Source: Taeniopygia guttata
Lineage: Eukaryota > Chordata > Aves > Passeriformes > Estrildidae
NCBI RefSeq assembly: GCF_048771995.1
Contig: NC_133024.1
Span: 129,001 to 193,000, forward strand
DNA length: 64,000 nucleotides
Direction of reading: 5' to 3'
The notes under the pieces are model-generated. The model saw nothing but the letters and a program-made list of their open reading frames with translations. It did no database searches and had not been told where the DNA came from. The position numbers were made by a program, and so were the translations under genes. Within the stretch, counting starts at the first letter, position 1. Each line of letters begins with the position of its first letter. Below are positions 1 to 64,000 of the stretch, one piece after another.

Positions 1-510
1 TTTTATAATTTCTCACATTTATTCCTTTATTACAATTTATATTTTTATGCATTGCTTAATACATTGCTTACATATTTCTATAGATAGATTTCTATTTCTA
101 AAAGGTTTCTATTGCTTAAAATAAACCCCTGCCTCTATCCAAGTAAAAATCTTTTAAAAACCCCTTTTCTTTTAAACTGCGTTTAAATTTATCTCTATAT
201 TTCGCATTTATATTCAAATTTACGTTTAAAATGTAGATTGATGTATGGTGTTATATGAAAGTATAAAATAGAAATGAAAATAAATATTCAGAAGAGATAG
301 AATAGAAAAATCTCTGCATACATTGAATATATATTTCTATATTTAGAATGATATCAAAATAAAAGGTATATTCATTTTTCTTCCATTAAAACCCTGCCTC
401 TAACCAAATAAAAAGCAAAAAAAAAGCCCCTTCTTTAAACGATACTTGAATATTTATATATTGTTTTCATCATTATAGTCACATTTGCATTTCTACTTTA
501 TAGTGACGTA
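1..510. repeat. AT-rich block with diverged 265-bp tandem repeats
   Basis: Very AT-rich. Across a unit junction a motif close to CCCTGCCTCTAACC followed by CTTTTAAACTGC-type and TATATTT-rich text occurs three times at about 265-bp spacing (seen whole at 7048, 7310 and 7575), so this is an old, diverged tandem satellite nested in the macrosatellite. In A1 the two later copies start near 125 and 390. No coding potential was seen. Confidence 0.7.
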
Positions 511-517
511 TTTAGAA

Positions 518-540
518 ATATATATCACATATATATATAT

Positions 541-575
<35 letters not shown>
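518..575. repeat. TA microsatellite (A1)
   Basis: Long (TA)n tract interrupted by single C bases. Equivalent tracts of different length lie at about 7700-7764, 15206-15257, 22700-22755, 40216-40259 and 57712-57754; the A5 and A6 versions are shorter and lack an internal interruption. Confidence 0.9.
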
Positions 576-578
<3 letters not shown>

Positions 579-648
579 GGTAGCAAGATAGACAAATTAT
601 TATTTATATTATATTTCACATATACTGCTAATACTTATTTTTACTTAC

Positions 649-693
649 CTTTGAATTTTTTATATAGATCCCCAGCAACAATATTTAGAGCAT
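649..693 (-). CDS. Candidate 45-bp exon, minus strand (A1)
   Basis: On the minus strand a TTTTATTTGCAG acceptor is followed by 45 bp and a GTAAGTAA donor. Only one frame is open and gives the core ALNIVAGDLYKKFK. The splice signals are strong and it is unchanged in all six A units (7838-7882, 15331-15375, 22827-22871, 40332-40376, 57827-57871). The protein is not recognised. It lies downstream of the other minus-strand exon candidates and could belong to the same transcript, but the joins cannot be proven here. Confidence 0.45.
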
Positions 694-1942
694 CTGCAAA
701 TAAAAGACTGGGAAACAGTTATTTTACTCCATCAGAACTTGGGAAAGGCCAGATTTAGATCTCTCCAAAGGGTCAAAGCTACATAACACCAGTTAATACC
801 ATTTACTGTAGAAGCTGAACTGATTTTGGTCTACACATAAGTTTCCTGTTTCTGCCAAACTTCTGCATGAATATTAAAAGTCTGAAGAATGACCACAAGC
901 AGATCACCTAAACCTACGAGCTCACTGTTTCCCAGTTTTAACCATGCCAGGATCTTCTCTTTTGATCACGTGAGTGGACATTTCCCTCTAAAACCTTCTG
1001 ACCTAACCAAGAAGTCTCACCATTACCAAAGTTTCACACCAAAAGCAAAGCACCTCTGTCTGTATCATGCCTGCTGATGGTGCCAGCACACAGTATGGCC
1101 CAAGGTGTCTGCCCCATGGATTTCCCCGGGGTATTCACACTTTTCCAAAGGTAGCCAGCACCTACGCTGACTCTGAAAACAATTGCCCTTGCAAGAAGGG
1201 TCCATGGCAGCTCGGGGCACTCGTGGTCAGCCACAGGGCCTTGACACACAGAACAGGATAAAGGGACTTGGAGGATTCCCACAGCTGGCCTGCACTGACA
1301 GATAGAGCAAGTCCCTTGGGATTGTGGAGTGAATTCTGCCTCCCAAGGACTGCAGGCTCACATCCACACCCAGGACTATTCAGAAGAGCTGCAGCAAGAG
1401 CAGACATCGGGCAGCTCAGGGTTTCTCTAAGCCCAGTCCTACAAGCCTGTGGGAGCCACAGGTAGCCAGGAAGTTCCTGAGGAATCCAGACCCTCAGCCA
1501 GCAGCACAAAGTCCCAGAGCTGCCAAATCAGAGAGAACTGCCTTCCACCTCTTTTCGCTCACACACTGGTGCTGAAAACTGCCAGACAGGCTAAAAGTCA
1601 CTCAGGGAGATATAGAGGGTGTTACTGATAAAGAGTTCTAGGGAAGCTGGATGGCCAGCATCCATCAAACTATCTTCTGGAAATCCCAGCTGTCACATTT
1701 CACTCCACTTTTCCCTTTAACTCAGGCTTTCCCCTTCCAGAATCAATTCTTCCTCCCCACCCTCTCCCACTCCCTGTGCAGATAGCTGGCAACACGCACA
1801 AGCTGGATCCACATGTGGTCACTGAAATTTGGCTGCACAGCTGACCTTTGCTGCTGCCAAAGGGAGGGAATTCCAGGCCAGAGCACCCCTCTCTGCCTGC
1901 CCTTCACTTTTCAGAGCTAATTGGCTTTTCTATCCCTTTCAG
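694..1942. other. Low-copy spacer without recognised gene
   Basis: Ordinary mixed-composition DNA, present in all A units with rare substitutions. Short open frames here (up to about 115 codons on the minus strand near 1162-1509) have no convincing splice context or recognisable protein features, so I treat the stretch as intron or spacer. Equivalents are 7883-9131, 15376-16624, 22872-24120, 40377-41625 and 57872-59120. Confidence 0.5.
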
Positions 1943-2150
1943 CACAGCACAGCATGGCCTCGTGGAGCTTGAAAAGCAGCAGTGGTTTTTATCACCATGG
2001 TGCAACGGAGAGAAGACTTCAGAGCATTTTCTGGGAACGCCACATACAGTTATATTACACTTGCAGAATTGTCTGGCTATTGTGTCTCCTAAGTCACACA
2101 GTGGACTACAAACAGTGCTGCTTCAGTGAAACTCTCTACAACCACTGAAA
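1943..2150 (+). pseudogene. Plus-strand exon, interrupted copy (A1)
   Basis: A TATCCCTTTCAG acceptor and a GTAAGTCA donor bound 208 bp. In A2-A6 one frame is open across the exon, about 69 codons, ending ...GNSLQPLK at the donor. In A1 a G-to-T change turns that Gly codon into TGA near 2127, so this copy cannot encode the same product. The peptide (core HGLVELEKQQWFLSPWC, then a hydrophobic stretch VILHLQNCLAIV) is not recognised. It lies on the opposite strand to the other A exon candidates, so either two genes overlap in the unit or one set is fortuitous. Confidence 0.5.
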
Positions 2151-2339
2151 GTAAGTCACTAACTCTGTTAGAGCAGGCAATGGACTCACATGTTCACAAA
2201 AACTGACTACACATGCTAAAGCCAGACGCTTTGTAGGTAAATGAGAAACACCTCTGGTTTGGGGCCCATCCCTCAGGCAGCAGGTTTTTTTTGCATGGAC
2301 AGGATGATTACTACTTGCGGGGCTATATGAAACATTTAC

Positions 2340-2507
2340 CTTTTTATCCAAGTTATGAAAGAATAGCTTTGAAAAGCACAGTAATCCAAGGCCAAAAAGA
2401 CAGGCAGACAAATGGACAGATTTCAGCCACTCGTTTGGTTTTCTTGGCGAGAGCTTTTTGCTCTTCCAAGGGCTGACCTTATGCATTTGCCAGGTCTGGA
2501 TGATCCA
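2340..2507 (-). CDS. Possible 56-codon minus-strand exon beside the A-run
   Basis: On the minus strand the A-run reads as a T-run ending TTCAAG, a plausible acceptor, and 168 bp later comes AAAAAG|GTAAAT. The stretch is open throughout at phase 0 (starts WIIQTWQMHKVSPWKSKK, ends FFHNLDKK). Another frame inside it (EEQKALAKKTKRVAE) also looks protein-like, so the call is uncertain. Equivalents exist in all A units, ending just left of each A-run. Confidence 0.22.
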
Positions 2508-2511
2508 CTTG

Positions 2512-2548
<37 letters not shown>
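2512..2548 (+). repeat. Homopolymer A-run of 37 (A1)
   Basis: Uninterrupted A-run. Lengths are 37 in A1, 32 in A2 (9701-9732) and A3 (17194-17225), and 25 in A4 (24690-24714), A5 and A6 (59690-59714). It groups the units by descent and could act as the pyrimidine tract of a minus-strand splice acceptor. No retroposon body or target duplication was recognised around it. Confidence 0.9.
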
Positions 2549-2551
<3 letters not shown>

Positions 2552-3169
2552 TTAAAGGAAATTTCAACAGCAGACTCTTCTGGAGGTGTCTTCTGTCAAT
2601 CTCCAGCTTCCCACAGGACTTGGTGCTTGTCTGGGGCTTTTGAGGAACAGCTCATAAATTGCTGCTATTCAGCCACTGGCAGTTGAATCCTGCTTTATTT
2701 AGTTTTTGGAATCTTGTAGTGGATCCTCCCTGCTTCCTTCCTCCAGTCCCTGCTCACATTTAGTTTCAGTTTCCTGGAGCTAAGAGTGTTGACCCCTTTA
2801 AAAGCAGCAGCAGCAGCAAGAAAACCACAAAGCAAGAAAACCCTGTCCTGACCATAAATGTTGTACCCTCTGCATAGAGAGAAACTCCACCAACTTTTCA
2901 GGAAGAAGATGCAACAAACTCTTTTGCAGCATATCCTGATATGACAGCCTTGCAGCATACAGAATCCAGCCTAGCAAGGAAAAAATAAAAAAAAAAAAGT
3001 GTTGTGTTAAAAAAAATGCACAAGGAAAAGGTGCTATTTTACATGGATCACAGTAAAGCCACAACAACCTAAGGGTTAATTTCTTCATGAGAATGTTTGA
3101 AGTCTAAATTTGAAATCTGTTGTCAACTGCAGCTGGCTAAAATGGAAAGGGCTACATTTCTTTGCTTAC

Positions 3170-3260
3170 CTTGATGCCTACTGGGATCTGCTTTAGGGCC
3201 AATTTTGCATGAAGCTCCTGGGAATTACTCATCTGTCTTCTTGCATGAGATGAAATATAT
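3170..3260 (-). CDS. Minus-strand exon candidate c (A1)
   Basis: Donor CATCAAG|GTAAGC is strong. Two acceptors are possible: CTAACAG (exon 91 bp) or GAAGACAG (exon 63 bp, 3170-3232). Only the shorter form joins in phase to the preceding exon d (ends at a codon boundary) and reads MSNSQELHAKLALKQIPVGIK up to the donor. The longer form is open in a different phase. Equivalents are 10355-10445, 17848-17938, 25337-25427, 42842-42932 and 60337-60427. Gene not recognised. Confidence 0.45.
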
Positions 3261-3342
3261 CTGTTAGAAGGTTGCAAAATGTGTTAGGATGCATTGCAGT
3301 GCTGTGCTCTTCCAGGACAGAGGCACAAAGTCTGATTCTTAC

Positions 3343-3446
3343 CGTAGCTGGGACTTTGGGGATTCCCAGAGCCATTTTCATGGCATCTAATTTTAGGTCC
3401 TTTTCAGACAGATTTGTAATGACAATTTGGTTTATAGCCCCTCCCT
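3343..3446 (-). CDS. Minus-strand exon candidate d (A1)
   Basis: 104 bp between a CTGGCACAG acceptor and an ACG|GTAAGA donor. One frame is open for 34 codons, with cores INQIVITNLSEKDLKLDAMK and ALGIPKVPAT. The charged helical segment looks like real protein and is unchanged in all six A units. Only 82 bp separate it from exon c, a short intron. The acceptor lies next to the GGAATTCC minisatellite. Confidence 0.55.
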
Positions 3447-3783
3447 CTGTGCCAGGGGCAGGAAAGTCTATCAAAGCAAATGAGGGAATTCTTCATCCTG
3501 GAATTCTGCAGGAATTCCCAATCCCGGAAATCCGGGAATTCCCCATCCTGGAATTCCGGGAGTTCTCAACATTGGAAATCTGGGAATTCTCAATCCTGGA
3601 ATTCCCCAGCCTGGAATTCCGGGAATTCCCGCTGCTCCCTTTGCCTTTGGAGCTGCCCTTCCTGGCAGAATTCCCAGATTTCCTGGCGGAATTCCCGGAT
3701 TTCCTGGCGGAATCCCCGGATTTCCCGCCGGGATTCCGGAATTTCCTGTCGGAATTCCCGGAATTCCGGGTTTTTTCCGGGAT

Positions 3784-3855
3784 CTCTCCGTGCCCCAGCA
3801 GCTCCCGGAGCCGTTTCCGCTCCGGGGGGTCCCGGTAATTCCGGCTCCCGTAAAA
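3784..3855 (-). CDS. Exon-like island e in the minisatellite (A1)
   Basis: Minus strand: acceptor CGTGGCTCAG, then 24 codons at phase 0 reading FYGSRNYRDPPERKRLRELL then GHGE, after which the GGAATTCC repeat begins with GAG|ATCCC. No GT donor is present at or near the end of the island. Basic helical composition and the acceptor suggest a true exon whose donor side is eroded or non-canonical. Present unchanged in all A units. Confidence 0.35.
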
Positions 3856-4086
3856 CTGAGCCACGGAAAGTTGGGAACGCACCGGGATTCCCGGAATTCC
3901 CGGATTTCCTGACAGAATTCCCGGATTTCCTGATGCCATTCCTGCATTTCCAGCCAGGAGTCCCGAATTTCCCGTTGGAATTCCTGAATTTCCAACTGGA
4001 ATTCCCGAATTTCTTTCTGGAATTCCTGAATTTTCCGCCAGAATTCCTGAATTTCCTGTCGGAATTCCCGGATTTCCGGCGGGGAT

Positions 4087-4125
4087 CTGCAGCCTCCGGG
4101 CCGGCGCCGCTTTCTCCACGATTTC
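4087..4125 (-). CDS. Exon-like island f in the minisatellite (A1)
   Basis: Minus strand: acceptor AATTCCCAG followed by 13 codons at phase 0 (EIVEKAAPARRLQ), then CAG|ATCCCC where a donor would be expected. As for island e, the first bases after it are AT rather than GT. The island breaks an otherwise monotonous repeat. Confidence 0.28.
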
Positions 4126-4285
4126 CTGGGAATTTTGGGAATTTTTTTGGGTATTTTCTGGAGCTGCTCGGAGCCGTTTGGGCGGGGGGGTCCGGAATTC
4201 CCAGCGGGAGCTGAAAAAAAAAAAACGGGAATGAGGGAGGGGGGAGGGGCGGGAATTCCCAAATCCCAAAATTCCCAAATCCCCA

Positions 4286-5880
4286 ATTTAGGGGATTTTT
4301 GGGGAATATTTGGGTTTTTTTGGGATTTAGGGGATTTGGGTGTTTGGGATTTTGGGGATTTTTGGGGGATTTTTGGAGGATTTTGGGATTTAGGGGATTT
4401 TTGGGGTTTGGGATTTTGGATTTAGGGGATTTTTGGGGGATTTTTGGAGCATTTTGGGGTTTGGGGGGATTTAGGGGATTTTGGGGTTTGGGATTTGGGG
4501 ATTTTTGGAGGATTTTGGGGTTTGGGGGATTTTTGGGGGGGATATTTGGGGGGTTTTGGGGATTTGGGGGACTTCAGGGGGGATTTTTAGGGGATTTTGG
4601 GGGTTTGGGATCTGGGGGATTTTTGGGGTTTGGGATTTTGGAATTGAGGGGATTTTTGGGGAATATTTGGGTTTTTTTGGGATTTAGGGGATTTGGGTGT
4701 TTGGGATTTTGGGGATTTTTGGGGGATTTTTGGAGGATTTTGGGATTTAGGGGATTTTTGGAGTTTGGGATTTTGGATTTAGGGGATTTTTGGGGGATTT
4801 TTGGAGCATTTTGGGGTTTGGGGGGATTTAGGGGATTTTGGGGTTTGGGATTTGGGGATTTTTGGAGGATTTTGGGGTTTGGGGGATTTTTGGGGGGGAT
4901 ATTTGGGGGGTTTTGGGGATTTGGGGGACTTCAGGGGGGATTTTTAGGGGATTTTTGGGGTTTGGGATTTTGGAATTGAGGGGATTTTTGGGGAATATTT
5001 GGGGTTTTTGGGGATGTAGGGGATTTGGGTGTTTGGGATTTTGGGGATTTTTGGGGGATTTTTGGAGGATTTTGGGATTTAGGGGATTTTAGGGGTTTGG
5101 GATTTTGGATTTAGGGGATTTTTGGGGGATTTTTGGAGCATTTTGGGGTTTGGGGGGATTTAGGGGATTTTGGGGTTTGGGATTTGGGGATTTTTGGAGG
5201 ATTTTGGGGTTTGGGGGATTTTTGGGGGGGATATTTGGGGGGTTTTGGGGATTTGGGGGACTTCAGGGGGGATTTTTAGGGGATTTTGGGGGTTTGGGAT
5301 CTGGGGGATTTTTGGGGTTTGGGATTTTGGAATTGAGGGGATTTTTGGGGAATATTTGGGGTTTTTGGGGATGTAGGGGATTTGGGGGTTTGGGATTTTG
5401 GGGATTTTTGGGGGATTTTTGGAGGATTTTGGGATTTAGGGGATTTTTGGGGTTTGGGATTTTGGATTTAGGGGATTTTTGGGGGATTTTTGGAGCATTT
5501 TGGGGTTTGGGGGGATTTAGGGGATTTTGGGGTTTGGGATTTGGGGATTTTTGGAGGATTTTGGGGTTTGGGGGATTTTTGGGGGGGATATTTGGGGGGT
5601 TTTGGGGATTTGGGGGACTTCAGGGGGGATTTTTAGGGGATTTTTGGGGTTTGGGATTTTGGAATTGAGGGGATTTTTGGGGAATATTTGGGGGTTTTGG
5701 GGATGTAGGGGATTTGGGGGTTTGGGATTTGGGGATTTTTGGAGGATTTTGGGGTTTTGGGTTTTTTTGAGGTCTAGTGTTTTTTGGGGGGGTTTGGGGG
5801 GGGGGTTGGGAATTTGAAATTTAGGGGATTTTTGGGGGATGTTTGAGGTTTGGGGGGATTTTTGGGGGATTTGGGGTTTC
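4286..5880 (+). repeat. G-rich minisatellite with 357-bp higher-order repeat (A1)
   Basis: Runs of GGGGATTTTTGGGG-like text with plus-strand G-tracts of three to eight. The same variant order recurs at 4481, 4838, 5170 and 5527 (spacings 357, 332, 357), a higher-order repeat. The density of G-tracts makes G-quadruplex formation on the plus strand likely. Because 357 is divisible by three, glycine/phenylalanine/tryptophan-rich open frames run through it; I do not regard these as proteins. Confidence 0.92.
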
Positions 5881-5888
5881 AGGCTCAC

Positions 5889-5948
5889 CCGGGCGGGTCC
5901 CGGCTCCGTTTCGAGGCGGTTCCGGAGCTGCTGCGGATCCGGGAGAGG
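5889..5948 (-). CDS. Minus-strand exon candidate g (A1)
   Basis: 60 bp between a CCCTGCTCAG acceptor and a CCCGG|GTGAGC donor, exactly 20 codons at phase 0 (PLPDPQQLRNRLETEPGPAR). It is the only ordinary sequence between the G-rich and C-rich blocks and the exon candidate nearest the CpG island, so it may be an early exon of the minus-strand gene. Phase 0 fits islands f and e. Equivalents are 13128-13187, 20622-20681, 27721-27780, 45226-45285 and 63079-63138. Gene not recognised. Confidence 0.45.
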
Positions 5949-5976
5949 CTGAGCAGGGCCGGGATCCCGGGAACCC

Positions 5977-6088
5977 GAACCCCAAATCCCCAAATCCCCA
6001 AAATCCCAAACCCCAAATTCCCAAATCCCCAAAACCCCCCAAACTCCCAAAACACCAAATTTCCAAAAATCCCAAACCCCCAAAAAAC
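5977..6088 (-). repeat. C-rich block, inverted version of the G-rich minisatellite (A1)
   Basis: CCCCAAATCCCC-type text on the plus strand, the reverse complement of the 4286-5880 repeat, so the minisatellite changes polarity across exon g. Equivalents are about 13215-13326, 20709-20820, 27808-27920, 45313-45425 and 63166-63277. Confidence 0.85.
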
Positions 6089-6104
6089 AGATGGCAAGGT
6101 TCTC

Positions 6105-7045
6105 CCCCCCCCACGCAGTGCGCATGCGCGGTTCCCTTTGCAGTACGCCCGCTTTGCGCATGCGCACTGGAATTTCCGTACAGCATCATGGCCGCCTTCC
6201 TACAGCAGAGTTCCATTTTCCGTACAGTGTCATGGCCGCCCTGCGCATGCGCACTGGAATTTCCGTACAGCATCATGGCCGCCTTCCTACAGCACAGTTC
6301 CATTTTCCGTACAGTGTCATGGCCGCTAGGCGCATGCGCACTGGAAATTCCTCTTCTGCGCGCAAAGCACCAAGCTTGTTTCCTGACCAGAGCTTGTTTT
6401 TGAGGCTCGGGCCGCCCGAGCCGCCGCCGCCCCCCGCCCTGCGCTCACAGACACCGCCCCGCGCGCCGCTCGCCGCGCGCTCCCGCCCCGGCACCGGCGG
6501 CTGCAGTACCGCCCTCTGCCCACAATGGGGGCAGCGCTTTTCAAGCGAGCCCGCCACCAGGGACTCGCAAGATGGCGGCCCGTGGGGACCTGGACGGAGA
6601 GAGGCGTATTACGCCGATGCCCGTCGGCCCCCGCCAAAAACCCGCACGCTCGCGGTGCTGCTGACCCCACAGCCCCTGTGCACGGCACCGGAACCGCCGC
6701 GGAAAATCCCGTCGGGGGGCGCCGGCGTTGGGGACAATTCAGGCAGTGTAGAAAAAACAGACACGGGTCCTCGAATGCCGACGTCCTCTTTTTCGCGCCA
6801 TCTCGAGAAGGTCAAGCGAGTCCGCGACAAGCCACTCCCAAGATGGCGGCCGCGGGCGGCGGGCTGCAGTACCGCCCTCTGCCCACAGGGCGGCAGCACT
6901 GCCGCCCGCCACCGCCGGGGGCCGCCGCTCGCCTCGGGGCCGCGGGCGGGGCCGGCGGCAGAAAAGAACGGGCGCGATGCCCTCCGGAACCTGCCCTGCA
7001 GCAAATGCCCCAAAACATCCCGCGCGGAAAAGAACGCCAGCAAAA
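6105..7045. promoter_or_regulatory. CpG island with NRF1-type repeat and CTCF/YY1 module (A1)
   Basis: Two parts. The left part (6120-6345) is an 87-bp tandem repeat, each period carrying the palindrome GCGCATGCGC (6120, 6156, 6243, 6330), the NRF1 consensus. The right part holds a CTCF-like site (6501-6536: upstream TGCAGTACC plus a GGGGGCAG core), a perfect AAGATGGCGGC YY1-type site (6569), a second YY1-type site (6840) and a second CTCF-like site (6864-6898). Such islands are typically bidirectional TATA-less promoters. Minus-strand exons g to a lie downstream on one side, the next unit's plus-strand exon on the other. A 30-codon ATG frame starts inside the first YY1 site. Confidence 0.75.
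6571..6663 (+). CDS. Conserved 30-codon small ORF in the module
   Basis: ATG in good Kozak context (A at -3, G at +4) inside the first YY1-type site; starts MAARGDLDGERRIT and ends at TGA after 30 codons. It is kept in every complete module (A and B), with a Pro-to-Ser change in A2/A3. Conservation is uninformative because the whole module is near-identical, so it may be a leader ORF or chance. Confidence 0.2.
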
Positions 7046-7690
7046 AACCCCTGCCTCTAACCCAACAGGAACCAAAAGCAAAAACCTTCTCTTTTAAACT
7101 GCATTTCAAGCTCTTTTATTTTTATATTTTTCATATTTATATTCACATTCGGATTTATAACGTATATTGATGTGTAATTGTATTTTTATAATTTCTCACA
7201 TTTATTCCTTTATTACAATTTATATTTTTATGCATTGCTTAATACATTGCTTACATATTTCTATAGATAGATTTCTATTTCTAAAAGGTTTCTATTGCTT
7301 AAAATAAACCCCTGCCTCTATCCAAGTAAAAATCTTTTAAAAACCCCTTTTCTTTTAAACTGCGTTTAAATTTATCTCTATATTTCGCATTTATATTCAA
7401 ATTTACGTTTAAAATGTAGATTGATGTATGGTGTTATATGAAAGTATAAAATAGAAATGAAAATAAATATTCAGAAGAGATAGAATAGAAAAATCTCTGC
7501 ATACATTGAATATATATTTCTATATTTAGAATGATATCAAAATAAAAGGTATATTCATTTTTCTTCCATTAAAACCCTGCCTCTAACCAAATAAAAAGCA
7601 AAAAAAAAGCCCCTTCTTTAAACGATACTTGAATATTTATATATTGTTTTCATCATTATAGTCACATTTGCATTTCTACTTTATAGTGAC
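7046..7690. repeat. AT-rich 265-bp tandem repeat block, A1/A2 junction
   Basis: Three diverged copies of the roughly 265-bp AT-rich repeat, starting near 7048, 7310 and 7575, spanning the end of the CpG module and the start of A2. Confidence 0.7.
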
Positions 7691-7699
7691 GTATTTAGA

Positions 7700-7725
7700 A
7701 ATATATATCATATATATATATATAT

Positions 7726-7764
<39 letters not shown>
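7700..7764. repeat. TA microsatellite (A2)
   Basis: Same tract as in A1, about 6 bp longer, with C interruptions. Confidence 0.85.
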
Positions 7765-7767
<3 letters not shown>

Positions 7768-9131
7768 GGTAGCAAGATAGACAAATTATTATTTATATTA
7801 TATTTCACACATACTGCTAATACTTATTTTTACTTACCTTTGAATTTTTTATATAGATCCCCAGCAACAATATTTAGAGCATCTGCAAATAAAAGACTGG
7901 GAAACAGTTATTTTACTCCATCAGAACTTGGGAAAGGCCAGATTTAGATCTCTCCAAAGGGTCAAAGCTACATAACACCAGTTAATACCATTTACTGTAG
8001 AAGCTGAACTGATTTTGGTCTACACATAAGTTTCCTGTTTCTGCCAAACTTCTGCATGAATATTAAAAGTCTGAAGAATGACCACAAGCAGATCACCTAA
8101 ACCTACGAGCTCACTGTTTCCCATTTTTAACCATGCCAGGATCTTCTCTTTTGATCACGTGAGTGGACATTTCCCTCTAAAACCTTCTGACCTAACCAAG
8201 AAGTCTCACCATTACCAAAGTTTCACACCAAAAGCAAAGCACCTCTGTCTGTATCATGCCTGCTGATGGTGCCAGCACACAGTATGGCCCAAGGTGTCTG
8301 CCCCATGGATTTCCCCGGGGTATTCACACTTTTCCAAAGGTAGCCAGCACCTACGCTGACTCTGAAAACAATTGCCCTTGCAAGAAGGGTCCATGGCAGC
8401 TCGGGGCACTCGTGGTCAGCCACAGGGCCTTGACACACAGAACAGGATAAAGGGACTTGGAGGATTCCCACAGCTGGCCTGCACTGACAGATAGAGCAAG
8501 TCCCTTGGGATTGTGGAGTGAATTCTGCCTCCCAAGGACTGCAGGCTCACATCCACACCCAGGACTATTCAGAAGAGCTGCAGCAAGAGCAGACATCGGG
8601 CAGCTCAGGGTTTCTCTAAGCCCAGTCCTACAAGCCTGTGGGAGCCACAGGTAGCCAGGAAGTTCCTGAGGAATCCAGACCCTCAGCCAGCAGCACAAAG
8701 TCCCAGAGCTGCCAAATCAGAGAGAACTGCCTTCCACCTCTTTTCGCTCACACACTGGTGCTGAAAACTGCCAGACAGGCTAAAAGTCACTCAGGGAGAT
8801 ATAGAGGGTGTTACTGATAAAGAGTTCTAGGGAAGCTGGATGGCCAGCATCCATCAAACTATCTTCTGGAAATCCCAGCTGTCACATTTCACTCCACTTT
8901 TCCCTTTAACTCAGGCTTTCCCCTTCCAGAATCAATTCTTCCTCCCCACCCTCTCCCACTCCCTGTGCAGATAGCTGGCAACACGCACAAGCTGGATCCA
9001 CATGTGGTCACTGAAATTTGGCTGCACAGCTGACCTTTGCTGCTGCCAAAGGGAGGGAATTCCAGGCCAGAGCACCCCTCTCTGCCTGCCCTTCACTTTT
9101 CAGAGCTAATTGGCTTTTCTATCCCTTTCAG

Positions 9132-9339
9132 CACAGCACAGCATGGCCTCGTGGAGCTTGAAAAGCAGCAGTGGTTTTTATCACCATGGTGCAACGGAGA
9201 GAAGACTTCAGAGCATTTTCTGGGAACGCCACATACAGTTATATTACACTTGCAGAATTGTCTGGCTATTGTGTCTCCTAAGTCACACAGTGGACTACAA
9301 ACAGTGCTGCTTCAGGGAAACTCTCTACAACCACTGAAA
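9132..9339 (+). CDS. Plus-strand exon candidate (A2)
   Basis: Same 208-bp exon as in A1 but open from acceptor to donor, entering at phase 2 (one base completes a codon) and leaving at phase 0. The strong CTTTCAG acceptor, the GTAAGT donor and a non-repetitive peptide make this the most convincing coding segment of the A unit. The gene is not recognised. Confidence 0.55.
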
Positions 9340-9700
9340 GTAAGTCACTAACTCTGTTAGAGCAGGCAATGGACTCACATGTTCACAAAAACTGACTACA
9401 CATGCTAAAGCCAGACGCTTTGTAGGTAAATGAGAAACACCTCTGGTTTGGGGCCCATCCCTCAGGCAGCAGGTTTTTTTTGCATGGACAGGATGATTAC
9501 TACTTGCGGGGCTATATGAAACATTTACCTTTTTATCCAAGTTATGAAAGAATAGCTTTGAAAAGCACAGTAATCCAAGGCCAAAAAGACAGGCAGACAA
9601 ATGGACAGATTTCAGCCACTCGTTTGGTTTTCTTGGCGAGAGCTTTTTGCTCTTCCAAGGGCTGACCTTATGCATTTGCCAGGTCTGGATGATCCACTTG

Positions 9701-9735
<35 letters not shown>

Positions 9736-10527
9736 TTAAAGGAAATTTCAACAGCAGACTCTTCTGGAGGTGTCTTCTGTCAATCTCCAGCTTCCCACAG
9801 GACTTGGTGCTTGTCTGGGGCTTTTGAGGAACAGCTCATAAATTGCTGCTATTCAGCCACTGGCAGTTGAATCCTGCTTTATTTAGTTTTTGGAATCTTG
9901 TAGTGGATCCTCCCTGCTTCCTTCCTCCAGTCCCTGCTCACATTTAGTTTCAGTTTCCTGGAGCTAAGAGTGTTGACCCCTTTAAAAGCAGCAGCAGCAG
10001 CAAGAAAACCACAAAGCAAGAAAACCCTGTCCTGACCATAAATGTTGTACCCTCTGCATAGAGAGAAACTCCACCAACTTTTCAGGAAGAAGATGCAACA
10101 AACTCTTTTGCAGCATATCCTGCTATGACAGCCTTGCAGCATACAGAATCCAGCCTAGCAAGGAAAAAATAATAAAAAAAAAAGTGTTGTGTTAAAAAAA
10201 ATGCACAAGGAAAAGGTGCTATTTTACATGGATCACAGTAAAGCCACAACAACCTAAGGGTTAATTTCTTCATGAGAATGTTTGAAGTCTAAATTTGAAA
10301 TCTGTTGTCAACTGCAGCTGGCTAAAATGGAAAGGGCTACATTTCTTTGCTTACCTTGATGCCTACTGGGATCTGCTTTAGGGCCAATTTTGCATGAAGC
10401 TCCTGGGAATTACTCATCTGTCTTCTTGCATGAGATGAAATATATCTGTTAGAAGGTTGCAAAATGTGTTAGGATGCATTGCAGTGCTGTGCTCTTCCAG
10501 GACAGAGGCACAAAGTCTGATTCTTAC

Positions 10528-10631
10528 CGTAGCTGGGACTTTGGGGATTCCCAGAGCCATTTTCATGGCATCTAATTTTAGGTCCTTTTCAGACAGATTT
10601 GTAATGACAATTTGGTTTATAGCCCCTCCCT
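10528..10631 (-). CDS. Minus-strand exon candidate d (A2)
   Basis: Same exon as in A1, intact splice signals and frame; exon c follows at 10355-10445. Confidence 0.52.
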
Positions 10632-10669
10632 CTGTGCCAGGGGCAGGAAAGTCTATCAAAGCAAATGAG

Positions 10670-11470
10670 GGAATTCTTCATCCTGGAATTCTGCAGGAAT
10701 TCCCAATCCCGGAAATCCGGGAATTCCCCATCCTGGAATTCCGGGAGTTCTCAACATTGGAAATCTGGGAATTCTCAATCCTGGAATTCCCCAGCCTGGA
10801 ATTCCGGGAATTCCCGCTGCTCCCTTTGCCTTTGGAGCTGCCCTTCCTGGCAGAATTCCCAGATTTCCTGGCGGAATTCCCGGATTTCCTGGCGGAATCC
10901 CCGGATTTCCCGCCGGGATTCCGGAATTTCCTGTCGGAATTCCCGGAATTCCGGGTTTTTTCCGGGATCTCTCCGTGCCCCAGCAGCTCCCGGAGCCGTT
11001 TCCGCTCCGGGGGGTCCCGGTAATTCCGGCTCCCGTAAAACTGAGCCACGGAAAGTTGGGAACGCACCGGGATTCCCGGAATTCCCGGATTTCCTGACAG
11101 AATTCCCGGATTTCCTGATGCCATTCCTGCATTTCCAGCCAGGAGTCCCGAATTTCCCGTTGGAATTCCTGAATTTCCAACTGGAATTCCCGAATTTCTT
11201 TCTGGAATTCCTGAATTTTCCGCCAGAATTCCTGAATTTCCTGTCGGAATTCCCGGATTTCCGGCGGGGATCTGCAGCCTCCGGGCCGGCGCCGCTTTCT
11301 CCACGATTTCCTGGGAATTTTGGGAATTTTTTTGGGTATTTTCTGGAGCTGCTCGGAGCCGTTTGGGCGGGGGGGTCCGGAATTCCCAGCGGGAGCTGAA
11401 AAAAAAAAAAACGGGAATGAGGGAGGGGGGAGGGGCGGGAATTCCCAAATCCCAAAATTCCCAAATCCCC
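10670..11470. repeat. GGAATTCC minisatellite (A2)
   Basis: As in A1; islands at 10969-11040 and 11272-11310. Confidence 0.88.
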
Positions 11471-13119
11471 AATTTAGGGGATTTTTGGGGAATATTTGGG
11501 TTTTTTTGGGATTTAGGGGATTTGGGTGTTTGGGATTTTGGGGATTTTTGGGGGATTTTTGGAGGATTTTGGGATTTAGGGGATTTTTGGGGTTTGGGAT
11601 TTTGGATTTAGGGGATTTTTGGGGGATTTTTGGAGCATTTTGGGGTTTGGGGGGATTTAGGGGATTTTGGGGTTTGGGATTTGGGGATTTTTGGAGGATT
11701 TTGGGGTTTGGGGGATTTTTGGGGGGGATATTTGGGGGGTTTTGGGGATTTGGGGGACTTCAGGGGGGATTTTTAGGGGATTTTGGGGGTTTGGGATCTG
11801 GGGGATTTTTGGGGTTTGGGATTTTGGAATTGAGGGGATTTTTGGGGAATATTTGGGTTTTTTGGGGATGTAGGGGATTTGGGTGTTTGGGATTTTGGGG
11901 ATTTTTGGGGGATTTTTGGAGGATTTTGGGATTTAGGGGATTTTTGGGGTTTGGGATTTTGGATTTAGGGGATTTTTGGGGGATTTTTGGAGCATTTTGG
12001 GGTTTGGGGGGATTTAGGGGATTTTGGGGTTTGGGATTTGGGGATTTTTGGAGGATTTGGGGGTTTGGGGGATTTTTGGGGGGGATATTTGGGGGGTTTT
12101 GGGGATTTGGGGGACTTCAGGGGGGATTTTTAGGGGATTTTGGGGGTTTGGGATCTGGGGGATTTTTGGGGTTTGGGATTTTGGAATTGAGGGGATTTTT
12201 GGGGAATATTTGGGGTTTTTGGGGATGTAGGGGATTTGGGTGTTTGGGATTTTGGGGATTTTTGGGGGATTTTTGGAGGATTTTGGGATTTAGGGGATTT
12301 TTGGGGTTTGGGATTTTGGATTTAGGGGATTTTTGGGGGATTTTTGGAGCATTTTGGGGTTTGGGGGGATTTAGGGGATTTTGGGGTTTGGGATTTGGGG
12401 ATTTTTGGAGGATTTTGGGGTTTGGGGGATTTTTGGGGGGGATATTTGGGGGGATTTTTGGGGATTTGGGGGACTTCAGGGGGGATTTTTAGGGGATTTT
12501 GGGGGTTTGGGATCTGGGGGATTTTTGGGGTTTGGGATTTTGGAATTGAGGGGATTTTTGGGGAATATTTGGGGTTTTTGGGGATGTAGGGGATTTGGGT
12601 GTTTGGGATTTTGGGGATTTTTGGGGGATTTTTGGAGGATTTTGGGATTTAGGGGATTTTAGGGGTTTGGGATTTTGGATTTAGGGGATTTTTGGGGGAT
12701 TTTTGGAGCATTTTGGGGTTTGGGGGGATTTAGGGGATTTTGGGGTTTGGGATTTGGGGATTTTTGGAGGATTTTGGGGTTTGGGGGATTTTTGGGGGGG
12801 ATATTTGGGGGGTTTTGGGGATTTGGGGGACTTCAGGGGGGATTTTTAGGGGATTTTGGGGGTTTGGGATCTGGGGGATTTTTGGGGTTTGGGATTTTGG
12901 AATTGAGGGGATTTTTGGGGAATATTTGGGGTTTTTGGGGATGTAGGGGATTTGGGGGTTTGGGATTTGGGGATTTTTGGAGGATTTTGGGGTTTTGGGT
13001 TTTTTTGAGGTCTAGTGTTTTTTGGGGGGGTTTGGGGGGGGGGTTTGGGAATTTGAAATTTAGGGGATTTTTGGGGGATGTTTGAGGTTTGGGGGGATTT
13101 TGGGGGGATTTGGGGTTTC
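11471..13119 (+). repeat. G-rich minisatellite, four higher-order repeats (A2)
   Basis: As in A1; anchors at 11667, 12024, 12381 and 12740 (357, 357, 359). Confidence 0.92.
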
Positions 13120-13127
13120 AGGCTCAC

Positions 13128-13187
13128 CCGGGCGGGTCCCGGCTCCGTTTCGAGGCGGTTCCGGAGCTGCTGCGGATCCGGGAGAGG
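13128..13187 (-). CDS. Minus-strand exon candidate g (A2)
   Basis: Same exon and splice signals as in A1. Confidence 0.42.
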
Positions 13188-13344
13188 CTGAGCAGGGCCG
13201 GGATCCCGGGAAGCCGAACCCCAAATCCCCAAATCCCCAAAATCCCAAACCCCAAATTCCCAAATCCCCAAAACCCCCCAAACTCCCAAAACACCAAATT
13301 TCCAAAAATCCCAAACCCCCAAAAAACAGATGGCAAGGTTCTCC

Positions 13345-14545
13345 CCCCCCACGCAGTGCGCATGCGCGGTTCCCTTTGCAGTACGCCCGCTTTGCGCATG
13401 CGCACTGGAATTTCCGTACAGCATAATGGCCGGCTTCCTACAGCAGAGTTCCATTTTCCGTACAGTGTCATGGCCGCCCAGCGCATGCGCACTGAAATTT
13501 CCGTACAGCATCATGGCCGCCTTCCTATAGCACAGTTCCATTTTCCGTACAGTGTCATGGCCGCCTTGCGCATGCGCAGTACCAGTTTCCGTTGCGGTGT
13601 CATGGCCGCTAGGCGCATGCGCACTGGGTTTTCCGTACAGCATCATGACCGCCTCCCTACAGCAGAGTTCCATTTTCCGTACACTGTCATGGCCGCCTTG
13701 CGCATGCGTAGTTTTATTTTCCCGCGCGGTGTCATGGCCGCTAAGCGCATGCGCACTGGAATTTCCGTACAGCATCATGGCCGCCTTCCTACAGCACAGT
13801 TCCATTTTCCGTACAGTGTCATGGCCGCTAGGCGCATGCGCACTGGAAATTCCTCTTCTGCGCGCAAAGCACCAAGCTTGTTTCCTGACCAGAGCTTGTT
13901 TTTGAGGCTCGGGCCGCCCGAGCCGCCGCCGCCCCCCGCCCTGCGCTCACAGACACCGCCCCGCGCGCCGCTCGCCGCGCGCTCCCGCCCCGGCACCGGC
14001 GGCTGCAGTACCGCCCTCTGCCCACAAGGCGGCAGCACTTTTCAAGCGAGCCCGCCACCAGGGACTCGCAAGATGGCGGCCCGTGGGGACCTGGACGGAG
14101 AGAGGCGTATTACGCCGATGCCCGTCGGCCCCCGCCAAAAATCCGCACGCTCGCGGTGCTGCTGACCCCACAGCCCCTGTGCACGGCACCGGAACCGCCG
14201 CGGAAAATCCCGTCGGGGGGCGCCGGCGTTGGGGACGATTCAGGCAGTGTAGAAAAAACAGACACGGGTCCTCGAATGCCGACGTCCTCTTTTTCGCGCC
14301 ATCTCGAGAAGGTCAAGCGAGTCCGCGACAAGCCACTCCCAAGATGGCGGCCGCGGGCGGCGGGCTGCAGTACCGCCCTCTGCCCACAGGGCGGCAGCAC
14401 TGCCGCCCGCCACCGCCGGGGGCCGCCGCTCGCCTCGGGGCCGCGGGCGGGGCCGGCGGCAGAAAAGAACGGGCGCGATGCCCTCCGGAACCTGCCCTGC
14501 AGCAAATGCCCCAAAACATCCCGCGCGGAAAAGAACGCCAGCAAA
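13345..14545. promoter_or_regulatory. CpG island, long form (A2)
   Basis: As in A1 but with eight NRF1-type positions (13358, 13394, 13481, 13568, 13613, 13700, 13745, 13832; the one at 13700 has a changed last base), spaced by 87- and 45-bp steps. CTCF-like sites at 14003-14038 (core AAGGCGGCAG) and 14365-14399; YY1-type sites at 14070 and 14341. Confidence 0.75.
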
Positions 14546-15195
14546 AAAACCCCCTGCCTCTAACCCAACAGGAACCAAAAGCAAAAACCTTCTCTTTTAA
14601 ACTGCATTTCAAGCTCTTTTATTTTTATATTTTTCATATTTATATTCACATTCGGATTTATAACGTATATTGATGTGTAATTGTATTTTTATAATTTCTC
14701 ACATTTATTCCTTTATTACAATTTATATTTTTATGCATTGCTTAATACATTGCTTACATATTTCTATAGATAGATTTCTATTTCTAAAAGGTTTCTATTG
14801 CTTAAAATAAACCCCTGCCTCTATCCAAGTAAAAATCTTTTAAAAACCCCTTTTCTTTTAAACTGCGTTTAAATTTATCTCTATATTTCGCATTTATATT
14901 CAAATTTACGTTTAAAATGTAGATTGATGTATGGTGTTATATGAAAGTATAAAATAGAAATGAAAATAAATATTCAGAAGAGATAGAATAGAAAAATCTC
15001 TGCATACATTGAATATATATTTCTATATTTAGAATGATATCAAAATAAAAGGTATATTCATTTTTCTTCCATTAAAACCCTGCCTCTAACCAAATAAAAA
15101 GCAAAAAAAAAGCCCCTTCTTTAAACGATACTTGAATATTTATATATTGTTTTCATCATTATAGTCACATTTGCATTTCTACTTTATAGTGACGT
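14546..15195. repeat. AT-rich 265-bp tandem repeat block, A2/A3 junction
   Basis: Same three-copy diverged AT-rich repeat as at the A1/A2 junction; no gene seen. Confidence 0.68.
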
Positions 15196-15226
15196 ATTTA
15201 GAAATATATATCATATATATATATAT

Positions 15227-15261
<35 letters not shown>

Positions 15262-16624
15262 GTAGCAAGATAGACAAATTATTATTTATATTATATTTCA
15301 CACATACTGCTAATACTTATTTTTACTTACCTTTGAATTTTTTATATAGATCCCCAGCAACAATATTTAGAGCATCTGCAAATAAAAGACTGGGAAACAG
15401 TTATTTTACTCCATCAGAACTTGGGAAAGGCCAGATTTAGATCTCTCCAAAGGGTCAAAGCTACATAACACCAGTTAATACCATTTACTGTAGAAGCTGA
15501 ACTGATTTTGGTCTACACATAAGTTTCCTGTTTCTGCCAAACTTCTGCATGAATATTAAAAGTCTGAAGAATGACCACAAGCAGATCACCTAAACCTACA
15601 AGCTCACTGTTTCCCATTTTTAACCATGCCAGGATCTTCTCTTTTGATCACGTGAGTGGACATTTCCCTCTAAAACCTTCTGACCTAACCAAGAAGTCTC
15701 ACCATTACCAAAGTTTCACACCAAAAGCAAAGCACCTCTGTCTGTATCATGCCTGCTGATGGTGCCAGCACACAGTATGGCCCAAGGTGTCTGCCCCATG
15801 GATTTCCCCGGGGTATTCACACTTTTCCAAAGGTAGCCAGCACCTACGCTGACTCTGAAAACAATTGCCCTTGCAAGAAGGGTCCATGGCAGCTCGGGGC
15901 ACTCGTGGTCAGCCACAGGGCCTTGACACACAGAACAGGATAAAGGGACTTGGAGGATTCCCACAGCTGGCCTGCACTGACAGATAGAGCAAGTCCCTTG
16001 GGATTGTGGAGTGAATTCTGCCTCCCAAGGACTGCAGGCTCACATCCACACCCAGGACTATTCAGAAGAGCTGCAGCAAGAGCAGACATCGGGCAGCTCA
16101 GGGTTTCTCTAAGCCCAGTCCTACAAGCCTGTGGGAGCCACAGGTAGCCAGGAAGTTCCTGAGGAATCCAGACCCTCAGCCAGCAGCACAAAGTCCCAGA
16201 GCTGCCAAATCAGAGAGAACTGCCTTCCACCTCTTTTCGCTCACACACTGGTGCTGAAAACTGCCAGACAGGCTAAAAGTCACTCAGGGAGATATAGAGG
16301 GTGTTACTGATAAAGAGTTCTAGGGAAGCTGGATGGCCAGCATCCATCAAACTATCTTCTGGAAATCCCAGCTGTCACATTTCACTCCACTTTTCCCTTT
16401 AACTCAGGCTTTCCCCTTCCAGAATCAATTCTTCCTCCCCACCCTCTCCCACTCCCTGTGCAGATAGCTGGCAACACGCACAAGCTGGATCCACATGTGG
16501 TCACTGAAATTTGGCTGCACAGCTGACCTTTGCTGCTGCCAAAGGGAGGGAATTCCAGGCCAGAGCACCCCTCTCTGCCTGCCCTTCACTTTTCAGAGCT
16601 AATTGGCTTTTCTATCCCTTTCAG

Positions 16625-16832
16625 CACAGCACAGCATGGCCTCGTGGAGCTTGAAAAGCAGCAGTGGTTTTTATCACCATGGTGCAACGGAGAGAAGACT
16701 TCAGAGCATTTTCTGGGAACGCCACATACAGTTATATTACACTTGCAGAATTGTCTGGCTATTGTGTCTCCTAAGTCACACAGTGGACTACAAACAGTGC
16801 TGCTTCAGGGAAACTCTCTACAACCACTGAAA
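16625..16832 (+). CDS. Plus-strand exon candidate (A3)
   Basis: Identical in reading to the A2 copy; open across both splice sites. Confidence 0.55.
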
Positions 16833-17193
16833 GTAAGTCACTAACTCTGTTAGAGCAGGCAATGGACTCACATGTTCACAAAAACTGACTACACATGCTA
16901 AAGCCAGACGCTTTGTAGGTAAATGAGAAACACCTCTGGTTTGGGGCCCATCCCTCAGGCAGCAGGTTTTTTTTGCATGGACAGGATGATTACTACTTGC
17001 GGGGCTATATGAAACATTTACCTTTTTATCCAAGTTATGAAAGAATAGCTTTGAAAAGCACAGTAATCCAAGGCCAAAAAGACAGGCAGACAAATGGACA
17101 GATTTCAGCCACTCGTTTGGTTTTCTTGGCGAGAGCTTTTTGCTCTTCCAAGGGCTGACCTTATGCATTTGCCAGGTCTGGATGATCCACTTG

Positions 17194-17228
<35 letters not shown>

Positions 17229-18020
17229 TTAAAGGAAATTTCAACAGCAGACTCTTCTGGAGGTGTCTTCTGTCAATCTCCAGCTTCCCACAGGACTTGG
17301 TGCTTGTCTGGGGCTTTTGAGGAACAGCTCATAAATTGCTGCTATTCAGCCACTGGCAGTTGAATCCTGCTTTATTTAGTTTTTGGAATCTTGTAGTGGA
17401 TCCTCCCTGCTTCCTTCCTCCAGTCCCTGCTCACATTTAGTTTCAGTTTCCTGGAGCTAAGAGTGTTGACCCCTTTAAAAGCAGCAGCAGCAGCAAGAAA
17501 ACCACAAAGCAAGAAAACCCTGTCCTGACCATAAATGTTGTACCCTCTGCATAGAGAGAAACTCCACCAACTTTTCAGGAAGAAGATGCAACAAACTCTT
17601 TTGCAGCATATCCTGCTATGACAGCCTTGCAGCATACAGAATCCAGCCTAGCAAGGAAAAAATAATAAAAAAAAAAGTGTTGTGTTAAAAAAAATGCACA
17701 AGGAAAAGGTGCTATTTTACATGGATCACAGTAAAGCCACAACAACCTAAGGGTTAATTTCTTCATGAGAATGTTTGAAGTCTAAATTTGAAATCTGTTG
17801 TCAACTGCAGCTGGCTAAAATGGAAAGGGCTACATTTCTTTGCTTACCTTGATGCCTACTGGGATCTGCTTTAGGGCCAATTTTGCATGAAGCTCCTGGG
17901 AATTACTCATCTGTCTTCTTGCATGAGATGAAATATATCTGTTAGAAGGTTGCAAAATGTGTTAGGATGCATTGCAGTGCTGTGCTCTTCCAGGACAGAG
18001 GCACAAAGTCTGATTCTTAC

Positions 18021-18124
18021 CGTAGCTGGGACTTTGGGGATTCCCAGAGCCATTTTCATGGCATCTAATTTTAGGTCCTTTTCAGACAGATTTGTAATGA
18101 CAATTTGGTTTATAGCCCCTCCCT
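18021..18124 (-). CDS. Minus-strand exon candidate d (A3)
   Basis: Same exon as in A1; exon c follows at 17848-17938. Confidence 0.52.
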
Positions 18125-18162
18125 CTGTGCCAGGGGCAGGAAAGTCTATCAAAGCAAATGAG

Positions 18163-18963
18163 GGAATTCTTCATCCTGGAATTCTGCAGGAATTCCCAAT
18201 CCCGGAAATCCGGGAATTCCCCATCCTGGAATTCCGGGAGTTCTCAACATTGGAAATCTGGGAATTCTCAATCCTGGAATTCCCCAGCCTGGAATTCCGG
18301 GAATTCCCGCTGCTCCCTTTGCCTTTGGAGCTGCCCTTCCTGGCAGAATTCCCAGATTTCCTGGCGGAATTCCCGGATTTCCTGGCGGAATCCCCGGATT
18401 TCCCGCCGGGATTCCGGAATTTCCTGTCGGAATTCCCGGAATTCCGGGTTTTTTCCGGGATCTCTCCGTGCCCCAGCAGCTCCCGGAGCCGTTTCCGCTC
18501 CGGGGGGTCCCGGTAATTCCGGCTCCCGTAAAACTGAGCCACGGAAAGTTGGGAACGCACCGGGATTCCCGGAATTCCCGGATTTCCTGACAGAATTCCC
18601 GGATTTCCTGATGCCATTCCTGCATTTCCAGCCAGGAGTCCCGAATTTCCCGTTGGAATTCCTGAATTTCCAACTGGAATTCCCGAATTTCTTTCTGGAA
18701 TTCCTGAATTTTCCGCCAGAATTCCTGAATTTCCTGTCGGAATTCCCGGATTTCCGGCGGGGATCTGCAGCCTCCGGGCCGGCGCCGCTTTCTCCACGAT
18801 TTCCTGGGAATTTTGGGAATTTTTTTGGGTATTTTCTGGAGCTGCTCGGAGCCGTTTGGGCGGGGGGGTCCGGAATTCCCAGCGGGAGCTGAAAAAAAAA
18901 AAAACGGGAATGAGGGAGGGGGGAGGGGCGGGAATTCCCAAATCCCAAAATTCCCAAATCCCC
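18163..18963. repeat. GGAATTCC minisatellite (A3)
   Basis: As in A1; islands at 18462-18533 and 18765-18803. Confidence 0.88.
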
Positions 18964-20613
18964 AATTTAGGGGATTTTTGGGGAATATTTGGGTTTTTTT
19001 GGGATTTAGGGGATTTGGGTGTTTGGGATTTTGGGGATTTTTGGGGGATTTTTGGAGGATTTTGGGATTTAGGGGATTTTTGGGGTTTGGGATTTTGGAT
19101 TTAGGGGATTTTTGGGGGATTTTTGGAGCATTTTGGGGTTTGGGGGGATTTAGGGGATTTTGGGGTTTGGGATTTGGGGATTTTTGGAGGATTTTGGGGT
19201 TTGGGGGATTTTTGGGGGGGATATTTGGGGGGTTTTGGGGATTTGGGGGACTTCAGGGGGGATTTTTAGGGGATTTTGGGGGTTTGGGATCTGGGGGATT
19301 TTTGGGGTTTGGGATTTTGGAATTGAGGGGATTTTTGGGGAATATTTGGGTTTTTTGGGGATGTAGGGGATTTGGGTGTTTGGGATTTTGGGGATTTTTG
19401 GGGGATTTTTGGAGGATTTTGGGATTTAGGGGATTTTTGGGGTTTGGGATTTTGGATTTAGGGGATTTTTGGGGGATTTTTGGAGCATTTTGGGGTTTGG
19501 GGGGATTTAGGGGATTTTGGGGTTTGGGATTTGGGGATTTTTGGAGGATTTGGGGGTTTGGGGGATTTTTGGGGGGGATATTTGGGGGGTTTTGGGGATT
19601 TGGGGGACTTCAGGGGGGATTTTTAGGGGATTTTGGGGGTTTGGGATCTGGGGGATTTTTGGGGTTTGGGATTTTGGAATTGAGGGGATTTTTGGGGAAT
19701 ATTTGGGGTTTTTGGGGATGTAGGGGATTTGGGTGTTTGGGATTTTGGGGATTTTTGGGGGATTTTTGGAGGATTTTGGGATTTAGGGGATTTTTGGGGT
19801 TTGGGATTTTGGATTTAGGGGATTTTTGGGGGATTTTTGGAGCATTTTGGGGTTTGGGGGGATTTAGGGGATTTTGGGGTTTGGGATTTGGGGATTTTTG
19901 GAGGATTTTGGGGTTTGGGGGATTTTTGGGGGGGATATTTGGGGGGATTTTTGGGGATTTGGGGGACTTCAGGGGGGATTTTTAGGGGATTTTGGGGGTT
20001 TGGGATCTGGGGGATTTTTGGGGTTTGGGATTTTGGAATTGAGGGGATTTTTGGGGAATATTTGGGGTTTTTGGGGATGTAGGGGATTTGGGTGTTTGGG
20101 ATTTTGGGGATTTTTGGGGGATTTTTGGAGGATTTTGGGATTTAGGGGATTTTAGGGGTTTGGGATTTTGGATTTAGGGGATTTTTGGGGGATTTTTGGA
20201 GCATTTTGGGGTTTGGGGGGATTTAGGGGATTTTGGGGTTTGGGATTTGGGGATTTTTGGAGGATTTTGGGGTTTGGGGGATTTTTGGGGGGGATATTTG
20301 GGGGGTTTTGGGGATTTGGGGGACTTCAGGGGGGATTTTTAGGGGATTTTGGGGGTTTGGGATCTGGGGGATTTTTGGGGTTTGGGATTTTGGAATTGAG
20401 GGGATTTTTGGGGAATATTTGGGGTTTTTGGGGATGTAGGGGATTTGGGGGTTTGGGATTTGGGGATTTTTGGAGGATTTTGGGGTTTTGGGTTTTTTTG
20501 AGGTCTAGTGTTTTTTGGGGGGGTTTGGGGGGGGGGGTTTGGGAATTTGAAATTTAGGGGATTTTTGGGGGATGTTTGAGGTTTGGGGGGATTTTGGGGG
20601 GATTTGGGGTTTC
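18964..20613 (+). repeat. G-rich minisatellite, four higher-order repeats (A3)
   Basis: As in A2; anchors at 19160, 19517, 19874 and 20233. Confidence 0.92.
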
Positions 20614-20621
20614 AGGCTCAC

Positions 20622-20681
20622 CCGGGCGGGTCCCGGCTCCGTTTCGAGGCGGTTCCGGAGCTGCTGCGGATCCGGGAGAGG
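20622..20681 (-). CDS. Minus-strand exon candidate g (A3)
   Basis: Same exon and splice signals as in A1. Confidence 0.42.
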
Positions 20682-20839
20682 CTGAGCAGGGCCGGGATCC
20701 CGGGAAGCCGAACCCCAAATCCCCAAATCCCCAAAATCCCAAACCCCAAATTCCCAAATCCCCAAAACCCCCCAAACTCCCAAAACACCAAATTTCCAAA
20801 AATCCCAAACCCCCAAAAAACAGATGGCAAGGTTCTCCC

Positions 20840-22040
20840 CCCCCACGCAGTGCGCATGCGCGGTTCCCTTTGCAGTACGCCCGCTTTGCGCATGCGCACT
20901 GGAATTTCCGTACAGCATAATGGCCGGCTTCCTACAGCAGAGTTCCATTTTCCGTACAGTGTCATGGCCGCCCAGCGCATGCGCACTGAAATTTCCGTAC
21001 AGCATCATGGCCGCCTTCCTATAGCACAGTTCCATTTTCCGTACAGTGTCATGGCCGCCTTGCGCATGCGCAGTACCAGTTTCCGTTGCGGTGTCATGGC
21101 CGCTAGGCGCATGCGCACTGGGTTTTCCGTACAGCATCATGACCGCCTCCCTACAGCAGAGTTCCATTTTCCGTACACTGTCATGGCCGCCTTGCGCATG
21201 CGTAGTTTTATTTTCCCGCGCGGTGTCATGGCCGCTAAGCGCATGCGCACTGGAATTTCCGTACAGCATCATGGCCGCCTTCCTACAGCACAGTTCCATT
21301 TTCCGTACAGTGTCATGGCCGCTAGGCGCATGCGCACTGGAAATTCCTCTTCTGCGCGCAAAGCACCAAGCTTGTTTCCTGACCAGAGCTTGTTTTTGAG
21401 GCTCGGGCCGCCCGAGCCGCCGCCGCCCCCCGCCCTGCGCTCACAGACACCGCCCCGCGCGCCGCTCGCCGCGCGCTCCCGCCCCGGCACCGGCGGCTGC
21501 AGTACCGCCCTCTGCCCACAAGGCGGCAGCACTTTTCAAGCGAGCCCGCCACCAGGGACTCGCAAGATGGCGGCCCGTGGGGACCTGGACGGAGAGAGGC
21601 GTATTACGCCGATGCCCGTCGGCCCCCGCCAAAAATCCGCACGCTCGCGGTGCTGCTGACCCCACAGCCCCTGTGCACGGCACCGGAACCGCCGCGGAAA
21701 ATCCCGTCGGGGGGCGCCGGCGTTGGGGACGATTCAGGCAGTGTAGAAAAAACAGACACGGGTCCTCGAATGCCGACGTCCTCTTTTTCGCGCCATCTCG
21801 AGAAGGTCAAGCGAGTCCGCGACAAGCCACTCCCAAGATGGCGGCCGCGGGCGGCGGGCTGCAGTACCGCCCTCTGCCCACAGGGCGGCAGCACTGCCGC
21901 CCGCCACCGCCGGGGGCCGCCGCTCGCCTCGGGGCCGCGGGCGGGGCCGGCGGCAGAAAAGAACGGGCGCGATGCCCTCCGGAACCTGCCCTGCAGCAAA
22001 TGCCCCAAAACATCCCGCGCGGAAAAGAACGCCAGCAAAA
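20840..22040. promoter_or_regulatory. CpG island, long form (A3)
   Basis: Same as A2. CTCF-like sites at 21497-21532 and 21859-21893; YY1-type sites at 21564 and 21835. Confidence 0.75.
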
Positions 22041-22690
22041 AAACCCCCTGCCTCTAACCCAACAGGAACCAAAAGCAAAAACCTTCTCTTTTAAACTGCA
22101 TTTCAAGCTCTTTTATTTTTATATTTTTCATATTTATATTCACATTCGGATTTATAACGTATATTGATGTGTAATTGTATTTTTATAATTTCTCACATTT
22201 ATTCCTTTATTACAATTTATATTTTTATGCATTGCTTAATACATTGCTTACATATTTCTATAGATAGATTTCTATTTCTAAAAGGTTTCTATTGCTTAAA
22301 ATAAACCCCTGCCTCTATCCAAGTAAAAATCTTTTAAAAACCCCTTTTCTTTTAAACTGCGTTTAAATTTATCTCTATATTTCGCATTTATATTCAAATT
22401 TACGTTTAAAATGTAGATTGATGTATGGTGTTATATGAAAGTATAAAATAGAAATGAAAATAAATATTCAGAAGAGATAGAATAGAAAAATCTCTGCATA
22501 CATTGAATATATATTTCTATATTTAGAATGATATCAAAATAAAAGGTATATTCATTTTTCTTCCATTAAAACCCTGCCTCTAACCAAATAAAAAGCAAAA
22601 AAAAAGCCCCTTCTTTAAACGATACTTGAATATTTATATATTGTTTTCATCATTATAGTCACATTTGCATTTCTACTTTATAGTGACGTA
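22040..22690. repeat. AT-rich 265-bp tandem repeat block, A3/A4 junction
   Basis: Same three-copy diverged AT-rich repeat; no gene seen. Confidence 0.68.
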
Positions 22691-22722
22691 TTTAGAAATA
22701 TATATCATATATATATATATAT

Positions 22723-22757
<35 letters not shown>

Positions 22758-24120
22758 GTAGCAAGATAGACAAATTATTATTTATATTATATTTCACACA
22801 TACTGCTAATACTTATTTTTACTTACCTTTGAATTTTTTATATAGATCCCCAGCAACAATATTTAGAGCATCTGCAAATAAAAGACTGGGAAACAGTTAT
22901 TTTACTCCATCAGAACTTGGGAAAGGCCAGATTTAGATCTCTCCAAAGGGTCAAAGCTACATAACACCAGTTAATACCATTTACTGTAGAAGCTGAACTG
23001 ATTTTGGTCTACACATAAGTTTCCTGTTTCTGCCAAACTTCTGCATGAATATTAAAAGTCTGAAGAATGACCACAAGCAGATCACCTAAACCTACAAGCT
23101 CACTGTTTCCCATTTTTAACCATGCCAGGATCTTCTCTTTTGATCACGTGAGTGGACATTTCCCTCTAAAACCTTCTGACCTAACCAAGAAGTCTCACCA
23201 TTACCAAAGTTTCACACCAAAAGCAAAGCACCTCTGTCTGTATCATGCCTGCTGATGGTGCCAGCACACAGTATGGCCCAAGGTGTCTGCCCCATGGATT
23301 TCCCCGGGGTATTCACACTTTTCCAAAGGTAGCCAGCACCTACGCTGACTCTGAAAACAATTGCCCTTGCAAGAAGGGTCCATGGCAGCTCGGGGCACTC
23401 GTGGTCAGCCACAGGGCCTTGACACACAGAACAGGATAAAGGGACTTGGAGGATTCCCACAGCTGGCCTGCACTGACAGATAGAGCAAGTCCCTTGGGAT
23501 TGTGGAGTGAATTCTGCCTCCCAAGGACTGCAGGCTCACATCCACACCCAGGACTATTCAGAAGAGCTGCAGCAAGAGCAGACATCGGGCAGCTCAGGGT
23601 TTCTCTAAGCCCAGTCCTACAAGCCTGTGGGAGCCACAGGTAGCCAGGAAGTTCCTGAGGAATCCAGACCCTCAGCCAGCAGCACAAAGTCCCAGAGCTG
23701 CCAAATCAGAGAGAACTGCCTTCCACCTCTTTTCGCTCACACACTGGTGCTGAAAACTGCCAGACAGGCTAAAAGTCACTCAGGGAGATATAGAGGGTGT
23801 TACTGATAAAGAGTTCTAGGGAAGCTGGATGGCCAGCATCCATCAAACTATCTTCTGGGAATCCCAGCTGTCACATTTCACTCCACTTTTCCCTTTAACT
23901 CAGGCTTTCCCCTTCCAGAATCAATTCTTCCTCCCCACCCTCTCCCACTCCCTGTGCAGATAGCTGGCAACACGCACAAGCTGGATCCACATGTGGTCAC
24001 TGAAATTTGGCTGCACAGCTGACCTTTGCTGCTGCCAAAGGGAGGGAATTCCAGGCCAGAGCACCCCTCTCTGCCTGCCCTTCACTTTTCAGAGCTAATT
24101 GGCTTTTCTATCCCTTTCAG

Positions 24121-24328
24121 CACAGCACAGCATGGCCTCGTGGAGCTTGAAAAGCAGCAGTGGTTTTTATCACCATGGTGCAACGGAGAGAAGACTTCAG
24201 AGCATTTTCTGGGAACGCCACATACAGTTATATTACACTTGCAGAATTGTCTGGCTATTGTGTCTCCTAAGTCACACAGTGGACTACAAACAGTGCTGTT
24301 TCAGGGAAACTCTCTACAACCACTGAAA
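24121..24328 (+). CDS. Plus-strand exon candidate (A4)
   Basis: Open like A2, with a Leu-to-Phe change (TVLF instead of TVLL) shared by A4, A5 and A6. Confidence 0.55.
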
Positions 24329-25509
24329 GTAAGTCACTAACTCTGTTAGAGCAGGCAATGGACTCACATGTTCACAAAAACTGACTACACATGCTAAAGC
24401 CAGACGCTTTGTAGGTAAATGAGAAACACCTCTGGTTTGGGGCCCATGCCTCAGGCAGCAGGTTTTTTTTGCATGGACAGGATGATTACTACTTGCGGGG
24501 CTATATGAAACATTTACCTTTTTATCCAAGTTATGAAAGAATAGCTTTGAAAAGCACAGTAATCCAAGGCCAAAAAGACAGGCAGACAAATGGACAGATT
24601 TCAGCCACTCGTTTGGTTTTCTTGGCGAGAGCTTTTTGCTCTTCCAAGGGCTGACCTTATGCATTTGCCAGGTCTGGATGATCCACTTGAAAAAAAAAAA
24701 AAAAAAAAAAAAAAGGCTTAAAGGAAATTTCAACAGCAGACTCTTCTGGAGGTGTCTTCTGTCAATCTCCAGCTTCCCACAGGACTTGGTGCTTGTCTGG
24801 GGCTTTTGAGGAACAGCTCATAAATTGCTGCTATTCAGCCACTGGCAGTTGAATCCTGCTTTATTTAGTTTTTGGAATCTTGTAGTGGATCCTCCCTGCT
24901 TCCTTCCTCCAGTCCCTGCTCACATTTAGTTTCAGTTTCCTGGAGCTAAGAGTGTTGACCCCTTTAAAAGCAGCAGCAGCAGCAAGAAAACCACAAAGCA
25001 AGAAAACCGTGTCCTGACCATAAATGTTGTACCCTCTGCATAGAGAGAAACTCCACCAACTTTTCAGGAAGAAGATGCAACAAACTCTTTTGCAGCATAT
25101 CCTGATATGACAGCCTTGCAGCATACAGAATCCAGCCTAGCAAGGAAAAAATAATAAAAAAAAAAGTGTTGTGTTAAAAAAAATGCACAAGGAAAAGGTG
25201 CTATTTTACATGGATCACAGTAAAGCCACAACAACCTAAGGGTTAATTTCTTCATGAGAATGTTTGAAGTCTAAATTTGAAATCTGTTGTCAACTGCAGC
25301 TGGCTAAAATGGAAAGGGCTACATTTCTTTGCTTACCTTGATGCCTACTGGGATCTGCTTTAGGGCCAATTTTGCATGAAGCTCCTGGGAATTACTCATC
25401 TGTCTTCTTGCATGAGATGAAATATATCTGTTAGAAGGTTGCAAAATGTGTTAGGATGCATTGCAGTGCTGTGCTCTTCCAGGACAGAGGCACAAAGTCT
25501 GATTCTTAC

Positions 25510-25613
25510 CGTAGCTGGGACTTTGGGGATTCCCAGAGCCATTTTCATGGCATCTAATTTTAGGTCCTTTTCAGACAGATTTGTAATGACAATTTGGTTT
25601 ATAGCCCCTCCCT
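25510..25613 (-). CDS. Minus-strand exon candidate d (A4)
   Basis: Same exon as in A1; exon c follows at 25337-25427. Confidence 0.52.
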
Positions 25614-25651
25614 CTGTGCCAGGGGCAGGAAAGTCTATCAAAGCAAATGAG

Positions 25652-26443
25652 GGAATTCTTCATCCTGGAATTCTGCAGGAATTCCCAATCCCGGAAATCC
25701 GGGAATTCCCCATCCTGGAATTCCGGGAGTTCTCAACATTGGAAATCTGGGAATTCTCAATCCTGGAATTCCCCAGCCTGGAATTCCGGGAATTCCCGCT
25801 GCTCCCTTTGCCTTTGGAGCTGCCCTTCCTGGCAGAATTCCCAGATTTCCTGGCGGAATTCCCGGATTTCCTGGCGGAATCCCCGGATTTCCCGCCGGGA
25901 TTCCGGAATTTCCTGTCGGAATTCCGGGTTTTTTCCGGGATCTCTCCGTGCCCCAGCAGCTCCCGGAGCCGTTTCCGCTCCGGGGGGTCCCGGTAATTCC
26001 GGCTCCCGTAAAACTGAGCCACGGAAAGTTGGGAACGCACCGGGATTCCCGGAATTCCCGGATTTCCTGACAGAATTCCCGGATTTCCTGATGCCATTCC
26101 TGCATTTCCAGCCAGGAGTCCCGAATTTCCCGTTGGAATTCCTGAATTTCCAACTGGAATTCCCGAATTTCTTTCTGGAATTCCTGAATTTTCCGCCAGA
26201 ATTCCTGAATTTCCTGTCGGAATTCCCGGATTTCCGGCGGGGATCTGCAGCCTCCGGGCCGGCGCCGCTTTCTCCACGATTTCCTGGGAATTTTGGGAAT
26301 TTTTTTGGGTATTTTCTGGAGCTGCTCGGAGCCGTTTGGGCGGGGGGGTCCGGAATTCCCAGCGGGAGCTGAAAAAAAAAAAACGGGAATGAGGGAGGGG
26401 GGAGGGGCGGGAATTCCCAAATCCCAAAATTCCCAAATCCCCA
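25652..26443. repeat. GGAATTCC minisatellite (A4)
   Basis: As in A1 but 9 bp shorter near 25920; islands at 25942-26013 and 26245-26283. Confidence 0.88.
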
Positions 26444-27712
26444 ATTTAGGGGATTTTTGGGGAATATTTGGGTTTTTTTGGGATTTAGGGGATTTGGGTG
26501 TTTGGGATTTTGGGGATTTTTGGGGGATTTTTGGATTTAGGGGATTTTTGGGGTTTGGGATTTTGGATTTAGGGGATTTTTGGAGCATTTTGGGGTTTGG
26601 GGGGATTTAGGGGATTTTGGGGTTTGGGATTTGGGGATTTTTGGAGGATTTTGGGGTTTGGGGGATTTTTGGGGGGGATATTTGGGGGGTTTTGGGGATT
26701 TGGGGGACTTCAGGGGGGATTTTTAGGGGATTTTGGGGGTTTGGGATCTGGGGGATTTTTGGGGTTTGGGATTTTGGAATTGAGGGGATTTTTGGGGAAT
26801 ATTTGGGGTTTTTGGGGATGTAGGGGATTTGGGGGTTTGGGATTTTGGGGATTTTTGGGGGATTTTTGGAGGATTTTGGGATTTAGGGGATTTTTGGGGT
26901 TTGGGATTTTGGATTTAGGGGATTTTTGGGGGATTTTTGGAGCATTTTGGGGTTTGGGGGGATTTAGGGGATTTTGGGGTTTGGGATTTGGGGATTTTTG
27001 GAGGATTTTGGGGTTTGGGGGATTTTTGGGGGGGATATTTGGGGGGTTTTGGGGATTTGGGGGACTTCAGGGGGGATTTTTAGGGGATTTTGGGGGTTTG
27101 GGATCTGGGGGATTTTTGGGGTTTGGGATTTTGGAATTGAGGGGATTTTTGGGGAATATTTGGGGTTTTTGGGGATGCAGGGGATTTGGGGGTTTGGGAT
27201 TTTGGGGATTTTTGGGGGATTTTTGGAGGATTTTGGGATTTAGGGGATTTTTGGGGTTTGGGATTTTGGATTTAGGGGATTTTTGGGGGATTTTTGGAGC
27301 ATTTTGGGGTTTGGGGGGATTTAGGGGATTTTGGGGTTTGGGATTTGGGGATTTTTGGAGGATTTTGGGGTTTGGGGGATTTTTGAGGGGGATATTTGGG
27401 GGGTTTTGGGGATTTGGGGGACTTCAGGGGGGATTTTTAGGGGATTTTGGGGGTTTGGGATCTGGGGGATTTTTGGGGTTTGGGATTTTGGAATTGAGGG
27501 GATTTTTGGGGAATATTTGGGGTTTTTGGGGATGTAGGGGATTTGGGGGTTTGGGATTTTGGGGATTTTTGGAGGATTTTGGGGTTTTGGGTTTTTTTGA
27601 GGTCTAGTGTTTTTTGGGGGGGTTTGGGGGGGGGGGTTTGGGAATTTGAAATTTAGGGGATTTTTGGGGGATGTTTGAGGTTTAGGGGGATTTTTGGGGG
27701 ATTTGGGGTTTC
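26444..27712 (+). repeat. G-rich minisatellite, three higher-order repeats (A4)
   Basis: Anchors at 26617, 26974 and 27331; one 357-bp repeat fewer than A2/A3. Confidence 0.92.
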
Positions 27713-27720
27713 AGGCTCAC

Positions 27721-27780
27721 CCGGGCGGGTCCCGGCTCCGTTTCGAGGCGGTTCCGGAGCTGCTGCGGATCCGGGAGAGG
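27721..27780 (-). CDS. Minus-strand exon candidate g (A4)
   Basis: Same exon and splice signals as in A1. Confidence 0.42.
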
Positions 27781-27934
27781 CTGAGCAGGGCCGGGATCCC
27801 GGGAAGCCGAACCCCAAATCCCCAAATCCCCAAAATCCCAAACCCCAAATTCCCAAATCCCCAAAACCCCCCAAACTCCCAAAACACCAAATTTCCAAAA
27901 ATCCCAAACCCCCAAAAAACAGATGGCAAGGTTC

Positions 27935-28872
27935 TCCCCCCCCCACGCAGTGCGCATGCGCGGTTCCCTTTGCAGGACGCCCGCTTTGCGCATGCGCACT
28001 GGAATTTCCGTACAGCATAATGGCCGGCTTCCTACAGCAGAGTTCCATTTTCCGTACAGTGTCATGGCCGTCCTGCGCATGCGCACTGGAATTTCCGTAC
28101 AGCATCATGGCCGCCTTCCTACAGCAGAGTTCCATTTTCCGTACAGTGTCATGGCCGCTAGGCGCATGCGCACTGGAAATTCCTCTTCTGCGCGCAAAGC
28201 ACCAAGCTTGTTTCCTGACCAGAGCTTGTTTTTGAGGCTCGGGCCGCCCGAGCCGCCGCCGCCCCCCGCCCTGCGCTCACAGACACCGCCCCGCGCGCCG
28301 CTCGCCGCGCGCTCCCGCCCCGGCACCGGCGGCTGCAGTACCGCCCTCTGCCCACAATGGGGGCAGCGCTTTTCAAGCGAGCCCGCCACCAGGGACTCGC
28401 AAGATGGCGGCCCGTGGGGACCTGGACGGAGAGAGGCGTATTACGCCGATGCCCGTCGGCCCCCGCCAAAAACCCGCACGCTCGCGGTGCTGCTGACCCC
28501 ACAGCCCCTGTGCACGGCACCGGAACCGCCGCGGGAAATCCCGTCGGGGGGCGCCGGCGTTGGGGACGATTCAGGCAGTGTAGAAAAAACAGACACGGGT
28601 CCTCGAATGCCGACGTCCTCTTTTTCGCGCCATCTCGAGAAGGTCAAGCGAGTCCGCGACAAGCCACTCCCAAGATGGCGGCCGCGGGCGGCGGGCTGCA
28701 GTACCGCCCTCTGCCCACAGGGCGGCAGCACTGCCGCCCGCCACCGCCGGGGGCCGCCGCTCGCCTCGGGGCCGCGGGCGGGGCCGGCGGCAGAAAAGAA
28801 CGGGCGCGATGCCCTCCGGAACCTGCCCTGCAGCAAATGCCCCAAAACATCCCGCGCGGAAAAGAACGCCAG
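27935..28872. promoter_or_regulatory. CpG island, short form (A4)
   Basis: Four NRF1-type positions as in A1. CTCF-like sites at 28333-28368 (AATGGGGGCAG variant) and 28696-28730; YY1-type sites at 28401 and 28672. Confidence 0.75.
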
Positions 28873-29205
28873 CAAAAAAACCCCTGCCTCTAACCCAATA
28901 GGAACCAAAAGCAAAAACCTTCTCTTTTAAACTGCATTTCAAGCTCTTTTATTTTTATATTTTTCATATTTATATTCACATTCGGATTTATAACGTATAT
29001 TGATGTGTAATTGTATTTTTATAATTTCTTACATTTATTCCTATTATATTTTATATTTTTTCACATATCTTAATATATTGCTTATATATTTCTATAGTTA
29101 GATTTAGATTTCTAAAAGGTTTATATGGCTTCAAATAAACACCCTGCCCCTATCCAAGTAAAAATCTTTTTAAAAGCCCCTTTCTTTTATACTTAAAATA
29201 ACACC
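28870..29205. repeat. AT-rich repeat block, A4/B1 junction
   Basis: The first 265-bp repeat is A-like to about 29020. The second (CCCTGCCCCTATCC near 29142) is clearly diverged from its A counterpart, and after about 29205 the sequence no longer aligns with A. This marks the left edge of the B-specific DNA. The B2 equivalent is 46375-46710. Confidence 0.65.
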
Positions 29206-32200
29206 TCCTCCCCATAAAGAGACCCATCAACCATTAGACAAAAAGCCCTAGTGCCAGTCTCATGCTTGCACATCTAACAGGAGACCCTCCCCATAACCAA
29301 ACAAAAAATCAAAATAACGTACCAAAAGTAGTCCTTACTAACATTAAAAATACAACTCAACCGTATCCAAAAAACCCTCACCTTTATTTCCTCCAAACAC
29401 CAAATACTCTTCAAATTCTAAACAACAAAAACCATCAGAACATACTTCAAATATAGAAAAGCCTAACCATATAAATATTTGTCAAAGCCCACAAAAACTA
29501 TAAAACAATCTAATCAATATCCTGCATTAAAAAAAAAAAACCCACTATACAAATTAGTACCATTTGAAATGTAACACAAATAAAAATATTTTCCTAAGAA
29601 ACATGTCTCCCAATAAGTAAAACCACCCTGTAAAGATATAAGTAATAATCATAACTCAGCAAGCTAAAATTTCTTCAAAACCAAAAGACTTAAAAAACCT
29701 TCAATATTTATAAGTAATAACATTTAATATGTTAAGTATTAATGAAATCAAACAAAATTAAATGTCAATACATTTAAACAAATACATTTTCTTTTTATCA
29801 ATTAAAATTAAGTTTATTATTCCTTACTATCAAAATTCATTCAGTCTAAATTTAAATGTTATTTAATATAACTTATGCTAAATTTTATTAAAAATCATTT
29901 CTCTAAACTATACAGTATATGGTCAATTTTCTTAAAAAAATAAAACACCTCCAATTAAAACAACTAAAAGAAAACACTAACAAACGCCTATTCAGAAGTA
30001 AAAAAAAGTACAGTGTATTATATCATCAATTTCATCAAAAATTCTGTACTTCATTACAATCTCTACTCTTATCTTTTAGAAGCGACACCAAAAAATAGCA
30101 ATTACTATTCATATCATGCTGTTTGAAAATTTTACTCTATTTCCTGAATATATAAATATTTTTTAAAAGTTATCCTAACTTCTTCAAACACTTACCACTA
30201 ATATACTAATTATATTATATCAATATATAAGCTTTTATAATAAACAATATTTATTAAATATTGTTATGATATTTACAACCAACTTTCATATACTTTATTA
30301 TCTCTTTATAGAATGATCTAAAAAACACACATAAAATTTCTAATTCCTACTTTTTTATTCTCAACTTATACAGCGCTTAAACCAAGTTAACTCTCTAACT
30401 AATCTCTACACTAACTCTATAATTTAACTTAATGTTATATCATAATTTTAACTATTTTTCAAGATTAAAAAGGTATTCCATTAAAAACCTCCTCCAAACT
30501 GTTAATCTTATCACTTTCCTCAGTTATTATTACAAAATCACTTGAATACAAAATCCAACTACAACATTAATTTCTTTTTCTAAGTTTCACACTAAGTAAT
30601 CACTCTCTCATACATTTCCTGCACCTTCACACTCTCAATATCCAAATCCAAACTCACAATCCTGTCCATAACCACTTTCAAATCTTTAAAAAGAAGTTTA
30701 CTATATTCAAAGCATCTCAATTCTAAAAAACTTCTAAAAAAATCCAATTATTAAATAATGTAATTAATCTTTAATCCTAACATTTTTACTCTTAAGTACT
30801 ATTTTTAAAAACATTATATAAAAATATATTAAATAACATTCACCAATTAAAATTTAAACTATAACCTAACCCTAACTCTACCTAAATAAAATAATTAACA
30901 ACAAACCCAAATATTTTCTACGTCAAAAATAAATTCAAATAATTTTAACTTAACAATTTAACTTTAACAATATAACAAATAAACTTATTTTTAAAATAAA
31001 CTTGAAAAATCATTATCCACACATAATTATTTAACTTACCACTAATTTAATATTTATCAACTGTTATAAACTCTAAAAGTATGTACAATCTTTTAATACT
31101 TACTAATTATATAATTTCACCTATGTTACTAATTATAGATATTACCTAAGTAATTCCTAATTATTATCAATTTCTTCTTTACTACATACATTATTTTACT
31201 CTTATATTTCTTCATACTTATAACTGAAAAATTATAACAACTTATATCATTATTTCTCATATCAAAACATAAAGTTTACTTATATCTCAACAAGTACAAA
31301 AACCCAAGTAAATTTCAATAAGAAACATAAAATCAGATCACACAAAAAACACACTCACCGCTCCACAAATAAAACACCAATGTAAATACAAAGACAAATT
31401 ACACTATGGAAATACAAACGCAGATTACACAAGACTTGCAACTTACACCTAACATCGTGTACTACACCCACCAAAATATATAAAGTGTAAGTTTCTTTAT
31501 AAATATAAAAATCAATGTTATAAAAATCTTATTTAGTAACTTACAAATTATGAAATTCTATCAAATATTTTACTTCTACTCTACTTTATTTACTTTTAAT
31601 TATGTCACTTTACCAATTAACCAACCAAAAACAAACATTTAAGTAACTTTAACTAAAGTTTCAAGTTTAAATGCTTTGTATTTATCTAGCACTACTCAAA
31701 AAAATCCATTCTTTACTTACTTACTTAAGATACCAATAAAAACCATTACAAATAGTCCATATAATTAAAAGGCCCTTACATTATTAACTCTTAATATTAA
31801 AATAGCTACCAATTTAAAACAAAAAAGTAATTTATCCATCAATAGTAATCAAAATATAAAAGTAATTTTAAGCCTTGAAACTTAAAATCAAAATGGTAGC
31901 ATCAGTTTTTATACCACCTATTACTTCAACCACACTAAAACAATTAAATCAATTAAAATATTATCTAAATAAACAATCTAATTCGACATCCCTTACCCTA
32001 AATAACTTTTAAACAAATATAAAACTATTAAATACGCAGTTTTACAAAAAACCAAAAAAAAAATTATTTTATTAACATACAAATATAAAAATTTAATAAA
32101 ATGTATACATTTATCTAAAACACCAAATCTACTTATTAAAGTGTACAACTTTAAGAAATATCAAAAATAAGAATAACTAATAAAATATAACAATAAATAA

Positions 32201-32345
32201 AATTTAACACCATAATTTAAAAATCTTGTAACAAAAGTATACATTTTAATTATATTATTACAATAATAATACTAATGATAACACCTTCTGTATGTTAATA
32301 CATGCAACAAATGCTTAACAAATCCACCAATAAATTTTTTTTTTC
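29206..32345. other. G-depleted AT-rich segment (B1)
   Basis: About 3.1 kb with no gene recognised. The plus strand is very poor in G relative to C (for example 3 G against 18 C in 31321-31380 and 3 G against 12 C in 30541-30600). Open frames are short. It ends abruptly at about 32346, where ordinary sequence begins. A single CCTAACCCTAAC stretch near 30860 is not a telomeric array. Not recognised as any known element. Confidence 0.7.
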
Positions 32346-32819
32346 ATACAGAGAGAGAGGGGAGACGTGGGAATGGGAAAACCAGAAACTCCCACAGACA
32401 CTGAAAGATTTGATCTGCAGCCTCGGGAGAAGCTGGGATTGATGTACCAATACAAGACACGGGCATTACGCAGGAAAAGAATAAAACAACATAAAATAAC
32501 TTCTGTTTCTGTGGCTGTCAGTAAGAGCCTGCCCCGAGTGAGTGAGAGAGGAAACTGTGTGGGCACGATGGGGAAGGGTTTGCAGGGCAGGGCTGGGGCT
32601 GTGTGCGCTACACTGAGAGCTGACAAGTTCCAACAGAAGGCATTGAACAAAAGTACCCTCAGTGCAGCAGAACTGAGCAGAGGTGCTGGGTTCCAAAAGC
32701 CAAATAAACCCCGGGGTTAGAAAGTTCTGGCCTGCCTTGGAACAAAGAACTTGTGGCTGCTCCTGAGCCGCAGCAGCTGCTCGCTCTGCAAACCCTCACG
32801 CTCCCAGGCGGGTGCTCAC
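32346..32819. other. Region downstream of the last B exon candidate
   Basis: Begins with an AGAGAGAGAG tract right after the G-depleted segment. Open frames of 76-117 codons exist on both strands but none shows convincing splicing or protein character. It may contain the 3' end of the B gene. The B2 equivalent is 49851-50324. Confidence 0.35.
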
Positions 32820-32867
32820 CTGAGCACTGAGCGCTCCCGGCCCAAGAGCAGTCCCATCCCTTCCTTG
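32820..32867 (-). CDS. B gene exon candidate p
   Basis: 48 bp with a very good acceptor (TTTTTTCTCCCTGTGCTGTTAG) reduced here to its key features, a long T/C tract ending TGTTAG, and donor CAG|GTGAGC. Phase 1 gives RKGWDCSWAG...; phase 2 gives KEGMGLLLGRERSVL, which looks more helical. All frames are open. Confidence 0.4.
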
Positions 32868-33373
32868 CTAACAGCACAGGGAGAAAAAATGAAAAAAGAT
32901 CACTCTGGCCAGCAGGGCTCTCTCTCTCTGCGAGGGTTAGGGGCAGGGCCCTGCAGGGAGCAGGGCGCTCCAGCACCGACAGCCCGAATCCAGAGCAGAT
33001 CCACGGGGGAGCAGCGGGCTGGGGACAGCTGGGGACAGCAATGAGCAGAGCCCATCAGTCTCCCTCTGGGGCTGGGACTGCATTTAGCACACAGCTCATA
33101 CCAGCTGTGGCACTTACACACCTCAGACTCCTTACCACAAACCAGTTCTGGTCTAGCTCTCAGGGTGACCTGCACCTCCTCCCCAAAACCCACAGGAATT
33201 AGAATTTCCTGCTGGTTTTACAAACTTCACGGCAGCTTTGCAAATGCAAATCCCAGCAGGTCCCTGCTTTCCAGAGCACCCATCCTCAGCCATCTCCACT
33301 TCCCTGGAAAACCTGCTCCAGCCCCGGGCTGTACCAAGGTGAGCACAAGGTCTGGAGAGGTCAGAACCCTCAC

Positions 33374-33403
33374 CTGGACTGCTGCACTCGGAGTGAGATC
33401 CAG
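33374..33403 (-). CDS. B gene exon candidate o (very short)
   Basis: 30 bp with acceptor CATTTGTAG and donor CCAG|GTGAGG, phase 1 in and out (GSHSECSSP). Its small size makes it uncertain; a longer open stretch upstream shares the donor. Confidence 0.25.
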
Positions 33404-33596
33404 CTACAAATGGAATTCCAGAAACAGCCTCCAAAATGTTCCATAATCACACCTTTAAAATGGCTCCACAGGGCAACAGCTCCAGTGCCAGAGCAGCACC
33501 TGCACGAGTCCTTGTGCCAGCCCTGGCTCCCTGAAAAACACAATAAACCAACATCACACAGGCTTTGTTTGCAGAATTCCTGATCCAAACCCTCAC

Positions 33597-33650
33597 CTTT
33601 TCTGCCCAGCATTGAGGGAAATCTGACACGGTATTCACAGGTAACCTTTG
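33597..33650 (-). CDS. B gene exon candidate n
   Basis: 54 bp using acceptor GCTGCTCTCAG and donor GTGAGG, open in phase 1 (KVTCEYRVRFPSMLGRK). A longer form from an upstream CCCAG would be out of phase. Exons between m and n may be missing from this list. Confidence 0.35.
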
Positions 33651-34678
33651 CTGAGAGCAGCCATCACCCCAGTCCTCCAGCCTGGGCAAGGTTTTGCAGT
33701 GAATGGACCCAACTTCTAACCCTGAACCTAAATTTCTGTCAGCTTTTGTTGGAAAGAGACTGGAGATTAAAACCTACAACAGATTTAAAACAGTGCACAA
33801 GGAATAACCGGCCCAGACAAAACCAAACCAGCCCATCTCTGCTCCACCCCATTTCTCCCTGTTCTGGGAGAAATACTGATATAATTTGCAAATACTCCCC
33901 TTCCCTGCTGCACTATCCTTCACTGCACGTCCCTGGAGAGGATTTACTCCATTTTTTGTGCCCAGCAGCACCTCTGCAGCCCAAATCCCACTCCTCGCAG
34001 ACACAGCCTGAGCAGAGCTCAGGCAGTGTTCCCAGCAGCGGATGCAATTCCGAGTTCCCTGGATTGCTCACGGGGCACTCGCAGCAATCTCCCCTCAGCC
34101 CAGACTCTCTGTGCTCAGAGGGAAGCGCAGCCCGATGGGACACAGCTCTGGCACCACATTCCCCTTGTTCCTGCTGGCCTGGAAAGCCACAGATAAACCC
34201 AGTCCCTCCGACCTTGCACCCTGAACCCCAGGAGAGCCGGAGCTGAACCCAGATCCCGGCGCCCTGCACGGCTGCGCTGACACCAGCACAGGCTGAGCGC
34301 CGCCCAGCACCCTTCCTCATTTTCCTCCCTCTGCTCCCAAATCCTGCCAGCCCTCCCCTGCAGCTCCTGCCCCAGCCCCAGCAGAGGCTGGCACCCAGCC
34401 CTGCAGCAGCTGGCAGAGCTGGGAATGCACCGAGAGCTCGGCTCCCCGGGCTCCCAGCCCCAGACCAGTCCTTGGGTGCCCGAACAATGCCCAGCCTGCC
34501 CCCCTGGGCACAGCCAAACACCACAGCTCCATCAGCCCCAAGGAACTCTGGCATTTGCCTCTTCCCTGCTGCCCTTTCCCAGCACACAGGGGTACGGCTG
34601 GGCTGTCAGAAATGGCATTCCCGAGGCACTTAATCCCAGCAGAGAGGAAAAGGGGAACCCTGCGTCCCTCTGACTTAC

Positions 34679-34804
34679 CCCACAGCGTGGGCAGGACCAG
34701 GAGCCCTCCAGTGCACCCCCCTGGTGCTGAAGCCTCTTGGCTCTGGCTGCTTAAACACTGAAGCTTCTGGCAAAGATGGGAGGAGCTTAATGATTTCTCC
34801 TGTC
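34679..34804 (-). CDS. B gene exon candidate m
   Basis: 126 bp, acceptor CTCTCTTTCAG, donor GTAAGT, both strong. In phase 1 it reads QEKSLSSSHLCQKLQCLSSQ followed by a Gly/Leu-rich tail, leaving at phase 1. Confidence 0.6.
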
Positions 34805-35212
34805 CTGAAAGAGAGGAGGAAAAGAGCATTAAGCCCTCTGTGGAAGTCAAAAGATCCCGGCTTTCACACTTCTGCTGTGATTGCTCACCATGGGGTTTTA
34901 TCCGTGAGAGGGGACACCAATTCAAATATAAAAGCATTTTTATTCCTAACTATTTCATTAAAAGGAAGCTCATTTCTCTATTGCATTCTTAGCCTAATTT
35001 TAACAGAACCATTTTTATCCATGGCCCCACTTGTCAGTCATTCAATCCTTTACCACAGGACTTTATACAAAGGAAGGGACACCTGGTGCTGTGTCACAAG
35101 AAATCCCAAAGAGAAAAGTGTCCAAAACCTCACAGAGAAAGGTTTCAAGGCACTCCAGTGCACAGACAGCTGCTCATGCCTTGTCAGGCCACACCAGTTC
35201 TGTCACATCCAC

Positions 35213-35284
35213 CTGAGCTGTGCAGGCGAGGCAAAGGCTGCCCTTCCTCCCAGGGAACACTGTCTGAGACCACAGAGAGCCATC
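35213..35284 (-). CDS. B gene exon candidate l
   Basis: 72 bp, pyrimidine-rich acceptor CTTTTCACCCAG, donor GTGGAT. At phase 1 (from the last frame of exon k) it reads WLSVVSDSVPWEEGQPLPRL and leaves at phase 1. Confidence 0.5.
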
Positions 35285-36219
35285 CTGGGTGAAAAGAATG
35301 AAATGAAAATGTTTTCTGGCAGAAAATGAGTATCTGTAATCAGAACCTCTGGACAGATTTAGTAACACCACTTTCAGATGACAAATACAGGCCATGCCCA
35401 TCCTTCCAGGCCAGGTGAAACCAGGAAGGAGAACTACAGGAAAAGCAGGAAGACAGAGCCCCTTATTTGGATATATATAGAATGCCCCTGGTTTGGTGGT
35501 TTGCCTTTGCTCCTAAGCTTTGGCTTCACCCCTCTCCAGAGGAGCAGGGAATTCCTCCAGGGTGAGGGGGAGTCTGGTCCCACTCCAGGATGTGTCCAGT
35601 AAAGGAGGGAATTTGTTTAGAGTAAGTGAGCAGTGTTTTTGTTACACACAAAAATCAAACCAAACAAACACTGAATTGGACTACACCGAGCTGCAACACA
35701 AAGTGTTCACAGCAGGCAGAGGCCAGAGGAGCACACAGCACCCAGAAGTACCATTTCACTTGGTTCTTCTGCTCTCATGCATTTTAATTCTGCTTCGCTT
35801 CACAGCTGCTACTCTGCCAAGGCCATTTCCATTTTCAGAAGCCTGTGTCACCTGTAGCCAAGGCTTAAACATCACAGGATCTATGTGCACTTCAGTGATC
35901 TTACACTAAGTACCTCAGAAACCAAAAGAATAAATCCAAGACTTCAGCTGGGTTAAAAATACCAGAACAACAAATAAGCAAACAAAAACCCAAACCCGCC
36001 TTTCCACTAGTTTTAAAAACAGAAGTCTTTACAACCAGCATAAAATGAATGTAACATTTGGATCCAAGCAGAGGTACAATTTAAATGCCAGTATTCTGGA
36101 ACTGCTAATAACTCTGCAAGTATTTACATGGGTGGATGTGTTACTGGATGGAAAGAATATAATGCACGAAAGAGAAGATTAGCTGTGTTTAGGATGGGAA
36201 GAAGATGACTAAAAAATAC

Positions 36220-36409
36220 CTATTGTCTGGACGCTCATGCAATCATCTTCTCTTGACCTCAGGATGGCTGCCAAAAATGGAGAGCGCTGTGTGACCACCA
36301 TGTGTAGTTTGGAGAGCTTGACTACGCTCTTAGTGAGGATTCTTTCATGTATAGTAACTGGATGGCAACGTTCAGGACCTTCAGAAATGTTTCATCTCTG
36401 TAACGGTAC
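36220..36409 (-). pseudogene. B gene exon candidate k with frameshift
   Basis: 190 bp, acceptor CTCCCAAAG, donor ATAG|GTATTT. It begins in phase (YRYRDETFLKVLNVAIQLLY) but hits TAG soon after MKESSL. The remainder reads on in another frame (KSVVKLSKLHMVVTQRSPFL) and leaves at phase 1, which fits exon l. The simplest reading is a one-base loss near 36330. The same change is in B2. Confidence 0.55.
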
Positions 36410-36571
36410 CTTTGGGAGAAGGATCACAGAGAAGTCAGACTGTAACCAAACCCAAGAAAACCCACTTGAAGCTACAAGTTGGGTAAGAAATGAGAACTTG
36501 GCAAAGAAAATTAACTTGGCAAAGAAAATGAACTTGGTGAAACCAAACCAAATTCAAATGAAAGCACTTAC

Positions 36572-36630
36572 TTGAGCCCTGTCTTCACAAGGTCACACCA
36601 GTCATCTGGGTCCACTTCTTCAACCACACA
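36572..36630 (-). CDS. B gene exon candidate j
   Basis: 59 bp, acceptor CTGCACACAG, donor CTCAA|GTAAGT. Enters at phase 0 and reads CVVEEVDPDDWCDLVKTGL with two bases left, which exon k completes as Lys. Confidence 0.6.
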
Positions 36631-37337
36631 CTGTGTGCAGCAAGTAAAAACAGGTGTTGGTTTACATTTGGCACATGGAGCTTCTACAGCAATTTTTGTT
36701 CAAGGGACACACTAAGAACACGCAAGCCAAACGCTCACGTGGGATGATCTGAGGTTAACAGGGAAAAAAGCTCTTGGATACAACAATCCTAATGCCTGGC
36801 TCAAAAGAAACTTGTTGGTCTGGGAGCAGGGGCTGTATGGAATCAAAAAGCAAGCTGGGCTGTAGGTTCCAAAAACCCAGCGGCTCAATACTCTTCAAAC
36901 GCCTCAAGTGCAAAAGGATTCTCAACTTGACAAGTCACAGCGAGAGCCTGGAGCAGACTGACAGCTGCACATCCCAACAGTCCTGGGAATGCAGGTGCCA
37001 ACCTCGCCAGGCTGGAAACACCCTCAGCATGGGATGGACCCTGTGAGGTGGCCCCAGGGCCTGCAGAGTCAGCCAGGTCCTACAAGGGAGTCTCAGCAAA
37101 AGCCATGAGAGCGCAAAGGCATTCACTGCCCAGGGACCTTCAGTGTTGCGTGTCACAGGGATCTGTGTTCACTGAACTCAAACCAAGGCAACAGTATACA
37201 GAGGGAGTGACCAAGTAGTGTTCTTCAAGATCAAAGTCTGATTTCTATTCCTGATCAACCAGACTTTTGCCCCAGACTTCAGATGGCATGGCAGATGGGT
37301 CTTGGCACAAGTATCTCTATCAGCTTCTTTTAAAAAA

Positions 37338-37422
37338 GAAGGTGATAACTTAAATTTTAAAAATTAAATTAATTAATTTATAATAATTAATTAATTTTAA
37401 CTTCTTTTTTTTTTTTTTTAAT
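37338..37422. repeat. AT-rich inverted repeat and T-run in a B intron
   Basis: AATTAATTAATT-type text is followed after a few bases by its own complement, able to fold into a hairpin, then a 15-base T-run. Same in B2 near 54843-54925. It lies in the intron between exons i and j. Confidence 0.6.
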
Positions 37423-37686
37423 TCCACTGGTAACCTTTGATTTCTTTCTCCTAAATACCTCAAGCTCACACATTCAAAGGGGATTCGTACCAGAAAGTCA
37501 TCATCAAGAACACAAAACTGCCTCGTATAAAGGATTCTCAGGACTCGGAAAAAGCTATGAAAACTCCATGGAAACCAGAATCCATAAAACAGGAAATCGA
37601 GTCCAATCTGTATTTACAAAATTACAACTGCCCAATCACACATATGCATACAGTCCCTCTGTGGCAAAGCAGATAAGCAGTCTCAC

Positions 37687-37864
37687 CAATAATTCCTCTA
37701 GCCTCAGCAGCACGGACCTCTCCACTTCTTGCTTGCCTTCATCTTTACTGCTGCTGTACATGGCAACTAACCCCTTTACGCAGGCTGAGAAGAGATGTCT
37801 CCTCCAGGAATGCAGCTCCTCTGAGTTTTTGAGCACCGTGGATATGGCATCTGCCACGGCCCAG
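37687..37864 (-). CDS. B gene exon candidate i
   Basis: 178 bp, acceptor CTCTCTGCAG, donor GTGAGA. The AG left by exon h plus C gives Ser, then 59 codons (WAVADAISTVLKNSEELHSW ... VLLRLEELL) to phase 0. The phase match with h supports a real exon pair. Confidence 0.65.
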
Positions 37865-38035
37865 CTGCAGAGAGATAGTTGTTGATTTTCTTATTAACAT
37901 TTTAACTTGGTTTTGTATATCTTAAAGATGTCTTGCTGCCAAAGTGCAAAGCAACAGATTCTCGGAGGAGAGGACGCTGTTAATGCTCCCATTCCTATCA
38001 CACTGATTCCCAGGACAAACTGAGCCCTGGGGGAG

Positions 38036-38060
38036 ACACACACACACACACACACACACG
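38036..38060 (+). repeat. CA microsatellite (B1)
   Basis: (CA)n beside the exon h donor; 10 bp longer than in B2 (about 55541-55555). One of the few differences between the two B units. Confidence 0.85.
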
Positions 38061-38068
38061 CTGCCCAC

Positions 38069-38298
38069 CTCTCTTCATTGCCTGCTCTCTCCGGAGCAGC
38101 AGGAAGGCAGTCCATCAGGTTGTGCAGCCCTTTGCTTCCCGGAGGTGGCAACAGCTTGGAAAGAATTTGCAGTTTCACAGTGGCCTCAGGGTCCTGAATT
38201 GCGGCACCGAGCTCCTTCCACAGGGCTTTCCTCAGGACAGGTGTGACAGCCGAGACAGCTGTGGGGAGAGCAGAAGGCACAGGTTCCTCCACCTGCAG
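38069..38298 (-). CDS. B gene exon candidate h
   Basis: 230 bp, acceptor TTTAACAG, donor GAGAG|GTGGGC, open from phase 0 (starts LQVEEPVPSALP, contains VTPVLRKALWKELGAAIQ), leaving two bases AG. An alternative internal acceptor CTCCCCACAG would start it at 38258. A CA microsatellite, 10 bp shorter in B2, lies a few bases into the following intron. Confidence 0.6.
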
Positions 38299-38582
38299 CT
38301 GTTAAACAACACACTAAACCTAATTTTTTTCTAATCCAGCCCCAGACCACTCAATGTCTAGGAAATGATGCTACAGCAGCTGCTAATCTGTTACAGAGAA
38401 GTGCTACACAGAGGCTCACTTCTTTACCCATCCTCTACTTCCCAGGGTCTGACAAGGCCTTATCACTGCTTGACCTCGTAGGCAGAGCTACAGCCCCATT
38501 CAGCCTGTTCCTGTCAGAACAACTGACATTTGTTTACAAACCAACAAAATCGTTATCCCTACCTAAATACACCCATAATGCC

Positions 38583-38723
38583 TCAACCCATTCCCAGGAG
38601 GGCGGCAGGAGGGGCGGGCGCAGCCCTGTTCCGACGCCGCTCCACCCAGGCCCGGGAGCGCCGCGACCGCGCCTCCGCCGCCCGCCGGTACCGGCCCCGC
38701 CGGGCCGCCCTCGCGGCTGCCAT
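38583..38723 (-). CDS. Possible first coding exon or small ORF of the B gene
   Basis: In the B-specific half of the CpG island an ATG (complement of 38721-38723) opens a 46-codon arginine/alanine-rich frame (MAAARAARRGRYRR...). It is correctly placed upstream of exon h, but no clear splice donor was found, so it may be chance coding in GC-rich DNA. The B2 equivalent is 56078-56218. Confidence 0.2.
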   Translation of the reverse strand: MAAARAARRGRYRRAAEARSRRSRAWVERRRNRAAPAPPAALLGMG

Positions 38724-39555
38724 CCTTCCCCGGCGCTGCCGCGGAGCCGCCTTCACCGCTTCCCTTTTACTCACACACACCGCCCCGCTCGCCGCCGCCC
38801 CGCGCCCCTCCGGGCCCGTCTCGGTGGTAATTGGAGCCGCTCTTGCCACTTCCGCCACAACTCGGTGGTTTTTGGGCCGCTCTGGCCGCTTCCGCCCCGT
38901 CTCGGTGGTTTCTGTGGCCGCTCTTGCCGCTTCCGCCCCGTCTCGGTGGTTTTGGGGCCGCTCTGGCCCCCCCGCGCCGTCTCGGTGGTTTTCGGCCCGG
39001 CGCTGGCCGGGGAGCTGCAGTACCGCGCTCTGCCCACAAGGCGGCAGCACTTTTCAAGCGAGCCCGCCACCAGGGACTCGCAAGATGGCGGCCCGTGGGG
39101 ACCTGGACGGAGAGAGGCGTATTACGCCGATGCCCGTCGGCCCCCGCCAAAAACCCGCACGCTCGCGGTGCTGCTGACCCCACAGCCCCTGTGCACGGCA
39201 CCGGAACCGCCGCGGAAAATCCCGTCGGGGGGCGCCGGCGTTGGGGACAATTCAGGCAGTGTAGAAAAAACAGACACGGGTCCTCGAATGCCGACGTCCT
39301 CTTTTTCGCGCCATCTCGAGAAGGTCAAGCGAGTCCGCGACAAGCCACTCCCAAGATGGCGGCCGCGGGCGGCGGGCTGCAGTACCGCCCTCTGCCCACA
39401 GGGCGGCAGCACTGCCGCCCGCCACCGCCGGGGGCCGCCGCTCGCCTCGGGGCCGCGGGCGGGGCCGGCGGCAGAAAAGAACGGGCGCGATGCCCTCCGG
39501 AACCTGCCCTGCAGCAAATGCCCCAAAACATCCCGCGCGGAAAAGAACGCCAGCA
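38583..39555. promoter_or_regulatory. CpG island with ETS-type repeat and CTCF/YY1 module (B1)
   Basis: The right part from about 39010 is the A-unit module: CTCF-like sites at 39015-39050 and 39377-39411, YY1-type sites at 39082 and 39353. The left part is unrelated to A: five copies of a 40-bp repeat beginning GTCTCGGTGG (38818, 38859, 38899, 38940, 38979). Reverse-strand CGGAAGTG (38847-38854) and CGGAAGCG variants match ETS/GABPA-type sites. This is the likely start region for the minus-strand B gene. Confidence 0.72.
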
Positions 39556-40205
39556 AAAAACCCCTGCCTCTAACCCAACAGGAACCAAAAGCAAAAACCT
39601 TCTCTTTTAAACTGCATTTCAAGCTCTTTTATTTTTATATTTTTCATATTTATATTCACATTCGGATTTATAACGTATATTGATGTGTAATTGTATTTTT
39701 ATAATTTCTTACATTTATTCCTTTATTACAATTTATATTTTTATGCATTGCTTAATACATTGCTTACATATTTCTATAGATAGATTTCTATTTCTAAAAG
39801 GTTTATATTGCTTAAAATAAACCCCTGCCTCTATCCAAGTAAAAATCTTTTAAAAACCCCTTTTCTTTTAAACTGCGTTTAAATTTATCTCTATATTTCG
39901 CATTTATATTCAAATTTACGTTTAAAATGTAGATTGATGTATGGTGTTATATGAAAGTATAAAATAGAAATGAAAATAAATATTCAGAAGAGATAGAATA
40001 GAAAAATCTCTGCATACATTGAATATATATTTCTATATTTAGAATGATATCAAAATAAAAGGTATATTCATTTTTCTTCCATTAAAACCCTGCCTCTAAC
40101 CAAATAAAAAGCAAAAAAAAAGCCCCTTCTTTAAACGATACTTGAATATTTATATATTGTTTTCATCATTATAGTCACATTTGCATTTCTACTTTATAGT
40201 GACGT
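39550..40205. repeat. AT-rich 265-bp tandem repeat block, B1/A5 junction
   Basis: Same block as at A/A junctions, including the third repeat, so B units rejoin the A pattern here. The B2/A6 equivalent is about 57045-57700. Confidence 0.68.
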
Positions 40206-40219
40206 ATTTAGAAATATAT

Positions 40220-40262
<43 letters not shown>

Positions 40263-41625
40263 GTAGCAAGATAGACAAATTATTATTTATATTATATTTC
40301 ACACATACTGCTAATACTTATTTTTACTTACCTTTGAATTTTTTATATAGATCCCCAGCAACAATATTTAGAGCATCTGCAAATAAAAGACTGGGAAACA
40401 GTTATTTTACTCCATCAGAACTTGGGAAAGGCCAGATTTAGATCTCTCCAAAGGGTCAAAGCTACATAACACCAGTTAATACCATTTACTGTAGAAGCTG
40501 AACTGATTTTGGTCTACACATAAGTTTCCTGTTTCTGCCAAACTTCTGCATGAATATTAAAAGTCTGAAGAATGACCACAAGCAGATCACCTAAACCTAC
40601 AAGCTCACTGTTTCCCATTTTTAACCATGCCAGGATCTTCTCTTTTGATCACGTGAGTGGACATTTCCCTCTAAAACCTTCTGACCTAACCAAGAAGTCT
40701 CACCATTACCAAAGTTTCACACCAAAAGCAAAGCACCTCTGTCTGTATCATGCCTGCTGATGGTGCCAGCACACAGTATGGCCCAAGGTGTCTGCCCCAT
40801 GGATTTCCCCGGGGTATTCACACTTTTCCAAAGGTAGCCAGCACCTACGCTGACTCTGAAAACAATTGCCCTTGCAAGAAGGGTCCATGGCAGCTCGGGG
40901 CACTCGTGGTCAGCCACAGGGCCTTGACACACAGAACAGGATAAAGGGACTTGGAGGATTCCCACAGCTGGCCTGCACTGACAGATAGAGCAAGTCCCTT
41001 GGGATTGTGGAGTGAATTCTGCCTCCCAAGGACTGCAGGCTCACATCCACACCCAGGACTATTCAGAAGAGCTGCAGCAAGAGCAGACATCGGGCAGCTC
41101 AGGGTTTCTCTAAGCCCAGTCCTACAAGCCTGTGGGAGCCACAGGTAGCCAGGAAGTTCCTGAGGAATCCAGACCCTCAGCCAGCAGCACAAAGTCCCAG
41201 AGCTGCCAAATCAGAGAGAACTGCCTTCCACCTCTTTTCGCTCACACACTGGTGCTGAAAACTGCCAGACAGGCTAAAAGTCACTCAGGGAGATATAGAG
41301 GGTGTTACTGATAAAGAGTTCTAGGGAAGCTGGATGGCCAGCATCCATCAAACTATCTTCTGGGAATCCCAGCTGTCACATTTCACTCCACTTTTCCCTT
41401 TAACTCAGGCTTTCCCCTTCCAGAATCAATTCTTCCTCCCCACCCTCTCCCACTCCCTGTGCAGATAGCTGGCAACACGCACAAGCTGGATCCACATGTG
41501 GTCACTGAAATTTGGCTGCACAGCTGACCTTTGCTGCTGCCAAAGGGAGGGAATTCCAGGCCAGAGCACCCCTCTCTGCCTGCCCTTCACTTTTCAGAGC
41601 TAATTGGCTTTTCTATCCCTTTCAG

Positions 41626-41833
41626 CACAGCACAGCATGGCCTCGTGGAGCTTGAAAAGCAGCAGTGGTTTTTATCACCATGGTGCAACGGAGAGAAGAC
41701 TTCAGAGCATTTTCTGGGAACGCCACATACAGTTATATTACACTTGCAGAATTGTCTGGCTATTGTGTCTCCTAAGTCACACAGTGGACTACAAACAGTG
41801 CTGTTTCAGGGAAACTCTCTACAACCACTGAAA
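41626..41833 (+). CDS. Plus-strand exon candidate (A5)
   Basis: Same as the A4 version, including the Leu-to-Phe change; open across both splice sites. Confidence 0.55.
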
Positions 41834-43014
41834 GTAAGTCACTAACTCTGTTAGAGCAGGCAATGGACTCACATGTTCACAAAAACTGACTACACATGCT
41901 AAAGCCAGACGCTTTGTAGGTAAATGAGAAACACCTCTGGTTTGGGGCCCATGCCTCAGGCAGCAGGTTTTTTTTGCATGGACAGGATGATTACTACTTG
42001 CGGGGCTATATGAAACATTTACCTTTTTATCCAAGTTATGAAAGAATAGCTTTGAAAAGCACAGTAATCCAAGGCCAAAAAGACAGGCAGACAAATGGAC
42101 AGATTTCAGCCACTCGTTTGGTTTTCTTGGCGAGAGCTTTTTGCTCTTCCAAGGGCTGACCTTATGCATTTGCCAGGTCTGGATGATCCACTTGAAAAAA
42201 AAAAAAAAAAAAAAAAAAAGGCTTAAAGGAAATTTCAACAGCAGACTCTTCTGGAGGTGTCTTCTGTCAATCTCCAGCTTCCCACAGGACTTGGTGCTTG
42301 TCTGGGGCTTTTGAGGAACAGCTCATAAATTGCTGCTATTCAGCCACTGGCAGTTGAATCCTGCTTTATTTAGTTTTTGGAATCTTGTAGTGGATCCTCC
42401 CTGCTTCCTTCCTCCAGTCCCTGCTCACATTTAGTTTCAGTTTCCTGGAGCTAAGAGTGTTGACCCCTTTAAAAGCAGCAGCAGCAGCAAGAAAACCACA
42501 AAGCAAGAAAACCCTGTCCTGACCATAAATGTTGTACCCTCTGCATAGAGAGAAACTCCACCAACTTTTCAGGAAGAAGATGCAACAAACTCTTTTGCAG
42601 CATATCCTGATATGACAGCCTTGCAGCATACAGAATCCAGCCTAGCAAGGAAAAAATAATAAAAAAAAAAGTGTTGTGTTAAAAAAAATGCACAAGGAAA
42701 AGGTGCTATTTTACATGGATCACAGTAAAGCCACAACAACCTAAGGGTTAATTTCTTCATGAGAATGTTTGAAGTCTAAATTTGAAATCTGTTGTCAACT
42801 GCAGCTGGCTAAAATGGAAAGGGCTACATTTCTTTGCTTACCTTGATGCCTACTGGGATCTGCTTTAGGGCCAATTTTGCATGAAGCTCCTGGGAATTAC
42901 TCATCTGTCTTCTTGCATGAGATGAAATATATCTGTTAGAAGGTTGCAAAATGTGTTAGGATGCATTGCAGTGCTGTGCTCTTCCAGGACAGAGGCACAA
43001 AGTCTGATTCTTAC

Positions 43015-43118
43015 CGTAGCTGGGACTTTGGGGATTCCCAGAGCCATTTTCATGGCATCTAATTTTAGGTCCTTTTCAGACAGATTTGTAATGACAATTT
43101 GGTTTATAGCCCCTCCCT
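43015..43118 (-). CDS. Minus-strand exon candidate d (A5)
   Basis: Same exon as in A1; exon c follows at 42842-42932. Confidence 0.52.
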
Positions 43119-43156
43119 CTGTGCCAGGGGCAGGAAAGTCTATCAAAGCAAATGAG

Positions 43157-43948
43157 GGAATTCTTCATCCTGGAATTCTGCAGGAATTCCCAATCCCGGA
43201 AATCCGGGAATTCCCCATCCTGGAATTCCGGGAGTTCTCAACATTGGAAATCTGGGAATTCTCAATCCTGGAATTCCCCAGCCTGGAATTCCGGGAATTC
43301 CCGCTGCTCCCTTTGCCTTTGGAGCTGCCCTTCCTGGCAGAATTCCCAGATTTCCTGGCGGAATTCCCGGATTTCCTGGCGGAATCCCCGGATTTCCCGC
43401 CGGGATTCCGGAATTTCCTGTCGGAATTCCGGGTTTTTTCCGGGATCTCTCCGTGCCCCAGCAGCTCCCGGAGCCGTTTCCGCTCCGGGGGGTCCCGGTA
43501 ATTCCGGCTCCCGTAAAACTGAGCCACGGAAAGTTGGGAACGCACCGGGATTCCCGGAATTCCCGGATTTCCTGACAGAATTCCCGGATTTCCTGATGCC
43601 ATTCCTGCATTTCCAGCCAGGAGTCCCGAATTTCCCGTTGGAATTCCTGAATTTCCAACTGGAATTCCCGAATTTCTTTCTGGAATTCCTGAATTTTCCG
43701 CCAGAATTCCTGAATTTCCTGTCGGAATTCCCGGATTTCCGGCGGGGATCTGCAGCCTCCGGGCCGGCGCCGCTTTCTCCACGATTTCCTGGGAATTTTG
43801 GGAATTTTTTTGGGTATTTTCTGGAGCTGCTCGGAGCCGTTTGGGCGGGGGGGTCCGGAATTCCCAGCGGGAGCTGAAAAAAAAAAAACGGGAATGAGGG
43901 AGGGGGGAGGGGCGGGAATTCCCAAATCCCAAAATTCCCAAATCCCCA
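43157..43948. repeat. GGAATTCC minisatellite (A5)
   Basis: As in A4, including the 9-bp loss; islands at 43447-43518 and 43750-43788. Confidence 0.88.
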
Positions 43949-45217
43949 ATTTAGGGGATTTTTGGGGAATATTTGGGTTTTTTTGGGATTTAGGGGATTT
44001 GGGTGTTTGGGATTTTGGGGATTTTTGGGGGATTTTTGGATTTAGGGGATTTTTGGGGTTTGGGATTTTGGATTTAGGGGATTTTTGGAGCATTTTGGGG
44101 TTTGGGGGGATTTAGGGGATTTTGGGGTTTGGGATTTGGGGATTTTTGGAGGATTTTGGGGTTTGGGGGATTTTTGGGGGGGATATTTGGGGGGTTTTGG
44201 GGATTTGGGGGACTTCAGGGGGGATTTTTAGGGGATTTTGGGGGTTTGGGATCTGGGGGATTTTTGGGGTTTGGGATTTTGGAATTGAGGGGATTTTTGG
44301 GGAATATTTGGGGTTTTTGGGGATGTAGGGGATTTGGGGGTTTGGGATTTTGGGGATTTTTGGGGGATTTTTGGAGGATTTTGGGATTTAGGGGATTTTT
44401 GGGGTTTGGGATTTTGGATTTAGGGGATTTTTGGGGGATTTTTGGAGCATTTTGGGGTTTGGGGGGATTTAGGGGATTTTGGGGTTTGGGATTTGGGGAT
44501 TTTTGGAGGATTTTGGGGTTTGGGGGATTTTTGGGGGGGATATTTGGGGGGTTTTGGGGATTTGGGGGACTTCAGGGGGGATTTTTAGGGGATTTTGGGG
44601 GTTTGGGATCTGGGGGATTTTTGGGGTTTGGGATTTTGGAATTGAGGGGATTTTTGGGGAATATTTGGGGTTTTTGGGGATGCAGGGGATTTGGGGGTTT
44701 GGGATTTTGGGGATTTTTGGGGGATTTTTGGAGGATTTTGGGATTTAGGGGATTTTTGGGGTTTGGGATTTTGGATTTAGGGGATTTTTGGGGGATTTTT
44801 GGAGCATTTTGGGGTTTGGGGGGATTTAGGGGATTTTGGGGTTTGGGATTTGGGGATTTTTGGAGGATTTTGGGGTTTGGGGGATTTTTGAGGGGGATAT
44901 TTGGGGGGTTTTGGGGATTTGGGGGACTTCAGGGGGGATTTTTAGGGGATTTTGGGGGTTTGGGATCTGGGGGATTTTTGGGGTTTGGGATTTTGGAATT
45001 GAGGGGATTTTTGGGGAATATTTGGGGTTTTTGGGGATGTAGGGGATTTGGGGGTTTGGGATTTTGGGGATTTTTGGAGGATTTTGGGGTTTTGGGTTTT
45101 TTTGAGGTCTAGTGTTTTTTGGGGGGGTTTGGGGGGGGGGGTTTGGGAATTTGAAATTTAGGGGATTTTTGGGGGATGTTTGAGGTTTAGGGGGATTTTT
45201 GGGGGATTTGGGGTTTC
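43949..45217 (+). repeat. G-rich minisatellite, three higher-order repeats (A5)
   Basis: Anchors at 44122, 44479 and 44836; same form as A4. Confidence 0.92.
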
Positions 45218-45225
45218 AGGCTCAC

Positions 45226-45285
45226 CCGGGCGGGTCCCGGCTCCGTTTCGAGGCGGTTCCGGAGCTGCTGCGGATCCGGGAGAGG
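45226..45285 (-). CDS. Minus-strand exon candidate g (A5)
   Basis: Same exon and splice signals as in A1. Confidence 0.42.
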
Positions 45286-45439
45286 CTGAGCAGGGCCGGG
45301 ATCCCGGGAAGCCGAACCCCAAATCCCCAAATCCCCAAAATCCCAAACCCCAAATTCCCAAATCCCCAAAACCCCCCAAACTCCCAAAACACCAAATTTC
45401 CAAAAATCCCAAACCCCCAAAAAACAGATGGCAAGGTTC

Positions 45440-46378
45440 TCCCCCCCCCACGCAGTGCGCATGCGCGGTTCCCTTTGCAGGACGCCCGCTTTGCGCATGC
45501 GCACTGGAATTTCCGTACAGCATAATGGCCGGCTTCCTACAGCAGAGTTCCATTTTCCGTACAGTGTCATGGCCGTCCTGCGCATGCGCACTGGAATTTC
45601 CGTACAGCATCATGGCCGCCTTCCTACAGCAGAGTTCCATTTTCCGTACAGTGTCATGGCCGCTAGGCGCATGCGCACTGGAAATTCCTCTTCTGCGCGC
45701 AAAGCACCAAGCTTGTTTCCTGACCAGAGCTTGTTTTTGAGGCTCGGGCCGCCCGAGCCGCCGCCGCCCCCCGCCCTGCGCTCACAGACACCGCCCCGCG
45801 CGCCGCTCGCCGCGCGCTCCCGCCCCGGCACCGGCGGCTGCAGTACCGCCCTCTGCCCACAATGGGGGCAGCGCTTTTCAAGCGAGCCCGCCACCAGGGA
45901 CTCGCAAGATGGCGGCCCGTGGGGACCTGGACGGAGAGAGGCGTATTACGCCGATGCCCGTCGGCCCCCGCCAAAAACCCGCACGCTCGCGGTGCTGCTG
46001 ACCCCACAGCCCCTGTGCACGGCACCGGAACCGCCGCGGGAAATCCCGTCGGGGGGCGCCGGCGTTGGGGACGATTCAGGCAGTGTAGAAAAAACAGACA
46101 CGGGTCCTCGAATGCCGACGTCCTCTTTTTCGCGCCATCTCGAGAAGGTCAAGCGAGTCCGCGACAAGCCACTCCCAAGATGGCGGCCGCGGGCGGCGGG
46201 CTGCAGTACCGCCCTCTGCCCACAGGGCGGCAGCACTGCCGCCCGCCACCGCCGGGGGCCGCCGCTCGCCTCGGGGCCGCGGGCGGGGCCGGCGGCAGAA
46301 AAGAACGGGCGCGATGCCCTCCGGAACCTGCCCTGCAGCAAATGCCCCAAAACATCCCGCGCGGAAAAGAACGCCAGC
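45440..46378. promoter_or_regulatory. CpG island, short form (A5)
   Basis: Same as A4. CTCF-like sites at 45838-45873 and 46201-46235; YY1-type sites at 45905 and 46177. Confidence 0.75.
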
Positions 46379-46710
46379 AAAAAAACCCCTGCCTCTAACC
46401 CAATAGGAACCAAAAGCAAAAACCTTCTCTTTTAAACTGCATTTCAAGCTCTTTTATTTTTATATTTTTCATATTTATATTCACATTCGGATTTATAACG
46501 TATATTGATGTGTAATTGTATTTTTATAATTTCTTACATTTATTCCTATTATATTTTATATTTTTTCACATATCTTAATATATTGCTTATATATTTCTAT
46601 AGTTAGATTTAGATTTCTAAAAGGTTTATATGGCTTCAAATAAACACCCTGCCCCTATCCAAGTAAAAATCTTTTTAAAAGCCCCTTTCTTTTATACTTA
46701 AAATAACACC

Positions 46711-49700
46711 TCCTCCCCATAAAGAGACCCATCAACCATTAGACAAAAAGCCCTAGTGCCAGTCTCATGCTTGCACATCTAACAGGAGACCCTCCCCATA
46801 ACCAAACAAAAAATCAAAATAACGTACCAAAAGTAGTCCTTACTAACATTAAAAATACAACTCAACCGTATCCAAAAAACCCTCACCTTTATTTCCTCCA
46901 AACACCAAATACTCTTCAAATTCTAAACAACAAAAACCATCAGAACATACTTCAAATATAGAAAAGCCTAACCATATAAATATTTGTCAAAGCCCACAAA
47001 AACTATAAAACAATCTAATCAATATCCTGCATTAAAAAAAAAAAACCCACTATACAAATTAGTACCATTTGAAATGTAACACAAATAAAAATATTTTCCT
47101 AAGAAACATGTCTCCCAATAAGTAAAACCACCCTGTAAAGATATAAGTAATAATCATAACTCAGCAAGCTAAAATTTCTTCAAAACCAAAAGACTTAAAA
47201 AACCTTCAATATTTATAAGTAATAACATTTAATATGTTAAGTATTAATGAAATCAAACAAAATTAAATGTCAATACATTTAAACAAATACATTTTCTTTT
47301 TATCAATTAAAATTAAGTTTATTATTCCTTACTATCAAAATTCATTCAGTCTAAATTTAAATGTTATTTAATATAACTTATGCTAAATTTTATTAAAAAT
47401 CATTTCTCTAAACTATACAGTATATGGTCAATTTTCTTAAAAAAATAAAACACCTCCAATTAAAACAACTAAAAGAAAACACTAACAAACGCCTATTCAG
47501 AAGTAAAAAAAAGTACAGTGTATTATATCATCAATTTCATCAAAAATTCTGTACTTCATTACAATCTCTACTCTTATCTTTTAGAAGCGACACCAAAAAA
47601 TAGCAATTACTATTCATATCATGCTGTTTGAAAATTTTACTCTATTTCCTGAATATATAAATATTTTTTAAAAGTTATCCTAACTTCTTCAAACACTTAC
47701 CACTAATATACTAATTATATTATATCAATATATAAGCTTTTATAATAAACAATATTTATTAAATATTGTTATGATATTTACAACCAACTTTCATATACTT
47801 TATTATCTCTTTATAGAATGATCTAAAAAACACACATAAAATTTCTAATTCCTACTTTTTTATTCTCAACTTATACAGCGCTTAAACCAAGTTAACTCTC
47901 TAACTAATCTCTACACTAACTCTATAATTTAACTTAATGTTATATCATAATTTTAACTATTTTTCAAGATTAAAAAGGTATTCCATTAAAAACCTCCTCC
48001 AAACTGTTAATCTTATCACTTTCCTCAGTTATTATTACAAAATCACTTGAATACAAAATCCAACTACAACATTAATTTCTTTTTCTAAGTTTCACACTAA
48101 GTAATCACTCTCTCATACATTTCCTGCACCTTCACACTCTCAATATCCAAATCCAAACTCACAATCCTGTCCATAACCACTTTCAAATCTTTAAAAAGAA
48201 GTTTACTATATTCAAAGCATCTCAATTCTAAAAAACTTCTAAAAAAATCCAATTATTAAATAATGTAATTAATCTTTAATCCTAACATTTTTACTCTTAA
48301 GTACTATTTTTAAAAACATTATATAAAAATATATTAAATAACATTCACCAATTAAAATTTAAACTATAACCTAACCCTAACTCTACCTAAATAAAATAAT
48401 TAACAACAAACCCAAATATTTTCTACGTCAAAAATAAATTCAAATAATTTTAACTTAACAATTTAACTTTAACAATATAACAAATAAACTTATTTTTAAA
48501 ATAAACTTGAAAAATCATTATCCACACATAATTATTTAACTTACCACTAATTTAATATTTATCAACTGTTATAAACTCTAAAAGTATGTACAATCTTTTA
48601 ATACTTACTAATTATATAATTTCACCTATGTTACTAATTATAGATATTACCTAAGTAATTCCTAATTATTATCAATTTCTTCTTTACTACATACATTATT
48701 TTACTCTTATATTTCTTCATACTTATAACTGAAAAATTATAACAACTTATATCATTATTTCTCATATCAAAACATAAAGTTTACTTATATCTCAACAAGT
48801 ACAAAAACCCAAGTAAATTTCAATAAGAAACATAAAATCAGATCACACAAAAAACACACTCACCGCTCCACAAATAAAACACCAATGTAAATACAAAGAC
48901 AAATTACACTATGGAAATACAAACGCAGATTACACAAGACTTGCAACTTACACCTAACATCGTGTACTACACCCACCAAAATATATAAAGTGTAAGTTTC
49001 TTTATAAATATAAAAATCAATGTTATAAAAATCTTATTTAGTAACTTACAAATTATGAAATTCTATCAAATATTTTACTTCTACTCTACTTTATTTACTT
49101 TTAATTATGTCACTTTACCAATTAACCAACCAAAAACAAACATTTAAGTAACTTTAACTAAAGTTTCAAGTTTAAATGCTTTGTATTTATCTAGCACTAC
49201 TCAAAAAAATCCATTCTTTACTTACTTACTTAAGATACCAATAAAAACCATTACAAATAGTCCATATAATTAAAAGGCCCTTACATTATTAACTCTTAAT
49301 ATTAAAATAGCTACCAATTTAAAACAAAAAAGTAATTTATCCATCAATAGTAATCAAAATATAAAAGTAATTTTAAGCCTTGAAACTTAAAATCAAAATG
49401 GTAGCATCAGTTTTTATACCACCTATTACTTCAACCACACTAAAACAATTAAATCAATTAAAATATTATCTAAATAAACAATCTAATTCGACATCCCTTA
49501 CCCTAAATAACTTTTAAACAAATATAAAACTATTAAATACGCAGTTTTACAAAAAACCAAAAAAAAAATTATTTTATTAACATACAAATATAAAAATTTA
49601 ATAAAATGTATACATTTATCTAAAACACCAAATCTACTTATTAAAGTGTACAACTTTAAGAAATATCAAAAATAAGAATAACTAATAAAATATAACAATA

Positions 49701-49850
49701 AATAAAATTTAACACCATAATTTAAAAATCTTGTAACAAAAGTATACATTTTAATTATATTATTACAATAATAATACTAATGATAACACCTTCTGTATGT
49801 TAATACATGCAACAAATGCTTAACAAATCCACCAATAAATTTTTTTTTTC
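46711..49850. other. G-depleted AT-rich segment (B2)
   Basis: Apparently identical to the B1 segment; no gene recognised. Confidence 0.7.
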
Positions 49851-50324
49851 ATACAGAGAGAGAGGGGAGACGTGGGAATGGGAAAACCAGAAACTCCCAC
49901 AGACACTGAAAGATTTGATCTGCAGCCTCGGGAGAAGCTGGGATTGATGTACCAATACAAGACACGGGCATTACGCAGGAAAAGAATAAAACAACATAAA
50001 ATAACTTCTGTTTCTGTGGCTGTCAGTAAGAGCCTGCCCCGAGTGAGTGAGAGAGGAAACTGTGTGGGCACGATGGGGAAGGGTTTGCAGGGCAGGGCTG
50101 GGGCTGTGTGCGCTACACTGAGAGCTGACAAGTTCCAACAGAAGGCATTGAACAAAAGTACCCTCAGTGCAGCAGAACTGAGCAGAGGTGCTGGGTTCCA
50201 AAAGCCAAATAAACCCCGGGGTTAGAAAGTTCTGGCCTGCCTTGGAACAAAGAACTTGTGGCTGCTCCTGAGCCGCAGCAGCTGCTCGCTCTGCAAACCC
50301 TCACGCTCCCAGGCGGGTGCTCAC

Positions 50325-53300
50325 CTGAGCACTGAGTGCTCCCGGCCCAAGAGCAGTCCCATCCCTTCCTTGCTAACAGCACAGGGAGAAAAAATGAAAA
50401 AAGATCACTCTGGCCAGCAGGGCTCTCTCTCTCTGCGAGGGTTAGGGGCAGGGCCCTGCAGGGAGCAGGGCGCTCCAGCACCGACAGCCCGAATCCAGAG
50501 CAGATCCACGGGGGAGCAGCGGGCTGGGGACAGCTGGGGACAGCAATGAGCAGAGCCCATCAGTCTCCCTCTGGGGCTGGGACTGCATTTAGCACACAGC
50601 TCATACCAGCTGTGGCACTTACACACCTCAGACTCCTTACCACAAACCAGTTCTGGTCTAGCTCTCAGGGTGACCTGCACCTCCTCCCCAAAACCCACAG
50701 GAATTAGAATTTCCTGCTGGTTTTACAAACTTCACGGCAGCTTTGCAAATGCAAATCCCAGCAGGTCCCTGCTTTCCAGAGCACCCATCCTCAGCCATCT
50801 CCACTTCCCTGGAAAACCTGCTCCAGCCCCGGGCTGTACCAAGGTGAGCACAAGGTCTGGAGAGGTCAGAACCCTCACCTGGACTGCTGCACTCGGAGTG
50901 AGATCCAGCTACAAATGGAATTCCAGAAACAGCCTCCAAAATGTTCCATAATCACACCTTTAAAATGGCTCCACAGGGCAACAGCTCCAGTGCCAGAGCA
51001 GCACCTGCACGAGTCCTTGTGCCAGCCCTGGCTCCCTGAAAAACACAATAAACCAACATCACACAGGCTTTGTTTGCAGAATTCCTGATCCAAACCCTCA
51101 CCTTTTCTGCCCAGCATTGAGGGAAATCTGACACGGTATTCACAGGTAACCTTTGCTGAGAGCAGCCATCACCCCAGTCCTCCAGCCTGGGCAAGGTTTT
51201 GCAGTGAATGGACCCAACTTCTAACCCTGAACCTAAATTTCTGTCAGCTTTTGTTGGAAAGAGACTGGAGATTAAAACCTACAACAGATTTAAAACAGTG
51301 CACAAGGAATAACCGGCCCAGACAAAACCAAACCAGCCCATCTCTGCTCCACCCCATTTCTCCCTGTTCTGGGAGAAATACTGATATAATTTGCAAATAC
51401 TCCCCTTCCCTGCTGCACTATCCTTCACTGCACGTCCCTGGAGAGGATTTACTCCATTTTTTGTGCCCAGCAGCACCTCTGCAGCCCAAATCCCACTCCT
51501 CGCAGACACAGCCTGAGCAGAGCTCAGGCAGTGTTCCCAGCAGCGGATGCAATTCCGAGTTCCCTGGATTGCTCACGGGGCACTCGCAGCAATCTCCCCT
51601 CAGCCCAGACTCTCTGTGCTCAGAGGGAAGCGCAGCCCGATGGGACACAGCTCTGGCACCACATTCCCCTTGTTCCTGCTGGCCTGGAAAGCCACAGATA
51701 AACCCAGTCCCTCCGACCTTGCACCCTGAACCCCAGGAGAGCCGGAGCTGAACCCAGATCCCGGCGCCCTGCACGGCTGCGCTGACACCAGCACAGGCTG
51801 AGCGCCGCCCAGCACCCTTCCTCATTTTCCTCCCTCTGCTCCCAAATCCTGCCAGCCCTCCCCTGCAGCTCCTGCCCCAGCCCCAGCAGAGGCTGGCACC
51901 CAGCCCTGCAGCAGCTGGCAGAGCTGGGAATGCACCGAGAGCTCGGCTCCCCGGGCTCCCAGCCCCAGACCAGTCCTTGGGTGCCCGAACAATGCCCAGC
52001 CTGCCCCCCTGGGCACAGCCAAACACCACAGCTCCATCAGCCCCAAGGAACTCTGGCATTTGCCTCTTCCCTGCTGCCCTTTCCCAGCACACAGGGGTAC
52101 GGCTGGGCTGTCAGAAATGGCATTCCCGAGGCACTTAATCCCAGCAGAGAGGAAAAGGGGAACCCTGCGTCCCTCTGACTTACCCCACAGCGTGGGCAGG
52201 ACCAGGAGCCCTCCAGTGCACCCCCCTGGTGCTGAAGCCTCTTGGCTCTGGCTGCTTAAACACTGAAGCTTCTGGCAAAGATGGGAGGAGCTTAATGATT
52301 TCTCCTGTCCTGAAAGAGAGGAGGAAAAGAGCATTAAGCCCTCTGTGGAAGTCAAAAGATCCCGGCTTTCACACTTCTGCTGTGATTGCTCACCATGGGG
52401 TTTTATCCGTGAGAGGGGACACCAATTCAAATATAAAAGCATTTTTATTCCTAACTATTTCATTAAAAGGAAGCTCATTTCTCTATTGCATTCTTAGCCT
52501 AATTTTAACAGAACCATTTTTATCCATGGCCCCACTTGTCAGTCATTCAATCCTTTACCACAGGACTTTATACAAAGGAAGGGACACCTGGTGCTGTGTC
52601 ACAAGAAATCCCAAAGAGAAAAGTGTCCAAAACCTCACAGAGAAAGGTTTCAAGGCACTCCAGTGCACAGACAGCTGCTCATGCCTTGTCAGGCCACACC
52701 AGTTCTGTCACATCCACCTGAGCTGTGCAGGCGAGGCAAAGGCTGCCCTTCCTCCCAGGGAACACTGTCTGAGACCACAGAGAGCCATCCTGGGTGAAAA
52801 GAATGAAATGAAAATGTTTTCTGGCAGAAAATGAGTATCTGTAATCAGAACCTCTGGACAGATTTAGTAACACCACTTTCAGATGACAAATACAGGCCAT
52901 GCCCATCCTTCCAGGCCAGGTGAAACCAGGAAGGAGAACTACAGGAAAAGCAGGAAGACAGAGCCCCTTATTTGGATATATATAGAATGCCCCTGGTTTG
53001 GTGGTTTGCCTTTGCTCCTAAGCTTTGGCTTCACCCCTCTCCAGAGGAGCAGGGAATTCCTCCAGGGTGAGGGGGAGTCTGGTCCCACTCCAGGATGTGT
53101 CCAGTAAAGGAGGGAATTTGTTTAGAGTAAGTGAGCAGTGTTTTTGTTACACACAAAAATCAAACCAAACAAACACTGAATTGGACTACACCGAGCTGCA
53201 ACACAAAGTGTTCACAGCAGGCAGAGGCCAGAGGAGCACACAGCACCCAGAAGTACCATTTCACTTGGTTCTTCTGCTCTCATGCATTTTAATTCTGCTT

Positions 53301-55793
53301 CGCTTCACAGCTGCTACTCTGCCAAGGCCATTTCCATTTTCAGAAGCCTGTGTCACCTGTAGCCAAGGCTTAAACATCACAGGATCTATGTGCACTTCAG
53401 TGATCTTACACTAAGTACCTCAGAAACCAAAAGAATAAATCCAAGACTTCAGCTGGGTTAAAAATACCAGAACAACAAATAAGCAAACAAAAACCCAAAC
53501 CCGCCTTTCCACTAGTTTTAAAAACAGAAGTCTTTACAACCAGCATAAAATGAATGTAACATTTGGATCCAAGCAGAGGTACAATTTAAATGCCAGTATT
53601 CTGGAACTGCTAATAACTCTGCAAGTATTTACATGGGTGGATGTGTTACTGGATGGAAAGAATATAATGCACGAAAGAGAAGATTAGCTGTGTTTAGGAT
53701 GGGAAGAAGATGACTAAAAAATACCTATTGTCTGGACGCTCATGCAATCATCTTCTCTTGACCTCAGGATGGCTGCCAAAAATGGAGAGCGCTGTGTGAC
53801 CACCATGTGTAGTTTGGAGAGCTTGACTACGCTCTTAGTGAGGATTCTTTCATGTATAGTAACTGGATGGCAACGTTCAGGACCTTCAGAAATGTTTCAT
53901 CTCTGTAACGGTACCTTTGGGAGAAGGATCACAGAGAAGTCAGACTGTAACCAAACCCAAGAAAACCCACTTGAAGCTACAAGTTGGGTAAGAAATGAGA
54001 ACTTGGCAAAGAAAATTAACTTGGCAAAGAAAATGAACTTGGTGAAACCAAACCAAATTCAAATGAAAGCACTTACTTGAGCCCTGTCTTCACAAGGTCA
54101 CACCAGTCATCTGGGTCCACTTCTTCAACCACACACTGTGTGCAGCAAGTAAAAACAGGTGTTGGTTTACATTTGGCACATGGAGCTTCTACAGCAATTT
54201 TTGTTCAAGGGACACACTAAGAACACGCAAGCCAAACGCTCACGTGGGATGATCTGAGGTTAACAGGGAAAAAAGCTCTTGGATACAACAATCCTAATGC
54301 CTGGCTCAAAAGAAACTTGTTGGTCTGGGAGCAGGGGCTGTATGGAATCAAAAAGCAAGCTGGGCTGTAGGTTCCAAAAACCCAGCGGCTCAATACTCTT
54401 CAAACGCCTCAAGTGCAAAAGGATTCTCAACTTGACAAGTCACAGCGAGAGCCTGGAGCAGACTGACAGCTGCACATCCCAACAGTCCTGGGAATGCAGG
54501 TGCCAACCTCGCCAGGCTGGAAACACCCTCAGCATGGGATGGACCCTGTGAGGTGGCCCCAGGGCCTGCAGAGTCAGCCAGGTCCTACAAGGGAGTCTCA
54601 GCAAAAGCCATGAGAGCGCAAAGGCATTCACTGCCCAGGGACCTTCAGTGTTGCGTGTCACAGGGATCTGTGTTCACTGAACTCAAACCAAGGCAACAGT
54701 ATACAGAGGGAGTGACCAAGTAGTGTTCTTCAAGATCAAAGTCTGATTTCTATTCCTGATCAACCAGACTTTTGCCCCAGACTTCAGATGGCATGGCAGA
54801 TGGGTCTTGGCACAAGTATCTCTATCAGCTTCTTTTAAAAAAGAAGGTGATAACTTAAATTTTAAAAATTAAATTAATTAATTTATAATAATTAATTAAT
54901 TTTAACTTCTTTTTTTTTTTTTTTAATTCCACTGGTAACCTTTGATTTCTTTCTCCTAAATACCTCAAGCTCACACATTCAAAGGGGATTCGTACCAGAA
55001 AGTCATCATCAAGAACACAAAACTGCCTCGTATAAAGGATTCTCAGGACTCGGAAAAAGCTATGAAAACTCCATGGAAACCAGAATCCATAAAACAGGAA
55101 ATCGAGTCCAATCTGTATTTACAAAATTACAACTGCCCAATCACACATATGCATACAGTCCCTCTGTGGCAAAGCAGATAAGCAGTCTCACCAATAATTC
55201 CTCTAGCCTCAGCAGCACGGACCTCTCCACTTCTTGCTTGCCTTCATCTTTACTGCTGCTGTACATGGCAACTAACCCCTTTACGCAGGCTGAGAAGAGA
55301 TGTCTCCTCCAGGAATGCAGCTCCTCTGAGTTTTTGAGCACCGTGGATATGGCATCTGCCACGGCCCAGCTGCAGAGAGATAGTTGTTGATTTTCTTATT
55401 AACATTTTAACTTGGTTTTGTATATCTTAAAGATGTCTTGCTGCCAAAGTGCAAAGCAACAGATTCTCGGAGGAGAGGACGCTGTTAATGCTCCCATTCC
55501 TATCACACTGATTCCCAGGACAAACTGAGCCCTGGGGGAGACACACACACACACGCTGCCCACCTCTCTTCATTGCCTGCTCTCTCCGGAGCAGCAGGAA
55601 GGCAGTCCATCAGGTTGTGCAGCCCTTTGCTTCCCGGAGGTGGCAACAGCTTGGAAAGAATTTGCAGTTTCACAGTGGCCTCAGGGTCCTGAATTGCGGC
55701 ACCGAGCTCCTTCCACAGGGCTTTCCTCAGGACAGGTGTGACAGCCGAGACAGCTGTGGGGAGAGCAGAAGGCACAGGTTCCTCCACCTGCAG
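50325..55793 (-). pseudogene. Multi-exon minus-strand gene copy (B2), probably broken
   Basis: Same nine exon candidates as B1: 55564-55793, 55192-55369, 54077-54135, 53725-53914, 52718-52789, 52184-52309, 51102-51155, 50879-50908 and 50325-50372. The frameshift in the fourth exon is identical to B1. One substitution in the last (near 50338) changes Ala to Thr in the phase-1 frame. Confidence 0.5.
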
Positions 55794-56077
55794 CTGTTAA
55801 ACAACACACTAAACCTAATTTTTTTCTAATCCAGCCCCAGACCACTCAATGTCTAGGAAATGATGCTACAGCAGCTGCTAATCTGTTACAGAGAAGTGCT
55901 ACACAGAGGCTCACTTCTTTACCCATCCTCTACTTCCCAGGGTCTGACAAGGCCTTATCACTGCTTGACCTCGTAGGCAGAGCTACAGCCCCATTCAGCC
56001 TGTTCCTGTCAGAACAACTGACATTTGTTTACAAACCAACAAAATCGTTATCCCTACCTAAATACACCCATAATGCC

Positions 56078-57050
56078 TCAACCCATTCCCAGGAGGGCGG
56101 CAGGAGGGGCGGGCGCAGCCCTGTTCCGACGCCGCTCCACCCAGGCCCGGGAGCGCCGCGACCGCGCCTCCGCCGCCCGCCGGTACCGGCCCCGCCGGGC
56201 CGCCCTCGCGGCTGCCATCCTTCCCCGGCGCTGCCGCGGAGCCGCCTTCACCGCTTCCCTTTTACTCACACACACCGCCCCGCTCGCCGCCGCCCCGCGC
56301 CCCTCCGGGCCCGTCTCGGTGGTAATTGGAGCCGCTCTTGCCACTTCCGCCACAACTCGGTGGTTTTTGGGCCGCTCTGGCCGCTTCCGCCCCGTCTCGG
56401 TGGTTTCTGTGGCCGCTCTTGCCGCTTCCGCCCCGTCTCGGTGGTTTTGGGGCCGCTCTGGCCCCCCCGCGCCGTCTCGGTGGTTTTCGGCCCGGCGCTG
56501 GCCGGGGAGCTGCAGTACCGCGCTCTGCCCACAAGGCGGCAGCACTTTTCAAGCGAGCCCGCCACCAGGGACTCGCAAGATGGCGGCCCGTGGGGACCTG
56601 GACGGAGAGAGGCGTATTACGCCGATGCCCGTCGGCCCCCGCCAAAAACCCGCACGCTCGCGGTGCTGCTGACCCCACAGCCCCTGTGCACGGCACCGGA
56701 ACCGCCGCGGAAAATCCCGTCGGGGGGCGCCGGCGTTGGGGACAATTCAGGCAGTGTAGAAAAAACAGACACGGGTCCTCGAATGCCGACGTCCTCTTTT
56801 TCGCGCCATCTCGAGAAGGTCAAGCGAGTCCGCGACAAGCCACTCCCAAGATGGCGGCCGCGGGCGGCGGGCTGCAGTACCGCCCTCTGCCCACAGGGCG
56901 GCAGCACTGCCGCCCGCCACCGCCGGGGGCCGCCGCTCGCCTCGGGGCCGCGGGCGGGGCCGGCGGCAGAAAAGAACGGGCGCGATGCCCTCCGGAACCT
57001 GCCCTGCAGCAAATGCCCCAAAACATCCCGCGCGGAAAAGAACGCCAGCA
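56078..57050. promoter_or_regulatory. CpG island with ETS-type repeat and CTCF/YY1 module (B2)
   Basis: Same as B1. CTCF-like sites at 56510-56545 and 56872-56906; YY1-type sites at 56577 and 56848. Confidence 0.72.
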
Positions 57051-57714
57051 AAAAACCCCTGCCTCTAACCCAACAGGAACCAAAAGCAAAAACCTTCTCT
57101 TTTAAACTGCATTTCAAGCTCTTTTATTTTTATATTTTTCATATTTATATTCACATTCGGATTTATAACGTATATTGATGTGTAATTGTATTTTTATAAT
57201 TTCTTACATTTATTCCTTTATTACAATTTATATTTTTATGCATTGCTTAATACATTGCTTACATATTTCTATAGATAGATTTCTATTTCTAAAAGGTTTA
57301 TATTGCTTAAAATAAACCCCTGCCTCTATCCAAGTAAAAATCTTTTAAAAACCCCTTTTCTTTTAAACTGCGTTTAAATTTATCTCTATATTTCGCATTT
57401 ATATTCAAATTTACGTTTAAAATGTAGATTGATGTATGGTGTTATATGAAAGTATAAAATAGAAATGAAAATAAATATTCAGAAGAGATAGAATAGAAAA
57501 ATCTCTGCATACATTGAATATATATTTCTATATTTAGAATGATATCAAAATAAAAGGTATATTCATTTTTCTTCCATTAAAACCCTGCCTCTAACCAAAT
57601 AAAAAGCAAAAAAAAAGCCCCTTCTTTAAACGATACTTGAATATTTATATATTGTTTTCATCATTATAGTCACATTTGCATTTCTACTTTATAGTGACGT
57701 ATTTAGAAATATAT

Positions 57715-57757
<43 letters not shown>

Positions 57758-59120
57758 GTAGCAAGATAGACAAATTATTATTTATATTATATTTCACACA
57801 TACTGCTAATACTTATTTTTACTTACCTTTGAATTTTTTATATAGATCCCCAGCAACAATATTTAGAGCATCTGCAAATAAAAGACTGGGAAACAGTTAT
57901 TTTACTCCATCAGAACTTGGGAAAGGCCAGATTTAGATCTCTCCAAAGGGTCAAAGCTACATAACACCAGTTAATACCATTTACTGTAGAAGCTGAACTG
58001 ATTTTGGTCTACACATAAGTTTCCTGTTTCTGCCAAACTTCTGCATGAATATTAAAAGTCTGAAGAATGACCACAAGCAGATCACCTAAACCTACAAGCT
58101 CACTGTTTCCCATTTTTAACCATGCCAGGATCTTCTCTTTTGATCACGTGAGTGGACATTTCCCTCTAAAACCTTCTGACCTAACCAAGAAGTCTCACCA
58201 TTACCAAAGTTTCACACCAAAAGCAAAGCACCTCTGTCTGTATCATGCCTGCTGATGGTGCCAGCACACAGTATGGCCCAAGGTGTCTGCCCCATGGATT
58301 TCCCCGGGGTATTCACACTTTTCCAAAGGTAGCCAGCACCTACGCTGACTCTGAAAACAATTGCCCTTGCAAGAAGGGTCCATGGCAGCTCGGGGCACTC
58401 GTGGTCAGCCACAGGGCCTTGACACACAGAACAGGATAAAGGGACTTGGAGGATTCCCACAGCTGGCCTGCACTGACAGATAGAGCAAGTCCCTTGGGAT
58501 TGTGGAGTGAATTCTGCCTCCCAAGGACTGCAGGCTCACATCCACACCCAGGACTATTCAGAAGAGCTGCAGCAAGAGCAGACATCGGGCAGCTCAGGGT
58601 TTCTCTAAGCCCAGTCCTACAAGCCTGTGGGAGCCACAGGTAGCCAGGAAGTTCCTGAGGAATCCAGACCCTCAGCCAGCAGCACAAAGTCCCAGAGCTG
58701 CCAAATCAGAGAGAACTGCCTTCCACCTCTTTTCGCTCACACACTGGTGCTGAAAACTGCCAGACAGGCTAAAAGTCACTCAGGGAGATATAGAGGGTGT
58801 TACTGATAAAGAGTTCTAGGGAAGCTGGATGGCCAGCATCCATCAAACTATCTTCTGGGAATCCCAGCTGTCACATTTCACTCCACTTTTCCCTTTAACT
58901 CAGGCTTTCCCCTTCCAGAATCAATTCTTCCTCCCCACCCTCTCCCACTCCCTGTGCAGATAGCTGGCAACACGCACAAGCTGGATCCACATGTGGTCAC
59001 TGAAATTTGGCTGCACAGCTGACCTTTGCTGCTGCCAAAGGGAGGGAATTCCAGGCCAGAGCACCCCTCTCTGCCTGCCCTTCACTTTTCAGAGCTAATT
59101 GGCTTTTCTATCCCTTTCAG

Positions 59121-59328
59121 CACAGCACAGCATGGCCTCGTGGAGCTTGAAAAGCAGCAGTGGTTTTTATCACCATGGTGCAACGGAGAGAAGACTTCAG
59201 AGCATTTTCTGGGAACGCCACATACAGTTATATTACACTTGCAGAATTGTCTGGCTATTGTGTCTCCTAAGTCACACAGTGGACTACAAACAGTGCTGTT
59301 TCAGGGAAACTCTCTACAACCACTGAAA
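59121..59328 (+). CDS. Plus-strand exon candidate (A6)
   Basis: Same as the A4/A5 version; open across both splice sites. Confidence 0.55.
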
Positions 59329-60509
59329 GTAAGTCACTAACTCTGTTAGAGCAGGCAATGGACTCACATGTTCACAAAAACTGACTACACATGCTAAAGC
59401 CAGACGCTTTGTAGGTAAATGAGAAACACCTCTGGTTTGGGGCCCATGCCTCAGGCAGCAGGTTTTTTTTGCATGGACAGGATGATTACTACTTGCGGGG
59501 CTATATGAAACATTTACCTTTTTATCCAAGTTATGAAAGAATAGCTTTGAAAAGCACAGTAATCCAAGGCCAAAAAGACAGGCAGACAAATGGACAGATT
59601 TCAGCCACTCGTTTGGTTTTCTTGGCGAGAGCTTTTTGCTCTTCCAAGGGCTGACCTTATGCATTTGCCAGGTCTGGATGATCCACTTGAAAAAAAAAAA
59701 AAAAAAAAAAAAAAGGCTTAAAGGAAATTTCAACAGCAGACTCTTCTGGAGGTGTCTTCTGTCAATCTCCAGCTTCCCACAGGACTTGGTGCTTGTCTGG
59801 GGCTTTTGAGGAACAGCTCATAAATTGCTGCTATTCAGCCACTGGCAGTTGAATCCTGCTTTATTTAGTTTTTGGAATCTTGTAGTGGATCCTCCCTGCT
59901 TCCTTCCTCCAGTCCCTGCTCACATTTAGTTTCAGTTTCCTGGAGCTAAGAGTGTTGACCCCTTTAAAAGCAGCAGCAGCAGCAAGAAAACCACAAAGCA
60001 AGAAAACCCTGTCCTGACCATAAATGTTGTACCCTCTGCATAGAGAGAAACTCCACCAACTTTTCAGGAAGAAGATGCAACAAACTCTTTTGCAGCATAT
60101 CCTGATATGACAGCCTTGCAGCATACAGAATCCAGCCTAGCAAGGAAAAAATAATAAAAAAAAAAGTGTTGTGTTAAAAAAAATGCACAAGGAAAAGGTG
60201 CTATTTTACATGGATCACAGTAAAGCCACAACAACCTAAGGGTTAATTTCTTCATGAGAATGTTTGAAGTCTAAATTTGAAATCTGTTGTCAACTGCAGC
60301 TGGCTAAAATGGAAAGGGCTACATTTCTTTGCTTACCTTGATGCCTACTGGGATCTGCTTTAGGGCCAATTTTGCATGAAGCTCCTGGGAATTACTCATC
60401 TGTCTTCTTGCATGAGATGAAATATATCTGTTAGAAGGTTGCAAAATGTGTTAGGATGCATTGCAGTGCTGTGCTCTTCCAGGACAGAGGCACAAAGTCT
60501 GATTCTTAC

Positions 60510-60613
60510 CGTAGCTGGGACTTTGGGGATTCCCAGAGCCATTTTCATGGCATCTAATTTTAGGTCCTTTTCAGACAGATTTGTAATGACAATTTGGTTT
60601 ATAGCCCCTCCCT
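60510..60613 (-). CDS. Minus-strand exon candidate d (A6)
   Basis: Same exon as in A1; exon c follows at 60337-60427. Confidence 0.52.
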
Positions 60614-60651
60614 CTGTGCCAGGGGCAGGAAAGTCTATCAAAGCAAATGAG

Positions 60652-61443
60652 GGAATTCTTCATCCTGGAATTCTGCAGGAATTCCCAATCCCGGAAATCC
60701 GGGAATTCCCCATCCTGGAATTCCGGGAGTTCTCAACATTGGAAATCTGGGAATTCTCAATCCTGGAATTCCCCAGCCTGGAATTCCGGGAATTCCCGCT
60801 GCTCCCTTTGCCTTTGGAGCTGCCCTTCCTGGCAGAATTCCCAGATTTCCTGGCGGAATTCCCGGATTTCCTGGCGGAATCCCCGGATTTCCCGCCGGGA
60901 TTCCGGAATTTCCTGTCGGAATTCCGGGTTTTTTCCGGGATCTCTCCGTGCCCCAGCAGCTCCCGGAGCCGTTTCCGCTCCGGGGGGTCCCGGTAATTCC
61001 GGCTCCCGTAAAACTGAGCCACGGAAAGTTGGGAACGCACCGGGATTCCCGGAATTCCCGGATTTCCTGACAGAATTCCCGGATTTCCTGATGCCATTCC
61101 TGCATTTCCAGCCAGGAGTCCCGAATTTCCCGTTGGAATTCCTGAATTTCCAACTGGAATTCCCGAATTTCTTTCTGGAATTCCTGAATTTTCCGCCAGA
61201 ATTCCTGAATTTCCTGTCGGAATTCCCGGATTTCCGGCGGGGATCTGCAGCCTCCGGGCCGGCGCCGCTTTCTCCACGATTTCCTGGGAATTTTGGGAAT
61301 TTTTTTGGGTATTTTCTGGAGCTGCTCGGAGCCGTTTGGGCGGGGGGGTCCGGAATTCCCAGCGGGAGCTGAAAAAAAAAAAACGGGAATGAGGGAGGGG
61401 GGAGGGGCGGGAATTCCCAAATCCCAAAATTCCCAAATCCCCA
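60652..61443. repeat. GGAATTCC minisatellite (A6)
   Basis: As in A4, including the 9-bp loss; islands at 60942-61013 and 61245-61283. Confidence 0.88.
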
Positions 61444-63070
61444 ATTTAGGGGATTTTTGGGGAATATTTGGGTTTTTTTGGGATTTAGGGGATTTGGGTG
61501 TTTGGGATTTTGGGGATTTTTGGGGGATTTTTGGATTTAGGGGATTTTTGGGGTTTGGGATTTTGGATTTAGGGGATTTTTGGAGCATTTTGGGGTTTGG
61601 GGGGATTTAGGGGATTTTGGGGTTTGGGATTTGGGGATTTTTGGAGGATTTTGGGGTTTGGGGGATTTTTGGGGGGGATATTTGGGGGGTTTTGGGGATT
61701 TGGGGGACTTCAGGGGGGATTTTTAGGGGATTTTGGGGGTTTGGGATCTGGGGGATTTTTGGGGTTTGGGATTTTGGAATTGAGGGGATTTTTGGGGAAT
61801 ATTTGGGGTTTTTGGGGATGTAGGGGATTTGGGGGTTTGGGATTTTGGGGATTTTTGGGGGATTTTTGGAGGATTTTGGGATTTAGGGGATTTTTGGGGT
61901 TTGGGATTTTGGATTTAGGGGATTTTTGGGGGATTTTTGGAGCATTTTGGGGTTTGGGGGGATTTAGGGGATTTTGGGGTTTGGGATTTGGGGATTTTTG
62001 GAGGATTTGGGGGTTTGGGGGATTTTTGGGGGGGATATTTGGGGGGTTTTGGGGATTTGGGGGACTTCAGGGGGGATTTTTAGGGGATTTTGGGGGTTTG
62101 GGATCTGGGGGATTTTTGGGGTTTGGGATTTTGGAATTGAGGGGATTTTTGGGGAATATTTGGGGTTTTTGGGGATGTAGGGGATTTGGGTGTTTGGGAT
62201 TTTGGGGATTTTTGGGGGATTTTTGGAGGATTTTGGGATTTAGGGGATTTTTGGGGTTTGGGATTTTGGATTTAGGGGATTTTTGGGGGATTTTTGGAGC
62301 ATTTTGGGGTTTGGGGGGATTTAGGGGATTTTGGGGTTTGGGATTTGGGGATTTTTGGAGGATTTTGGGGTTTGGGGGATTTTTGGGGGGGATATTTGGG
62401 GGGATTTTTGGGGATTTGGGGGACTTCAGGGGGGATTTTTAGGGGATTTTGGGGGTTTGGGATCTGGGGGATTTTTGGGGTTTGGGATTTTGGAATTGAG
62501 GGGATTTTTGGGGAATATTTGGGGTTTTTGGGGATGTAGGGGATTTGGGTGTTTGGGATTTTGGGGATTTTTGGGGGATTTTTGGAGGATTTTGGGATTT
62601 AGGGGATTTTAGGGGTTTGGGATTTTGGATTTAGGGGATTTTTGGGGGATTTTTGGAGCATTTTGGGGTTTGGGGGGATTTAGGGGATTTTGGGGTTTGG
62701 GATTTGGGGATTTTTGGAGGATTTTGGGGTTTGGGGGATTTTTGGGGGGGATATTTGGGGGGTTTTGGGGATTTGGGGGACTTCAGGGGGGATTTTTAGG
62801 GGATTTTGGGGGTTTGGGATCTGGGGGATTTTTGGGGTTTGGGATTTTGGAATTGAGGGGATTTTTGGGGAATATTTGGGGTTTTTGGGGATGTAGGGGA
62901 TTTGGGGGTTTGGGATTTGGGGATTTTTGGAGGATTTTGGGGTTTTGGGTTTTTTTGAGGTCTAGTGTTTTTTGGGGGGGTTTGGGGGGGGGGGTTTGGG
63001 AATTTGAAATTTAGGGGATTTTTGGGGGATGTTTGAGGTTTGGGGGGATTTTGGGGGGATTTGGGGTTTC
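61444..63070 (+). repeat. G-rich minisatellite, four higher-order repeats, mosaic (A6)
   Basis: Anchors at 61617, 61974, 62331 and 62690. The first repeat follows the A4/A5 variant pattern, the later ones that of A2/A3. Confidence 0.92.
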
Positions 63071-63078
63071 AGGCTCAC

Positions 63079-63138
63079 CCGGGCGGGTCCCGGCTCCGTT
63101 TCGAGGCGGTTCCGGAGCTGCTGCGGATCCGGGAGAGG
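63079..63138 (-). CDS. Minus-strand exon candidate g (A6)
   Basis: Same exon and splice signals as in A1. Confidence 0.42.
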
Positions 63139-63292
63139 CTGAGCAGGGCCGGGATCCCGGGAAGCCGAACCCCAAATCCCCAAATCCCCAAAATCCCAAA
63201 CCCCAAATTCCCAAATCCCCAAAACCCCCCAAACTCCCAAAACACCAAATTTCCAAAAATCCCAAACCCCCAAAAAACAGATGGCAAGGTTC

Positions 63293-64000
63293 TCCCCCCC
63301 CACGCAGTGCGCATGCGCGGTTCCCTTTGCAGTACGCCCGCTTTGCGCATGCGCACTGGAATTTCCGTACAGCATAATGGCCGGCTTCCTACAGCAGAGT
63401 TCCATTTTCCGTACAGTGTCATGGCCGCCCAGCGCATGCGCACTGAAATTTCCGTACAGCATCATGGCCGCCTTCCTATAGCACAGTTCCATTTTCCGTA
63501 CAGTGTCATGGCCGCCTTGCGCATGCGCAGTACCAGTTTCCGTTGCGGTGTCATGGCCGCTAGGCGCATGCGCACTGGGTTTTCCGTACAGCATCATGAC
63601 CGCCTCCCTACAGCAGAGTTCCATTTTCCGTACACTGTCATGGCCGCCTTGCGCATGCGTAGTTTTATTTTCCCGCGCGGTGTCATGGCCGCTAAGCGCA
63701 TGCGCACTGGAATTTCCGTACAGCATCATGGCCGCCTTCCTACAGCACAGTTCCATTTTCCGTACAGTGTCATGGCCGCTAGGCGCATGCGCACTGGAAA
63801 TTCCTCTTCTGCGCGCAAAGCACCAAGCTTGTTTCCTGACCAGAGCTTGTTTTTGAGGCTCGGGCCGCCCGAGCCGCCGCCGCCCCCCGCCCTGCGCTCA
63901 CAGACACCGCCCCGCGCGCCGCTCGCCGCGCGCTCCCGCCCCGGCACCGGCGGCTGCAGTACCGCCCTCTGCCCACAAGGCGGCAGCACTTTTCAAGCGA
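63293..64000. promoter_or_regulatory. CpG island, long form, cut by window end (A6)
   Basis: Eight NRF1-type positions as in A2/A3; the first CTCF-like site is at 63954-63989 and the window ends before the first YY1-type site. Confidence 0.72.

Follow-up and report, generated by a model that had tools for sequence, protein, structure and literature searches.

We report that the 64,000-nt stretch of DNA analysed here (the window) belongs to a macrosatellite in which the functional piece repeated along the array is a promoter-like module of approximately 0.7 kb lying in a CpG island. Specifically, a direct tandem array of units between 6.8 and 10.7 kb in one orientation fills the window, within the range of 2 to >12 kb given for the tandem units of macrosatellites (PMC3218863). 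New in this analysis is that the modules are CpG islands, that six of the eight are accompanied by NRF1/YY1 minisatellites, and that two unit types have a near-identical piece in common. On the basis of the sequence we tentatively favour the reading that the array consists of one-way CTCF/YY1 promoter modules which may be kept alike by conversion.

Units and modules of the array

The array was cut at the first CTCF-like site (CTCF1 or site 1), which gave seven whole units (U1 to U7), preceded by a leading part and followed by the first 46 bp of U8. The unit lengths are 7502 (U1), 7494 (U2), 6836 (U3), 10682 (U4), 6823 (U5), 10672 (U6) and 7444 bp (U7), with distances from one site 1 to the next of 7.50, 7.49, 6.84, 10.68, 6.82, 10.67 and 7.44 kb. 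U1, U2, U3, U5 and U7 are of the A kind and their longest mutual matches show 98.7-99.8% identity; the leading part matches the A units at 97.8-98.6% identity. The units with a B spacer, U4 and U6, are 99.9% identical across 10.7 kb. U3 appears to be paired with U4, and U5 with U6, in a higher-order repeat of 17.5 kb.

The first-pass annotation described seven complete modules and a partial eighth in one orientation, with the order CTCF-like site, YY1 site, 260 bp, YY1 site and CTCF-like site. Both statements were borne out: the eighth module begins at 63955 and ends with the window after site 1, and the order was found in seven of the seven complete modules, all on the plus strand. Three module types, S, L and B, were distinguished. 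The S-type modules, in which CTCF1 is broken, are located at 6502..6898 (U1; CTCF1 6502-6536, YY1 6569-6579 and 6840-6850, CTCF2 6865-6898), 28334..28730 (U4; YY1 28401 and 28672, CTCF2 28697) and 45839..46235 (U6; YY1 45906 and 46177, CTCF2 46202). CTCF1 is intact in the L-type modules at 14004..14399 (U2; YY1 14070 and 14341, CTCF2 14366), 21498..21893 (U3; YY1 21564 and 21835, CTCF2 21860) and 63955..64000 (U8; partial at the window end), and also in the B-type modules at 39016..39411 (U5; YY1 39082 and 39353, CTCF2 39378) and 56511..56906 (U7; YY1 56577 and 56848, CTCF2 56873), which stand at the end of the B spacer.

CpG islands (GC at least 0.55, CpG o/e at least 0.65 and length at least 500 bp) were found at all eight modules, with o/e values of 0.88-0.99 over 1.05-1.72 kb, the eighth being partial at the window end. 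The U1 island covers 5761..7210 (o/e 0.96) and the others 12991-14710, 20491-22200, 27591-29040, 38241-39720, 45091-46540, 55731-57210 and 62941-63990. These o/e values argue against long germline methylation, at any rate for the time preceding amplification of the array. Six further islands of 850-870 bp lie away from the modules near GGAATTCC minisatellites. Among the 106 non-module 500-bp bins 72 have an o/e of 0.30 or less, 22 are intermediate and 12 reach at least 0.65; CpG richness is therefore not confined to the modules. The GC content of the 500-bp bins varies between 0.22 and 0.71.

Two compositional features of the spacers were also noted. Over 3.1 kb at 29181-32320 (with a second copy approximately 17.5 kb further on) the plus strand has 4.9% G vs 18.4% C, a bias resembling what strand-specific G-to-A change would leave. 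Moreover, a TTTTGGGGAT-type minisatellite of approximately 1.2-1.5 kb is present at 4285-5870 and at the matching places in other A spacers; in some copies its GC skew per kb reaches 0.95, and its plus strand is dense in G-quadruplex patterns.

Candidate CTCF, YY1 and NRF1 sites

The upstream CTCF-type motif TGCAGTACCGC[C/G]CTCTGCCCACA occurs 15 times in the whole window, 15/15 on the plus strand; a search for this block in viral contigs gave 0 matches. Cores were scored using an approximate CTCF matrix (MA0139.1), a rough guide by which three published CTCF sites score 22.0-23.9 bits and a core taken to be of the H19 type only 2.2 bits. Against the three published sites the module cores are moderate (14.1) or weak (9.4). 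Site 1 is intact in five of eight modules, scoring 14.14 bits at 14004, 21498, 39016, 56511 and 63955, which are the best CTCF matches of the window, and site 2, a weak candidate of 9.41 bits, is present in 7/7 complete modules. When the 24 CTCF matches with 8 bits or more are ranked across the window, the 12 intact module sites take the first 12 places.

In the remaining three modules (6502, 28334 and 45839) site 1 has the sequence CCACAATGGGGGCAG, in which CCACAATGGGGGCAGCG stands in place of CCACAAGGCGGCAGCA. This change, which includes one extra base, lowers the best plus-strand score to -4.9; if the extra T were removed, the core would score 18.9. Relative to the other copies CTCF1 at 6502-6536, 28334-28368 and 45839-45873 has one extra base and two substitutions, with the rest of the module nearly unchanged. 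Among the A copies the first 35 bp, i.e. CTCF1, is the most variable stretch (3 SNPs; p=1.3e-4 for a stretch picked post hoc), and it is possible that CTCF1 is a hot spot of change.

A CTCF site with an upstream motif was defined by a TGCA-type 9-mer with a core 5 or 6 nt downstream (counted to the matrix start). The offset is 6 at 12 of the 15 sites, where the core scores at least 9.4 bits, and the core is broken at the other three. In the array sites TGCAGTACC stands 9 nt ahead of CCA, and a published binding substrate carries the identical 9-mer 8 nt ahead of CCA (PMC11194110). As described in PMC10287918, the distance between upstream motif and core varies between 5 and 6 nt, with the extended form somewhat weaker, and the contribution of the upstream motif is greatest where the core is of intermediate strength. 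Reading the upstream block as a minus-strand CTCF site gave 3.6 or -8.5 bits and was abandoned.

Hence, of the first-pass description of CTCF-like sites having both an upstream element and a core, the upstream element held at all 15 sites and the core failed at three. Two CTCF sites in every module was too much to claim, the first being lost in 3/8, and the example given for a good site, 6501-6536, is one with a core broken by the extra base. The matrix scoring suggested there was run for both cited sites, with -4.9 bits for this site and a weak, positive score (9.41 bits) for 6864-6898. The YY1 sites had been called perfect, and in this respect the description was right for 14 of 14: AAGATGGCGGC occurs 14 times, always on the plus strand and 0 times on the other, two per complete module (7/7), and each reaches the maximum of the YY1 matrix, also approximate (19.1 bits). 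Six more plus-strand YY1 matches of 12.9-14.0 bits lie in the B spacers away from the modules, and no minus-strand YY1 match of at least 12 bits was found in the window.

Upstream of six of the eight modules there are 44/87-bp minisatellites on the plus strand with 33 NRF1 cores, GCGCATGCGC, and 32 copies of a weaker YY1-like motif, TCATGGCCGC; the matrix scan gave 10.1 bits at 10 places inside them. They are located at 6120..6351 (U1; four of each motif), 27952..28183 (U4; four NRF1 cores) and 45457..45688 (U6; four), and at 13358..13853 (U2; seven), 20852..21347 (U3; seven) and 63309..63804 (U8; seven, with the end inferred from U3). The two B-type modules have no NRF1 core and a 40-bp repeat instead, which in U5 is present in approximately 5 copies at 38815..39009, between the upstream promoter piece and CTCF1.

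Chance expectation was estimated from 500 dinucleotide shuffles each of an A unit stretch, one CpG island and a B stretch (values in this order). The 14.1-bit core alone arises in 47, 22 and 59 of the 500 shuffles and is therefore by itself no evidence. The combination of TGCANTNCC, 5 or 6 nt and a matrix score of at least 9.0 was observed 2, 2 and 3 times vs shuffle means of 0.0, 0.002 and 0.0, and AAGATGGCGGC 2, 2 and 4 times vs 0.002, 0.006 and 0.008. The copies are not independent and one ancestral module explains them all, and thus the test speaks to one module and not to fifteen sites.

Likeness of the modules, and genes and repeats searched for

The piece of U4 that is common to the A units covers 860 bp at 28334..29193, of which positions 1-695 show 0.4-0.9% divergence and positions 696-860 show 11.6-12.8%; downstream of it A and B spacers gave no match at E<=1e-3 with the low-complexity filter on. 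In the comparison of U4 with U5, where the flanks are unlike on both sides, there are 6/693 differences in the first 695 bp and 19/164 in the next 165, and for U4 and U1 the corresponding numbers are 3/694 and 21/164. Upstream, U4 and U5 have a 40-bp match at 87.5%, as have U5 and both U1 and U2, and in U5 this match is set apart by the 40-bp repeat. A start of the A/B homology exactly at CTCF1 was corrected, since the close match starts approximately 2 bp upstream and the diverged 40-bp match lies farther upstream. As judged from these alignments, the unit types resemble each other much more closely in the piece comprising CTCF1, the two YY1 sites and CTCF2 than in the homologous DNA flanking it on both sides. 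This likeness extends to nearly every base, which makes gene conversion the simpler explanation. In the five A copies variation is no lower in the module (2 SNPs in 510 bp) than in the spacer (9 in 4205 bp; p=0.34), a comparison that does not demonstrate purifying selection.

The Rfam search gave no family at the gathering score, and no tRNA genes were found using ARAGORN with the bacterial code. On the minus strand of the B spacer, at 37639-38301 and also in U6, there are two exon-like ORFs that run away from the B CpG island and have splice phases that appear compatible by eye. An exon-like ORF with splice-like borders, as judged by eye, is present on the minus strand at 10417-10677 and at the matching places in other A spacers, with a copy at 3239-3480. 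Single ORFs, including those at 37639-38301 and 10417-10677 and the small module ORF, gave no Pfam family at the cut-off; the best match was EXS (E 0.0057, 16.4 bits vs the cut-off of 25) for a poly-F ORF at 9328-9735. Selected ORFs searched against the PDB gave matches at E 0.4 or worse, and six patterns of avian CR1 3' ends had 0 matches each in the window. A bird is the probable source of the DNA, judged solely by the look of the GGAATTCC and TTTTGGGGAT minisatellites.

Possible roles of the array and comparison with known systems

If the CpG islands are unmethylated, YY1 and NRF1 would be expected to drive transcription from the module, and CTCF to bind the module cores. Since all sites have one polarity, the array might work as stacked one-way stops for cohesin, giving a stripe towards higher coordinates, and it would also be an array of many promoters. 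Methylation would shut it. Its strength may be set by the copy number and by the mix of modules with an intact or a broken site 1, and gene conversion centred on the module would keep the copies alike. As background, convergent CTCF sites pair, and Dxz4 makes its contacts in the opposite direction once inverted (PMC6985041). A more far-reaching version, in which a non-mammalian, probably avian, macrosatellite has reached the DXZ4 design independently, conversion has spread the module onto two unrelated unit kinds and loss of CTCF1 tunes a stack of cohesin stops forming a long Hi-C stripe, appears unlikely to us.

Nearly as likely as the one-way array reading is that an ordinary CTCF-YY1-NRF1 CpG-island promoter has been amplified in tandem, each copy doing normal promoter work with no special folding role and the B unit perhaps being bidirectional with a minus-strand gene; folding of the chromosome by the array is the sole point on which the two readings disagree. 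This alternative stays close behind because CpG-island promoters commonly carry CTCF and YY1 together (PMC4056453). Any promoter island shows high CpG o/e, and in the B unit the exon-like ORFs on the minus strand (37639-38301) leave the island, where a minus-strand YY1 match of 10.7 bits at 38716 was also found; the latter is weak, as 6/8 minus-strand matches of at least 10 bits lie in A spacers. The ORFs, however, have neither a Pfam family at the cut-off nor a PDB chain below E 0.4, and duplication of the CTCF/YY1 pair with a single polarity is not something that an ordinary promoter requires.

It is rather unlikely that the array is a passive satellite, in which recent unequal exchange amplified a promoter-bearing segment that is now methylated and silent with its sites left as relics. 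The CpG pattern may predate amplification given the likeness of the A units (98.7-99.8%) and of U4 and U6 (99.9%), the variation of the module is no lower than that of the spacer, and site 1 is broken in 3/8 modules. On the other hand, two unit types with no further match at E<=1e-3 downstream have just the module in common, with <1% divergence between stretches diverged by approximately 12%, a tract that random exchange would seldom pick, and all 7/7 modules have kept site 2 and both YY1 sites intact. An orthologue of DXZ4 outside placental mammals, or a dosage-linked counterpart on a Z or W chromosome, is very improbable. The layout is that of DXZ4, with a paired CTCF/YY1 promoter element and a common polarity (PMC6985041), but the units measure 6.8-10.7 kb and not 3 kb, and no such array outside mammals was announced among the matches listed, which are mostly titles and abstract openings, with the subscription literature largely outside; absence from print is not claimed.

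DXZ4 is X-linked and located near PLS3, is occupied by CTCF and YY1 and hypomethylated on one allele, and forms a Hi-C boundary. The likening of the array to DXZ4 in the first-pass annotation was upheld for the layout (a macrosatellite with a CpG-rich promoter-like element, paired CTCF/YY1 and one polarity); unit length and composition differ, and the strong boundary suggested there is a hypothetical role. DXZ4/Dxz4 is likewise a long tandem array with a CpG-rich promoter-like element, paired CTCF/YY1 and one CTCF polarity, and there too the piece with the promoter and CTCF site stays alike while the rest differs (as described in PMC6985041 and PMC3218863); its CTCF region has 74% human-mouse homology over 100 bp (PMC3491370). 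In our array the pairing is seen as motifs, with two YY1 sites and CTCF2 in 7/7 modules and CTCF1 intact in 5/8, and the polarity is common to 15/15 upstream motifs (plus strand). The primate DXZ4 unit is approximately 3 kb and GC-rich (61-65%), whereas the units here are 6.8-10.7 kb with a bin GC of 0.22-0.71; mouse Dxz4 is not GC-rich either (PMC3491370). Unlike DXZ4, the array is built from two unrelated kinds of unit with mostly CpG-poor spacers; its modules hold two YY1 sites and at most two CTCF sites, and NRF1 arrays are present in addition.

The FIRRE R0 and ICCE repeats are also tandem repeats with paired CTCF-YY1 sites (PMC6985041), and differ in lying inside X-linked transcribed genes. 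R0 has YY1 motifs and, although it lacks a canonical CTCF motif, is bound by CTCF (PMC4820808); it is therefore a precedent for the weak cores in our array. DXZ4, FIRRE and ICCE have all been described from the X chromosome of mammals, and a review lists as an open question whether the conservation of tandem CTCF/YY1 arrays has a cause other than X inactivation (PMC6985041). If the array is from a lineage without X inactivation, its own folding effect would be separable from X inactivation. Because modules with an intact and with a broken site 1 occur naturally side by side, the CTCF dose could be read inside one array.

Outside these X-linked repeats, the tRNA VNTR at human 1q23.3 is alike in having a 7.3-kb repeat unit that is bound by CTCF and proposed to be a boundary (PMC4041453); it differs in carrying tRNA genes, of which none were found here, and YY1 occurs 0 times in the text of PMC4041453. 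Finally, CpG-island promoters co-bound by CTCF and YY1 show the same pairing and, as far as PMC4056453 describes them, are scattered genome-wide with no consistent motif spacing, whereas in the array the pair is duplicated within the module and the module is repeated in tandem.
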